64,000 nt of DNA. Origin: Anadara kagoshimensis (Eukaryota > Mollusca > Bivalvia > Arcoida > Arcidae). Positions 1-64,000 of this stretch are shown here, one piece after another. Below the pieces are notes generated by a model, which saw only the letters and a list, made by a program, of their open reading frames with translations, ran no database searches and had not been told where the DNA came from. The stretch's first letter is position 1; every line of letters begins with the position of its first letter. The DNA is taken from positions 7,842,482 to 7,906,481 of the forward strand of contig CM037866.1 of the NCBI GenBank assembly GCA_021292105.1, written 5' to 3'. A program made the position numbers and the translations under genes.

Positions 1-9
1 TTAAAAATA

Positions 10-90
10 AAGTTAAACAAGTGAACTGGATAATCACCAAGGAAGTGAGACAGGCACTTGTTTAGGTAGCTAAACCCGCCAAATACAGAT
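10..90 (-). mobile_element. Decayed antisense retroelement 3' tail
   Basis: Weak match to the recurrent tail (GTGAACT..., GGAAGTGAG, TTTAGGTAGCTA, CCGCC), with an internal deletion. Confidence 0.4.
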
Positions 91-193
91 GAGGTCCATC
101 TAGATTAACAATGACCCAATTGGATTAACCTATCCAATCAAACAGCTCAGTAGTTTACTCCAGAACTAGGAATTCTTTCTCAATAACATCACG

Positions 194-420
194 TATAGGC
201 AAACAACACTGACCTGTCCGCTTGACCTTTCATTAGAAATATTCATATAGGAGGATCCACAACATACATGGGTAGTGTTAAGATCCAATGTATTACATAC
301 AAAGTGTACAAGGTGTACTCTTTGAGGTGAGTATATCTCATGATGTATTTGCTCCATATACATCTGTAATGAATAGTTAAATGAAAGGTCAAGCGGACAG
401 GTCAAAGTTGTTTACCTATA
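194..420. mobile_element. MITE family 1, complete copy
   Basis: Terminal inverted repeats of about 40 bp: TATAGGCAAACAACACTGAC with CTGTCCGCTTGACCTTTCAT on the left and its reverse complement, ending TTGTTTACCTATA, on the right. TA flanks fit a mariner-like target. No transposase. The open frame inside is incidental. Confidence 0.75.
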
Positions 421-650
421 ATAGAAGTGGAACCGTTCACTTGCAATTCAAAATCCTAGAAGAAAAGTGAAAACTCTCAGATCAGTAAAACACGTAAACA
501 GGGAGATCAGGGAAGTGAGGCCGGTTTCCCTGAAAAAATAAGGAAGAAATGTTTCTAGTAAATAATTTGATGAATCACAGTTAAAGTGAAAATGAAATAC
601 TGATACACATAGTCGGGTCACAGAAAACTGCTGTGGATTTCTTAATCCAG
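421..650. other. Unique-looking AT-rich spacer, nothing recognised
   Basis: Between the MITE and the minisatellite I see no coding signal or named repeat. Confidence 0.4.
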
Positions 651-666
651 TCGCGATTGCGTAATG

Positions 667-2290
667 CAAGAAAAAGACTATGCACTGGTGGACCGAAAAG
701 ACCCGTGTGCTGTTATGTAAAGAAATACCATGCACTGTTGGACAAAGAAAGACCATGCACTATTGGACAAAAAAAGACAATGCACTGTTGGACAAAGAAA
801 GACAGTGCACTGTTTGACGAAAAAGACTATGCACTGTTGGACCGAAAAAAGACCATGCACTGTTGGACCGAAAAAAGACTATGCAATGCTGGACCATAGA
901 AGACCGTGTACTGTTGGACTGAAAAAAAGACCATTCACTGTTGGACTGAAAAAAGACCATGCACTGTTGGACAAAGAAAGACAGTGCACTGTTTGACGAA
1001 AAAGACGATGCACTGTTGGACCGAAAAAAGACCATGCACTGTTGGACAAAGAAAGACAGTGCACTGTTTGACGAAAAAAAGACCATGCACTGTTGTACCG
1101 AAAAAATGACCGTGTACTGGGTGACCGAAAAAAGACCATGCACTGTTGTACCAAAAAAAAACCATGCACTGTTGTACCGAAAAAAAGACCGTGTACTGTT
1201 GTACCGAAAAAAGACCATGCACTGTTGGCCCGTAAAAAAGACCGTGTACTGTTGGATTGAAAAAAGACCATGCACTGTTGGCCCGTAAAAAAGACCGTGT
1301 ACTGTTGGATTGAAAAAAGACCATGCACTGTTGGCCCGTAAAAAAGACCGTGTACTGTTGGATTGAAAAAAGACCATGCACTGTTGGCCCGTAAAAAAGA
1401 CCGTGTACTGTTGGATTGAAAAAAGACCGTGCACTGTTGGACCGAAAAAAAGACCGTGTACTGTTGTACCGAAAAAAAGACCGTGTACTGTTGGACCGAA
1501 AAAAAGACCATGTACTGTTGTACCGAAAAAAGTCTGTGTACTGTTGTACCGAAAAAAGACCATGTACTGTTGGACTGAAAAAAGACCATGCACTGTTGGA
1601 CCGAAAAAAGACTGTGTACTGTTGGACCGAAAAAAGACCATGCACTGTTGGACCGAAAAAAGACCATGCACTGTTGGACCGAAAAAAGCCGTGTACTGTT
1701 GGACCGAAAAAAGACCGTGTACTGTTGGACCGAAAAAAGACCATGCACTGTTGGACCGAAAAAAGACCGTTTACTTTTGGACCGAAAAAAGGCCATGCAC
1801 TGTTGTACCGTAAAAAAACCGTGTACTGTTGGACCGAAAAAAGACCGTGTACTGTTGAACCGAAAAAAAGACCAAGTACCGTTGGACCATAAAAGACCAA
1901 ACAAGTTCACGCACTGTTGGACAAAAACAAAAGACTAGTATACACTGTTGGACCGAAAAAAGACCAAGTACTGTTTGATCGCGAAAAATTGCTATTTTGG
2001 ACCAAAAAAGGCAATGCACTATTAAATAAAAAAAAGACAACGCACTTTTGGACTAAAAATGTCAATGCAGTGTTGGGTCAATAAAAAGACTATGAATTGT
2101 AGTACCAAGCATAAACAAAAAATAACTATGCACTGTTGAGCCAAAAAAGACAAAAAAAAAAAAAAATCCATGCACGATTTGACCAAAAGTGACTATGCAC
2201 TGTTGAACACAAAAGACCAAAAATTCATTGTTTGACAAGAACGAGTGTGCAAATATCAGGCCAAAGAAGGCTATGCACCGTTGCACTAAA
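667..2290. repeat. 26-bp minisatellite array
   Basis: About sixty degenerate copies of a unit near GACCATGCACTGTTGGACCG followed by AAAAAA. Spacing drifts between 24 and 29 bp. At about 1209-1430 a 53-bp higher-order unit (GTTGGCCCG and GTTGGATTG alternating) repeats four times. Units decay steadily after 1900. Long open frames on both strands are repeat artefacts. Confidence 0.9.
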
Positions 2291-2522
2291 AGGCTTTGAG
2301 TTTGGCTTCTAATATATATCTATAAAATAATTTTAAAGTAACTCACCTTGTTAAAAGTCACAGCAGTCTACTACAAGGTTAGAGCTTAAATTAACACCAG
2401 CTACAGACTATTATTCTCATCCAGACTTTTAAAAATATGTTACATATAGCCTGTCATTAAAGCATTTATCATTTTATAATTTTATGTCATAAAGTTTACG
2501 ATCATTTTTCATATTAAGGAAT

Positions 2523-2553
<31 letters not shown>

Positions 2554-2925
2554 GATGTGGAAACCTTCATCATGCAAATTTTGCACGCTTCTGCTATTAA
2601 ATGTCGCTATAGGGCATAGATAGCGTTTTGTTTTGTCATTGCGGTGCATAGACAAACAGCTGTTCAAATCATGATGCATCGATATGAAATTAATTGTTTT
2701 AGCATTCGTTAACAGTATTGACCTGTCCGATTGACCATTAATTCAAATATTTCTTATAACCCGATACATTTATGTAGGGGGGGGGGGGGGCACAGATGTT
2801 CATTTGTTTGGGTCGTGGAAACAGTTTTTTATGTATTTAGTGCGTATCCTAACACCAACATTAAAAAAACCAATTGCAAAAATCAGGTTATCTACACACT
2901 GCCTTTCAGTAAAATCGAAATATAG
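2291..2925. other. Non-coding stretch with poly-A and poly-G tracts and a half MITE
   Basis: An A tract lies at about 2530-2553 and a G tract at about 2778-2790. GACCTGTCCGATTGACC at 2721-2737 matches one terminal repeat of MITE family 1 without its partner. Confidence 0.5.
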
Positions 2926-3310
2926 AAAGAAAAAACAGACTTTGTCAGTTCTGCTTATCCCCATGCATCGAGGATGAATATCATTTGATACTTGTACAGT
3001 ATGTCCTGCTTATACCACAATCCGCAAACAACTTATTAAACCATATTACTGGCAAAAACCCTCTGCTTTTAAACTAATCCAGCTGTTGTCTGTTAATAAT
3101 GTAAAACTATTATGTAATTAAGGTAAATTTTTATTCCGGGAGTTTAAACTAAGAAATAACCAAAATGCAATAATTCAGTCTGTTAGCATGTCTGCGTATT
3201 ATTACTTTATTTGTCTTGAGTGTATTGCTTGTTCATTGTTAATCATGTATGTGTGTTTTTGTATTTCATGTTCCAATAAGTTACGGTAAAAAAGATTGAA
3301 TTGAAAAAAA
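2926..3310 (+). mobile_element. LINE 3' end remnant
   Basis: A decayed frame reads IRKQLIKPYYW and KLIQLLSVNNVKLLCN, matching the better copy at 17590-18190. It ends in an AT-rich 3' UTR with AAGATTGAATTGAAAA. Upstream parts are missing. Confidence 0.6.
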
Positions 3311-3344
3311 AAACACTACTCATTACTCATGTAAATGGGGTTGA

Positions 3345-3645
3345 GTTGAGTTGATAATGATGTTTAACGTCACAGTCAGGAATATTACACCTAATTTAAA
3401 TCGAGACGCCGCCAGCTATAGGCGAAGGTGTAGAAATTTTGCCTGTGCGTTGCCATCATTTTTATTATCGTGCAACGCTAACCGTGACACGGTACCTCGT
3501 TTATTTAAGTTCCCATCCCAAAGAGCCGTGGGTTTTATTTCATAATGCCGAGTCCTTGTAGAAAGAACAGTCACTACCCAAGTCTTTGGTCAGACACAAC
3601 TGGATTTCAAACCCACGTATCGCTTACATAGCGAGCACTCTACCG
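3345..3645 (-). mobile_element. tRNA-derived SINE family 1, antisense, degenerate
   Basis: Shares GAGACGCCGCCAGCTATAGG, GTGACACGG and TAATGCCGAG with the complete copies. The tRNA-like head at 3590-3645 is badly eroded. Confidence 0.8.
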
Positions 3646-3854
3646 TGTGTAGATATTCCCAAGCAAAGTTCAAGCCGACAGGTTAATCATGTTATAAATT
3701 AGTTCATGATCATAAATTGTTATTTCATGAGTAATAAACTGTCAAATACACATGTTACAAAATGCATTGCCGATGGGTAGAGAAATGAAGGATAATTATA
3801 TACATTAAACATTTTATTAGCTTTTGGCAATATAACCCCTCTTCGTACTTTTAC

Positions 3855-4021
3855 ACCACTGCGGTAGCTCAGTTTGTAGAGTGCTTGCTCCGTAAGAGGG
3901 AGGTCGTGGGTTAGAACCCCGACGGGGTCTGACCCAATACTTGAAAGTGGGTAGTGACTTTTCTTTCGCCAAGCACTTTGCATTACGGTTCTTTCGGATG
4001 GGAACTAAAAATAAACGATGT
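3855..4021 (+). mobile_element. tRNA-derived SINE family 1, 5' half (split by LINE)
   Basis: The tRNA-like head (TAGCTCAGTTTGTAGAGTGC as A box region, GGGTTAGAACCCC as B box) is followed by the family body up to AAATAAACGATGT at 4009-4021, where the LINE is inserted. Confidence 0.88.
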
Positions 4022-6650
4022 ATTTTTGCAGTCTAGAAACTAAAAATTTTCAAAATAAAATAATACCTAGAATAGAGAAAGAAAATGGAAACATTATAAC
4101 AGATCAAAAAGACATCTTACAGGAAATAGAATATTTTTATAAAAACCTTTATTCGGAAAACTCAAACATAATAGACGTAGATTTAAATAATTATATTGGA
4201 TCGTGTAATTTTAAAAAATTGAATAAAGTTGAATCTGATCGTTTGGAAGGGGTTATAAGTAATAGGGAAGCTTTTGAAACGTTGAAAAAAATGAAAAATG
4301 ACAAAAGTCCTGGGTCAGATGGGTTTACTGTAGAATTCTTTAAAATGTTTTGGAAAGATATTGGGGATTTTGTAGTAAGGTCTCTAAATTATGGTTATGA
4401 AAATGGGAAACTCTCAGTAACTCAGCGGGAAGGGATAATAACTTGTATACCAAAAGAGGGAAAACCAAAACATCTCTTAAAAAATTGGAGGCCAATTACA
4501 CTCTTAAATACAGTTTATAAAATAGGGTCTGGAGTAATAGCAAATAGAATAAAACCGTTATTGGAAAACATTATTGGCATAGAACAAACTGGTTTCATTT
4601 CTGGGAGGTATATTGGGGAAAACACAAGGCTTATATATGATATAATGCAATATACGGAAGATAAAAATATTCCCGGTCAACTCCTATTAGTAGATTTCGA
4701 AAAGCTTTTGATTCAATAAGTTGGTCATTTTTACATAAAGTCTTAAACCTATTTAATTTTGGTTCGTCTATACATAAATGGATTAACACATTTTATAAAG
4801 ACATAAAGTCTGCAGTAACGCAGGGTGGACATTTAACTTCCTTTTTTGACATAAAAAGAGGTTGTAGGCAAGGGGACCCATTATCACCTTATCTTTTTCT
4901 ATTATGCGTTGAAATTCTAGCTATAAAAATTCGAAACAACAAAGATATAAAGGGAATTAAAACTAATAATAAAGAAGTTAAAATATCGTTATTTGCTGAT
5001 GACACAAGTCTTATTCTTGATGGCTCAGAACAATCTCTAAGACAAGCGCTTAATGAATTAAATCTTTTTGCGAAAATTTCGGGTCTTAAAATTAATTTAG
5101 AAAAAACACAGATAATTTGGATAGGTAGTAAGATATATAGTGATGTTAAATTATGTAGAGAATTTAATCTGCATTGGGGGGATACTAGGTTCACGTTACT
5201 TGGGATGATATTTGATGTTGACTTGCAAAAAATGCCTCATATAAACTTTGGTAAAAAAGTGAATAATATCAAATCACAGATAAATTTTTGGAAAAAACAA
5301 AAACTTACACCTATTGGGAAAATCACAATTATTAAAACTCTGCTCATTGCTCAGTTAAATCACCTATTTATTTCATTGCCAAATCCAAGCCAAAACTTTA
5401 TTAATGAACTAAATACAATTTTTTATAACTTTATTTGGAATGGGGTTACTCATAGAATAAAAAAAGATGTTATTGTAAAAGAATATGAAGAAGGTGGTTT
5501 AAAAATGATCGATTTGATCCCATATATAAATGCTTTAAAAACAACTTGGATTAAAAAAATATTGCATACAAAGGGTTCCTGGTGTAATATCTTAGAATGT
5601 TACATAGATACAGAGAGATTTTTTAGCGTAGGAAATGAATTTATCGTAAAGAACATGAAATACTTTAAAAATGACTTCTGGACAGATGTGTTTAAGGCTT
5701 GGATACTATTGACAAACAATATTAAAAAACTAAGAATATTCAAAAACGCAGCTGAAAGTTATCTTTGGTATAATAGTGATATTATTATTGGAAATAGTTG
5801 TATTTACATTAAGAAATTATACGAAAAAGGGGTAATGTTTATCAATGATCTACTTGATACTGATGGGCAATTTTTAAGCCTGCAAGATTTTATTCGGAAA
5901 TATAACTACAACATACATTATCTTCACTATACTGGAATAATTGAATCGGTAAAACATATGCTGAGAAAACACAATGAGTATTGTCTGTCTAAATCTGAAA
6001 CTCCTTTCATTCCTAACAATCTTAAGATACTATTTAAAAATGAAAAAGGCTCGAGGGACATGTATAAAATCTTGAAGCAAAATAATATCTTACCTACTTC
6101 ACGGCAAAAATGGCAAAGCATTTTTGATAATATTAATTTAACTGAAAATGATTGGAAACAAATATACAAAATAATTCACCTGACTACTCTAAATTCTAAA
6201 ATACAATGGTTCCAATACAGAATAATCCATAATATAATTGCTACAAACTCTTTTTTGTCTAAAATAGGTATTAAAACAGAGGCTCTGTGTAGTTTTTGTA
6301 AACAGGAAAGTGAAACAGTTATTCATCTCTTTTGGGAATGCGACATAGTACAACAATTTTTAGAAGACTTAGAAAACTATTTTTTATCGAATGGTATTTT
6401 GTTAGATCTAACAAAAATGAGTTTAATTTTTGGATATTTCAGATCGTTTAATAGAGTTAAAAATTTTATCCTTATGCATGTAAAATATTACATTTATAAA
6501 ACCCGTTGTACTGGTAAAAAACTGTCTCTTGAAAAGTTTAAATATATTTTAAAAGATGTATATTACATCGAAAAAGAAATAGCAATAGGCAAAAATAAGT
6601 TAGAAAATTTTCAAAGAGAATGGCAACACATTCACCGTATTGTTATATAG
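4022..6650 (+). pseudogene. LINE ORF2 fragment: reverse transcriptase plus C-terminal zinc-finger region, one frameshift
   Basis: The first segment runs to a premature stop at 4719 and includes SPGSDGFTVEFFK and NWRPITLLNTVYK. At about 4700-4704 (GAAAAGCTT) one base appears deleted within the catalytic VDFEKAFDS block. The downstream frame opens at 4704 and stays open to 6650, with GCRQGDPLSPYLF (about 4863-4900), the FADDTS catalytic box (4992-5009) and CSFCKQ...H...C near 6288-6342. Apart from this frameshift the frame is clean, so the insertion is fairly young. It would not yield a full ORF2 protein. Confidence 0.88.
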
Positions 6651-6690
6651 AACAAAAAGAACAATCTTGTATCATAATGTGAAAATCTAT

Positions 6691-6735
6691 TTCTCTCTCT
6701 CTCTCTCTCTCCCCCCTCTCTCTCTCTCTCTCTCT
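6691..6735. repeat. (CT)n microsatellite in the LINE 3' UTR
   Basis: CT dinucleotides interrupted by a CCCCCC stretch, between the LINE stop codon and its poly-A tail. Confidence 0.9.
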
Positions 6736-6855
6736 TCTCTCTAAAAACTATTCAATATATATGTTTATCAAAATATTTGTAATGTTGTATTATCGTCTTT
6801 TTGTGTTATGTATATATTGAATATGAAATAAAGAAAATAAATATAAAAAAAAAAA

Positions 6856-7035
6856 AAATAAACGATGTCCCATGCCACGATGGGCTTGGTACGATAAAGA
6901 ACCCTGCTGTATAATGTCATCAGCGCAACGCACAGCCAAAATTTCTGCATTTTTGCCTATAGCTGGCGACGTCTCGATATAAGTGAAATATTCGTGACTG
7001 TGACGTTTAACACCATTACTAGTCTAACTCACTCG
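6856..7035 (+). mobile_element. tRNA-derived SINE family 1, 3' half
   Basis: Continues after the LINE with CCATGCCACGATGGGCTTGG, GAACCCTGCTGTATAATG and CTATAGCTGGCGACGTCTCG, matching the uninterrupted copy at 27124-27442. Confidence 0.88.
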
Positions 7036-7184
7036 TGCTTTTACATTTAAAACTTTTCATATAATTAATGGATTATGGCTTCAATGATGATAATCACGGC
7101 AGGTGTGGCATGTTATAGAGCCCTTCCTTTTACATTGTTCTGAGCAAACTTAGGTAATTTATAAATTTTCTTTCACTCCATATG

Positions 7185-7250
7185 TAGCTGGTGACGTCTT
7201 GATATAAGTAAAATATTCTTGACTGAGTTTTTTAACCCCATTCAATCAAT
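7185..7250 (+). mobile_element. SINE family 1, 3' end fragment
   Basis: AGCTGGTGACGTCTTGATAT followed by ATATTCTTGACTG matches only the last part of the family. Confidence 0.65.
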
Positions 7251-7394
7251 TGATTCATCTATTACTTCTATAATGTATCGTGTTCTTGTCCGGAATGGAC
7301 AAATAAGCTAAATGGATTTATTCCTCGTCTTGTATTGCGATGGTGCCGTTGATCTTGAAATTGAGGTCAGATGTACATGTTATAAACAAAATAA

Positions 7395-7560
7395 AAAACA
7401 AACATACTTATCCATGTCCGAATCATAATCCAGAAGCAAAGTAAAAACTTTTGAACTGACAAGTTAGGTTAGACACGTGAACTTCCACCAGGGAAGTGAT
7501 GCCGGGTGTTTCGGAAGGGTAAGCACCTCCTGTTTAGCTAGCTACACTCGCCACGTGAAG
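7395..7560 (-). mobile_element. Antisense retroelement 3' tail
   Basis: Good match to the recurrent tail: CACGTGAACTTCCACCAGGG, AAGCACCTCCTGTTTAGCTA, ACTCGCCACGTG. The same tail follows RT-encoding sequence at 45712-46760. Confidence 0.8.
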
Positions 7561-8220
7561 AAGAATTTATTTAAATGCAGCAGAAAATTTATTTTGAAAC
7601 TGAAAAAAACACTTGCTTAGCAACAGACATTAGAAAAAAACCCGAAAGACGACACAGATAAATGATTATACAAGCATAAAGGCAAGATAAGACACCAATG
7701 GGTTTACCCGGGTATTGGTTTTAAATGTTTAAAATAACCATTGGCTGTAAAATACGTACGATGTTTTGAACACACCAAAAGTAATATAACTACACTTGCC
7801 TTCGTTTTGTCATTTTAAGCCGTCGTAACACAGTCGGAAATATTGTAATCAGTGAATGTGCTTACCCTTCCGAAACAGCCTGTCTCAATTCCCTGAATTT
7901 TATTTAATTTTTAAAATTTTTAAAGTTTTGCATTGCTTTTGGGATTTGGATTTGAACATGGGCCAATATGTTGGTGTTTCATTGGTATCAATATTTCAAT
8001 TATTTTGTTGTCTCTCTTGTTTTTGTACTACTAAGTAAGCTTTTTGTATCACTGCAATTACATGGCACCCAGAAGGAAAGAGGAAAATAGGTCAACCAAA
8101 AACAACATGGCGAACATCAACAGAGAAATAGAAAACGCAACTGGGATGGAAGAGATTGGTGTCAGCATGGACAGCTGCCGAAGACAGAGCATCGTGGAAA
8201 AGGTGTATTATGGCCTTATT
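7561..8220. other. No gene recognised
   Basis: Short open frames at 7856-8038 and 8044-8244 lack splice support and recognisable similarity. The second (rich in K, E and R) could be a decayed TE fragment. Confidence 0.35.
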
Positions 8221-8471
8221 TGCCAGATGGCTGAGGTGAGGTGAGGTAAGGAAGCTTATCTGTAAGACTGCTCGCTACGTAAGTAGGTCGTAGTTAGCGA
8301 CTGTTCTTTAGCCAAACACTCGGTATTTAGAAACGAAAATCAGGGGTTCTTTCGGAAGATACCTTAAATCATATGTCTTATGTCAATACAGGCGTAGGAC
8401 ATTATAAATCCCCTCGACATTGTCTTGAGCGTAACTGCAAAGTTAAAACTCCACTAAATCAATCAATCAAT

Positions 8472-8504
<33 letters not shown>

Positions 8505-8510
8505 AGTAAG
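8221..8510 (+). mobile_element. SINE-like remnant ending in an (AATC)n tail
   Basis: CTGCTCGCTACGTAAG and CCAAACACTCGGTATT resemble the body of SINE family 1, followed by CTTGAGCGTAACTGCAAAG and an AATC microsatellite (about 8456-8505) as a 3' tail. Confidence 0.55.
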
Positions 8511-8884
8511 GACTGTTTTTGTTACAGTGTTTTATGCACTCGTTTCCAGATACTATTTCCGTTGGTTGTTTCAATTTAAGATTACTTGTTTATTATCAGG
8601 TTTGCAAGTCTAGTCGTTACTGCCGTTTGAATTTGCGATTTCCGAATACAAGACCGAATTGCTGTAAGCAACATCAACATCTATTACGTCATATCGGTAA
8701 GAAATGTTCCATATCCGGATACGAAATCAAAGATTTTAAAAAGACTCAGAAACCCATTTGTCTGTTATTTCACTTGTACAATAACAATGCTGACTTTTAA
8801 ACATAAGGGGAATAACTGGCTGTTACATTAAAACCCCCTTCAGAATGATATGCTAATGTTTTAGATTTTAGTTTATCTTAAGTA

Positions 8885-9058
8885 TGACAAGTGTAGCTAA
8901 CTTAACAGGAGGCGCATATACCTTTCTGGAGCACACCGATCCTTGTACACGTGTTTGACCTATTCTGACAATTTTCAATTTTTTTTACTTTGCTATGGGA
9001 TTTTACTATGGACATGCATTGGTATGTTTGTTTTTGATTTAAACTTGCTTGGTCCACA
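8885..9058 (+). mobile_element. Retroelement 3' tail, sense
   Basis: TGTAGCTAACTTAACAGGAGG, GGAGCACACC and the closing GGTATGTTTGTTTTTGATT match the recurrent tail in degenerate form. It lies directly downstream of the stop codon of ZP gene C, on the opposite strand. Confidence 0.7.
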
Positions 9059-9101
9059 AAGTATTTTTTTTTAAAGTTTTAATTAAAATCATTTACAGTT
9101 C

Positions 9102-12100
9102 TCAATCTGAACAGCACAATGTCATTACCATTATTACAATGGTTATAACTATATCTGCTTAATGGCAGTGTTTTTTTTTAGAAATTTGAGAAAAGGTTTA
9201 CCTAGTCTGCTGTTACTACAATGTACAGACAGAAAAGTCAGACATGTTGAAAGTTAACACTGAGCTAATGAAAAATGATTAAATGTTGCGCTCCCGAGTG
9301 GCCGAGATTTATATTTAGCTATTGACCGGAAAGCTGCCCAGAGTTATATAGCAGCTGGTGAATAGCTTTCTAGATGTAGCTAGCGAGGAGCCGAGAAAAA
9401 CTGCAGATTATAATTTTTTCGTTAGCTCCGTGTTAAACTGTCGACTGGTCTGTACTGTAAATTGGGGCGTATTTTATTTCTCTCCACACAGCAAAACTAC
9501 TCTGGATAAATAAACGATGTCAATTCTTCCTCACCAATCAGATTTCTTGCTGTGTTTGGGAAACATCGTTAATTTTGAATTAATAAATCTACAGTAAAAC
9601 CTCGCCACATTATTTTGAAGTACCAAAATCCATTTTGTTTATGTTTTTCTTTATCCGCCTCCCCCAATTTATCGCCAACCCCTTTATAGCACCAAAGTTT
9701 GATTGAACAAATGTTGGCGATGAATCCAGGTTTTACTGTATTTCAACTACAAAAATAGCAAATACTGTCGTTTCAAAACGTCTGGTTAATATAATTGAAT
9801 TGATGCATGTGTACAAAATCCACAATTTACTAGTATTCTCACAAAAAGTACAAAATCTTTCAAATAAAGGCTATAATAATAGGCGACTACCAATAAACAC
9901 TAACCAGGTTACCATAGCAACAATTTTGGTAAAATTGTTCTGACCTGAAAATATATGAATTGGGAAAATATTAATGTAAAGATACATGTAAATGTTTTAG
10001 AAATCGCATTATATTAAAATAAAACGTATGGATAAATATGGTTAAAATCCAATTTTTCATTACTAAAGATAACATTTGGTTCTATCACTGATGGAATTAT
10101 AATTCCTGAAGGCTGTATAATGGGATTGAATAAAGATTATTTATTTACCAATTTTTCTATTTTTTTTGTGTGTAAGAGTATTTAAGACATCTGTAGTAGA
10201 CTCTAGTGTTTTTGTTAAAATATTTAAATATAAAACTATTGCAAGCCCATTTTTAAACAAAATTGAATCTAGATTATTTAGTTTGCTATTAAAATAACAC
10301 ATCGATAAAAACAAACATATTTATCTATGTCCAAATCATGACACAAAACTAAATAAAACCGTTGCTTGAGACAAATTTGGTTAAAGACGGGAACTTCCAC
10401 TAGGGAGTGTGTCCGGATGCTCCGGAAAAGTTAGCACCTCCTGTTTAGCTAGCTACACTCGCCACGTGTGTAATCAAAATTGGAAATCAAAATAACATGA
10501 ATCTATAGAACGGGAAATATATCCAGGGCAATCTTGGATACAGTGACATCATACCTAGCAACAATATTGTGATGACGACATACCCGAGTTATTACTTTGT
10601 TTAACATCATACACACGAATCTTTGCGGTCACGCTTTCGTGTTTCACTTGTTCCGGATATGATCTGCGCTTCCGTGTACTTTCAGGAATCTTAAAATTAA
10701 TAATAGAAATAATCACATATAATACCAGTTTTAATTTTACAGCACTTGACGGACATTTTAGAATACAATTCTTGATCAGTAGTGTTTTGACTAAAATAAA
10801 TTTAACCTAATTTAGCTAAGGAAATACTTTTTATGGGAGGGGTTACAATTTTATATGATTCGTAGTCTGAATTGAATGCAACCTGAACTTTAATATGGGA
10901 TGTGGTTCTCTTTTATTTCGTAATGGTTGAACCAGTCCATTCCACTATTGCATTATTTTATGCTGCGTTTTGTAAAAAAAAAAATTGACTAAATGAAATT
11001 ATTCTGTCTAACCGTATCATTTGGTTCTAAAATTGCCCCTATACCTGGATAAATCTGGTTCATTTTCACTTTACCCTCTGGATCAAATCCGGTTCGTGAC
11101 CCTACCGTGTGTGACTGTAGCAATAAGCAACGATTAAATACAAACTAGTACACAGTCAAAAGGGTCAGTTGTACCATTTAGTTATTAACAATTATTTATG
11201 AGAAGCAAGTGAAATGGTGAATACCTCATTGCATTCTTTGTCAAATTTTCCTCCAATAAAACACAATCTAACATTACATGTAAAATATACATCATCTGTT
11301 CCAACAAATCGAAAAGCATATATACTGGCGCTTATGGTTTGGTTGTCTGTGCGATTCCAACTTCCAAATATTTCAGTATCAAAGGATTTACTACAAAACC
11401 AAAATACATTATTAATTATAAAGTATTAAAATTATCTGTTGGAATAAAATAGAGTGTCCTACATGTATTAAGTTGTATGAATGTTTAAGCTATAAATGAC
11501 AAATGTGGCTTTCTTTATAAAAATTAAAGGATGCCTTCCTTTTTAGCTTAAATTATTATATTATACTTTTTTATACTTGACCCCATTTTGCTAAAAGTCT
11601 GGTTTTAGTAATAACACAAATTTGAAAGTATGCATAAAAAGATATGCAATTGGTAATTTAAACATTCAGATCCATGTCAATTTATTATGAGTGTATCAAC
11701 ATGTTTTTCTGTCTATATCTGTCCATATAAAATTAAATCCATTAAAAATTCTAAAATCTATGATTAAATGTTGATCCAATATACAATCATTACCTTATAT
11801 GTTTAATACCAGGTAAAAATGTAAAGGTTAAGTTCAGAAGGTCAAATCATTGATTCTGTGTGACAATGTCGTGTCCACTTTTAATCTAACTTTGCAAAAT
11901 TGTTTACTAACGTGAAAGTGTCTCATACTAACAAAAATAATCACCTCAAATATGTTAGCGGCGCGGTGTTAATTTGAATTCGGCCATTAATAGACAGATC
12001 TAGCTTGACTTACATATTATACCACTGTAATCTTTACAGCACTAGACAGTCATTTCGGAATGCAATTCCTCAGCAGTAGTTTTTTAATCAAAATTGCCAA

Positions 12101-15100
12101 ACCCAATAGAATGATGCTGACAAGCATTGATAGTGCTGTTTACAAATTTCTTGTATGATTTTAAGTAGAACAGAACTTTCAAGCGTTGGTTAAAAATAAA
12201 AGAAATAAATTTTAGTACAATGTACGTGTTTATCGTTTGAAAATTTTCGTCATAATTCCTTGTATTTTTCGAATTTTCATGGCTTCTTGGCTAATCTAAA
12301 ACAATTAGACTTACTGGTTTTCATTCCAAAGTGTTATTTTCTTGTCCTTCCCCGTTATATCACTCGTAGCTTCACACAATGTTGCTTTTATCTTGTATCT
12401 TTTTTCTATAAATATATTTAAAACCGACATCTGACATTACACAATACGCAGCGTAATTTTTCGAGATCAACAACACAAACATCATTACAGTCCCCGGTTT
12501 CACAATCTTTCTTTAGCTAAGATTTTCCTTAAGTTAAATTTAGCAAATTTTGATATTCTCCTTTTGGAACTATTGATGAATATTTTTGTCAAAACTAAAT
12601 GCAAATGTTTTAATCTAAAGGTCATCTTAAAAATAACACATTAAATTCCTGAAAATCTAGAAAATTTATTAAATTATAAAGATTTGAAATTTTGCAAGAT
12701 TTAAGTTAAGGAATTCTTAGCTAAGGAATCAGGAATCAAAGGGGGGTGTTGAGGATTATCCAGGTTTTTTAAAGAGGGTTTGAGAACTATCCAGGATTTT
12801 TTTAAAGTGAGAGTGAGAATTGTAACAATGCTAGGTGCGAGCGCCGAAGGCGCGAGCTCCAGAGACGAAGGTAAAGGGCAGAGCCCCGATGGGGGCAAAG
12901 AAAATCATTTTTAATTAGTCAATGTCTCTCTTTCTTTTTTAAAATTTTTCAAAGGGGGGGGGGGGTTTGCAACCCCCGTAACCCCCCCTTAAATCCGCCA
13001 CTGGGAATGATAGTAAAACCAGGGTGTGATCTTCTACTATTGCTACTACAGTGTATACATTTATAAAACCTCGTTTCATGTATATATTTACAACATTGAC
13101 ATGTCCGTTTTACCTTCTATTTTGGAGTATTCATACACGATGATTCACGCAATACATGGATGGTGTTGGGATTCGGAGTTAATACATAATTAGTGTATGT
13201 TTTCAATGATGTCTCCTTGACATAAATGTATAGTATTGTGCTGATATAGGTTTTAGCTGGTTTCACGCCTTCTTTTAAGAAACAACCAACAGGTGAAATA
13301 TTTATACTGGTTAGTAATAATTATTGCAAGATGTTACGTTTTTACTGTATTTCATAATTATGAAAATGCAAATTAAATGTAGCAAAATAACTATACTTAT
13401 GTGTTGGAATAGGAATCTTCTCTTTCAACTCTGAAAGTCAAGAGTTTCTTTTAAACAACTATTTATCTTCCATGTGTAATTGCACTAATATCAACATTTA
13501 AATATTGCGTTTGTTCTATTGCATCTTATACGTACCTGTTATTAATATCCCAAGACTGAGTTCTTCGCCAACAACTGCAGTTTGTACATCGGCGTTTTGA
13601 CCTGGTTGTGTTAAATGCATCCTTATTTGAGGTAACTTGTATTTCACGGCAGGAGTTGTATAGGACGAACTATGTATAAATGAATAAACAAATATACTCT
13701 AAAAACGAAATGAATTTTAAATATGGCATACTCCAACAAATACGAGTTGAGTTGCGTAATGGTGTTTAACGTCCTAGTCAAGAATATTTCACTTACATCG
13801 AGACGCCGCCAGCTATTGGCGAAGGTGCAGAAATTTTGCCTGTGTGTTGCGCTGATGGCATTATACAGCAGGGGTCTTTAACATGCCAAACCCACCGTGA
13901 CACGGGACCTCGTTTATTTTAAAGTTCCCATCCGAAAGAACCGTTACTTTCATTTCGTAATGCCGAGTGCTTGGCGAAAGGACAGTCACTACCCACTTTC
14001 AAGTCTTGCGTCAGACCCGGCCGGGGATCGAACCCACATACGGAGCGAGCACTCTACAAACTGAGCTACCGCAGTGGTATCCAACAAATACGATATTTAT
14101 ATGTTATCTTAGCGTTTTAGGGCATACATTAAAAAAACAACAATAAAAAACCAATCCATGTTGAAATCTAATAAGGGGAAGTATATTAAGGTTTATAAAA
14201 AGCCAATTTAGTTACTTAAACACGTGCACTTCCACGAGGGTTGTGCTATCGGGTGATCCGAAAAGGTAAGTCCCTCCTTTTTATCTAAATATAATCGCCA
14301 TGCTTGCAATCGAGAGTAGAAAATACACGTCCATGTAAAGTTTGGACACAGAGACATCGACAATGGGCTGTATAATGATTATAACGTAACCATGGTTATG
14401 GCAATATATATTTACCTGACGTCAAACAACATAAATATATACTATGGAGCATTACAATAATAAAAAATATTAGATTTCAACATTACTTGTCAAATAATCT
14501 GTGTAGCAAATGCCATCAATATATCACAGAAACCCCATTTTTAAATTAAAAAGAGCGTGCTTTAAGATTCATTTAATCAATATATCGAGCATGGAATCAA
14601 TTCCTTTGGTAAATCTATAATAAAAACTATTGTATGTGAAGCAATACGTATTCAATGTTGTAATAACCTTTACATCCGTCAAACTTTGTAGTCTATTTCC
14701 GTTTATAATTATAACACTGGAGAGAAACTTACGGCTAAACGGATGTTTGCTCTACTTATTTCTACTGTTCAGTGGCTGTTTGTGTATCCACTTGATATGA
14801 ATTAACAGAGAAATTCAATTATCGAAATGTTTGTTAAAGATCATTCGGAACCAAATGAAAGATCATTTCACTTAACAACTATTAGTTCAATAAATTAAAT
14901 CAGGGACCCTGTAAATGCAATGAAAAAACATTTACTTCAAGGTTAATGGTATCATTGCATAGGAAATGGTCGCCGTAAATGCCGATGAACAATCTAATTT
15001 GAATCGCTTAGAAGATCGTCCACCAATGACCCCTTGCTGTTGAGCGGTATCGTTGAGCTTATCAAAATCTAATAACACTGGCGTATCCTAAAACAACAAC

Positions 15101-15970
15101 TACATGATTTTATATAAAGCTTTTTCAAAGATGTTAAACTTGCAACCTACAACATGTTAAATGACCAATCAAGAACAAACAACCAATCCATATTCAAATC
15201 ACAATCTCAAAGCAAAGTCATATTTTTGAGACTATTAAACAACAAACCTATGGTATAGAAAACGGAGGACGCAAAAGTATTAATCATTTAGGTTTATATA
15301 AATGTCGAACATTATAAGAAATGAAGTTAAATTTTCTTTTTGTTATGGAAGTATGAAATAATTGGACATTTCGCGTAGCGAATTATGTTACGTGTGCAAT
15401 GTCCAATTCTTTCATACTTTCATAACAAAAAGAAAATTTAACTTCATTTCTTATAATTCAATTTATAACTTTTTTTTAAAAAACAACAAATAAGTGTATG
15501 TGATACTTTTACAACTTTATAAATAATTATTTGGACATCGCCTTGGCGTAAGAATACAATTGTCAGAAAAGTAGTTCCGGCAATGAAAGTTGGAGAGGAG
15601 CCAATTCTGTCATGGAAAAATAACACAAAATATCTGTCCAATCAAAATGCTTGAAACAAACGAAAATTGAATTATAGTGCTATACCTTTCGTTGCCGTTC
15701 AAAGCAAACTGTGTAACACACTCCAGTGTATTATTCATGATCAGTTTTGGTGCAAGCACTAATAATGAGGAATTGTATTCCGAAAACGGCCGTCTAGTGC
15801 TGTCATGCGCTGATTTTGAATTTTTTATTAAATAATGCATTATACATGAGAGTGCTGTAAAATTAACACGGGTATAATATGCAATTTATTTAGATAATAT
15901 TGAAAATATAAATATAATAAAAACATACATGATTTCTTTTAACAATTGATTATGCAATACTTACAACATG

Positions 15971-16004
<34 letters not shown>

Positions 16005-16170
16005 TAAACAAAGTTTGAAGATTTTTTAAATCTTTTTAGAATTTTGTAATGCATGAAATTGAATGCAATTCAGTTGAAGATTAAATAAAACTAATACTAT
16101 GTTAATTATTTGTGTTTGTTCCTTCGCATTATGCATAATAAAAGCTAAATATCGACATTATTAATTGGCA

Positions 16171-16205
<35 letters not shown>

Positions 16206-18307
16206 TAATAATAATAAACAATACTTGCATGTTTACAACCTGTCACAGTTATCTGATCTGTTTTGTTAGTGCAACTAAAATGATTGCAATGTTCGGGTTT
16301 TACTTTTGGAGATGGTTGGATACCAGTTATCTTGAATATTCCATTTGGAGAAAATGTTTTTTTGTCAATTGTAATGGATCCATCTAAATTGCACACTGCA
16401 ATATAAAAATAGTAAATATTAAAAACATTTGTAAAATTGTATATTAAATGTAAAAAGCTAATTCCAAATGTTTAAATTGAACTGTACTAACTACTTGTAT
16501 AAACATCCACAAAGATATATAGGCTTCACACTTGGGCCTTTTCGACGTGTCGGACTCGCAGTCTTAACTGGAGATGTTTATTTTAGAAATCACTATCAAT
16601 TTATTGCAGTTCACCGGAAATAAACGAAACTTTGGAAGTTGCAATTTCATCAAAATTGCGAAGATACTGAATATGATAACGTAATTGCATTGCGTTTAGA
16701 AATGTTAAAAAATTTAAGTTAGAAAAGTTAGAAATGCACTTTTGATAAGTATTGCAAATATTTGATATGATTATTAATAATTAAGTTATGTGTTGCACAA
16801 CTTTTGAATTTTATTACTAAAACATTAAAAATAAAAAAAAACACATAGCATGGTTATAAGAGTATTTAAACCTGCTGGAGACAGTGGTCTTTATTTCTTA
16901 ATTCTAATCACTCATTTTATTTGCGGTTTGGTTCATCATCGTTTAAACTTTTCTATTCAAATTACAGATAAATCAGATTGTAAATGATATTTAGAATAAA
17001 ACGTGCCGCTCCTTTGATGTGAACCAAAACTATTGGTTGTTGACATCGATATTGCATGCCAAGGCCTGTCAAGACCCTCAAAATTTTGCATGGCCGTTAT
17101 CACAATATTGTTGATAAGTAACAATGTATCTATCCAAAATTACTCTGTATCTATTTCATGTCGCATATTTCTATGGTCCTTTACTACCAATTTTGATTAC
17201 ACACGTGGCGGGTGTAGCCAGCTAAACAGGAGATGGTCACCCTTCAGGAGCACCCAGTCTTATTTCCGTGGTGAAAGTATATGTGTTTACCTTAATTTGC
17301 CAGCTTCATTTTCGATGTGTTTGAGAAGGCTTAATCTATTAGATACATGGATCGTCAGCTACGTTATTCAGATTAGAAACACATTGGTTTACTAAAAATT
17401 CTATTAAATTTGAATTATAATATTTCAACATATTGAGGTCTTTTTGAACAGATAACTTATACATGCCATATGTGAAAGTTGTTGGAACTCCATCTGTATC
17501 TTGAGCGCCACTGCTCTTACCAACTTCAATTTCACACTGATTCTAAAAGTAAAGATAAATCAATGTTAACCGTAAGTGCATTTTTTTCGAGTTGTACTAT
17601 TTTTCGCTTATTTCGGGGATGATTTGTTTAATTTCCGCCAAAATTTGTACCACGCCTAAAATAATGTATACTACATCAATTTTACTTTACAATATTATTT
17701 ACGTAAGCCTATTCCAAGTCATTACAAAAATTTTTTATCTAAATTCAGGTTATCTTCTCATTGTTTATCCATTGAAACAGGTCGTTATAATAACAAAAAA
17801 CGAAATGAAAGATGTTGTATATTTTGTAACGGTGTTATTGAAGATGAATATCATTTTATTTTGGAGTGTAAAACATATACCTATATTAGAAAACAATTTA
17901 TTAAACCATACTACTGGGTCAAACCAAGCATGTACAAACTTATACAGTTGCTCAGCATCAACAATGTCAAACAATTATGCAATCTAGCGAAATTTTTATG
18001 TAATGCTTTAAATATTAGAAATAATGTTTAACTTTATATCATTATATTTATACTTTATATTTATTATCTCTCCTGGTACTGCTGTTTATTTATGTATAGG
18101 GCTTACTGAACATTGTTTATATTATGTAATTATATATATTGTAAATCCAATAAGTTGTAATTAACTTACGGAATAAAGAAATTGAATGCATCAAGCTTAT
18201 AGTAAAATTCACCCAATGTATATACTTACCGTTGTGGTTTGACTGTTACTTCTACTTCCTTGTAATGCTAGACACACCACTGCAAAAGTTATTGCGAACG
18301 AATTCAT
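9102..18307 (-). CDS. ZP gene C: divergent zona pellucida-domain protein on the opposite strand (9 coding exons, 376 aa)
   Basis: Coding exons in transcript order: 18307-18230, 17542-17347, 16395-16229, 15087-14936, 13669-13536, 12405-12315, 11390-11225, 10689-10596, 9154-9102. Phases are 0,1,0,2,1,2,0,1, matching genes A and B from the second junction on. Residues 1-26 are a signal peptide (FAITFAVVCLALQG). Exon 2 (27-91) is a two-cysteine segment I do not recognise. ZP-N runs through exons 3-4 (PLCNLDG, GCKH, KRFKLDC). Exon 5 has the ZP-C opening strand (RMHLTQPG, ADVQTAVVGEELSLGILIT). Exon 7 has AFRFVGTDDVYFTCNVRLC, the most diagnostic ZP stretch. Exon 8 has STRKRRS (residues 332-338), the consensus cleavage site, then ESVTAKIRVYDV. 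The tail is VITIVIMVMTLCC. Weaker points: the exon 2 donor (GTATCT), a GC donor on exon 3, and the very short last exon. Unlike A and B it has no mucin insert. Confidence 0.8.
9590..9740. mobile_element. Tc1/mariner-type MITE
   Basis: The termini TACAGTAAAACCT (9590) and AGGTTTTACTGTA (ending 9740) are perfect inverted repeats around a 125-bp non-coding core. It lies in the last intron of ZP gene C. Confidence 0.8.
10310..10565 (-). mobile_element. Retroelement 3' tail, minus strand
   Basis: TTCCACTAGGGAGTGTGTCC, CACCTCCTGTTTAGCTAGCT and ACTCGCCACGTGTGTAATC. It lies about 30 bp downstream of exon 8 of ZP gene C, in sense with the gene. Confidence 0.8.
10735..10960 (+). repeat. Unclassified dispersed repeat (ATTCCTCATCAGTAGTG family)
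   Basis: AGCACTTGACGGACATTTTA, CTTGATCAGTAGTG and TTTAGCTAAGGAAATAC recur in varied form near 12035, 15690 (minus), 31490, 41970, 47820 (minus) and 51540 (minus). No coding capacity. Confidence 0.5.
12490..12720. mobile_element. MITE family 2, right end missing
   Basis: It begins CCCCGGTTTCACAATC and AGCTAAGATTTTCCTTAAGT and shares its core with the complete copy at 21862-22104, but lacks the closing GTGAAACCGGGG. Confidence 0.7.
12721..13080. other. G-rich TE-like remnant in an intron of ZP gene C
   Basis: It includes GGCAGAGCCCCGATGGGGGC and a G12-13 run followed by AACCCCC and a CCGCCACTGG end, a pattern echoed near 31715-31790. No coding signal. Confidence 0.4.
13083..13260. mobile_element. 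MITE family 1, half copy
   Basis: CAACATTGACATGTCCGTTT and GATGGTGTTGGGATTCGGAG match the left half of the family; the right terminal repeat is missing. Confidence 0.55.
13746..14079 (-). mobile_element. tRNA-derived SINE family 1, complete with target-site duplication
   Basis: Full antisense copy running from the 3' end (GTTTAACGTCCTAGTCAAG) to the tRNA-like head (GAGCTACCGCAGTGGT). TCCAACAAATACGA flanks it at 13732-13745 and 14080-14093, a 14-bp target-site duplication. It lies in intron 4 of ZP gene C, about 65 bp from exon 5. Confidence 0.92.
14140..14345 (-). mobile_element. Retroelement 3' tail, minus strand
   Basis: CACGTGCACTTCCACGAGGG and AAGTCCCTCC followed by a degenerate CGCCATGC end. 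Same family as the other tails. Confidence 0.7.
15170..15250 (-). mobile_element. Short retroelement terminal fragment
   Basis: ACAAACAACCAATCCATATT, CAAATCACAATCTCAAAGCA: only the outermost tail survives. Confidence 0.45.
15312..15458. mobile_element. Long hairpin (foldback) element
   Basis: TTATAAGAAATGAAGTTAAA and about 40 further bases up to AATTGGACATT are mirrored by AATGTCCAATT...TTATAA. Arms are about 60 bp around a loop containing GCGTAGCGAATTATG. A right-half relative lies at 52925-53035. It sits in intron 3 of ZP gene C. Confidence 0.8.
15977..16001. repeat. (AT)n microsatellite
   Basis: About twelve AT dinucleotides. Confidence 0.9.
16172..16218. repeat. (AAT)n microsatellite next to an exon of ZP gene C
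   Basis: About fifteen AAT units with one AAA interruption. It starts about 10 bp inside the intron that follows exon 3 of gene C. Confidence 0.9.
17040..17330 (+). mobile_element. Retroelement 3' tail, sense
   Basis: AAGGCCTGTCAAGACCCTCA (decayed end of the RT frame), ACACACGTGGCGGGTGTAGC and GGAGCACCCAGTC. It ends within about 20-50 bp of exon 2 of ZP gene C on the other strand. Confidence 0.8.
17590..18190 (+). mobile_element. LINE ORF C-terminus and 3' UTR
   Basis: A plus-strand frame over about 17815-18030 reads CNGVIEDEYHFILECK, YIRKQFIKPYYW and KLIQLLSINNVKQLCN, with a C...H...C pattern typical of LINE ORF C-termini. The 3' UTR closes with ACGGAATAAAGAAATTGAAT. It lies inside intron 1 of ZP gene C, opposite to the gene. 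Confidence 0.7.
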
Positions 18308-19690
18308 ACTAAAAACGAAAAAAGACGTCATTTAATTCAAGTTATGACTATACATGTATTTAGAAATGACACAACCATTAAATAAAATTAAAAAATGTTA
18401 TAATAACGAAATAAATGTATTTGAAAAAATATAATACAATGCAATAAATATAACAGTATATTTGTGTATATTTTAACAATATTAATTAATTAATCTTATC
18501 TATCTTAAGATTCTTAAATATTATAAAATGTTTTATAAACACTGTTTACACCAGGCGAGATACCAATTGTTAAAATTAGCTATATGGCAATTGATTTTCG
18601 TTGGTTTCCGAAAGATAAGTAAGCGTTGTGTTTAAAAGTGAAGTTTAATAAGGTCATTTCAACGTTTTATATTTATCTGAATTTAAAGAAACGAGGCCAA
18701 GAAATCTGAAAGTTGATTCTTGCAGGAAAATGTATTTAGGAATGGATGACCAATTTAATACGCATCTACAGTACAGACTTGTTTAAATTTTAACACAAAG
18801 CAAACAAAAAATGTTCGATTGCTAAGTGCCAAAGATATAGAAAGCTTGTGGTTGAAAACCTGTCGAGAGATAGATAGAATGTGTAGAATTGTCGATGTAT
18901 AGCTAAAGGTTTGTCGAATTCGGCACTTATTCTATAGCTTGGTGTTTAACTTTCGACAAATGTGTACTGTACTCCTTTACATTTTCCAATCAGACACGTT
19001 TGTAGAAAAGTTCGTGCATTTGTTTTTTATTGTTTTTTAATTTTAGAAAAAAAATAATATTTTGAAGTATTTTGTGGAAAATTCTTTCTGAATTATTTCT
19101 TCCATCGTGCACATATGATGGATTAAACTGCAAAACCTCTGGACAGTTATCGAATTATCTTTAACAAAATTAGCTACAAAATCGGTGCTGAAAAATGTGT
19201 TTTTAACAAGTTTTTCGAATCGTATTTTGTTCTTTTAACGATAAGTCTGACAAACTATGAATTTTTATAAAGAAAGCCTTAGACTTCATGTTGATAATAG
19301 TGTTACACAGATGCGGAAATATGACGCCTAAATGTCGTAGCAATAGGGGATATAAATACACAACAATGATAGTATGGAAATGTGTGGTGGATTGTAACAG
19401 TTAGGCCCCAGTCAAAACGTCTTCATGTAAAGAACAGACCTGTCGAATATTCAACACTGAGCTAACAATTGGTATAAATATTACAATGTTTTCCCCACCA
19501 TAAAATATGAAAAAGTCAAAAATTCACCTTTTCCGCCCACACACTTAACAAAACATACTTGCTTATTACACCTTCCGTCAGTTCATGATTGGTGGAGGAA
19601 ATCGGAGAACCTGGAGAAAACCATCTGCATTCGGCAGGGGATCCGACAATCTCTCTCTCTAGAATCTGTCCCGAATGAGATTCGAACCCA
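18308..19690. other. Region upstream of ZP gene C, no other gene seen
   Basis: AT-rich. It should contain the gene C promoter. I see no convincing TATA box, and no open frame worth calling. Confidence 0.4.
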
Positions 19691-19694
19691 GCAG

Positions 19695-19935
19695 TAAAGT
19701 ACGTCCCAGTCAAGAATATTTCACTCATATCGAGACGTCGCCAGCTATAGGCGAAGGTGCAGAAATTTTGCCTGTGCGTTGCGCTGATAATATTATACAT
19801 TTGGGCTCTTAATCGTGCCAGATCTATCGTGTCACAGTGCCTTTTTTAAAGTTCCAACCCGAAAGAACCGTGGCTTTCATTTCGTAATGCCGAGTGCTTG
19901 GCGAAAGAACAGTCACTACCAACTCCTGAGCCTTG
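19695..19935 (-). mobile_element. SINE family 1, antisense, head missing
   Basis: CGAGACGTCGCCAGCTATAG, CTTTCATTTCGTAATGCCGA and GGCGAAAGAACAGTCACTAC; the copy stops before the tRNA-like head. Confidence 0.85.
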
Positions 19936-20204
19936 GATCATATGTGCGCGCTTTAGAACATTAACACTTCGATGCTCACAATCGATGCATAGAATCATCC
20001 TCACTATTCCCATACATATATCAGTTACAAACTTGGCACAGTCAAGTTAATTTTTTAACAAAGCTAGACCAAAATTATCCTGATGATGTGGTGTAGGGGT
20101 AATAGATAATTTAATTTAATGTATGATGAAACACGATATGAAGAATGAAGAAGTTACATGTATGAATTTGCTAATGTGAACAATGTTTCCTTATCTATAG
20201 ATAG

Positions 20205-20349
20205 ATATAATTGTAAACGCAAACAACATTGACCTGGCAGCTTGACCTTTAATTACGAATTTCCATATACATGCTCCACTCAAAACTGGGTGGTACTAGG
20301 ACTCTCAGTTAATATATACAGAAGCTTCATAATGTGAATAAATTGTCCT
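20205..20349. mobile_element. MITE family 1, left half
   Basis: GCAAACAACATTGACCTGGC and AGCTTGACCTTTAATTACGA, with the GGTGGTACTAGGACTC core. The right end is replaced by the neighbouring insertion. Confidence 0.6.
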
Positions 20350-20359
20350 TAATAACTAT

Positions 20360-20585
20360 GACTAACAAGAAAAACTGTGAGCCACAAGCTCACAAAAATA
20401 CCCCCGCTCCCAAAAATCCATTGGATCAAATTTTTAAATAGAAGGTTCACATCTACAATATATCACAAAGATTGTGTGAAAGTTTCATAAAAATCCATTG
20501 AAGGGTTTAGGAGGAGTTGCGGATAAGAGGTGTAACGGAGGGACGCCCCTATCACTACATACCCCCCACTTTTTAAGCAGGGGTA
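20360..20585. mobile_element. Non-coding insertion with 10-bp target-site duplication
   Basis: TAATAACTAT flanks it at 20350-20359 and 20586-20595. The interior (CACAAGCTCACAAAAATACC, AAAATCCATTGAAGGG, ACCCCCCACTTTTTAAGC) has no open frame. The class is unknown. Confidence 0.55.
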
Positions 20586-20604
20586 TAATAACTATAGATA
20601 GATA

Positions 20605-20850
20605 TAATTGTAAAGGCAAACGACATTGACCAGTACGCTTGACCTTTTATTACGAATACTTGTATTCATAGATGGTGATCCACTCAGTGCATGATATAGC
20701 ACTAGGACTCAGACTCGCAAACACCAAAACATGTTTGTCCTTGATGTGGACGAAATTAACACCTGTATTCCTTATATATAAATGTACATATCTATGATAC
20801 ATACTTCTATTAAAGGTCAAATGGACAGGTCAATGTTGTTTGCCTATATA
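20605..20850. mobile_element. MITE family 1, complete copy
   Basis: GGCAAACGACATTGACCAGT on the left and GGTCAATGTTGTTTGCCTAT on the right, about 245 bp, non-coding. Confidence 0.75.
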
Positions 20851-20859
20851 AAATAGCTA

Positions 20860-21700
20860 ACTTACTTGTTTTGTTATTTATGTTTTTCTCTCTTGAATAT
20901 AATCCTTATATAATTACTAGTTGCCTTCCATACAACACAAAATAACTGCTTAACAACTGCATTCGTTATCGTTAATTTTCATAGTTAACCTCTAGGAGGT
21001 GTGACAGTGATAAGATTAGCCAATCTAATACAAATAATCAAAGGCGGAAATTATTTAATAATAGATGTCCTATTATTTATTGTATTTCCATAAATTGAGT
21101 ACACATGGTTTTTATTATTTCTTTTATTTGAAAATTTTTCCATTAAACTATCAATAAAATGCATTTAAAATGCACTGACCTAACCAAATTATATTTTTAA
21201 TTAAAAACATTATTGTTCAGTTCTCCTGTACATAGAGAAATTTTGCGAAAATTTTAGCAATTTCATCGTTTATACACCAATTGGGCCTTATTCAAAGTTA
21301 CATCAGGGCATTTAGGGTCAGGTAGGTCATTGTTGTTCGGGTTTTTTCCATTTGTGATCATCATGAATACTCTATTTATGACATAACGTTTATAGTTGTT
21401 CCAAGTAAGAAGGTACAGAAGGGATAATTTTGACATAGTCATATTTGTTGTTATGTCAAAAAGTTAAAAAATTGCTCTATGTACAGAAATAAGTTCAACT
21501 TTTCATGAATGAAAAATATGTCTTCCTATTAGGTCAGTATATTTTGTATTAAGTTTTGACATATTTTTTGTGAGTTTGTTGGAAAATACGACTTTATTCT
21601 TGCATTTTCCATGTGCACTGAATTTATGGAAATGCAGTAGCATGAGTAGTATGTTTGTTTTTCATGAATAAACTATAATTTTTAGAATTAACAGTGACTA
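20860..21700. other. No feature recognised
   Basis: AT-rich with no open frame above background and no repeat family I can name. Confidence 0.35.
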
Positions 21701-21724
21701 ATGGTCGATAAAATTGGATGCGTG

Positions 21725-22200
21725 TCATTGTTATATTGCAAGGCTAGGTTTATCGAGTCTCAACAAATTTTATGGTCGTCATCACAACATTGTATAAGTA
21801 TAATGCATCTGTGCAAAATTATCATAGATATATTTGGTGTATTTAAGTCCCATGCCCCATGCCCCGGTTACACAATTATTCCTTTGCTAAAAGTTTTCTT
21901 TAACTTATATTAAGCAAATTTTAGTAATCTTTTTATAAAACTATTGACGATTATATTTGACAAAACTAAATGCAAATCTTTTAATTTAGAAATGACACCT
22001 ATAATTCCGGAATATCTGAAAATTTAACAAATTGTAGAAATTTGTTATTTTGCCTGATTTAAATAAAGGAAAATCTTACCCTAGCAACGATTGTGAAACC
22101 GGGGGTATTTTTGTTACTCTCATTCTCAATTTTGATTACACATCTGGTGGTTGAGCTAGCTAAACAGGGGATGCTTACCTTTATACTCTGCTTTTTAAAT
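21725..22200 (+). mobile_element. Retroelement 3' tail split by a MITE
   Basis: ATTGCAAGGCTAGGTTTATC and TATTTAAGTCCCATGCCCCA precede the MITE; TCTCAATTTTGATTACACAT and AGCTAGCTAAACAGGGGATG follow it. Together they restore the usual order of the tail. Confidence 0.75.
21862..22104. mobile_element. MITE family 2, complete copy
   Basis: The inverted termini CCCCGGTTACACAATT...TTGCTAAAAG and CTAGCAACGATTGTGAAACC + GGGG enclose about 240 bp. Nested in the retroelement tail above. Confidence 0.78.
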
Positions 22201-22689
22201 AGTTTTTTAGGGGGTTGGTTGGCTTGGGTTAGGAATTGTTATTTGAACATGTTAATTGTATTTGTTTTTAGAACAGCTAAGCACAATATAGTGAGGTATT
22301 GAGGTAAGATTCCTTCGTGTGCCTTGTGTCGTTCAGCGTGTTTCGTTTTTATGCAACATTTCATTAGCACACGACAGGAGTCAAAAGGCTACAAAATTTG
22401 GATAAATATATTCGTTCGATTATGTATTTTGGCGTGCTTATTTTTATCGACCAAATGCGATATTTTTTTATTGTAAGACACAATTCTTTACACTCTGATT
22501 TTATAATTTTAATTATTTTAATAAACATTTAACAGATTTAAAGCATTTTATGTGTATTCGTAGTATAATAAAGTAGTAACTTCGGTATTCCTCTCAGCTG
22601 TGTTTTATCAAAGTGAAACCCAGAAAACTGAAACTGACCTTAAATATTCGATTCAGGAATCAAATCGTATAATTGTTTTAAGTTGATAT

Positions 22690-22862
22690 AATAAAAAAAT
22701 GAACACACTAATTTATGCCTAAATGACAATCCAGAAGCAAAGTGAAAACTTTGGAACTGACAAGTTATATTAAACACGTTCACTTCCACCAGGGAAGTAA
22801 GGCCAAGTGCAACGGAAGAGTAAGCACCTCCTGTTTAGCTAGCTATCTACATCCGCCATATA
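22690..22862 (-). mobile_element. Antisense retroelement 3' tail
   Basis: CACGTTCACTTCCACCAGGG, GTAAGCACCTCCTGTTTAGC. Confidence 0.8.
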
Positions 22863-23000
22863 TAGGAATAACTGGAAAGACTGTAAGCATATAAATAGTT
22901 TACACGTGTGTAACGCAGGTGGTCGATTCACGTTAGGTTAAAATGCATGTCTTTGTTTAAATCATAAAATTGTTTACATTTTAGAGCCCCAAAACATTGT

Positions 23001-23850
23001 GGTCAAAACTTTAAAATGAGTCTCTTGTTAAAATCATGTTAAATTTTCTTCGCCTTTTATGGAATTTGAGACCGCCCATTATGCTTTGCAAGTCCATAAA
23101 GACATTGGAAAATTATCAAAAGACACGTGTTAATAATACAATCAACAACATATAAAGGAGATGGGTAACACTACTTACAGCTTGACGATCTTAATTACTA
23201 AAAACGACACAAATATCTATAGTTTTAAGATTTGGATTTATTATTATAAATTTTGGCTATAACTGGCCACGGCTGTATAATAGAGGAGCCAAGACTCCAA
23301 TTGAGTCTGTAATGGGCATCCTCAACAAACAATTATATAACAAGTAAATGGTTATTAAAAGAATGAAAAGATGAACCCTGGTAACAGATGTTCACCATTT
23401 ACTTAGCATGAAAACATTTCCATATTATGTATATTTACGAAAAACAGCTTTATTTAATATACTGGTGAGAGCAAAATTTGCCACATGGCTAAGACACCAT
23501 ATCTTAGCCAGCGCCAACAGTATATAGTATAGGAATTGATTTGAAATCATGCTAGGAAAAGTAACTGATGGCATAGGACAAAAAGCCAGATTGGCAAGTA
23601 AATAACTGACCAGATTGGTCAAAAGCCAAATTGGTAAATAAATAAATAAATAAATAAATAACGGGCCAGAATGGCCAAAAAGTAAGATTGGCAAAATATA
23701 AATAAATAAATAACCGACCAGATTGATCAATAGCCAGATTGGCAAAATATAAATAAATAAATAACTGACAGATTGATCAATAACCAGATTGGCAAAATAT
23801 CAATAAATAAATAACTGACCAGATTGGTCATTTGCCAGATTAGCAAAATA

Positions 23851-23909
<59 letters not shown>

Positions 23910-24146
23910 CTGACCAGATTGCATAATAGCCAGATTGGCAAAATATAAACAAATAAATATATAAATACTTAAATAAATAAATAAATAAATAACTGACCAG
24001 ATTGGTCAATAGCCAGATTGGCAAAATATAAACAAATAAATAAATAAATGAATAAATAAATAACTGACCAGATTGATCATTTGCCAGATTGGCAAAATAT
24101 AAATAAATAACTGACAATATTGGTCATTAGCCAGATTAGCAAAATA

Positions 24147-24201
<55 letters not shown>

Positions 24202-24284
24202 CTGCCAGATTGGTCAATAGCCAGATTGGCAAAATATAAACAAAAAAACTGACCAGATTGGTCATTTGCCAGATTAGCAAAAAA

Positions 24285-24315
<31 letters not shown>

Positions 24316-24389
24316 CTGACCAGATTGGTCAATAGCCAGATTGGCAAAATGTAAATAAATAAATAAATAAATAAATAACTGACCACATC
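23001..24389. repeat. 1389-bp tandem duplication, copy 1
   Basis: From GGTCAAAACTTTAAAATGAG (23001) to the same string at 24390. The first 600 bp are non-repetitive. The rest is AAAT runs alternating with GACCAGATTGGTCAATAGCC and AGATTGGCAAAATAT units. Minus-strand frames rich in F, I, Y and L are artefacts of AAAT. Confidence 0.92.
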
Positions 24390-25239
24390 GGTCAAAACTT
24401 TAAAATGAGTCTCTTGTTAAAATCATGTTAAATTTTCTTCGCCTTTTATGGAATTTGAGACCGCCCATTATGCTTTGCAAGTCCATAAAGACATTGGAAA
24501 ATTATCAAAAGACACGTGTTTAATACACATCAAACAACATATAAAGGAGATGGGTAACACTACTTACAGCTTGACGATCTTAATTACTAAAAACGACACA
24601 AATATCTATAGTTTTAAGATTTGGATTTATTATTATAAATTTTGGCTATAACTGGCCACGGCTGTATAATAGAGGAGCCAAGACTCCAATTGAGTCTGTA
24701 ATGGGCATCCTCAACAAACAATTATATAACAAGTAAATGGTTATTAAAAGAATGAAAAGATGAACCCTGGTAACAGATGTTCACCATTTACTTAGCATGA
24801 AAACATTTCCATATTATGTATATTTACGAAAAACAGCTTTATTTAATATACTGGTGAGAGCAAAATTTGCCACATGGCTAAGACACCATATCTTAGCCAG
24901 CGCCAACAGTATATAGTATAGGAATTGATTTGAAATCATGCTAGGAAAAGTAACTGATGGCATAGGACAAAAAGCCAGATTGGCAAGTAAATAACTGACC
25001 AGATTGGTCAAAAGCCAAATTGGTAAATAAATAAATAAATAAATAAATAACGGGCCAGAATGGCCAAAAAGTAAGATTGGCAAAATATAAATAAATAAAT
25101 AACCGACCAGATTGATCAATAGCCAGATTGGCAAAATATAAATAAATAAATAACTGACAGATTGATCAATAACCAGATTGGCAAAATATCAATAAATAAA
25201 TAACTGACCAGATTGGTCATTTGCCAGATTAGCAAAATA

Positions 25240-25302
<63 letters not shown>

Positions 25303-25539
25303 CTGACCAGATTGCATAATAGCCAGATTGGCAAAATATAAACAAATAAATATATAAATACTTAAATAAATAAATAAATAAATAACTGACCAGATTGGTC
25401 AATAGCCAGATTGGCAAAATATAAACAAATAAATAAATAAATGAATAAATAAATAACTGACCAGATTGATCATTTGCCAGATTGGCAAAATATAAATAAA
25501 TAACTGACAATATTGGTCATTAGCCAGATTAGCAAAATA

Positions 25540-25594
<55 letters not shown>

Positions 25595-25677
25595 CTGCCA
25601 GATTGGTCAATAGCCAGATTGGCAAAATATAAACAAAAAAACTGACCAGATTGGTCATTTGCCAGATTAGCAAAAAA

Positions 25678-25712
<35 letters not shown>

Positions 25713-25850
25713 CTGACCAGATTGGTCAATAGCCAGATCGGCAAAATAGAAATAAATAAATAAATAAATAAACAGATTGGTCAATAGCCAGATTGGCAAA
25801 ATGTAAATAAATAAATAAATAAATAAATAACTGACCACATCGGTCAAAAG
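24390..25850. repeat. 1389-bp tandem duplication, copy 2 (about 70 bp longer)
   Basis: Nearly base-for-base the same as copy 1, with small differences (for example at 23130 and 24520) and one extra AAAT/AGATTGG unit at about 25730-25800. It exits at CTGACCACATCGGTCAAAAG. Confidence 0.92.
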
Positions 25851-26039
25851 CCTGATGAGCAAACAAATTAATGACATGGACCAGTTTAACCAAGGGGAGG
25901 GGAAACACATGTTTTAGAAGTTTAAAATGATTGCAAAGCCTGTTGTATTCTATAGATAAATATATTGTTATCCAGTTGGCTTAAATAAACACCATCTTCA
26001 CAGAGTATACCTCATTTTATCAGTTATTTCTGGGTACCA

Positions 26040-26470
26040 AATATAACGTCCACCATCAGCAATTACAAATGTAGCAATTTAAGCCTGACTTTTTCCAATG
26101 CTACATGATTTATCTCATTGCGCCAGTGCAATCTAGGAAGGATTTGTGACCAAAATATTGTAACACCTGGACAAATATTTGTATCAACTGAATTGATTTT
26201 AACTGCCCACCTATATCATTATCACCATAGTGTACGATAAGATAACTTGGCCGATCGATAAATGAAAGTAAATGTTTTACTTTTGGCAAAACTTCAGCCA
26301 ATTTCATTCCGTCTTTATCCTGCAACAAAATTGATGCATTCGAATTGATGCATTCAAATGGCACAATTGCAAATCTTTACCAAACAATGAATGTTTTGAT
26401 CAGACAAAAGCTTCTCGCACAATCAAAGACCCGATAAGCCACACTTTGTCGACAGAATCTGAAATCCATT
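26040..26470 (-). pseudogene. Decayed SGNH-hydrolase-like ORF fragment from a mobile element
   Basis: Read from 26470 downward: KVWLIGSLIVREAF, then a stop and frame shifts, then AEVLPKVKHLLSF, PSYLIVHYGDNDIG and (shifted) LHWRNEINHVALEKVR. The order WIxGSSI...LPK...HxGGNDIG...WR resembles SGNH-like proteins that accompany tyrosine-recombinase-type elements in many animal genomes. The catalytic serine position is altered (GSL). This is from memory of family patterns, not a search. Confidence 0.5.
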
Positions 26471-27110
26471 ATCAAGCAGTCAAGTTTACAAGTTGAAATG
26501 ATGGTATACGTAAAAATTTGACTTCCAGCGTCCATATTGCGCAATTTTGTCATTTTCTATACCAGACATAGCGGCGATGGTTGCTGCTTATATTTTGAAT
26601 GAGTGTGAGTTATACAATCTAGAATTAAAACAAGCCAATTTAAGAGTTTTCTGGAGAATGTACACAAACAATGATAGAAAAATTTGCAAGAGTAGAGGGG
26701 TCTTACTTGCATGAATAATCTAAAAGATTTTAAAGCAAATAATGAACATTGGCTACTTTGAATAATCATTGTAGCACCGTGTTTTTGTATGTGGAAAAAT
26801 ACCTCGAGAACGTTTAAATGTTGATCAAAAATAATATTGGAATATTGCAATGAATGGCCCATTTCGTCAATTGAACCAGAAAAAAAGGATGAGTTTGGCG
26901 AAAACGTGGTCACTACTGTCGAGAAAGAGAATCGGCAGTTATGTTTAATTTGCCTTGAATGTGTACAGACTTGAATTGAATATTACATAGCATACTTTGT
27001 AAAACCAGTGGTCTGAGCTAATACATAACTCTTTTTGACTTGAGGTTTATATTAAGGATCAAAATCAACGCCTGCTTGTATGTACTTGTGTATTAGATAA
27101 CTGTGTACAT
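26471..27110. other. No gene supported
   Basis: A minus-strand frame at 26557-26913 lacks similarity, splice signals and codon bias; treated as chance. Confidence 0.35.
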
Positions 27111-27123
27111 CATATATGAAAAA

Positions 27124-27442
27124 ACCACTGCGGTAGCTCAGTTGGTAGAGTGCTCGCTCCGTAAGTGGGATGTCGTGGGTTCAAACCCGACCGGGTCTGA
27201 CCTTATACTTGAAAGTGGGTAGTGACTGTTCTTTCGCCAAGCACTCGGCATTACGAAATGAAAGTCACGGTTCTTTCGGATCGGAACTTAAAATAAACGA
27301 GGTCCCGTGTCATGGTGGGCTTGGCACGATAAAGAACCCTGCTGTATAATGCCATCAGCGCAACTCACAGGCAAAATTTCTGCACCTTCGCCTATAGCTG
27401 GCGACGTCTCGATATAAGTTAAATATTCTTGACTGGGACGTT
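27124..27442 (+). mobile_element. tRNA-derived SINE family 1, complete sense copy
   Basis: Head TAGCTCAGTTGGTAGAGTGC with B box GGGTTCAAACCC, body GCCATCAGCG and CTATAGCTGGCGACGTCTCG, end CTTGACTGGGACGTT. CATATATGAAA / CATATATGGAAA flanks form an imperfect target-site duplication. Confidence 0.9.
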
Positions 27443-28340
27443 ACTTACTCATATATGGAAACCCATAGACATAGGAACCAATTCGAAAAAAGAAACGACA
27501 CAAAATATCTGTATTATTTCAAGATTCAAGCTATTGCATATACGACCATTCATTACCAAATGTTGCTGCACAACCAAAATGAGCCCCACCAACACTGTTT
27601 GTAAACAATTGTAATTCATGTTCATGAATCCAATAAGACTTACTAAATACTAAATGTTGTTATACCATTAAAGAGATCTAAAAAATACCGAAACATTGCC
27701 TAAGTCCTATTTAAATAATGCCATAGAAAATCCTTTAATATTTCAACTTTAACTGTAGTATAAGCCATATTACTTACTATTGTTCCAGATAATTTAGATA
27801 GTCGCTTTTTTGTCAATTAAGCGTTTATTATTAATGATTTATATTTAATGTTATACATATTGAATCTAAAATAAAAAAAACCAATTAAATGTAAAAAAAT
27901 AAGTGTTCTGTATCTCTCTGGTTTTGCTCTACATACCGAAAATTTACTGTTTTTTTTAAACACTGTCCGTATGCCCTCTCTTTATTTGTGCCTCGTATGC
28001 AAATTCAGAGCCTTGCATGAAGGGTAATTGTTACACATATACATGAGTATGAGTAAAACCCGAACCGCACACCTGAGAGACAACCTTGTTTTACCTGTGT
28101 GTTAACAATTAGTATGCAGGTCAACCAGCTATCTGAGGTACATCTAGGTATGTATACGACACATTGATTTTTCTCTGATATTAAAACAGACAATAATGTC
28201 GGTATATTTCTGTTTTGTAATTCAAGTTCAAGTCAGCAAACCTCATAGGTTTGTTAGGTGATATGATTTTATTTACGGGAATATCAAAATGAGTACTAAT
28301 ATTACAATACTTGATTTTATATTAAAGATAAATCGACTAT
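27443..28340. other. AT-rich spacer, nothing recognised
   Basis: Several short open frames, none with supporting features. Confidence 0.35.
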
Positions 28341-28349
28341 CTAAGTTAC

Positions 28350-28560
28350 CTGGAACAATAGTAAATCGGTGCGGTGCATAGGGCTTATTATCGGACAGGT
28401 TTGTAGGCCGTTTTTGTGTAATTGTTGCAGTTGTTTGCCTTGATTGACAATTTTGCTGATTTTCAAACCTGGAACTAGTGTTATTAGATGTAAAAATTCT
28501 ACATTTTATCTGTGGATGAGGCTGTGAATATTTAATACATACATGACGGTATTGACATGC
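28350..28560 (-). pseudogene. Zinc-knuckle-like fragment of a mobile-element ORF
   Basis: A minus-strand frame of about 66 codons reads ACQYRHVCIKYSQPHPQIKC followed by a basic, S/T/N-rich stretch. It resembles the C...C...HP...C knuckle that follows the N-terminal domain in the element type inferred at 29504-30010. AG and GT dinucleotides flank it, so a spliced host exon is the alternative. Confidence 0.4.
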
Positions 28561-29040
28561 ATACCTAAAACATATAATAGTAACACTTCAGATTGTTGAC
28601 GGCAATCTTATTTAGGGGAGTTTCAGTGTTTGGAGTTGAAAAATTCCTATAAATTAACCACAATTCTTGGTCTACAATGACCCAAGACAAAGCAGGATTT
28701 TTTTAACCTAAACTGGATATCATAGTTTTTCCAGCCTAAACCCGTAGTGCGACTAGCCCCATGTCTAACTGAATGCATATACTTAAAGTGTAAGTTAAAC
28801 GATTTTCGATAAATTGAGTATGAATAGTAAATGCCGTAATAAAAACAATGTCGAAAACCCCGTAATCGTACATGGTCTCCTTTTCAAGATATACGTGGTG
28901 AAACCTCCCATTTTGCACCTGGAAAAAATTGTAATCAAGCCTGTACAGGCAACTTCCGGTTTTTCGACGATCACACTTGTGACGTCATCAGACATTGCAG
29001 TTGGATGGGCAGTAGTATATATACTAGCAAGGATATAAAA

Positions 29041-29421
29041 TGGTTGGTTGATGGTTGAATGTTGCTTAACGTCGCATCAGCAATTTTTCAGCTATTCGCG
29101 ACGAGAACTATTTTATTAATCTCTATGGATTAATCTATGAACAATTTTGTGTATGCATGTGAAGTGCGAGTGTGTTGTATGGTCTACCTTGTACTAGCGC
29201 GCACTTAGGGCGACTTTAACGTGCTAGCTCACAGAGTCAGTACGCCGCAGACAAGCGTACCACCCCCCAGTCCATTATACTGATACCAGGTGAATCAGTA
29301 AAGGCCAAGGGCAAGGAAAATTCACTTTCCCACGTGTGGTCCGAGCGGGATTCGAACTCACAGCGGTGAGAGACCCTGGATTTGAAGACTGGCGTCTTAT
29401 CCATTAGGCCACCGCGGCCTC
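29041..29421 (-). mobile_element. tRNA-derived SINE family 2, antisense, complete
   Basis: The tRNA-like head read on the minus strand has GGTGGCCTAATGGATAAGAC (A box) and GAGTTCGAATCCCGC (B box). The body includes CAGTACGCCGCAGACAAGCG, and the 3' end gives GCTTAACGTCGCATCAGC. Confidence 0.88.
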
Positions 29422-29503
29422 GGATTAAAAATGCATCGGTCCACTGCTGGATATAATTTATCTTGCTAGATTGGGTTTTTGGTGTGTGACCAGACTACCA
29501 TTT

Positions 29504-30010
29504 TTAACGACAATATTTTATATGTATTGGTTTTGACAACAGGATCCCGGGATCAATATATTCATTGTTTATAATTTTCAACTTGGTCTTGTTTTGAACA
29601 TAGTAACCCAGTTCATCATTAGTGCTATTAATTTGATAAAGATGATTAATGTCACCATCGCCTGAATCAGTGTGTGACGACGGGCTCCTCGTAATGAGTG
29701 GCGTGATTGCATTTATAACATTTCTTGACACTTCATTTGTGATGGCATTAACGTCTACATGTATTTGCTGTATGTCGTCGACGGGTGGATCATGTTCGTG
29801 ATGTTGGGCTGGCTCGTCCGCAACAACCTGGTCCCAAATATGCAAAGGGGGGATAGCTTCTCTCGCTCGTCCGGAACGTCCTTGTGGCGGCTGAATTGGA
29901 TCAGGCCTAAAACGAGGTGCTCTTCTTCTTGGTCTTGGTATTGTGAATTGTCTCATTAAAAACAAAAATACGTAATTTAGAACAAAATTCAAAACCACAC
30001 ATCGAGACAA
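29504..30010 (-). CDS. Mobile-element ORF, N-terminal fragment (168 aa)
   Basis: The frame from the upstream ATG is 168 codons; the likely start is the internal Met before RQFTIPRPRRRAPRF (about 29957). It is proline- and arginine-rich at first, then ends LGYYVQNKTKLKIINNEYID + PGILL. The terminal motif resembles the KIxxxEYIDLxxLL motif found at the start of tyrosine-recombinase or retroelement ORFs in molluscs and cnidarians (recalled pattern, unsearched). Base composition is clearly richer in GC than the surroundings. Fragments at 28350-28560 and 26040-26470 follow in the expected order on the same strand. A host gene is possible but less likely. Confidence 0.5.
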   Translation of the reverse strand: MSRCVVLNFVLNYVFLFLMRQFTIPRPRRRAPRFRPDPIQPPQGRSGRAREAIPPLHIWDQVVADEPAQHHEHDPPVDDIQQIHVDVNAITNEVSRNVINAITPLITRSPSSHTDSGDGDINHLYQINSTNDELGYYVQNKTKLKIINNEYIDPGILLSKPIHIKYCR

Positions 30011-30368
30011 TTATATAAAATAATGACATGACGAAGTTGATAAAATTATGTGTACAGGTAAAAACCCGGAGGTATTGCACCCGTGAAATTAACAACGTGT
30101 AAAAACAGTGATTGCATATCCAACAAAATCAAAATTATTAACAATCATCAACAAATTAAAATGTTTTACATTGATAAAATAGGCTTACTTGTGAAAAAGT
30201 TGTAAAATAAACGAACTTACCACCGTAAAAAATTTCAAAAAACTGACACAGTCCAAAGAAAAACATCGTGTTTAATACACCGTGAAAAGAGGGGCGTGAT
30301 AACACTAATTGTTAGTGCACTTTCTCATAAAAATGGGTCGTCTCCTGTGAGTCAACGGGAGCTTTGAC

Positions 30369-30394
30369 ATCTGACGTCATCACGTGAGCGCGTG
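30369..30394. promoter_or_regulatory. CRE and E-box cluster
   Basis: TGACGTCATCACGTGAGCGC combines a palindromic CRE (TGACGTCA) with CACGTG, about 360 bp upstream of the ORF at 29504-30010. This may be the promoter of that element. Function not shown. Confidence 0.3.
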
Positions 30395-31060
30395 AAGCAT
30401 TGTCTCTATGAAGTGGCAAAGTAAAGTCAATGTCAAATACTTTATTGAAGGAAAGATATTGTAACTATAAATAAGATAGAATATCTCTAATAAAACATGT
30501 ATTTTGTGCCCCTAGAAACATTTTAGACGAACCAGTATTGAAGGTTGACGGGTTATCTTTGGTAAACAAAAGGAAACCTTTAAACATTCATCCACTGCAA
30601 ATCATGTTCTGGAGAACTGGTTATCTAAATGCAAGCAGTAGGATTTAAAAGAATATAAAGAATCTGTGCAATGTTTTGTTTAAAATTTATCGAGCATATT
30701 CAAACTTGATAAATTTTAAGAATCCTCAAGATACTCTCAATATCATGTACTACAATGTATGGTTCCCACAAATTCAAAATCCAAAACATATATATGAATT
30801 GGTCTGTAGACAAGAAAAAAAAATCAACCGAAGGACGAAATTGTGATACAGATCGGACATGTAAATAATGCATTACTGAATTTTTTATGTAGATTTCTCG
30901 GCGGATGATAACGGGTATCAAGGCAATATATACATAACGGTCAAGATAAAAAAGGCATTTCGTGGAAAATAAACGAGGTTTTCAGAACGAGGACAATATT
31001 TAATGTAAATATAAATAGGTTATCATGTACTATATTACAAATGTCGCCAAGTGTTTTTCG
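30395..31060. other. AT-rich spacer, nothing recognised
   Basis: No open frame, named repeat or splice pattern that I can support. Confidence 0.35.
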
Positions 31061-31063
31061 AAT

Positions 31064-31290
31064 TATACGCAAACAATATTAACCTGGTTGCTTGACATTT
31101 TAATAATTTTATGACCTATAAAATATGGTATATTTACATGTAGGTAGAACATGTGTTTTTTTAACAACATGCTAGAGATACATGCATTGTTTATTTGTTG
31201 AGTTTGAACCCAAACTCTACATGTGTTTTTGTGTATACTTATTCATGATGGAAGGTAAAGCTGACAGGTCAATATTGTTTGAACGTAAAC
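31064..31290. mobile_element. MITE family 1, diverged copy
   Basis: ACGCAAACAATATTAACCTG on the left and GACAGGTCAATATTGTTTGA on the right. Confidence 0.65.
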
Positions 31291-31959
31291 TCATTTTTTA
31301 TTCAATTTTTCGTGATTGAATCGGAGATGAATACAGAGCTGGATGTTAAGCTGGGTGTCATTTTTTCTGAGTCTTGTTATGTTTTTTTTATTTAATCATA
31401 TGTTCTTTCACAGAATTTGCATTCTTGGTGCGCAACCTCGCTTCATGGTTACATATTTTATTACAAATCCTGAGTTAATTTTATTTAAAGCACTTAAAAT
31501 TCCTCATCAGTAGTGTCCGGACCAAAATTGGGGAAATACAGATAGTTTTAGATGTTGGATCAAAATGTAAAATACTGATACCAAGGTGCAACTGACGACA
31601 CATTTTAGAACAACATACTTGTAAAGAGATTCATTGATCTAAGTTCATCAATCAAGGCCATGTAACATGTGACTTAAAGATATATAATATCTCATGTACA
31701 GAGCCGGATCCATAATTTTAGAAAGGGGGGGGGGCGTATAATGTGAGAGCCGAAGTCTCGAACCTTCTAGAGGGGTTCAGGGGCATGCTTACCCGGAAAA
31801 TTTTGAAAAAATGGCGCAAAAATCCTGCATTCTTGTGCAATCTGAGCTGCATCAAAATGAATAATATGTATTATTAGCGACATAAAATAATATTTAAATT
31901 TATTTAATATGTCAAAAAAAAAAAATTTAATCGTTGAGTGTTTGTTTATTATGGTACGT

Positions 31960-32635
31960 TTTATATAGATGACGTTCTGTCTCTTAACAATTTGGAGACT
32001 ATGTAAATGTCATCTATCCTAGTGAGCTTGAAATAAAAGACACGACTGATTCCTCAAGTTCTGCTTCATATTAAGACTTATACCTGTATGACGCACACGA
32101 AAGGCTACATTTAAAACTTTATGACAAACGTGTTGACTTCAATTTTTCTATCGTCAATTTTCCTTTTTTATGCAGCAATATACCTGCTTTTCCTGCTTAC
32201 GGTGTATTTGTTTCCCAATTAATACGCTATTGTAGAGCTTGTTCCCACTACAAGGATTTTGTACAACGAAGTAGGCTGCTTGCAAATAAATTGTTGACTC
32301 AGGAATATTGCAAGCCTAGGCTTATCAAGACCCTCAAAAAGTTTTATGGCCGTCACCACAGTATTATTGACAAGTTTCTCTGTGTCCAGGATTACCCTGG
32401 ATATATTTGACGTCCCATAGTTCCATGTTCATTTCACACAATTTTGATTACACACGTGGCGGGTGTAGATAGCGAAACAAGGGGTGCTTACCTTCCTGGA
32501 GCATCCGGCCTCACTTCCCTGGTGGAAGTTTACGTATCTAATCTGTCAGTTCTAAAGTTTTTGCTTTGCTTCTGGATTATGATTCCGACATGGATTAATA
32601 TGTTTGTTTTTGATTATTAGATTTTCTATATAAAA
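31960..32635 (+). mobile_element. Reverse-transcriptase retroelement, 3' part, sense
   Basis: Decayed frames give DDVLSLNN just after the RT catalytic box, CPAYGVFVSQL, LANKLLTQ and KTLKKFYGRHHSIIDKF, followed by the standard tail (ACACACGTGGCGGGTGTAG, GGTGGAAG, AATATGTTTGTTTTTGATTA). Probably Penelope-like, by the FFQQxxGIPMGTNCAPLL-type RT of better copies; the family is tentative. Confidence 0.75.
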
Positions 32636-32689
32636 TCATGGATATAAAAGAATATTTATTGCTTCTTATACAATTAGTATTTTTTTCTC

Positions 32690-32905
32690 CAAAATTCCTC
32701 TGTATCCAAAATTACCATGCGTATATTTTACGTCCCATAGTTTCATTGTCCTTTTATTCTCAATTTTGATTACACAAGTGGTGAGTGTAGCTACCTAAAC
32801 ATGAAATGCTTACCGTTCCGGAGCACCGGGCCTCAATGTAAGTTCGTGTATTAAACTTATATTCAGTTTTTACTTTGTAATTTGGATATTAATTGGTTTT
32901 GAATT
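32690..32905 (+). mobile_element. Second retroelement tail, head-to-tail with the previous
   Basis: TCTCAATTTTGATTACACAA, TGTAGCTACCTAAACATG and CCGGAGCACCGGGCC, about 55 bp after the end of the preceding copy. Confidence 0.75.
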
Positions 32906-33689
32906 GTAAATATGACACACTATGTTATACATTTCAACAATTATCATATATCGTTTCTTAACCAAATTTGTCAAATTTGTTATTATTTGATAATAACCAT
33001 TATTTGGGGGAATACAAAAGCAAAGAGTACATTTGTATTTTTAGTATTTGAAGAGTTGTAACTTACATGTCGAGGTGGGCATATCCTTTTTAAATCTACA
33101 TAATTATAAAAATATAATATTTGAAATACAGATTGATGCTATCTCCAAACTGTGTTCAGAGACTCCGAAAAAAAAAATCATATTAAATAAAACCAAACCG
33201 ATCGAACATTGCTTTCATTGCAATTACAGACGCATTACAGTTTCTTATGTTTTGAGAGAAAAAAATAATTGGATGCTTTTATTAGAAACAGTTTATTTTA
33301 ATATAGTTTATCTTTATAAAATCTTGTTGAAGCTAATTTTGCAAGACAATACTTTAGTATCAGTAGTGATGTGAAAGTTTTTTTCAAGTCATTTTTCATC
33401 CTTTAATTGACAGTGGAACTTATCTTTAAATATACTTTGTAAACAGACGGTAAAAATATTTTAATATAAATTCACAATTTACAAAATGATGTGATTTTTT
33501 TTATTAACATTTGTTAACATAATCTCGTTACGGTAATTATAAAGTATAGAAAATATAAAAACAAAAAATATTCTAGATAAAGTTGATGTATTACGCAATA
33601 ACCCTCTACAAAGCAGCGCTGATAAACTTACTCCTTTTAATTCGTGGAACGACTTGCTGATAAAACAGTATCTTCACCCCATATCTTAA

Positions 33690-33757
33690 AAATTGTCATA
33701 TATATTTAAATATGCGTTCTACCGCTATTAACCAATACAGGAAACATTGAATTGACT
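33690..33757 (+). promoter_or_regulatory. Putative core promoter and 5' UTR of ZP gene A
   Basis: A TATA-like run (ATATATATTTAAATA, 33698-33712) lies about 45-60 bp before the first ATG. It sits in a block conserved with the region upstream of gene B, including ACCAATACAGGAAACATTGA just before the ATG. Conservation plus spacing supports a transcription start near 33725-33735; this is inference. Confidence 0.45.
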
Positions 33758-36700
33758 ATGAACATGAAGATGGTATGTCTAATAAATCATGTCATTGAAC
33801 GTATAGCGGTGTTTTTTATTATGCAACTAATTAACCTACATTGGTAGTTTTAGTGAACTCGTAAATAATATTTTTCTTGTAAATACATATTTTACTCAAA
33901 AAATTACAGTTGGAGTTCAATAGATACAAGTACAAGTAATATAATAATTATAATATGGACTCGCACTTAAAGCATCTAATTTGAAATTGAAAATTGTCTT
34001 TATTTGTATATCACTGGAGACAATCGTAATGGATATTTAAATACAATACGAAAGTATTGTCGAAAGTTTAATACTAGGCAAGTTAGTAAGTGTCGAATCT
34101 GCAACTGTTCTTGGACCCTCGTTAGCTACTTCTCGAAGTTCATAATTCTACAGACCTAAATATAAGATGTGTATTTCATAACTTTTTGAGGGGGTAGCAA
34201 CAGTACAAAGGTAAGAATTCGAAGTTACTTTGCTTTTAACGAATATGCTGGGTAAAAATACTTCGCCAAAATACGCGCTGTACGAAAAAGAGTCAATTCT
34301 TTTTTATAATTAAAAATAATTGTTATTCCTGCTAATTTTGCGCAATGCACGTATACTTAGTCACAAATTCTTTCGGCGATGACTGTTTAGTGTGATATTT
34401 TTTCAATAAAAAATTATTGATTGAGACTTATAACAAGATCCAAATAATCAAAATACTTTTTCTAGAAGTTATAGTTATAAAAATTGGTAATGTAGATAAC
34501 TATCATTTCCCAATTCCGAGTAAATTTTCATTGCAATATTAACTGATTTTTAAAACCATAACCAAAATTTCTTTACTATGCTAGGTCAAGAATAACATAG
34601 CATTTTGGTTCCATATTTTAATTAATTTTTTTAAAAAAAGTTTAAAACAAAACGGAGGAAAAGTAATACAACTTTTATCAGCTCATACTATCTTGCTTTT
34701 CAGCCTATGGTGGAGAAAAATAAGATATTGTTATTATTGTCAATGGTAAGTAAAAATTACTTTCATTGATTCAATATTTTAATTCAAAATAATTTCCAAA
34801 TCAAAACGCTGATATTGCACACTAGTACTCTATTATGTTATTAAATCAACAATTGTATCATTTTGAATTCTAGCTCAGGATTAAGCAGGCCCTCAAAAAG
34901 ATTAACGGTCATCTTACAATATTGTTGATAAGTATGATGTTTCTTTAACAAAAATTACTCTGGGTATAATTGACACCCCATAGTTCAATGTTCCTTTCAG
35001 TCACAATTCTATTTTGTTAATAGTCGCGGGTAGTTCGCTTAACACGACGCGATAACCCTTCCAAAGTACACGTCCCTACTTCTCTGCTTGAACTTCAAGA
35101 GTTAAAAGTTAATTTGCTAGTTTCATAACGTTTGCTTTGCTTTAACATTGTAATTTGGACACGTATTAGTATGTTTATTTTTGATTAATTAAGGAATGAT
35201 TGTAAATTTTTTTCTATTTATGGGGTCATAGATAAAATTATTTAGAGCACGCGGCATAAAACCGCAAAGAAAATTTTTTACAATCAATCCTTATAATTAA
35301 ATTCAAATATAGGTTCAATATTAATAACATTCATGTAATCTTTAAATTATATACATTAAACAAAAAACCAGTGCATTAAAACAAAAACGGGCGCATTAAT
35401 CTAAAAGCGGAACACAGCTGTTGCCAATGGCAACCGCCGGTAGCTAGCCTTGCACGAACACTTTCTGCACAATATGACGTCAGCTAATATTTCGTCAAAA
35501 ATTCTGTCTATGGGATGATAGATATAAAACATTTACATCACTTTAAAGTTTTAAAATTTAATTATTTTAATGTGTTAAAAAGTAATCTTTTCATATTTTA
35601 TTGTAATCTCAAAGCTTGCAAAATTGTTCACAATGCTTCCCAAAACAAGCTTATCAAAGAACGGAAATTATAAAAATCCTGAAACCAAGGAGGACTCCCT
35701 TTTTTGAAGCACAGTTTCATGGTGGAAGCTTCAGTGTTTAACTTTTTTTAATTCTTACTTTGGACATTGAGTGATGTAACAATGTTGTAGTCAGAGTATG
35801 AATATAGTTGCTACTGCTCCCTTTAACTATCCCTATTTGTAGAAAGAAAATAATTGCTTTTTCACGAACATTGATAGTAAGCTTATTGGAATTTATTAGT
35901 CACAGATAACGATGGTTCATGAAGTCTTATGTCCATGTGAGCAAAAATTCAAATTGTTTTTCAGATGATCGATAGGATATGGTAGTTGAACAGTGACCTA
36001 TTATAGTCTCTATAGGGTTAATTAAGAGAAACAAAAGTATAATTGGTTTGTTAGGCGGAAAGTGCATGTTAGAAGTATCATGTCGAGAACTTTATATCCT
36101 CGATCTCTTGTCCGCAAGTTCATTGACTCTGTAAAAATCATATTAAGTCATCAATAAACAGTGTAATATGTGTTTTAATATTTATACACAAAACTACACA
36201 TAGAACAAAATCGTAGTGTTCTCTGTTTGACTACATTTTGGAGCGTAGCCGTACAACCGTATACAGAATTAAAACGAATAGCCTGACTCATATATACTTC
36301 ATTCAAAGACTGTTTTATAAAAAATTGTTACGAATTTTTCGAGAAATGCGTTGGTCAAAATTTTGAGGAAGAAATAATATTATTAGAAATAATAATAATT
36401 AAAATAATAACCATCATTATAATCGTTATCTCTTATGTTCTAGGTTTTTATCGTTGGCAGTGCGTATGACGAATATGTTCACCCACATTACACATATAGT
36501 AAGTAACATTATCTTGCTCTCTTCGTAGACACAAATCGCTTTTGTTTGATAATATCTATTTAATGAATTTACTTAGATTTTGGCTAAACAATATTACCTT
36601 TTACGAAACTTACCAAGTGGTTGGACTAACGTTGCTTTGAACAACCTGGCCCTGTTGAATATTTTCTAATCTATATAATTTTATAAACTTTTTCTCAAGG

Positions 36701-39700
36701 AGATTCACTGTCTTTGGGTGCTTTTGTGTCACTTGCCAGTTTACGAAGTTAGAATTTACGACTGTGATTTAAAAATGGACCGGCCTGTTTTTAATATATA
36801 AAAAACACGTAAACAGCAAGAAACAAGGAACAGCATAAGTAAAGAAAGTACAAGAGGCAAAACAAGTAAAAACAATTATACCTATGTTCTAAGTCACAAT
36901 TCCGAAGCAAAGTAAAAATTTGAAAGTGGCTAATTAAATTAAACATGTGAACTTCCATAAGGGAAGTGAGACCGAGTGATCCGGGAGGATTAAGTTCCTC
37001 CTGTTTAGCTAATTACAACCATCACGCGTGCAATATAAAAAGTTAAAAGTAATTTTTAATTTAAGGTTGTGAAGAAGACAAAAGTATTATAATTAGAGGC
37101 ATAAGTGATGGCGGTGTTGTAACCATTCTTGGCCGACCTGAAAACTGCTCGGTTGAGAACATTACATCATCAATGCAGCAAGTAGAAATCAAAGCAGAAT
37201 GTTTGACAGTATGTATGATAAATAGTTGATAGCATTTCTTGTGCCTTCTTTTCTTGTGTGCGTAATTAAAAATCTTATATTTAATCCGCGTGCTTAAAGT
37301 TAAGCAGAGCTGATGTCAGATCAATAGTTGACGTAAGATTGTTTCCAAAATCCAATATGGTGATGTAACTATAAGAAGAAAAACAAGATAAGAATATTAA
37401 AAGCTATTATTGATCGATCTATTGACAAATTTTGCTAGATATTATCAGCAAAAGGCTCCTTATCGTTCGTCCGTCGTGCATTGTGTAAAAATGTTTCACA
37501 TTTTAATCAACTTCTCCGGCACTACTGGTCCAAACTGGGTGATATTTAGCATCAAGAGTTAGAGATGTTAGATGTTAGAGATTTCATGTAAAACATACTT
37601 AGGGCACCTAGTACATTGTAGCTATAGGGACCAAATGGGGAAATGGCTAGATACTTAAGGGGAAAATTGCTAAAATTAGTGTATTTATCAATGTATTTGG
37701 AAAACTATAAACTTTTTGTATAGGCAAATATATAGATACCTTGTTAAATCTGGAGTAAAAAATGTCACCAAATCATTTAACTCAACATACAGATATATAG
37801 ATGACGTTCTGTCTCTTAACAATCCTACATTTGGACACTATGTGATAGTATTAGTATGTTTGTTTTTGATATAACAATATTGTAGGCATTTGTTTACGAT
37901 CTTTTTGATATATTAATGGAGGTCAAATAAATGATGAAATGCTTAATTATCTTGGAAGCTATAAACATTTTGTGAAGCCATGTATATTATAATATTGTAG
38001 GCACTGGCCTAACACTCATTTTGATATATGGATTCAGAGGTCAAGGTCTCATAATCAAACCAATTCTGAAATGGTTAGTTAACTATAAACTTTTTGAATA
38101 GGCATGTATATTAGATTAAAGTAGGTATTGACATAATGATCATTTTGATATATCAATGAAGGTCATGGGTTAAAAGGGCAATGTCATAGATGCAAACAAA
38201 TGCTAGAGTGACATAGTTTTTACTTTTGTTTCAACTATTTAGCTGTTTATAAATATACTGCAGCTAGACCTTACATTATGACAAGTTTTAATTAATCTGC
38301 ATAAGTCTTGACATATTTGCCCTAACTGCTAAAAATAAGGACATTCTCCTTAATTTTTGTAATTAACCATTAAACCACTGCATGAGATAGTTACATAACC
38401 TCAGGTAAGCGTAAAAACCCTTTGGCCTCTTGTTAATATAAACAATATATCATTCATTAACCTGTTTTAATATGCGTAAAAGGTTAACCCAAATAACAAA
38501 GTTTTCCGGCAAATTTTTATTGACTCAATTTTGCCGGATAAGTAAGGTCTTTGGGAAATAAAAAAAAGAAATCCTATATTCAAAAGCAATTACAGAGACA
38601 ACTTGGCGGGAAGCTCCTTTATTTTGTGTTTTAGTGACAACTACATTTAAATGCCTGATAGGTTATGTTATTGTCTGTTCACCGTCAAATATCATATTCA
38701 CAAATTCTCTGTACTTTATGAAATGATGATTATTTCTTTTTAACATTGCATTTAAATACTATTTTTAGGATTTCGATTTATTTTCACCTTGATTCAAAAG
38801 AATTAGAATCATGTCTGCATTCAGTAAGGCAGCTAATCGCGTTAAGATGGTGTAATAAAAAAGAAATATTTCTTCTGGTCCAATTTTACTTTCATTGCCT
38901 ATTCGTTTCTTGATCCATATGAAGCAGAATTAATGCAGAAAAATGTTAAACATGGAGAAAAGAAAAAAAATGCTTTTCTATACAGCGATAATCCTATTTC
39001 TCTAGTTGATATGATGCATCAATTTCACAGTTAATACGTTACGGTTGAGTTTGTTCCACTTACAGACACTTTATTTAACAAAGGAATCTGCTAACAAATA
39101 AATTATTAAGGCGTTAACGCAAGCCATGACTTATCAAGCCAATTAAACGTTATATCACAATATTTTGATAAGTATGATGTCTCGTTATTTAAAATATATT
39201 AAATATATTTCTTGTTCTATAGTTTCGGGTTTCTTTCATTCTCAATTTAAATTACATACGTGGAGGCCCTATTTTCATTGTAGAATGTCGCTGTTCACTT
39301 ATTGCAAGTTTTCTAAAGCTTAACTTTTAGGAGTGTGATTTGAATATGTAACGATATGATTGATAGTTCGTTATGGAAAATGTACCTTCTGCCTGTTACA
39401 TTATACTTTAATAAGATTCATTATATGACAAACGTATTTAATTTTTAGTTTTTATTGTAAGCTTTCCTTTTCTTTGGCACAAAACTTGTTTTCCTCCTTG
39501 TAGTGTATTTATTTTATGTTTATACGCAATGGCAGAGGTTATTACTGCTACAAGAGCTTAAAAGAAGATAACAAGGTGCTCGCAAACAGAGTACTGACTC
39601 GGGAATTTTGTATTCTTACTTATTTTGTAGTTGACTGCTTGCTTCAAAGTTCATGTCAGTTTTTGGTTGTTTTTCATTGTGTATTGTGGGCATTAATTAC

Positions 39701-42700
39701 TGTATTCGTTTTTGACACTTTAAGTACACTTACATTACGACATCAGTATGGGTTAGTATATGGGACCAAGCCTACGATGGAACAAGAGGAAGAAGGAGAA
39801 GATCCCAATCAACAAGAAAAGAAACATTAACAACATCACTAACAGGATCACAATTAGGAACATTATCAACACCACTAACAGGATCACAATCAGGAACATT
39901 ATCAACACCACTAACAGGATCACAATTAGGAACATTATCAACACCACTAACAGGATCACAATCAGGAACATTATCAACATCACTAACAGGATCACAATCA
40001 GGAACATTATCAACACCACTAACAGGATCACAATCAGGAACATTATCAACACCACTAACAGGATCACAATCAGGAACATTATCACCACCACTAACAGGAT
40101 CACAATCAGGAACATTATCACCACCACTAACAGGATCACAATCAGGAACATTATCAACACCACTAACAGGATCACAATCAGAAACATTATCACCACCACT
40201 AACAGGATCAACATCAGGAGTATTATCTACACGAGTACCACCAGCAACACCGTCAATAAAAGGCGGTCATGGTATTCATTATTTTAACTTAACATGTAAT
40301 GAAATATCTCCTGATGGGGTTGACAGAATGGCTGAAAACCAAATGCATTTAAAGTAAGTATGTCATAGCACACTTAGCAACAACTTATTGAAAAATAATA
40401 GTTTGTTAAAAGCTTAAGGTTTCAATAGCTAGCAAAACACAATATTCTAATTTTGTCACCCTTCAAAGAAATTTCTCGTATAGCGATTGGCTAACTTGCC
40501 GGTGTACATGGAACGATGTTCGAAAATCTGCCGGGGTACATGAGAGCATGCGACATCTAGTCTAGTTACGTACATCTAGTCTAGTTACGGTAAACAAACA
40601 TGGCGACAACGTACGCAAGTCACACAAAATACGAAAAGGAAGTTAAAAAGATCAAACTGGTAACGCCTTGAAGGCTGACAAAAACGTTATACAGGTCTTT
40701 GGCAGGTTACACGGTCCTATGTACCCCGTCAAAGATGAATGTACCCTGAGCCTGCGACTCAGGGTACATAAATCTTTGACGGGGTACATGGGACCGTGTA
40801 ACCTGGCAAAGCCCTGTATAACTTATAATATATCCTAATTTAACAGCTTGTTATTATTAAAACGCCCCTGCCATGGACATAAACGACTTTCTATTAATGG
40901 TAAGATAATATTTACAATTGGAATTGATCTTCTTTAGATGAACCTATTTGTTTTAACTGGCATTCAATTGCTCTTGAATACAGTGTGGGGTCATGACCTC
41001 TGATTACGTAACGTTCAATTATTCGATTACGTCACAGAGTGACATCTATTACGTCACGCATTGTTTGATTGGTCAGCATCCAAGTCTACTCGCGACGTAA
41101 CTTTCCTTATTTGGAGCAAGGCTGTTCCATCAATCCCGTATGTTTGTCGGAATCGTGAATGAAATAAATTATTGTAGCGATAATTTTACATTTCGGACAT
41201 GCTATCAACGTTTTTTATGATTGTAAATATAAGAAATAACATTCTATTTGAGTGTATTCATTCGGTATTATGAATGAGAGTCAGGAATAGCATATTTAAC
41301 ATGAATATGCTATTCCTGACTCTCATTCATAATGCCGAATGAATACACTCAAATAGAATGTTATTTCTTAATTGATGCATTTTTAGTCAATATTTTTGTT
41401 GTTATAATTCATGATAATGCATAATAGATTTAAACGCTCAGTTTGATATTTGATTACCATGTATGTGGCACACTATAACACTCTAAACAAAACCAAAGTT
41501 TCGTGTATTCATCAATTATTTGTAAAATAAATGTGAGTAAATTTGAATGCAGACACTCTTACAGAAACGAAACTTTATTAGTTACGTATCGGAAAGACAA
41601 TCGTGAACATCACTTTGAATATTTGCTAGAAAACATTATTGATTTTAAGCGTTAGATGAATAAAATGATAAAAGATAATAATTTACTGAAACATTCAAAA
41701 CATATATTTTAGGGATTTAGAATTAAAAAATGATGGTACATTTGAAGTAGACAAAGTGAAAATGACCTTCCGGAAGAAAAGTTATCTTTCCAGTGAGCGC
41801 TTGACTCGCATTTATACTGGTGATGAATTATTTATGTTTTTGGAATATACAGGGACATCGAGTAAGTATTTTCGTATTTGGTATACTCACAAAATTGAAA
41901 CCCATTTATAGACAAGAGTGTAATTAAGTCAATTGAATTGTGCTTACATGTTTTAATAGAGCTATTTTACATCACCAGACGGCCATTTCGAAATAAAATT
42001 CCTCATCAGTAATGCTTGGAGAAAATTTATAAAATCAAATTTTTAAGTGATAGAAAAATATCCAAAGTACCAAAAAATGTATTGAATCAAATTTAGCTAG
42101 AGAGATACCTTGCATAAAGAAGTAACCCGTACTTTTTGAGTTTTTCTTATAATAGTGCATTAACAATGATAACTGATATGTTTCCCTTTTGTATTGTCAA
42201 TTCAAAGTTACTATAGAGAACATGCACTTTAAATTATCATTTATAACATATGAAAATTGTAAGGTTTTCTACTTTCTACTTTAGTTTGATTCATTTTAAC
42301 CAATTTGTCTGATCCTAATATGGAGAGAGGTTAGCTTTGTGCGAGCTTACTCAATGTAATGTTTCATTTTTGCAGGTAATAATTACGTAGTTATGCCGAA
42401 AACTTGCACCGCAATACCTGGAAATAATGTTGACCATTCAAGATTCAGTAGCTTACTTTCAACGGAAAAAATGGAACTTTGGAATTATACCAAGTAAGTC
42501 AAAATTATATTGAATTATCTATAGAACTGTCAATTTGAAATGGACATTTGAATAATCACATGAGAGAAAATCCAATAAGTCTTTGAATCCCAGTTTTGCC
42601 GTAGAGTTGTTTAAAGACTGTAAGGATGACACCTTTGAGAAATATATCTAGAAGATTTATTCCATGGAAAATAACAAAGAAATGAATATTGACAAATGTA

Positions 42701-44486
42701 AAAATGTATAAATGTAAATAAAATTATTTTATTAGATAAATTTATTTAATGATCTTGTCTGTTGACCGATCGATTGCCATTTTGCAATGGAAATATAAAT
42801 TATCCCTTTATATATGTTTTAGAGATATACTTTTGATTCATTTATTTTATTATCTACATTGAGTTTCCATTAGCATTATTGTGTTCGGTCAGTATTATCA
42901 TCTGATCTTATCTTAACAGTTGTGTTACAGAAAAGGCACAAGACCTAGCACTTATGGAGAATTTTGAGTTTTATGGTCGTGTTGCCCGTGTGAAGATGTA
43001 TGGTTTCCATTTTGAAGGAGTGTCAGATATTTCTATTGTGTGTAATGTTACTGTTTGTCGCTCACAAAATGATACAGGCTGTAAACCACATCATGGTAAC
43101 GTAAGTATATTACTAAAATGAAAGCAAACAATTGCAAACTTCTAAAAATTAATTTTATTATTTATTTATCGGTTTTAATTACAAATCAGTCTTTTATCGT
43201 TTAAACAGCTTCTAGTACGTAAGCAATGCTATTAATGGATTTTTATTTTATGCTAAACGTTGGATGCACTATTATTTAAAATTGAGATTCTAATCAATGC
43301 CATGTTTTAAATAAATATTTAATATATTAATAGAAGAGTAGTGTGGTTGCTAGATGTGTGACATAATATTTTATTCATAAACCTGGTTATTGGCCGGTAT
43401 ATAAGTTCATTGATATTTCATCATCACTTAATCAATCAAAAATATAGTATTTACTAACCGATGATTTTCTTTTAATACGATGGCATCGTTCAGAAAAGGC
43501 TTTTGATTTACAATTCATTAACATAATTTATTTTCTTTATGTATTTTAGTTCTAGTGCATACACCATTTTATTGGATGGTAAATCTTGGTGTCTCAATTA
43601 CGTTAAGATTCATGTGAGATGTATAAGTTTTAATTGATATATAAGTTCATAGGCCAGTGTGTGTCACTGTTAAAAAAACATCACTTTTATCTAGTGCATT
43701 AAACAACTTTTTCAGGGATGCCCGCTAACAACGACATCACCAAAATCAAGGCGAAAAAGGAGAACAAGAAATATTGGAAATAATCTTGATATGAAATTAA
43801 AACAGCGATTCTTCATTGATCATGAGAGTCTTATGCAACACAAAAACACAAGAGGCAAAATAGTTCGTGAGAAAAGGTCAGCACAAAAGGGATCTTCATC
43901 AGACACAATGGTCTACAACACAATCCGTGTATTTGATACTGACTTCGATGTGTCCAGTAAGTAACGTTGTGGCAGAAAAAAGAATGTCATTAGAAGGTTT
44001 TAAACATTTATTTTAAAAGCATAATTATTTTTAACATGTATGAGTAATATTTGGGGAATGGCCAAAAATGAAAGTAAAAATTAAAACTCGAATACAGTTG
44101 ACAATATATTTTGTTTCTTGAATTGTGACCTGGTTTTTCCCATGGCCATTTGAAGAATGAACGTGGTGTCCAATTTTAGTGGCTCTAAAAGAAATCATTT
44201 TATGATTATAAATTCGTTGTTTTAGGATTTTATTTAAGGTATTGTCATATATGCAATTTCGTTTATATGGAAATTTATGGGTAAATATATGCACTAAAAA
44301 CGAAAAAGAGAATCCCGTGAAAATTTATTATTTCAAAAGTAATGCAAATGACATATAATTGGAAATTAAATATAATGGAATTGTTTTAAATCAATATTTT
44401 TTTTTTCTTTTGCAGGTACAAGCTTCTTGAATCCTTTACCAATAATGGCGTATTTTGCGTGTTTTCTCTTGAGACATTTGTTTTAA
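33758..44486 (+). CDS. ZP gene A: secreted zona pellucida-domain protein with a 12-aa-repeat mucin-like insert (10 exons, 547 aa)
   Basis: Coding exons: 33758-33772, 34704-34745, 36444-36498, 37066-37208, 39725-40353, 41713-41861, 42376-42493, 42920-43100, 43716-43956, 44416-44486. All introns are GT-AG and the phases (0,0,1,0,2,1,2,0,1) join into one open frame. Residues 1-26 form a signal peptide (core KILLLLSMVFIVGSA). Residues 38-85 hold ZP-N cysteines 1-3 (SCEED, ENCSV, AECLT), and the fourth lies in HYFNLTC near the end of exon 5. Between them are RGRRRR (about 106-111) and eleven 12-aa Ser/Thr/Pro repeats (about 124-255). The ZP-C half (about 308-444) includes IYTGDELFMFLEY, MPKTC and FEGVSDISIVCNVTVC. 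SRRKRR (455-460) fits the consensus furin-type site, VREKR follows at 494-498, and a short hydrophobic tail ends the protein. ZP proteins generally polymerise outside the cell after cleavage. The start is supported by conservation of the first exon with gene B. AATAAA-type signals near 44955 suggest the 3' end. Tissue and ligand are unknown. Confidence 0.86.
34870..35200 (+). mobile_element. Retroelement 3' tail in intron 2 of ZP gene A
   Basis: AGGCCCTCAAAAAG, TTGATAAGTATGATGTTTCT, CCCATAGTTCAATGTTCCTT and the closing TAGTATGTTTATTTTTGATT. Confidence 0.7.
35188..35293. mobile_element. Foldback element with 25-bp termini
   Basis: TAAGGAATGATTGTAAATTT near the left end is mirrored by AAATTTTTTACAATCAATCC + TTA on the right. 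It abuts the retroelement tail. Confidence 0.6.
36860..37030 (-). mobile_element. Antisense retroelement tail just before exon 4 of ZP gene A
   Basis: CATGTGAACTTCCATAAGGG, AAGTTCCTCCTGTTTAGC and ATCACGCGTG, ending about 35 bp before the exon at 37066. The branch-point region of the intron is therefore partly TE-derived. Confidence 0.75.
37770..37885 (+). mobile_element. Retroelement fragment with intact YIDD box, internally deleted
   Basis: TYRYIDDVLSLNNPTFGHYV is readable at about 37781-37844 and joins directly to the outer tail (TAGTATGTTTGTTTTTGATA). Everything between is missing. Confidence 0.75.
39030..39300 (+). mobile_element. Decayed retroelement 3' part
   Basis: GCTAACAAATAAATTATTAA, GCCATGACTTATCAAGCC and TCTCAATTTAAATTACATAC follow the canonical order in diverged form. 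Confidence 0.6.
39500..39620 (+). mobile_element. Retroelement ORF remnant upstream of ZP gene A exon 5
   Basis: GCAATGGCAGAGGTTATTAC and CGCAAACAGAGTACTGACTC match the LANKLLTQ end of the RT frame. Confidence 0.5.
39839..40234 (+). repeat. Coding minisatellite in ZP gene A exon 5: 11 x 36 bp
   Basis: Eleven 36-bp units with core CTAACAGGATCACAATCAGG, the last degenerate. The splice-consistent frame reads LTGSQSGTLSTP-type 12-mers. The unit is a multiple of three and lacks stops, so two other plus frames and a minus frame also stay open; those are shadows. The Ser/Thr/Pro content suggests dense O-glycosylation. The array is absent from gene B, so it expanded after the duplication or was lost from B. 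Confidence 0.9.
40680..40825. mobile_element. Long perfect-type hairpin in intron 5 of ZP gene A
   Basis: TTATACAGG...GGTTACACGGTCC, ATGTACCCCGTCAAAGAT and GTACCCTGAG on the left arm mirror CTCAGGGTAC, ATCTTTGACGGGGTACAT and GGACCGTGTAACC on the right. Arms are about 65 bp with a loop of only a few bases. Confidence 0.8.
41231..41370. mobile_element. Second long hairpin in intron 5 of ZP gene A
   Basis: AAGAAATAACATTCTATTTG through GAATAGCATATT is mirrored by AATATGCTATTC through CAAATAGAATGTTATTTCTT. Arms are about 64 bp with a short loop. Confidence 0.82.
41960..42130 (+). repeat. Unclassified dispersed repeat copy
   Basis: CACCAGACGGCCATTTCG, AAATTCCTCATCAGTAATGC and TTTAGCTAGAGAGATACCTT, in intron 6 of ZP gene A. 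Confidence 0.45.
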
Positions 44487-45049
44487 AGTGAGAAAAAGTA
44501 TAAGGGACACTTAAATCAATACAAACATTGTCATTATAACGTAATGGATACGATTGAATGCAGTTGTTTTATTTGTATGATTTTTAGTCAGGTGTTATAG
44601 AAAGTACATTGAACTAGCTGATTACACTAATGAACAGTTCTTCTAATGTGTTTAAATAATAAATTATTAACAAAGTTTCTGCAAATTATTTGCCATAACA
44701 AGTATATTATGCATCAATAAATCTTCTAATTATGATTATTTAAAATTATCTTTGAGTTCTTCCTAATGTGAATTATTTTCGATTTAGTTTAATTGTACGC
44801 AATATTTGATATTTGAATATTGCTTTTAGTAGTGTGATCCAAGGAATTAATGATGTGTCAAATGTAGACATCATTGAGTACGAAAACCTTATTGAAAATG
44901 AATATTTTAAAGATTATGTATTTGTTTACTTTTGTTTCGCAAATAGTTTGAAGAAATAAATAAAATAAAAACAAAATAAAAACTATTTTTGCAACAATTA
45001 ATAATTGTGTCCGTTTTTTTTTCTATGACGGTAGTAAAAAATAGTATAT

Positions 45050-45723
45050 GTCCATCAAAACAAACATACTAACCCATGTCCAAATCACTATGCCAAAACA
45101 AAACAAAAACTTTAGAACTTAGGAATTAGAAAAAAAAACACGAGAATTGATGTAAGGGAAGTGAGGCCGGATGCTCCGAACAGGTAGGAATATCCTTTTA
45201 AACTAGCTACACCTGTCACATGTGTAATGAACGTTGAGAGTGAAAGAAATATGAAACTATAGACGTCAAATATACCCAGGGTTATTTTGGATACAGAAAC
45301 ATTTTACTTTTTCGCACTATTGTGATAACGCCACAAACCATTTTGAGGGCCTTGATAAGACTAGGCTTGTAATATTTCTACTTCAACAATTTTATTATAA
45401 TAAGCTCGCTTCGTTGCATAAAGTTATCTTAGTGAAAAAAGTCTGATCTTTTATATAAAACTAACCAGAATATTAAGATTATTAAGAGAAAGAACATAAT
45501 CTTTATATTTGTGTGTGGAGTTGAATGATTTTACGGACAGTCCTTTCTCAAACTGTTCGTTCAACATAAATTTTGTCTCATTTTTATACAGAAAGAAAAC
45601 AGAAAGTAATGCGCACTGTTTGTGTCCATTGGTAAACCCATTGATTATGGATTTTTTCTTAAATTCTGTATTCACCGAAAGTTTACTTACTTTTGACGTG
45701 TTTAAAGTTCCAATCAAAAACAA
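45050..45723 (-). mobile_element. Internally deleted RT retroelement copy
   Basis: The minus frame from 45723 reads NGHKQCALLSVFFLYKNE and FNSTHKYKDYVLSLNN, a corrupted RT (YIDD has become YKDY). It then skips to the 3' tail at 45390-45060 (ACACGAGAATTG, GAGGCCGGATGCTCCG). Confidence 0.7.
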
Positions 45724-46760
45724 ACATACTAATCCATTTCCGAATCACAATCCAGAAGATAAGTAAAAACTTTGGAACTGACAAGTTAGGTTAGACACGT
45801 GAACTTTCACCAGGGAAGTGAGGCCGGGTGCTCCGGAAGGGTAAGCACCTCCTGTTTAGCTAGCTACACCAGCCACGTGTGTAATCAAAATTGTGTGAAA
45901 GGAAAATGGAACTACGAGACGTCAAATATATCCAAGGCAATCCTGGACACAGAGACATCAAACTTATCAACAATACTGTGATGACGGCCATAAAACTTTT
46001 TGAGGGCCTTGATAAGCCTAGGCTTTCAATATCCCTGAGTCAACAATTTATTTGCAAGCAGCCTACTTTGGTGTACAAAGTCCCAGTAGTAGGAACAAGC
46101 TCTACCATAGTGTATTAATTGGGAAACAAATACACCATAAGCAGGAAAACAGGTATATTGCTGCATAAAAAGGAAAGTTGACAATTGAAAAATTGAATTC
46201 ATTACGTTTGTCATAAAGTTTAAAATGTAGCCTTTCCTGTGCGACATAATTCAGGTATAAGTCTAAATATGAAGCAGAACTTGAGGAATCAGTCGTGTCT
46301 TTTATTTTAAGCTCACTAGGATAGATGCCATTTACATAGTCTCCAAATTTAGGATTGTTAAGAGACAGAACGTCATTTATATATCTGTATGTTGAGTTGA
46401 ATGATTTGGCGACAGTTTTCTCTCAAGATTTAACAAGGTTCTACATAAATTCTGTATCGTTAGAATAAAGAAACAAATTAGCAAGCAATGGTGCACAGTT
46501 TGTACCCATTTGTATACCGATTGTTTGCTGAAAAACTATATTACCAAACACAACAAATATGTTATCTATCAAAAACTCCAACATTTTGTTGATGGTATCT
46601 TCAGTATATTTTTGTTTGGAATCCGTATGGTGCTTGACAAAATAACCAGAATACCTATTCAGCACCAGATATTTGTATCTTGGCTCCAAGTGACTGATAA
46701 CATGCATCAATTATTTGCCGTAATGTTGAATTTTAGTATAGGCAGTGCAATAATGTAAGA
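45712..46760 (-). mobile_element. RT retroelement 3' kilobase (probable Penelope-like)
   Basis: The best copy in the window. The minus strand reads NIVFQQTIGIQMGTNCAPLL followed by ANLFLYSNDTEF, then FNSTYRYINDVLSLNNPKFG (YIDD changed to YIND), SELKIKDTTDSS, FPAYGVFVSQLIHYGRACS and LLANKLLTQG, then the full tail (GAGGCCGGGTGCTCCGGAAG on plus). Several stops and shifts make it inactive. It is head-to-tail with the copy at 45050-45723. Confidence 0.82.
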
Positions 46761-47069
46761 GTGACCGGTATCTTATTGGTAAATTAGTCAATGAAAATAT
46801 TCAACTAAATGCTTTTAGTGAGGTCGATGTAGGAATTGATAAACTCTTCAGGAAACATCACATGGCACTATACTACCTAATACATGCAAAACATTTATGT
46901 GAAACCCTTTCACACATAAAATAAGAAAAAGACAAGATTGGTATGATATTAGAGTAGACTACTGATGATGTTTGTAAGCCACAGTCGTTTAACAACTGCA
47001 CTAAATAGATTGAAATAGCGACATAAACATCTGGGTGTTTGAAGTTTTCTCGCCTTTGGCGTTTACTGG

Positions 47070-47290
47070 TTCACCAACGAGTGGCTTGGTTGCCTGTGAC
47101 GTACTGGCTCGGCTCGGTGAGCTAGCACCTCAAAGTACCACTGATTACTCGCTGGAACAAGGTAGACAATAAAACACACTCGCACTTCACATGCATACAC
47201 GAATGATTCATGGATCTATAAAGTCGTTGTCGTCACAAATAGCTGAAAAATTGCTGGTGCGACTTTAAGCAGTATTCAACAACAACAACT
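47070..47290 (+). mobile_element. SINE family 2, sense, head damaged
   Basis: CACACTCGCACTTCACATGC, AAATAGCTGAAAAATTGCTG and a final CAACAACAAC are shared with the copy at 61227-61610. Confidence 0.75.
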
Positions 47291-47970
47291 TATTTGGTTT
47301 GGTTTATTTTTTTTCAGATTTGCATTTTTTATATAAAAAAGATAAGGCGGAAATTTAGTACTTAGCATATCATGGCCAAAACTTAGTATCTTGTAATCTA
47401 AATTTAGCAAGAGATAGAGGGATGGTATTTCGTCAGTTTTTGCCCGGCAAAATAGGTGGGACCTTAGTTTTACTTCTCTTGTGCTAACGTCAGCAGCAGC
47501 ATCTTGTTGTTCAAAAAGTTGTATGTTGCAGTCTGTTTAAAACTAAAACCAAGCCTTATGATAAATGTAAGAGCTAGGTGAGATGCAGAAGTGGTTTTAT
47601 GCATATGTTCATTAAGATCAACCTTGATTAAAGCTCAAAGAAAAATAACTTGAACCGCGGTGTCTACAATTTTTTAGTTTGAACCAATATGAAAGTACTT
47701 TTAGCACTTTGATTCATAATAATTTCAAAGATGTTTAATTGCATTGATATAACTTTGTATATTAATATAATACATGTTCTACAAAACTTATGTAGTAACA
47801 AACTTGTTGAGTATGAATATGATTCTCAAACGGCCGTCTCGTGCTGTAAAATTTTAACTGGTATATTATTTAATGTCAACAATTTTGAAGAATATGAGCC
47901 AAACAGACAGTACTTTCAGTACTTTGATTTTTACACTGATGCCAGGAAATCAAGCAACGAATGATTACAT
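47291..47970. other. Spacer between ZP genes A and B, no gene
   Basis: It contains a minus-strand copy of the dispersed repeat near 47815-47880 (ACGGCCGTCTCGTGCTGTAA). Otherwise nothing recognised. Confidence 0.4.
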
Positions 47971-47974
47971 TATT

Positions 47975-48212
47975 ATATATATAGCTAAACAACATTGTCT
48001 TGGCCGCTTGACCTTTGATTTAAATATTTATTATGGACGAAAAAATTTAAGTAAAAGGGATCATGTGTGTCTACCTGATGTGAACACTAATCATGGGCAA
48101 TGTGTATTATTAACTGCGAATCTTCATACTACCTATGTATTGGGTGGACCCTCCTATATAAATATTCCTAATAAAAGGTCAAACGTACAGGTCAATGTTG
48201 TTTGCATATACA
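47975..48212. mobile_element. MITE family 1, diverged copy upstream of ZP gene B
   Basis: AGCTAAACAACATTGTCTTG, CCGCTTGACCTTTGATTT on the left and GGTCAATGTTGTTTGCATAT on the right. About 250 bp before the duplicated block begins. Confidence 0.7.
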
Positions 48213-48892
48213 GATATAATTAATTTATTTCTCTAATACTGAATTTTTTTTCTGAGTCTTAAATGTGCAATGGCATATATTGTCAAAGTGTTTTATTTTT
48301 AGTAATGTAGAACCCATACGATGATACTATTCCGTTTGACAATAATCGCCCCTATTTGTTAAATTTGTGAAACTACATATAAAAATTGTATATATTGTGT
48401 TAATATCGGTTATAGTTACATTAGTGTCAAGCATTTTTTTTTTAAAAAAAATTATAAATTCTTATTATAAACAGCTTGTTTTTATATACTTTATCTTTAT
48501 AAAAATTATAATATAATCGCTAATTTTGCAAAGACAATATTTTAGTATCAGTAGTGATGTGCAAGTCATTTTTCATCATTTACTTGACATTGACACTTAT
48601 CTTTAAATAACTTTTGCAAATAAACTATAAAAAATATTTTAATATATATTCACAATTTACAAAATGTAAAGGTGACTTGAGTGATGTTGGTTTTTTTAGT
48701 AAGAGTTATTAACATTATCTCCTTATGGTATTTATAAAAGTATAGAAAATTAAAAACAAATAAACAAAAATTTATTCTAGATAAAGAGAATATATTACGC
48801 AATGACCCTCTACACAGCGGCTCAGATAAACTTACTGCTTTTAATTCGTGGATCGACTTGCTGATAAATAGTATCTTCGTCCCATATCTTAA

Positions 48893-48958
48893 AAATTGAC
48901 ATATATTTAAACATGCAGTCTACCGCTAATAACCAATACAGGAAACATTGAATTGACC
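48893..48958 (+). promoter_or_regulatory. Putative core promoter and 5' UTR of ZP gene B
   Basis: The equivalent block has CATATATTTAAACATG at about 48899-48914 and the same ACCAATACAGGAAACATTGA before the ATG at 48959. The initiator region is nearly the same as in gene A, so the two genes probably share basal regulation. Confidence 0.45.
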
Positions 48959-51900
48959 ATGGATATGAAGATGGTATGTTTTATGAACTTGAATGTCATT
49001 GAACTTATAACGTTTTTTATATATAACTAATTAAGATATATTGATTTTTTTCAAACAAGTTTTAGTGAATTCGTAAATACATATTTTACTCATAAGATGT
49101 TTGATTTTAATAGATACAAGTATTACATTATTATAATATGGACTCACACTTCAAATTACATTAATTGTATGATCTTACATTTGAAATTTTATAAATTTGT
49201 ATGCGACTAGAAAAAAAGGAGACAATCGTAATTAATATTTAACTACAAAACGTTTTTTAAGTTCGAACATACGTAAGCCTGATTAAAGTACAGAATTGTA
49301 GAACATTTAACACGAGGCTAGTAAGAAAGTGCCGAATCTGTATCTGTTTTCGGCCCCTCGTTCCCTGCGTTAGTTTTTTTGGTTGACAACAGTACAAAGG
49401 TAAGGTATCGAAATTGTTCTTCACTTCTAACGAATATGTCGGAGACGGATTCTTCGCCACTATGCACGTTGCACGAAAAATAGGTAATACTTTTTTATGA
49501 TTATAAATACTTGCTAGACCTGTTTAATTTTGCAAACCACGTATATTTATATACATTCATAAGTTCCCATGACGATATCACGAAGAGCCGCTGTGCGGCG
49601 AGTCGTGATGTGTCAAGGGGACAAGATGAGACTCTGATACAAATCCTGTACATAATTAAGATATAAATGATATTTTTATTTTACAATGTTCACAAATTTA
49701 GGAAATATCTAGTGTTATTAATTAAAGTTAAACATAGTAAGTACTATTTCTTTTTTCCGATGAATCTGGGATGTGTAACGTCACAGTATAAAATACGGAT
49801 CGCAGTTGGCGGGCGCCAGGTCATTGGACGTCATCTAAGACATCGGGCGTGTGATTAACTAGCTTTTAGAATCTTTGAAAAATGGAAAAGACGATTATTT
49901 TCTATTAAAACTTACGATTTTGATAGCGTTTGAAGTTCTTTGTGCAGTTAAAATTCACACGAATGGAACTTTTACTGTGAGAGATGAATCGTCATTTGAG
50001 AACATTGAATCTGATACATTGATACATTTGAGAACATTGAATCTGATACATTGATACATTTGAGAACATTGAATCTGATACATTTAAGAACATTGAATCT
50101 GATACAAATTGAAACTTACCGCTTTTGCCAAGAATAACACTTTACCGTTTTATTTTTGGATAAAGATGAACATTGTTACGATTTATTGTTGATATCAACT
50201 GCTTTCTTTTGTCTTGACATGACAGAATCTAGGGGAAACCCCTGATCTTTTTTTACGACGACGTCATTACCACGATTCTGAAGTAGTCCGCAAACAAACA
50301 AAAGCGACTTTGTGTCAGGTATATGCCTCATACAGAATCTTGTATCAGGCACCCTTGTATCTGTTCAAGAATGAATGAATTTAAACAAAATACATATTAA
50401 TTATAAGATAAAAATGATTTCTGTCATAAGCTATAATATCGCAATAAGCATGGTATCGTTTCAGAATAAATTTATGTGTTTTATATTTTTTAATCAAATT
50501 CTATAAATCTTATTCTTTCCTTATCTTTTCTAAAAGACATGGTTATAGATATGGTAATTTTCTATGTAGATAACTTTCATTTATCAAATTCAAAGTATAT
50601 TCTCGTTGCTATTTTTAAACCCAAATTGTATTACAATGCTAGGAGAATAATAATTATAATTGGTATAATAATGTTTCAAAAAAACTTATTCTTACTTTCA
50701 TTTTTTTCAGGCAATAAATAAGATACTGTTTTTATTTTTAACGGTAAGTGAAAACTTTCATTACATTGTAAAAGTTGTTCAAATTTTTCTTTAAAAAAAG
50801 TGTGGATCGAATATTACAATTACAAGTTTAAAGTCATATCTTCGTTTAACGGGATGGCTTTTGATTGTCCTTCTGGATCGAAAAAACAACATATGTCACT
50901 AAATGGTTTATCTATAGTTTGGATGTAATAGCTAAAGATAATATTGTAATTATACTTTGATAAAGGCGAAAACTGTCTCCAATTTTTAGACGGAGTAAGT
51001 GGTAAAACTTTATTCGGCTGCTAACACGAAACGTTTTTGACAATTCATCATCAAACGTGGTACTTATCAACTATACTATATTTTTATAGTTCTTCCTTTC
51101 TTACAACAGTGTTCATTGTCAATGCTAAGAATGTAAATCCGCTTACATTACACCATTCGATTCATTGTGTTGAAGCAGTGGTCGATTATACTACTGGCTG
51201 TTTCTGGCTTATTGAATCATTTTATATTCCTATTTATTGTTAATTTTAGGTTGTTATGGTTACAACAGCGTATGATGAATATGTTCACCCACATTACACA
51301 TACAGTAAGTAATATTTACATTACTCTGTAACATTACTATTTAAATCTTTGCATTTATTGATTAGTAAAATTTTGCAGACATTCAGTTGTTTTTTAACAC
51401 ACAGTTGATCGATTCATGTCAAATCACAAATTTTGCAAAAATATGTTCAAAACATTTCTATAGAAAATATACCACTCAATTTTACGTTTATTTTATGATG
51501 TGATAAAAACTTCACACTTTGTAAAATTGTAAGTACCATTGTCTAAAATTGCAGCTAGTTTGATATCTGAAAATCCTCAAAACACAAGGTATACTCTCTC
51601 ATACAACGTATTTCCTTAGCTGAATTTGGTTACATATATTTTTTGGTGTTTTGGATATGTTTTCAACCCCTTAACAATTTTGGTTTCTCAATCAGCACCA
51701 CTAATAAAGAATAAAAACAATATACTGATAAATATAAAAAATACTGCAGCTGAACCTATTTGACAATCCAAAACAAACCTACTTAAATGCTAAAAGTTTT
51801 TAAACATGTTATTTTAGGCTGTGAAGAGGACCGAAGTATAATCTTGAGAGGCATAAGTGACGGTAGTTATGTAACCATCCTTAATCTAAATTCTTCAACG

Positions 51901-54900
51901 TGTACGGAAAAACAGATAAAATCAGAATCACAACAAGTACATATAAAGGCCGGATGTTTAACAAAGGTATGCATACTATATCTTTGTTTCGATATAACAC
52001 TTTATTTTTGCAGGTTATACACCCATTTGAAATGCATGTACAATGTATATATATTACAGAAAATTGAATTAAAGACCCAGTAGAATCTGTAACATTCAAC
52101 TGACACTTAATTAATTAAAAAACAAGCGAACTTCATGTCATAATATATGGCATCATGCATTTGGAATCATGCAGATTAATGGATAATTTATTTACAAGAT
52201 ATTTTTTAAGAAATGGGACATCAAATAATTCTGAGTTACATACTTAAAGTATGTTAAACTGCCTTCTACTTCCAATCTATATCTGAACAATACTAATTGA
52301 GCCTTTAATCAACAATGTTAATATGGCATAAAATTGTGTGATATTGATAGCAAGACTAGTCATGTAAAATGAAAAGGAAACATGTGCACCTTGGGTCGTA
52401 TATAGTTAAACAAAATGTCGCACTGTGAAAATTTAGTCAAAGAGAAATTTCTCAGGAAAAAACATAACATTGGTTGGTTGGTTGGTTGGTTGAATGTTGC
52501 TTAACGTCGCATCAGCAATTTTTCAGCTATTCGCGACGAGAACTATTTAATTAATCTCTATGGATTAATCTATGAACAATTTGTGTATGCATGTGAAGTG
52601 CTAGTGTGTTGTATGGTCTGCCTTTACCGTGCTAGCTCACAGAGTCAGTACGCCGCAGACAAGCGTACCACTCCCCCAGTCCATTATACTGATACCAGGT
52701 GAATCAGTAAAGGCCAATGGTAAGTAAAATTTACTTTCCCACATGTGGTCCGAGCGGGACTCGAACTCACAGCGGTGAGAGACCCTGGATTTGAAGACTG
52801 ATGTCAACCTATGGAAATTTAATATCACTTTTCGTTTTAACTGGCACAATTCGTGAATATCAGACCAATTTCTCGTATATGTGCGTTTTTGTTACATTTG
52901 CCGTTATAAGGTGTTCACCGTTATACAGCGAATAATTCGCAAAGCGAATTATTTACGTGTGCAGTTTGTCTAATTCTTTCATACTTTCATAACAAAATAT
53001 AAAAGTAATTTAAGTCTTATAATTCATTTTTTAGAAATGCTTCAATACAAAACCAACACGGTAATCACAATATAGCCGTAGGATATTTTGTACCCATATC
53101 ATATCTGTTTCAATTTTTGGCACTAATTTTTTCATACATGGTCATGTAAAATAGTTTTTTTGCCATGTGAGATATCACATGACCCGTGACTTTTAGTCAT
53201 CCTGTGGGTGACATGACGTCATATTAATACACATCAAGGGATTTGACCCAAATTGTCTTTCAACGGGAATTGCAATACAATTGCTTCTGTATGTTTCATC
53301 GAAGACGGGTACAATCACATTGTAAATATTTACATGTATTGTAGGCCTAGCAGTTAATGAAAAATACCTTTAAGTATGGTTTATATGTGTCGCCATTTAT
53401 ACAAGCACCTTGTTATTTGAATTTCATAGAACAAATTTCCCGTCAAACGTTACAACCTATGAGCTAAGGTTTCCAATATTCGAATATGGTTGTCACAATA
53501 GTCAAAAATAAATCCACGCTTGATGAACATGAGAAAAAATTACATAAGTGCTGGGTGAAAATCATCAATGTTAGATTTTATAACGTTTACCTTTCATCAA
53601 AAGCATTTTTTCCAATATTGATTAGCTAGCATAGTACCTTTATAAATAATCGTAAGTATGTAGATTACAATATCTAAATGACAACAGTGATTATAAAGCT
53701 GTTTTCATGCTTAAAAATGGCGATGATAAAATTACAGAGACATGTTGATTATAGTTGCAAAATTGACAAATACTTTCAGAATATTTCAAATAATTCATCA
53801 TCAGTTGAAATAAGTATATGGGATTACGTATATGATGGAACAACAACAACGATAACAGCAACAACACATAAAAAAGGAACTAGAAGAAAAAGAGACAGCC
53901 AAAGTCAAACAAATGAAACAACTTTAGCACCAACACCATCAATGCCTGCCACACAGAGAACTCCTCCGCCACCACCGAATATCAAAGGCGGACATGGTTT
54001 ACATTATTTTAACCTTACTTGCAAAGACATATCTCTAAATGGGGTTGACAGAATAGCGGAAAACCAAATGCATTTACAGTAAGTACGATATTTTATAAGC
54101 AGTAGCAATACAAAAACCTATCATGTCCTATCATGTCGTTATTCAGTAGTTTAAATTAGCATATTAATTCATAAAGCAAGGCATAAAATCTTAAACCCAA
54201 CAGTTAGTTGGAAAACACTTCCCTGTCATGTGTATTAATTCATTTGCTTTTAATTTTATAGTTTGGATTTTAAAATGTGTTTGTAGCAATCAATAATTTT
54301 AAAAAGTATGACATAGCTTGGTATGCATGTAGTACTAGGATAAGGCCCTTAGTTCTCAAATAAACCAAATTAATATCAGTCAACTGTCGATGAACAGGGG
54401 AAATATTCTAACCTCACTCTATTAGCACATATCAACATATTTGTATGTTAGACATTTTGGAGTATTAACTAATGATCATGTAATAAAACTTGACAGTATA
54501 TTTACCATGGTGACCCGGTTTCATTTGCCAGCTGTGGTTACAGACCTCCGTTGTGACTTGACACTCAAAATTAACCAATTTTGGCCTTAACACATTTAGT
54601 GTTATGCACCCATATTTCAATAATATTGCTGCAACAACATGAATGTTGATACTTTTTCAATTCAGGAGAATTAAAACAATATTTCTATACTGCATTTATG
54701 ACCCAAGTGCAAATTTTTACAATTTTGGAACACATTTGTTTTCCATGGCAGCCACACAAAAATTGCAAAATATTACCCCTAAATAGGCCATATTCATAGA
54801 ATCAGATGGTAAACAAACCTCGAATTACATACAATGGCACATAATTTTCCTGAATCCTTAAATATTCCACTTTTTGTTGTGAAAGAAAACCAGAGTCTTG

Positions 54901-55859
54901 TTGAATTAATTTTTTTCAGACATTTGGAAAATGTGCCAACCATGCTAAAAGCAAACGGAAATGTTTACACCCAAAATGTGGTCTTTCCATAGTAAGTGTA
55001 TGGTGCGGCGGAAGTCCTTACGCCGGAAATATAGTGCTATAGTCAATTAATTCAGGTTTAAATTTTTGCAAACCCAACAACCTCTCACCTTGGCAATATT
55101 GCAAAGTACTACCTATTAACAACTTTAAATGAGCATGGTCTAAGGAAAGACATCTGAGTTTGTTTTAAGCACTACTTTTGACCGTCCCACATCTGGCCTT
55201 ATCACGATTGAGGTCTACTACCTGTAAGTTGTCATTTTTGAAATCATATCACAAGTGATTTAGGTGAAAATTCAAAATTTTTGAATGCGTTTCAAATTTT
55301 AATTGTTGGATTGTATTATAAATAACCTATTTCTTTTTATTACAAACTATACATATTTTTCTACTACTAAATCTCAGTGTTCATAACATTTTGTTTGTTG
55401 TCTTTGTTTTATGAATAATTCAAAAGTAAAACAAATTATTTTTGTGTCTTATGTGGAGGAGATCTAAATCAATTGATTTTGAAGCCAGTAGTATCATTGT
55501 TGGAATGTTGATGTTATAGAATAAATGATAAATTTTCTATTATAAACAATCATATCATCTTAATTGCAACTATTGCGTTTATTGGGCAGGGGTGTAATAA
55601 TAAAACTTGTAATAATACAAAATATTTATTTTAGGGATTCGGAGGTGAAAAAAGACAATACCTTTGAAGTAGCCAAAGTGAAAATGACCTTCAGGAAAAA
55701 AAGCGATATTACAAGTGAACAATTAACTCGTATCTACACCGGTGATGAATTTTACATGTTTCTAGAATATGTAGGGACCTCGGGTAATTATTTCTCTTAT
55801 TCGATATTCTTACCGAAAATGAGATTCGTTTGTAAAAAGGGAAGTTAATACAATGTATA

Positions 55860-55920
<61 letters not shown>

Positions 55921-58900
55921 TGTTAAATGTTATTTCTTATTTATTTGTAGCTAACCATTACGTAATTATGCCAAAAACCTGCACTGCAATACCAGGGAAC
56001 AATGTGGGTCTTTTAAGAATGGAAGGTCTATCTTCAAACGAGACATTGGAGCTATGGAAGTATAATACGTAAGCCGATAATTTTATTATATTTTATGATT
56101 AAGGGAAACTAAAGACGGATATATTTGAGAAGAATAGTAGATTGACATTATTTATTGAACGTTCAATTAAATTTTCTTCAAAATTGTGAAATTAAATAAG
56201 AGAGAGTTGAGTAATGGAGTTTAAAGTTCCAGACAAGAATATTTCACTTGTGACGAGATGTCGCCCGCTATAGATAAAATTGCAGAAATTTTTCCTGTGT
56301 TGTGTTGATGGCATTATACAGCATGGTTCCTTATCGTGCCAAGCCTACCGTAACATGGTCACTCTTTTATTTTTATTTCCCATCCAAAAAACCGTGGCTT
56401 TCATTTTGTTATGCCGAATGCTTGGCGAAAAAACAGTAACTACCCACTTTCAAATTATGGGTCAGACCAGGTAGGGGAGACAAAGAGACGAAGAGAAAAA
56501 ACAAAAATTGTTAGTATATTTAAAGAAGTATCGATATGGAAATTTTTTAAGCATTATATATATATTTATGTTTTAATTTCCCCAAATTTTTAACATATCT
56601 ATTGCATATTTATTTATACTTTTTCTTTAATAACATACCATTAACATTATTGGGATTTGTTCAATATCATCATCTCATCTTATCTTTACAGATGTGTAAC
56701 ACACAGTGCACAAATCTTAGCACTAATGGAGAATTTTGAGTTTAATGGCAATTATGCGCGTGTTAAGATGTATGGTTTCCATTTTGAAGGAGTGTCAGAT
56801 ATTTCTATTGTGTGCAATGTTACTGTATGTCGCTCTGAAACCGATACAGGCTGTAAACAACTTGTAAGTATAGAAGTATAATCAGAGCAAAGAATTGATT
56901 AGTTTATATATCGTGTTCAACAACAAATCATTTCTCTATTTCACGTTCAAACAGCTTCTGGTATGTAAGTTATGTTATGAACCATTCGGAGCACACGGTG
57001 TCACTTTCCTAGTGGAAGTCCACGTGTTCAACGTAATTTTTATGATTCAACAGTTTACTTTCCGTCTGAATTTTTTTTATTATGTTATGAATGTTTAAAA
57101 AACAGTGTGCTGACATCAGTGAGACTTTAAGATATATATATAATTTATTTATATATATTATTTCACGTCCTAAAGTTCAATGCTCCTTTAACACGTGGCG
57201 GGTGTAGCTAGGCAAACACAAGATGTTAACCTTTCCGGAGCACCAAGTCTCACTTCCCTAGTGGAAATCCACGTGTTCAACATAATTTTGAAGTTTCGAC
57301 GATTTTACTTTCCGTCTGAATTTTTTTAAATTGTAAATGAAATAGTGTGTTAAATTTTTGATATACTATACGATTAATGCAATTTTAGTTAAAAATCGAG
57401 ATTTTGATCAATGTTATTGTTTAATCAAATTTAAATTAATGTTAAATATGTTAAAAGAAGAGTAGTTTGGTTGATAAATGTGTGACATAGTTTGGTTCTT
57501 TTTAATACATAAGCCTGATAATCGATTGGTGAATTATTATTGAAATATTATTTAATAAAGCAATCATATAGATGATTTTCACTAAATCTGATAAAACAAC
57601 AAGGGTTTTGATTTGTTATTAACATGTTATCTCATGGGTCAGCGTATTCAAAAAATCAATCAAAATAGCAATTCGTCAAAAATGATGAGTTCATCATAAA
57701 AAAGACATAAAGATCCCAAAGTAGAACTTTTATTTGTTTGCATTTTATATCCTTTAAACCCTTTTTTCAGAGTTGCCCTGCAGCAACAGGAAGGCGTAAA
57801 AGGAGGACAGGAAATATCAACAAAACACTTTATTTACATTTAAAACAACTATTCCTCACTAATCATGAGAATCTTATGCAACACAAAAACGCAAGAGATA
57901 AAATCGTTCGCGAGAAAAGGTCGACACAAAAGGGATCTACAAAAGATACAATGGTCTACAACACAATCCGTGTGTTTGATACTGACTTCGATGTGTCAGG
58001 TTAGTTCCGTTATAGTAAATATACATATGTAATAAAAAAGTGAGGGGGTAGTTCAAATTGAAACTATTTAAGTCATATGAACCATAGTGGCGATTTTGAC
58101 ACGATTGTGACCAACACAATTCTAACGGGGAAAATGCTTTATGCCCTAGAAAGAAAAAACTACAAAACACAGAAATAATATTTGAAATAAACGAGCTCAA
58201 GCTATTTTCAAAATCAGAATTTGAATTTTTGAAAACGTTTTTGATATTATCCCCCGTTAAATTCAATATAAACGATATAGACATTGTTCATAACCACAGA
58301 TGACATAAAAAGAAAGTTTACCTGGGGTTAATATCACAACAATTTATACACCGTCATTAATTTTGTTTAAGATTTGGCAAGATACTTTGGTGATTTATTT
58401 TAATATATTTTCAGGTTTTGATATTTTTATTATTAAAACTCCACATTCTAGGGAACAGGACCAATAAGTTGTCAGAATATGGCCTCATTAGGGTTATGTA
58501 TACCGTCAAAGGATAGTCAAAATTAGGTAGAAATCGCCATTGCAAATTTAAAAATATAACTTACAACTCAAATCCATTCTGGGTTGGGAATTGTGACCCA
58601 AAATAGCAAACGGACATCTACAAAATGGCGTTAAACATTAAATAAAAAATCGATATCGATGATATCTAATAGGTAAAACAACAGAGTTCTATCAAGTTTA
58701 AGTAATTTATCTGACGGGTAAAGTCTTATCCGGAAAGTCCGAAACAAAGAATGTGGCTTATTTGTCCAATTCTAGGCGTAGTCTTGCTTTTAATTGATCT
58801 ATTATGTAACAATTCCATATGTGGTAATATAGAACGATAATAGTAAAATTTGAAAAAAAAAAGAAAAGGAATTTTAGATGTAATTAGAGAGAGGGATTTA

Positions 58901-59466
58901 TCAGAAATGTTTCATAAATATATTTATAAATAGTACAATTGTGCACTGCCACATGTAACTGACTGTATTATGAGGCGCCTGGTCTCGCAATTGGGCTCAA
59001 TGGAGTTTAAAAATGAATTGAGGACAGCATAAGTGTGAAATTTATTGACGTTACTAAGGCCATATCTAGCAATTGTTTCACATGGTTTCTAAAACACAAA
59101 GTTCTCATCATCATTACAGTTCTTTCCATTTTTTATAGATTATTTCATTCTTAAACTCTAAACATACATTTGTTTACTATAGTGTCTAATTGGTTCTAGG
59201 AAATTATGTTTAGGGGTTATAAATTCATAGATTGTGAATTTCATTCAAAAAAAGTTTGTAATATTTGCAATTTCGTTAAAAAAAATGGGTCACGGTAACC
59301 ACCAAAACAACGAAAATTAAAAATTATGACTTCAAAGTTATTGAAAATGATATTTTATTGAATATTTTTAATTAAATTATTTCTTTCTTTTGTAGGTGCA
59401 AGCTTCCCGAATTCTTTACCAATAATGACATATTTCGTGTGTTTTCTCTTGAGACGTTTCTTTTGA
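48959..59466 (+). CDS. ZP gene B: tandem paralogue of ZP gene A with a short linker (10 exons, 429 aa)
   Basis: Coding exons: 48959-48973, 50711-50743, 51250-51304, 51818-51966, 53780-54078, 55635-55783, 55951-56068, 56692-56863, 57771-57999, 59396-59466. Phases are identical to gene A, and exons 3, 6, 7 and 10 have the same lengths. Signal peptide residues 1-23 (INKILFLFLTVVMVTTA). ZP-N cysteines lie in SCEED, STCTE, AGCLT and HYFNLTC. The linker inside ZP-N is short: GTRRKRD, then a Thr/Pro-rich stretch ending PPPPP, with no 36-bp repeat. The ZP-C half carries IYTGDEFYMFLEY, MPKTCTAIPGNN and FEGVSDISIVCNVTVC. GRRKRR and VREKR are the cleavage motifs, followed by MVYNTIRVFDTDFDV and a hydrophobic tail (LPIMTYFVCFLL). 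Over the 56 residues starting at the CVT motif I count 47 identities with gene A. A probable poly(A) signal lies near 59935. It could be an egg-coat, mucus or matrix protein; the sequence does not decide. Confidence 0.87.
49985..50105. repeat. 32-bp tandem repeat in intron 1 of ZP gene B
   Basis: About three and a half units of TTGAGAACATTGAATCTGAT + ACATTGATACAT; the last is shortened. Confidence 0.9.
51540..51730 (-). repeat. Unclassified dispersed repeat, antisense
   Basis: Contains TATTTCCTTAGCTGAATTTG, the reverse complement of the family core, in intron 3 of ZP gene B. Confidence 0.4.
52470..52805 (-). mobile_element. SINE family 2, antisense, preceded by GGTT repeats
   Basis: TGGTTGGTTGGTTGGTTGAA then GCTTAACGTCGCATCAGC, CAGTACGCCGCAGACAAGCG and GCGGGACTCGAACTCACAGC. 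Truncated just before the end of the tRNA-like head. Confidence 0.85.
52925..53035. mobile_element. Half copy of the hairpin element at 15312
   Basis: GCAAAGCGAATTATTTACGT and AATTCTTTCATACTTTCATA + ACAAAA match the loop and right arm of that element; the left arm is absent. Confidence 0.65.
54079..55634. other. Intron 5 of ZP gene B, no recognised insertion
   Basis: Unlike the matching intron of gene A it has no long hairpins. I see no open frame or named repeat. Confidence 0.5.
55859..55921. repeat. (CA)n(GA)n compound microsatellite
   Basis: About 20 CA and 10 GA dinucleotides within the 167-bp intron 6 of ZP gene B, close to the acceptor at 55951. Confidence 0.95.
56205..56480 (-). mobile_element. 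SINE family 1, antisense, truncated
   Basis: GTTCCAGACAAGAATATTTC, GATGGCATTATACAGCATGG and TGCCGAATGCTTGGCG; the head is lost after GTCAGACCAGG. In intron 7 of ZP gene B. Confidence 0.8.
56940..57335 (+). mobile_element. Two head-to-tail retroelement tails in intron 8 of ZP gene B
   Basis: GAGCACACGGTGTCACTTTC, AGTGGAAGTCCACGTGTTCA and TTTACTTTCCGTCTGAATTT occur at 56978-57072, and again at 57239-57326 after ACACGTGGCGGGTGTAGCTA. Confidence 0.75.
58000..59395. other. Intron 9 of ZP gene B, no recognised element
   Basis: AT-rich with no coding signal on either strand beyond short chance frames such as 57937-58284 minus, which overlaps the real exon 9. Confidence 0.5.
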
Positions 59467-60004
59467 AGTGAGAAAAAGTACAGGGGACACGTTGTACCGA
59501 AATTGTCATTTAGATATAATGCATAAGATATATTGCAGTTGTTTTATTGTGTAGTTTTACCGTTTGCAGTTATACGTTACAGAGTTTCTGTAAAGTATTT
59601 GCTATAATAAGTATTCATTATTCACGAATCAATCTTCTAGTATGATTATTTCAGTTCATTTAATGTGAATTATATTTTTTCTTGTTATAATTTTACGCAA
59701 ATATTATTACGACAGTTGCCTTTTGTCAATAAGAGTATATAAATAGTGAATTAAGAATATTACTTAAAGTAGTGAGGTCCAGGAAATTAATGATGTGTCG
59801 AATGTAGGCAACATTGAGTGCGAAAACTTTATCGAAAATAATTATATTAAAGGTTATCATTTTAATTGATACTCTACGAATAAATTTGATGACATACCTG
59901 AAGCAAGTAGTTTGAAGAAATCAATAGAAAATATAAATAAATAAATCTTTATGATCATGCAAAAATTTATAGTTGTCTATGTTTTTTCTTTGAGGGTAAT
60001 AAAC

Positions 60005-60175
60005 AAATCAAAAACAAAACACACTAATCCATGTCCAAGTCACAATCCAAAAGCAAAGTAAAAACTTTGACAAATTATGTTAGGCACATGAACTTCCACT
60101 AGGGGAGTGAGGCCGGGTGCTCCGGAAGGGTAACAATCTCCTGTTTATCCAGCTACACTGGTACGCGTATAATAA
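60005..60175 (-). mobile_element. Antisense retroelement tail after ZP gene B
   Basis: ACATGAACTTCCACTAGGGG, GAGGCCGGGTGCTCCGGAAG and GTAACAATCTCCTGTTTATC. Confidence 0.78.
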
Positions 60176-60186
60176 AAAAATAGAAT

Positions 60187-60960
60187 ATGTCCAGTAAAAA
60201 CGAACATACCAACCCATGTCCAAATCACAACCCCAAAGCAAAGTAAAAAACTGAAACTGACAAATTTGACGTGACACTTGAACCTTCTCCAGGGTGTGAG
60301 GCCGGGTGCTCCGCATGGGTAACAATCTAATGTTCAACTAGCTAAACCTGCCACGTGTGTAATAACAATTAAGAGTGAAAAGAACATGAAATTGAAACAT
60401 ATCCAGAGTAATCATGGACACATACGTATTAACAATATAGTGAAGACTACCATAAAAAACATTTTTAGAGACCTCATGAGCCTGGACTTCCTATATACGT
60501 GGGTCAAAATTTTATTTGTAAGCTGATTGCTTCGTTATATAAAGATCCTGTAGTGAACACAAGTTCTACCATCGCGTATAAGTTTTGAAACAAATACAAC
60601 GTATGCAGGAAAAGCAGGAATATTGCTGCATAGAAACTGAAGAATTGCAGTTTGCTATACAGTTTCAAATATAGCCTTTATATATAAATAAAATATAGTT
60701 GGCGTCATTATTGAGGTATAAGTCTAAATATGGAGCAGTAGTAGCTTTTTTCAAGTTCACTAGGGTAGATGGCATTTACATATTTTCCAAATGTAGTGTT
60801 ATTGAAAGATGGAAGCTGTGGATTTAACGCCAGTCTTCTCTAAAGGTTTAACGAGGTTCTGCATAAATTATATTATACAGAAACAAATTAGCAAGCAATG
60901 GTGCAAAGTTTGTATCCATTTTTTATGACGATTGATTCTGGGAATAATTGCTATTTAAAT
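60187..60960 (-). mobile_element. Antisense retroelement copy with decayed RT frame
   Basis: A second tail (GAGGCCGGGTGCTCCGCATG) then decayed ORF sequence (AACACAAGTTCTACCATCGC, CAAATTAGCAAGCAATGGTG) matching the copy at 45712-46760. Head-to-tail with 60005-60175. Confidence 0.72.
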
Positions 60961-61226
60961 TTGGTATTGACCGAAATGGTTTTCCTACTTCTGACATATT
61001 TAAAGTTCACAGTGACTAATAACGTGCATTAGTAACATTTCGGTAATCGAGGTCGATGTAGGGACCACTCCACTGACTCAATGCACTATATGACCTCACA
61101 AAAGCTTTAATAAGGAAGAATATTTGTAGCTGAAAATATGTATTTGACATCATCAAACGAAACCAAGAACACAAATTCGTATCTTTGAGACAAAGTGTCC
61201 TATTGCTTCACAATTAGTCACTTATT

Positions 61227-61610
61227 TGGTCGCGGTGGCCTAATGGAGCCAGTCTACAAATTTAGGGTCTCTCGTCGCTGTGAATAAGAGTTCTGCTCAA
61301 ACCACATGTGAGGGAGTAAGTTTTCCTTGCCCTTGATCTCAACTAGTTCACCCGGTGTCTGTAAAATGTGACCGGGGGAATGGTACGCTTGTCTGCGGCG
61401 TACTATCCTGCTGAGATTGCACCTTAAAGTAGCAATATGTGCGCGCTGGTACAAGGCAGACCAAAGAATACACTCGCACTTCACAATCATACATTAAACT
61501 GTTTATAGATTAAACCATAGGGATTAATAAAATTGTTCTCGTCGCGAATAACTGAAAAATTGCTTATGCGACGTTAAGCAAAATTCAGCAGTAACAACAA
61601 CAACAGTATT
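61227..61610 (+). mobile_element. SINE family 2, sense, complete
   Basis: Head TCGCGGTGGCCTAATGGAGC, body CTTGTCTGCGGCGTACTATC, 3' end GCGACGTTAAGCAAAATTCA and CAACAACAAC. The B box (GAGTTCTGCTCAAACC) is mutated. Confidence 0.82.
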
Positions 61611-62530
61611 AGCTGCATAGTTTGATAGCAGAAGAAGAAGAGAAAGAAGAAGAATACATATATGCGCCGTGTCATGCAAAATCTACAACTTGCACGTTAC
61701 GACACAATTGAGAAAAATCACGATGAAGTTACGCCACAAATACGGAAGTCAAATGCAAGTGGTATGTGACAATTTACTTGACGTTTTATCACGAGTTGAA
61801 GTTTAAACTGATTTAATCGGAGTGATTTGAATTGTTGATATACTGATGTACCGATTACCATAAATACGAAACAATATGGAAAGAAAATGTATTTGTCTTT
61901 TTTTCTTCTGAATGAAGTGAAGTCACAAGCAGAACCTATTTTTGGATGATTATTTTGTCACTTTAACATGCATTTAATTCTCCGCGCTTCTGACATTTTT
62001 AGAAATAATAGATTTAATAGTCTTTGACCGTGTGTCATAGTATAGTATAGTGGTAAATTTGACAATAATTATTGATGGTTATTTTGTTCTTTGTCAACCC
62101 AAACAGAAATATTTAGTGTTTTAAAAGAAAAAAATATTGATATAAATTTATAGAAATAAAAACAAATAAACAAATATTATTTCCTTAAACGGAATTTTCA
62201 TCAGGTTATGAAAACGAAATCGCTGTATACTTACCTTACACATTATGTTAATGACAAAAATCATAAGATTCAATTTGCTTTTGGTTTTTTAACATTTAAA
62301 ATAATTTTAATTTGAAATATATAAATATCACAAATAAATTTAAATAGCTTAGTTTAAGAGAATTGTTTTTAAAATGTATCAATTAACAACAACAAATCCC
62401 ACTCACTTGAAACAAAGACTTATATATACGATGAATTCATTAAGAAAACTAATTTTTTAAATCCACATAAAACCATCCAATTATTAACATGACGTTCTTT
62501 TTCTTAATAATCTTAAATTTGGAGAATATT
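61611..62530. other. AT-rich spacer, nothing recognised
   Basis: GAAGAAGAAG run at about 61631-61653. No open frame or repeat family identified. Confidence 0.35.
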
Positions 62531-62534
62531 TGAA

Positions 62535-63305
62535 TGTCATATATCACAGTGAGCATAAAATAATATGACTGTTTTTTCAGGTTCTGCTTTATATTTGGAC
62601 TTGTACTTCAATTATGACACCAACAAAAGGCTATATTTGAAGCTATATGACAACTTTATTATTTTTTTTCCTTTTCTATGCAGGGAAAAACACATCTTCT
62701 ATGCTTATAGAGAATTTGTTTCACAGTATATATACTATGATAGAGTCTGTTCCAACGACGGGAACTTTATACAACAAAGCAAGTTGCTTACAAATTTTTT
62801 GACTCGGGGGAAAATACATACCTTTGTTTATCATAGCCCTCAAAAGGTTTTAGGGTGTTTATCATTAATTTATTGAAAATTAATGATGTGTCTAAAAATT
62901 ACCCTGGAAATACATATGACGTCCAATAATTCGAAATTCTTTCATTTTTGATTTTCGTGTGAAAATGTAGATAGGTCAAAGATATTACAATCTTCAGCTT
63001 ACCAAGACCTTCAAAAATATTTATGATTGTTATCAAAATATTGTTGATAAGTATGTTGTGTCTGTGTCAAAAAAGATCCTGTATATATTATACGCCCAAA
63101 GTTCAATTATCCTTTCATTGTTAATTTTGATTTTATACATGAAGGCCTAGATAGTCAGAGCTGCTTACACCTCCGGAGCACCTTGTCTTACTTCATGATG
63201 AATCTTACGTTTTAATTAGTTCACCAGTTCTGAAAGTATTAACAACGTACTTTGCTTTTAGGATTAATCTCTGGACAGAGACAGGTATGTTTATGTTTGA
63301 TCAAG
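62535..63305 (+). mobile_element. Decayed RT retroelement 3' part, sense
   Basis: The frame at 62565-62876 still reads SALYLDLYFNYDTNKRLYLK, the FYAYREFVSQYIYYDRVCS block and KLLTNFLTRG. Tails at 63000-63305 (CCGGAGCACCTTG, GGTATGTTTATGTTTGATCA) complete it. Confidence 0.72.
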
Positions 63306-63635
63306 TGAACTGATTAAGTGAACGGTTTATAAAGCGGCAGATAAGTGATATCAGTAGAATGTTCTAAAAGTAAACCTTGCACGCTTTTTATTATCTTTTC
63401 ATGGTCTCAGTGGTCGAGTTGTTTTTACAGAGCCCATAAACAGATCAAATCACAGCTCTCAGTTTTAATCGTACTAAGGACAGATCCTTGTATGAGAATA
63501 TGTGTCTGTTCGCTTGTCGAAGTTCTTGGTCTTCTTCTCTCCGTTTTTTGTACCGTCTCGATAACAACAAAGCATAATCACTGTGACGTAAAATTTCATT
63601 AATCATCCCTCTCTTATCTTACAACTCACGCTTCA

Positions 63636-63670
<35 letters not shown>

Positions 63671-63962
63671 TTACACGATTTTGTCAATTAAAAATAGTGT
63701 GATGTGAATTCCAAGTGGCACATTAATTTTTATTTATATTATTTAATAGCCCTAATCTGCACGTAAGAGGTGTTTATCGGCCAGCTGTTATCAGAGTATT
63801 AGCTAACTTTAGTGGCATGTTATCTTATCCAAATAATAATAAATTGGTTTGCATAGAGCATAAGGTACATACAGAATTATCATACATAGGTTTTATTTCC
63901 GAAGAATGGAAGAAAATAAGCATGGTCAAATGTCATAGACAGGTAATTCTTATCTATATATA

Positions 63963-64000
<38 letters not shown>
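63306..64000. other. Window end: spacer with two (CT)n microsatellites
   Basis: CT tracts at about 63637-63667 and 63965-64000, the latter cut by the window edge. The short frame at 63345-63602 has no support. Confidence 0.5.

Follow-up and report, generated by a model that had tools for sequence, protein, structure and literature searches.

Two neighbouring ZP-module genes of Anadara kagoshimensis, here called A and B, raise the question of whether the fold of a ZP-N domain can hold a mucin-like, cleavable insert between its third and fourth cysteines, and what the resulting protein would do. The window, meaning the whole stretch of 64,000 nucleotides that was analysed, corresponds to C10:7842482-7906481 in an assembly of 1.115 Gb and 36 contigs; coordinates without a contig name refer to the window. 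Homologues were searched in the window plus 200 kb downstream (264,000 bases, 1,000 of them N) and in a further 22,004 bases around a fourth place.

Gene models

Starting at the first cysteine, gene A (37066-44486, + strand) and gene B (51818-59466, + strand) can each be read as seven exons that have AG acceptors and GT donors, the last exon ending in a stop codon. Both models start at Cys1, the 5' exons including the signal-peptide exon lying outside them, and exon numbers were assigned by likeness to gene C. The joined frames of A and B contain a single, terminal stop each, compared with 35 and 38 stops in the alternative frames of A and 29 and 31 in those of B. Counted from Cys1, the products are 509 and 394 aa long.

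Exon 3 of gene A (37066..37208, +) encodes the first half of the presumed ZP-N with Cys1 to Cys3 (CEED...ENC...AECLT) and is supported by its AG/GT sites, the open joined frame and a homologous exon in B, E, F and G. Exon 5 (39725..40353, +; splice sites, frame and homologues) carries a presumed beta-F strand (VWVSIWD), the insert and a presumed beta-G strand with Cys4 (HYFNLTC). The linker and ZP-C follow in three exons (41713-41861, 42376-42493 and 42920-43100, +; splice sites and a PF00100 match), with an FHF motif of the FXF type at 43005-43013 (+). The exon 3' of ZP-C (43716..43956, +) holds a furin-type RRKRR at 43749-43763, and the last exon (44416..44486, +) encodes a hydrophobic C-terminus and the stop. 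Gene B repeats this layout on the + strand: exon 3 with Cys1 to Cys3 (51818..51966; splice sites and frame), exon 5 (53780..54078), linker and ZP-C exons with FHF in ZP-C (55635-55783, 55951-56068 and 56692-56863), an exon with RRKRR at 57792-57806 (57771-57999) and the last exon (59396-59466). A hydrophobic strand and a hydrophobic C-terminus were recognised by eye in both genes, as candidates for the external hydrophobic patch and the membrane anchor of a ZP module.

Gene C lies on the - strand, and in its model some splice sites were selected so as to maintain the frame. Its exon 3 was placed at 16225..16395, with a donor that is one choice among several options, its exon-5-like exon at 14936..15077, with an acceptor chosen to keep the frame, and further exons include one at 13536-13669. 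The exon-5-like exon encodes a short loop (KLNDTAQQQGVIGGRSS) and Cys4, and has no polybasic motif. Between the ZP-C exons of C, an open stretch at 13118-13271 (-), with an AG before it and a stop at its end, is a possible alternative exon that would give a truncated product.

The ZP-C half was the part detected by profiles. Against PF00100 (cut-off 24.6 bits), gene A scored above the threshold (30.4 bits, E=4.6e-7), while B (21.9 bits, E=2e-4), C (22.2), E (23.2) and F (18.4) remained below it. A PDB search returned a weak match to uromodulin (28yj, E=0.013) that covered the ZP-C part only. The FXF-type motif of ZP-C was present in all seven ZP genes found on the contig, as FHF in A, B, E and F and as FRF in C, D and G, and the furin-type site 3' of ZP-C reads RRKRR in A and B and STRKRRS in C.

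Several repetitive features accompany these genes in the window. A 26-nt minisatellite with 47 copies (81% match) at 671-1899 has long open frames running through the array on both strands. A reverse-transcriptase frame of the non-LTR type at 4665-6650 (RVT_1 E=7.3e-23, zf-RVT E=2.3e-10) overlaps a first frame at 4015-4719, and a tandem duplication of about 1.39 kb at 23001-25869, with ATAA-type microsatellites, showed 98% and 100% identity in the two 300-nt blocks compared.

The insert exon

The preliminary description had placed a polybasic motif and a Ser/Thr/Pro linker between the third and fourth cysteines of A and B, and both elements are present in exon 5 of either gene. The exon borders it gave for gene A were exact by splice sites and frame: the acceptor ends in ctttaag before TAC, the donor gtaagt follows AAA, and the 629 nt between them are open in one frame, with 17 and 7 stops in the remaining two + frames. 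The exon encodes, in this order, the strand-like VWVSIWD, QAYDG, the insert and IKGGHGIHYFNLTC, the last (40256..40297, +) being the end of the loop and the presumed beta-G strand with Cys4. The insert itself, between DG and IKGG, spans 39782..40255 (+) and comprises 158 aa (55% Ser/Thr/Pro), somewhat less than the roughly 170 first given; in gene B it spans 53840..53980 (+) and comprises 47 aa (53% Ser/Thr/Pro), close to the earlier value of about 45.

A furin-type motif (R-x-[KR]-R) sits near the start of the insert in both genes. In A it belongs to the polybasic RGRRRR (39785..39802, +), so that RRRR ends at 39802 and is followed by Ser; in B it is the RRKR at 53882..53893 within GTRRKRD (53876-53896, +), followed by Asp. 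When the A insert was shuffled, such a motif appeared in 233 of 20000 cases, and for the B insert in 558 of 20000, so that its presence in both genes is more than chance would give. Lys and Arg account for 8 of 158 residues in A and 7 of 47 in B, and additional basic residues stand near the motif (STRK in A, HKK in B).

The number of eleven 12-aa repeats in gene A held. TRF reported a repeat at 39823-40232 with a period of 36 nt, 11.4 copies and a 95% match, and together with the reading frame this gives a minisatellite of eleven in-frame units at 39824..40219 (+) with the consensus TLSTPLTGSQSG. Relative to the consensus, 11 changes occur across the eleven units; every one of them is nonsynonymous, and some recur in more than one unit. 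When the degenerate twelfth unit is included, 24 nonsynonymous and 2 synonymous changes are counted, against a random expectation of 31% synonymous changes. Thus, no synonymous excess exists among the units, and they give no sign of purifying selection. With TRF applied to the window, Ser/Thr/Pro tandem repeats were found in gene A only.

Other origins of the insert were considered as well. A retained intron is rejected in view of the AG- and GT-flanked exon and the homologous exons in B, E, F and G, and a non-coding minisatellite in view of the frame that stays open across all eleven units. The exon lengths of 629 nt in A and 299 nt in B are both 2 mod 3, so that ZP-C would be read out of frame if exon 5 were skipped, and skipping is rejected on this ground. 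The exon of gene B had no blastn match in a phage collection. The intron following the insert exon of A contains two hairpins (40686-40822 and 41230-41370), with arms of 65 and 67 nt that are 92% and 99% complementary and 7 nt between them; they resemble short elements of the MITE type.

Identity of the half before ZP-C

We infer that the half before ZP-C is a ZP-N domain with the corresponding disulfide pairs, and by the order and spacing of its cysteines the insert appears to fall where ZP-N has its fg loop. The spacings in E and G are 24-26, 18 and 44-47 residues, next to 32, 20 and 41 in mouse ZP3 and 31, 23 and 36 in uromodulin. An aromatic residue follows Cys3 after 15-17 residues in A, B, E, F and G, and ZP3 has a Tyr at 13. 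Before the Cys4 strand, C and E share a hydrophobic-GG-Arg motif that resembles the III-R of uromodulin. In a hand alignment that runs one residue out of step with the Arg of ZP3 and uromodulin, C and E carry Arg after GG, while G carries Lys, F carries Gln, and both A and B carry His.

The profile methods did not add to this. In A and B, Pfam found only ZP-C, leaving the upstream half without a match, and it found no ZP-N in C, D (with four intron residues), E, F (with a shortened exon-3 end and a wrong last exon-5 residue) or a loop-shortened B, nor in five ZP-N halves; a PDB profile search for ZP-N also gave no match. With hhalign, the score of A, B, E, F and G against known ZP-N was equalled by 36 and 66 of 100 sets of shuffled columns, and that of a six-gene set (in which D had four intron residues and F a shortened exon-3 end) against five known ZP-N (uromodulin cut before C335) by 5 and 18 of 100. 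For A, B, E and F against uromodulin and GP2 (uromodulin cut before C335), shuffles equalled the score in 11 and 39 of 100 cases for ZP-N, 22 and 21 for ZP-C and 25 and 31 for the whole module. As it likewise misses the ZP-C half, which Pfam does detect, the shuffle test is a weak one. Hence, the earlier identification as ZP-N has indirect support from cysteine order and approximate spacing, while neither a profile match nor an hhalign score above shuffles backs it.

The six-gene alignment to uromodulin reached E=6.6e-4 and a probability of 11% in global mode and E=0.0011 and 20% in local mode; D was misaligned, and the uromodulin sequence was truncated at D339. In the global alignment Cys2 to Cys4 met uromodulin 366, 389 and 425, and Cys1 met C347, not C335. 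The insertion point came to lie just before uromodulin I412, in an alignment where D is misaligned and C335 is lacking. An AlphaFold2 model of exon 5 alone (B with A) was uninformative at a pLDDT of 39.

The ZP gene cluster and its series of loop lengths

Seven ZP genes were found on the contig, with C, A and B inside the window and D, E, F and G beyond it. Gene D lies just past the window at C10 about 7908452-7911325, its ZP-C exons located by tblastn and HMM and its ZP-N exons picked by eye; E follows at C10:8060316-8069804, F at C10:8082305-8102697 and G at C10 about 8138672-8152756. The distance from Cys3 to Cys4 rises from 27 residues in D over 33 in C (a value that hangs on a chosen splice site), 44 in G, 47 in E and 62 in F to 84 in B (Cys3 at 46, Cys4 at 130) and 193 in A (45 and 238). 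This agrees with the shorter interval first noted for C, and extends it to D, E, F and G. The exon-5 set, with A and B entered with shortened inserts, aligns as IWD..DG-insert-xIxGG..HxFxLxC, and the short loops of C, E and G vary in length. Gene F has a loop of 26 residues with 85% Ser/Thr/Pro and no Lys or Arg.

A furin-type motif between Cys3 and Cys4 occurs in two of the seven ZP genes, A and B; none was found in the other five, where the scan took in the complete ZP module for C, exons 3-6 for E, F and G, and the ZP-N half for D. A search of the whole genome with a blended exon-5 peptide (E<=10) gave at least seven matches, with all seven in the cluster: one each in A, B, E, F and G, plus a pair of truncated copies next to E. 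This is a lower bound, because the search scores only the best candidates and missed C and D. The two truncated copies are E-type exons 5 at C10:8063182 and C10:8064974, about 1.8 kb apart and upstream of the intact E exon; both end in GLHLYKHVYSE, without the Cys4 strand. In exon 5 of gene F (C10:8084125-8084340), the loop has its own 12-nt repeat coding for TTSS, recognised by eye, so that the Ser/Thr/Pro loops of F and A may have grown independently.

Descent and selection

Genes A and B are tandem duplicates within the ZP-module cluster. In a tree built with G lacking exon 7 and F carrying a shortened exon-3 end and a wrong last exon-5 residue, they were sisters at 99.9 SH-aLRT and 98 bootstrap, and the remaining three nodes were weak, at 81-83 and 65-70, respectively. 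Outside the repeats, both genes are under purifying selection. Between A and B, omega was 0.28 in exon 3 (dS 1.16), 0.18 in the Cys4 part of exon 5 (dS 0.58), 0.19 in exons 6-8 (dS 0.86; 74% identical) and 0.54 in the tail (dS 0.33); for the strand before the insert, dS was saturated and dN was 0.34. A pseudogene reading is ruled out by the open frames and the low omega, and since both copies look constrained, both are probably in use. The furin-type motif has been retained in both duplicates despite the dS of 0.58-1.16 in the first three of these segments.

Comparison with known ZP proteins

The fg loop of uromodulin and ZP3 pairs with the FXF motif in the ZP-C of another subunit, and in uromodulin either the fg-loop mutation R415A or deletion of FXF abolishes polymerisation, according to the parts of PMC7737619 drawn on here. 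Counted by cysteines, the loop of both proteins matches that of A and B in position, and they likewise have an FXF in ZP-C and a protease site following it. However, their loop is short (36 and 41 residues from Cys3 to Cys4), and their sequences carry neither a basic cluster nor a Ser/Thr/Pro insert.

The preliminary description had held that no described ZP protein shows this arrangement, which was overstated, as cleavage inside a ZP-N is known from mammalian ZP2: its ZP-N2 is cut and the pieces are kept together by a predicted C1-C4 disulfide (passages of PMC7155028). Both the cut and the disulfide are presumed for A and B. In contrast, ovastacin cuts ZP2 in an extra N-terminal ZP-N, not in that of the module, after fertilisation and between LA and DE, and those passages mention no mucin-like insert. 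The ZP module of Drosophila Piopio is cut as well, by Notopleural or matriptase, but in the linker between ZP-N and ZP-C and not within ZP-N, as far as the excerpts of PMC6331135 describe it. C. elegans LET-653 has a predicted heavily O-glycosylated linker (which linker is ambiguous), an unusually long linker between the ZP halves and a C-terminal furin-type site (excerpts of PMC7665627); in LET-653, this feature lies outside a ZP-N loop. Among molluscs, abalone VERL is an egg-coat ZP protein enlarged by repeats (PMC13361971 and PMC11673550, in part), but whole ZP-N copies are repeated in VERL, whereas in gene A the loop of a single presumed ZP-N has grown. No printed case of a furin-type site together with a mucin-like stretch in a ZP-N fg loop was found in the open-licence literature, supplements aside, and the portions of PMC13361971, PMC11673550, PMC3144882 and PMC7456536 that were available contain no case like the insert of A and B.

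Proposed mechanism and alternatives

The reading that we tentatively propose, at slightly less than an even chance for the whole of it, is that A and B are surface or egg-coat matrix proteins in which the ZP-N fg loop has been lengthened to a mucin-like spacer and is nicked by a proprotein convertase into two disulfide-linked chains. The product would most likely be a surface or egg-coat matrix protein, and the fg loop of its ZP-N half would have been extended to form a spacer, rich in Ser/Thr/Pro and probably O-glycosylated, with a furin-type site near its start. The convertase that would cut the C-terminal tail at RRKRR would most likely also nick the exposed loop at RRRR or RRKR in the secretory pathway, leaving two chains joined by Cys1-Cys4. 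Chain one would then comprise strands A to F, and chain two a free mucin-like tail followed by strand G, the linker and ZP-C. This tail would project from the filament or interfere with the contact between fg loop and FXF. Cleavage, glycosylation, tissue and effect on polymerisation are all what we infer for A and B from sequence. Against cleavage, furin could be blocked by O-glycans close to the motif, and the Asp that follows RRKR in B is not ideal for the enzyme. A more far-reaching version, which we regard as quite unlikely, places a furin nick in the fg loop of the module's own polymerising ZP-N, so that each filament subunit would be a two-chain domain, with a free mucin brush where the subunits make their polymerisation contact. 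In this version the 36-nt minisatellite would set the length of the brush, possibly differing between individuals, and assembly or gamete recognition could become length-dependent.

Several alternatives bear on single steps of this reading. Possible, although on balance doubtful, is that A and B are polymerisation-defective or capping ZP proteins, in which the longer loop and the His in place of Arg after GG break the contact between fg loop and FXF; they would end or space filaments, with cleavage optional, and this explanation overlaps with the main one. The loss of polymerisation in uromodulin R415A (PMC7737619, in the parts cited) argues for it, and so does the His of A and B at a position where the other genes aligned have Arg (C, E), Lys (G) or Gln (F). 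However, the match to R415 is the out-of-step hand alignment, and neither FHF nor the furin-type site 3' of ZP-C has been lost in A and B. The loop might also be long and uncut, a tolerated, variable Ser/Thr/Pro insert grown by repeat slippage around an idle basic cluster while the domain works as usual. We consider this unlikely, even though the basic-free loop of F, the different lengths in C, E and G, and the 95% alike units of A without synonymous excess are consistent with it, because both duplicates have an R-x-[KR]-R in corresponding positions, and none of the five further ZP genes scanned has one.

The upstream half could instead be another four-cysteine segment before ZP-C, in which case the insert would lie in no polymerisation loop. 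The Pfam and PDB profiles without a match and the hhalign scores no better than shuffles with the corrected sequences point in this direction, as do the standalone ZP-C domains of nematodes (reported in the parts of PMC7456536 at hand). We nevertheless judge it decidedly unlikely, given four cysteines in ZP-N order and near spacing, the aromatic residue after Cys3 in five genes, and the retention in seven of seven genes of the FXF-type motif, with which the fg loop of a ZP-N pairs. Finally, the basic cluster could serve binding, for example of sulfated glycans or sperm proteins, and not cleavage. The nearby STRK and HKK would fit such a role, but the strict furin spacing in both genes and the few Lys and Arg residues elsewhere in the inserts (8/158 and 7/47 in total) make it very unlikely.

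Significance

Filament growth in uromodulin and ZP3 depends on the contact made by the ZP-N fg loop. Across the cluster the corresponding loop varies naturally from 9 residues in G to 158 in A, and a furin-type site is confined to the two longest loops; this series offers a ready test of how much the contact tolerates and of whether cleavage can control assembly. If these are egg-coat genes, the repeat number in gene A would be a candidate for variation in sperm access.
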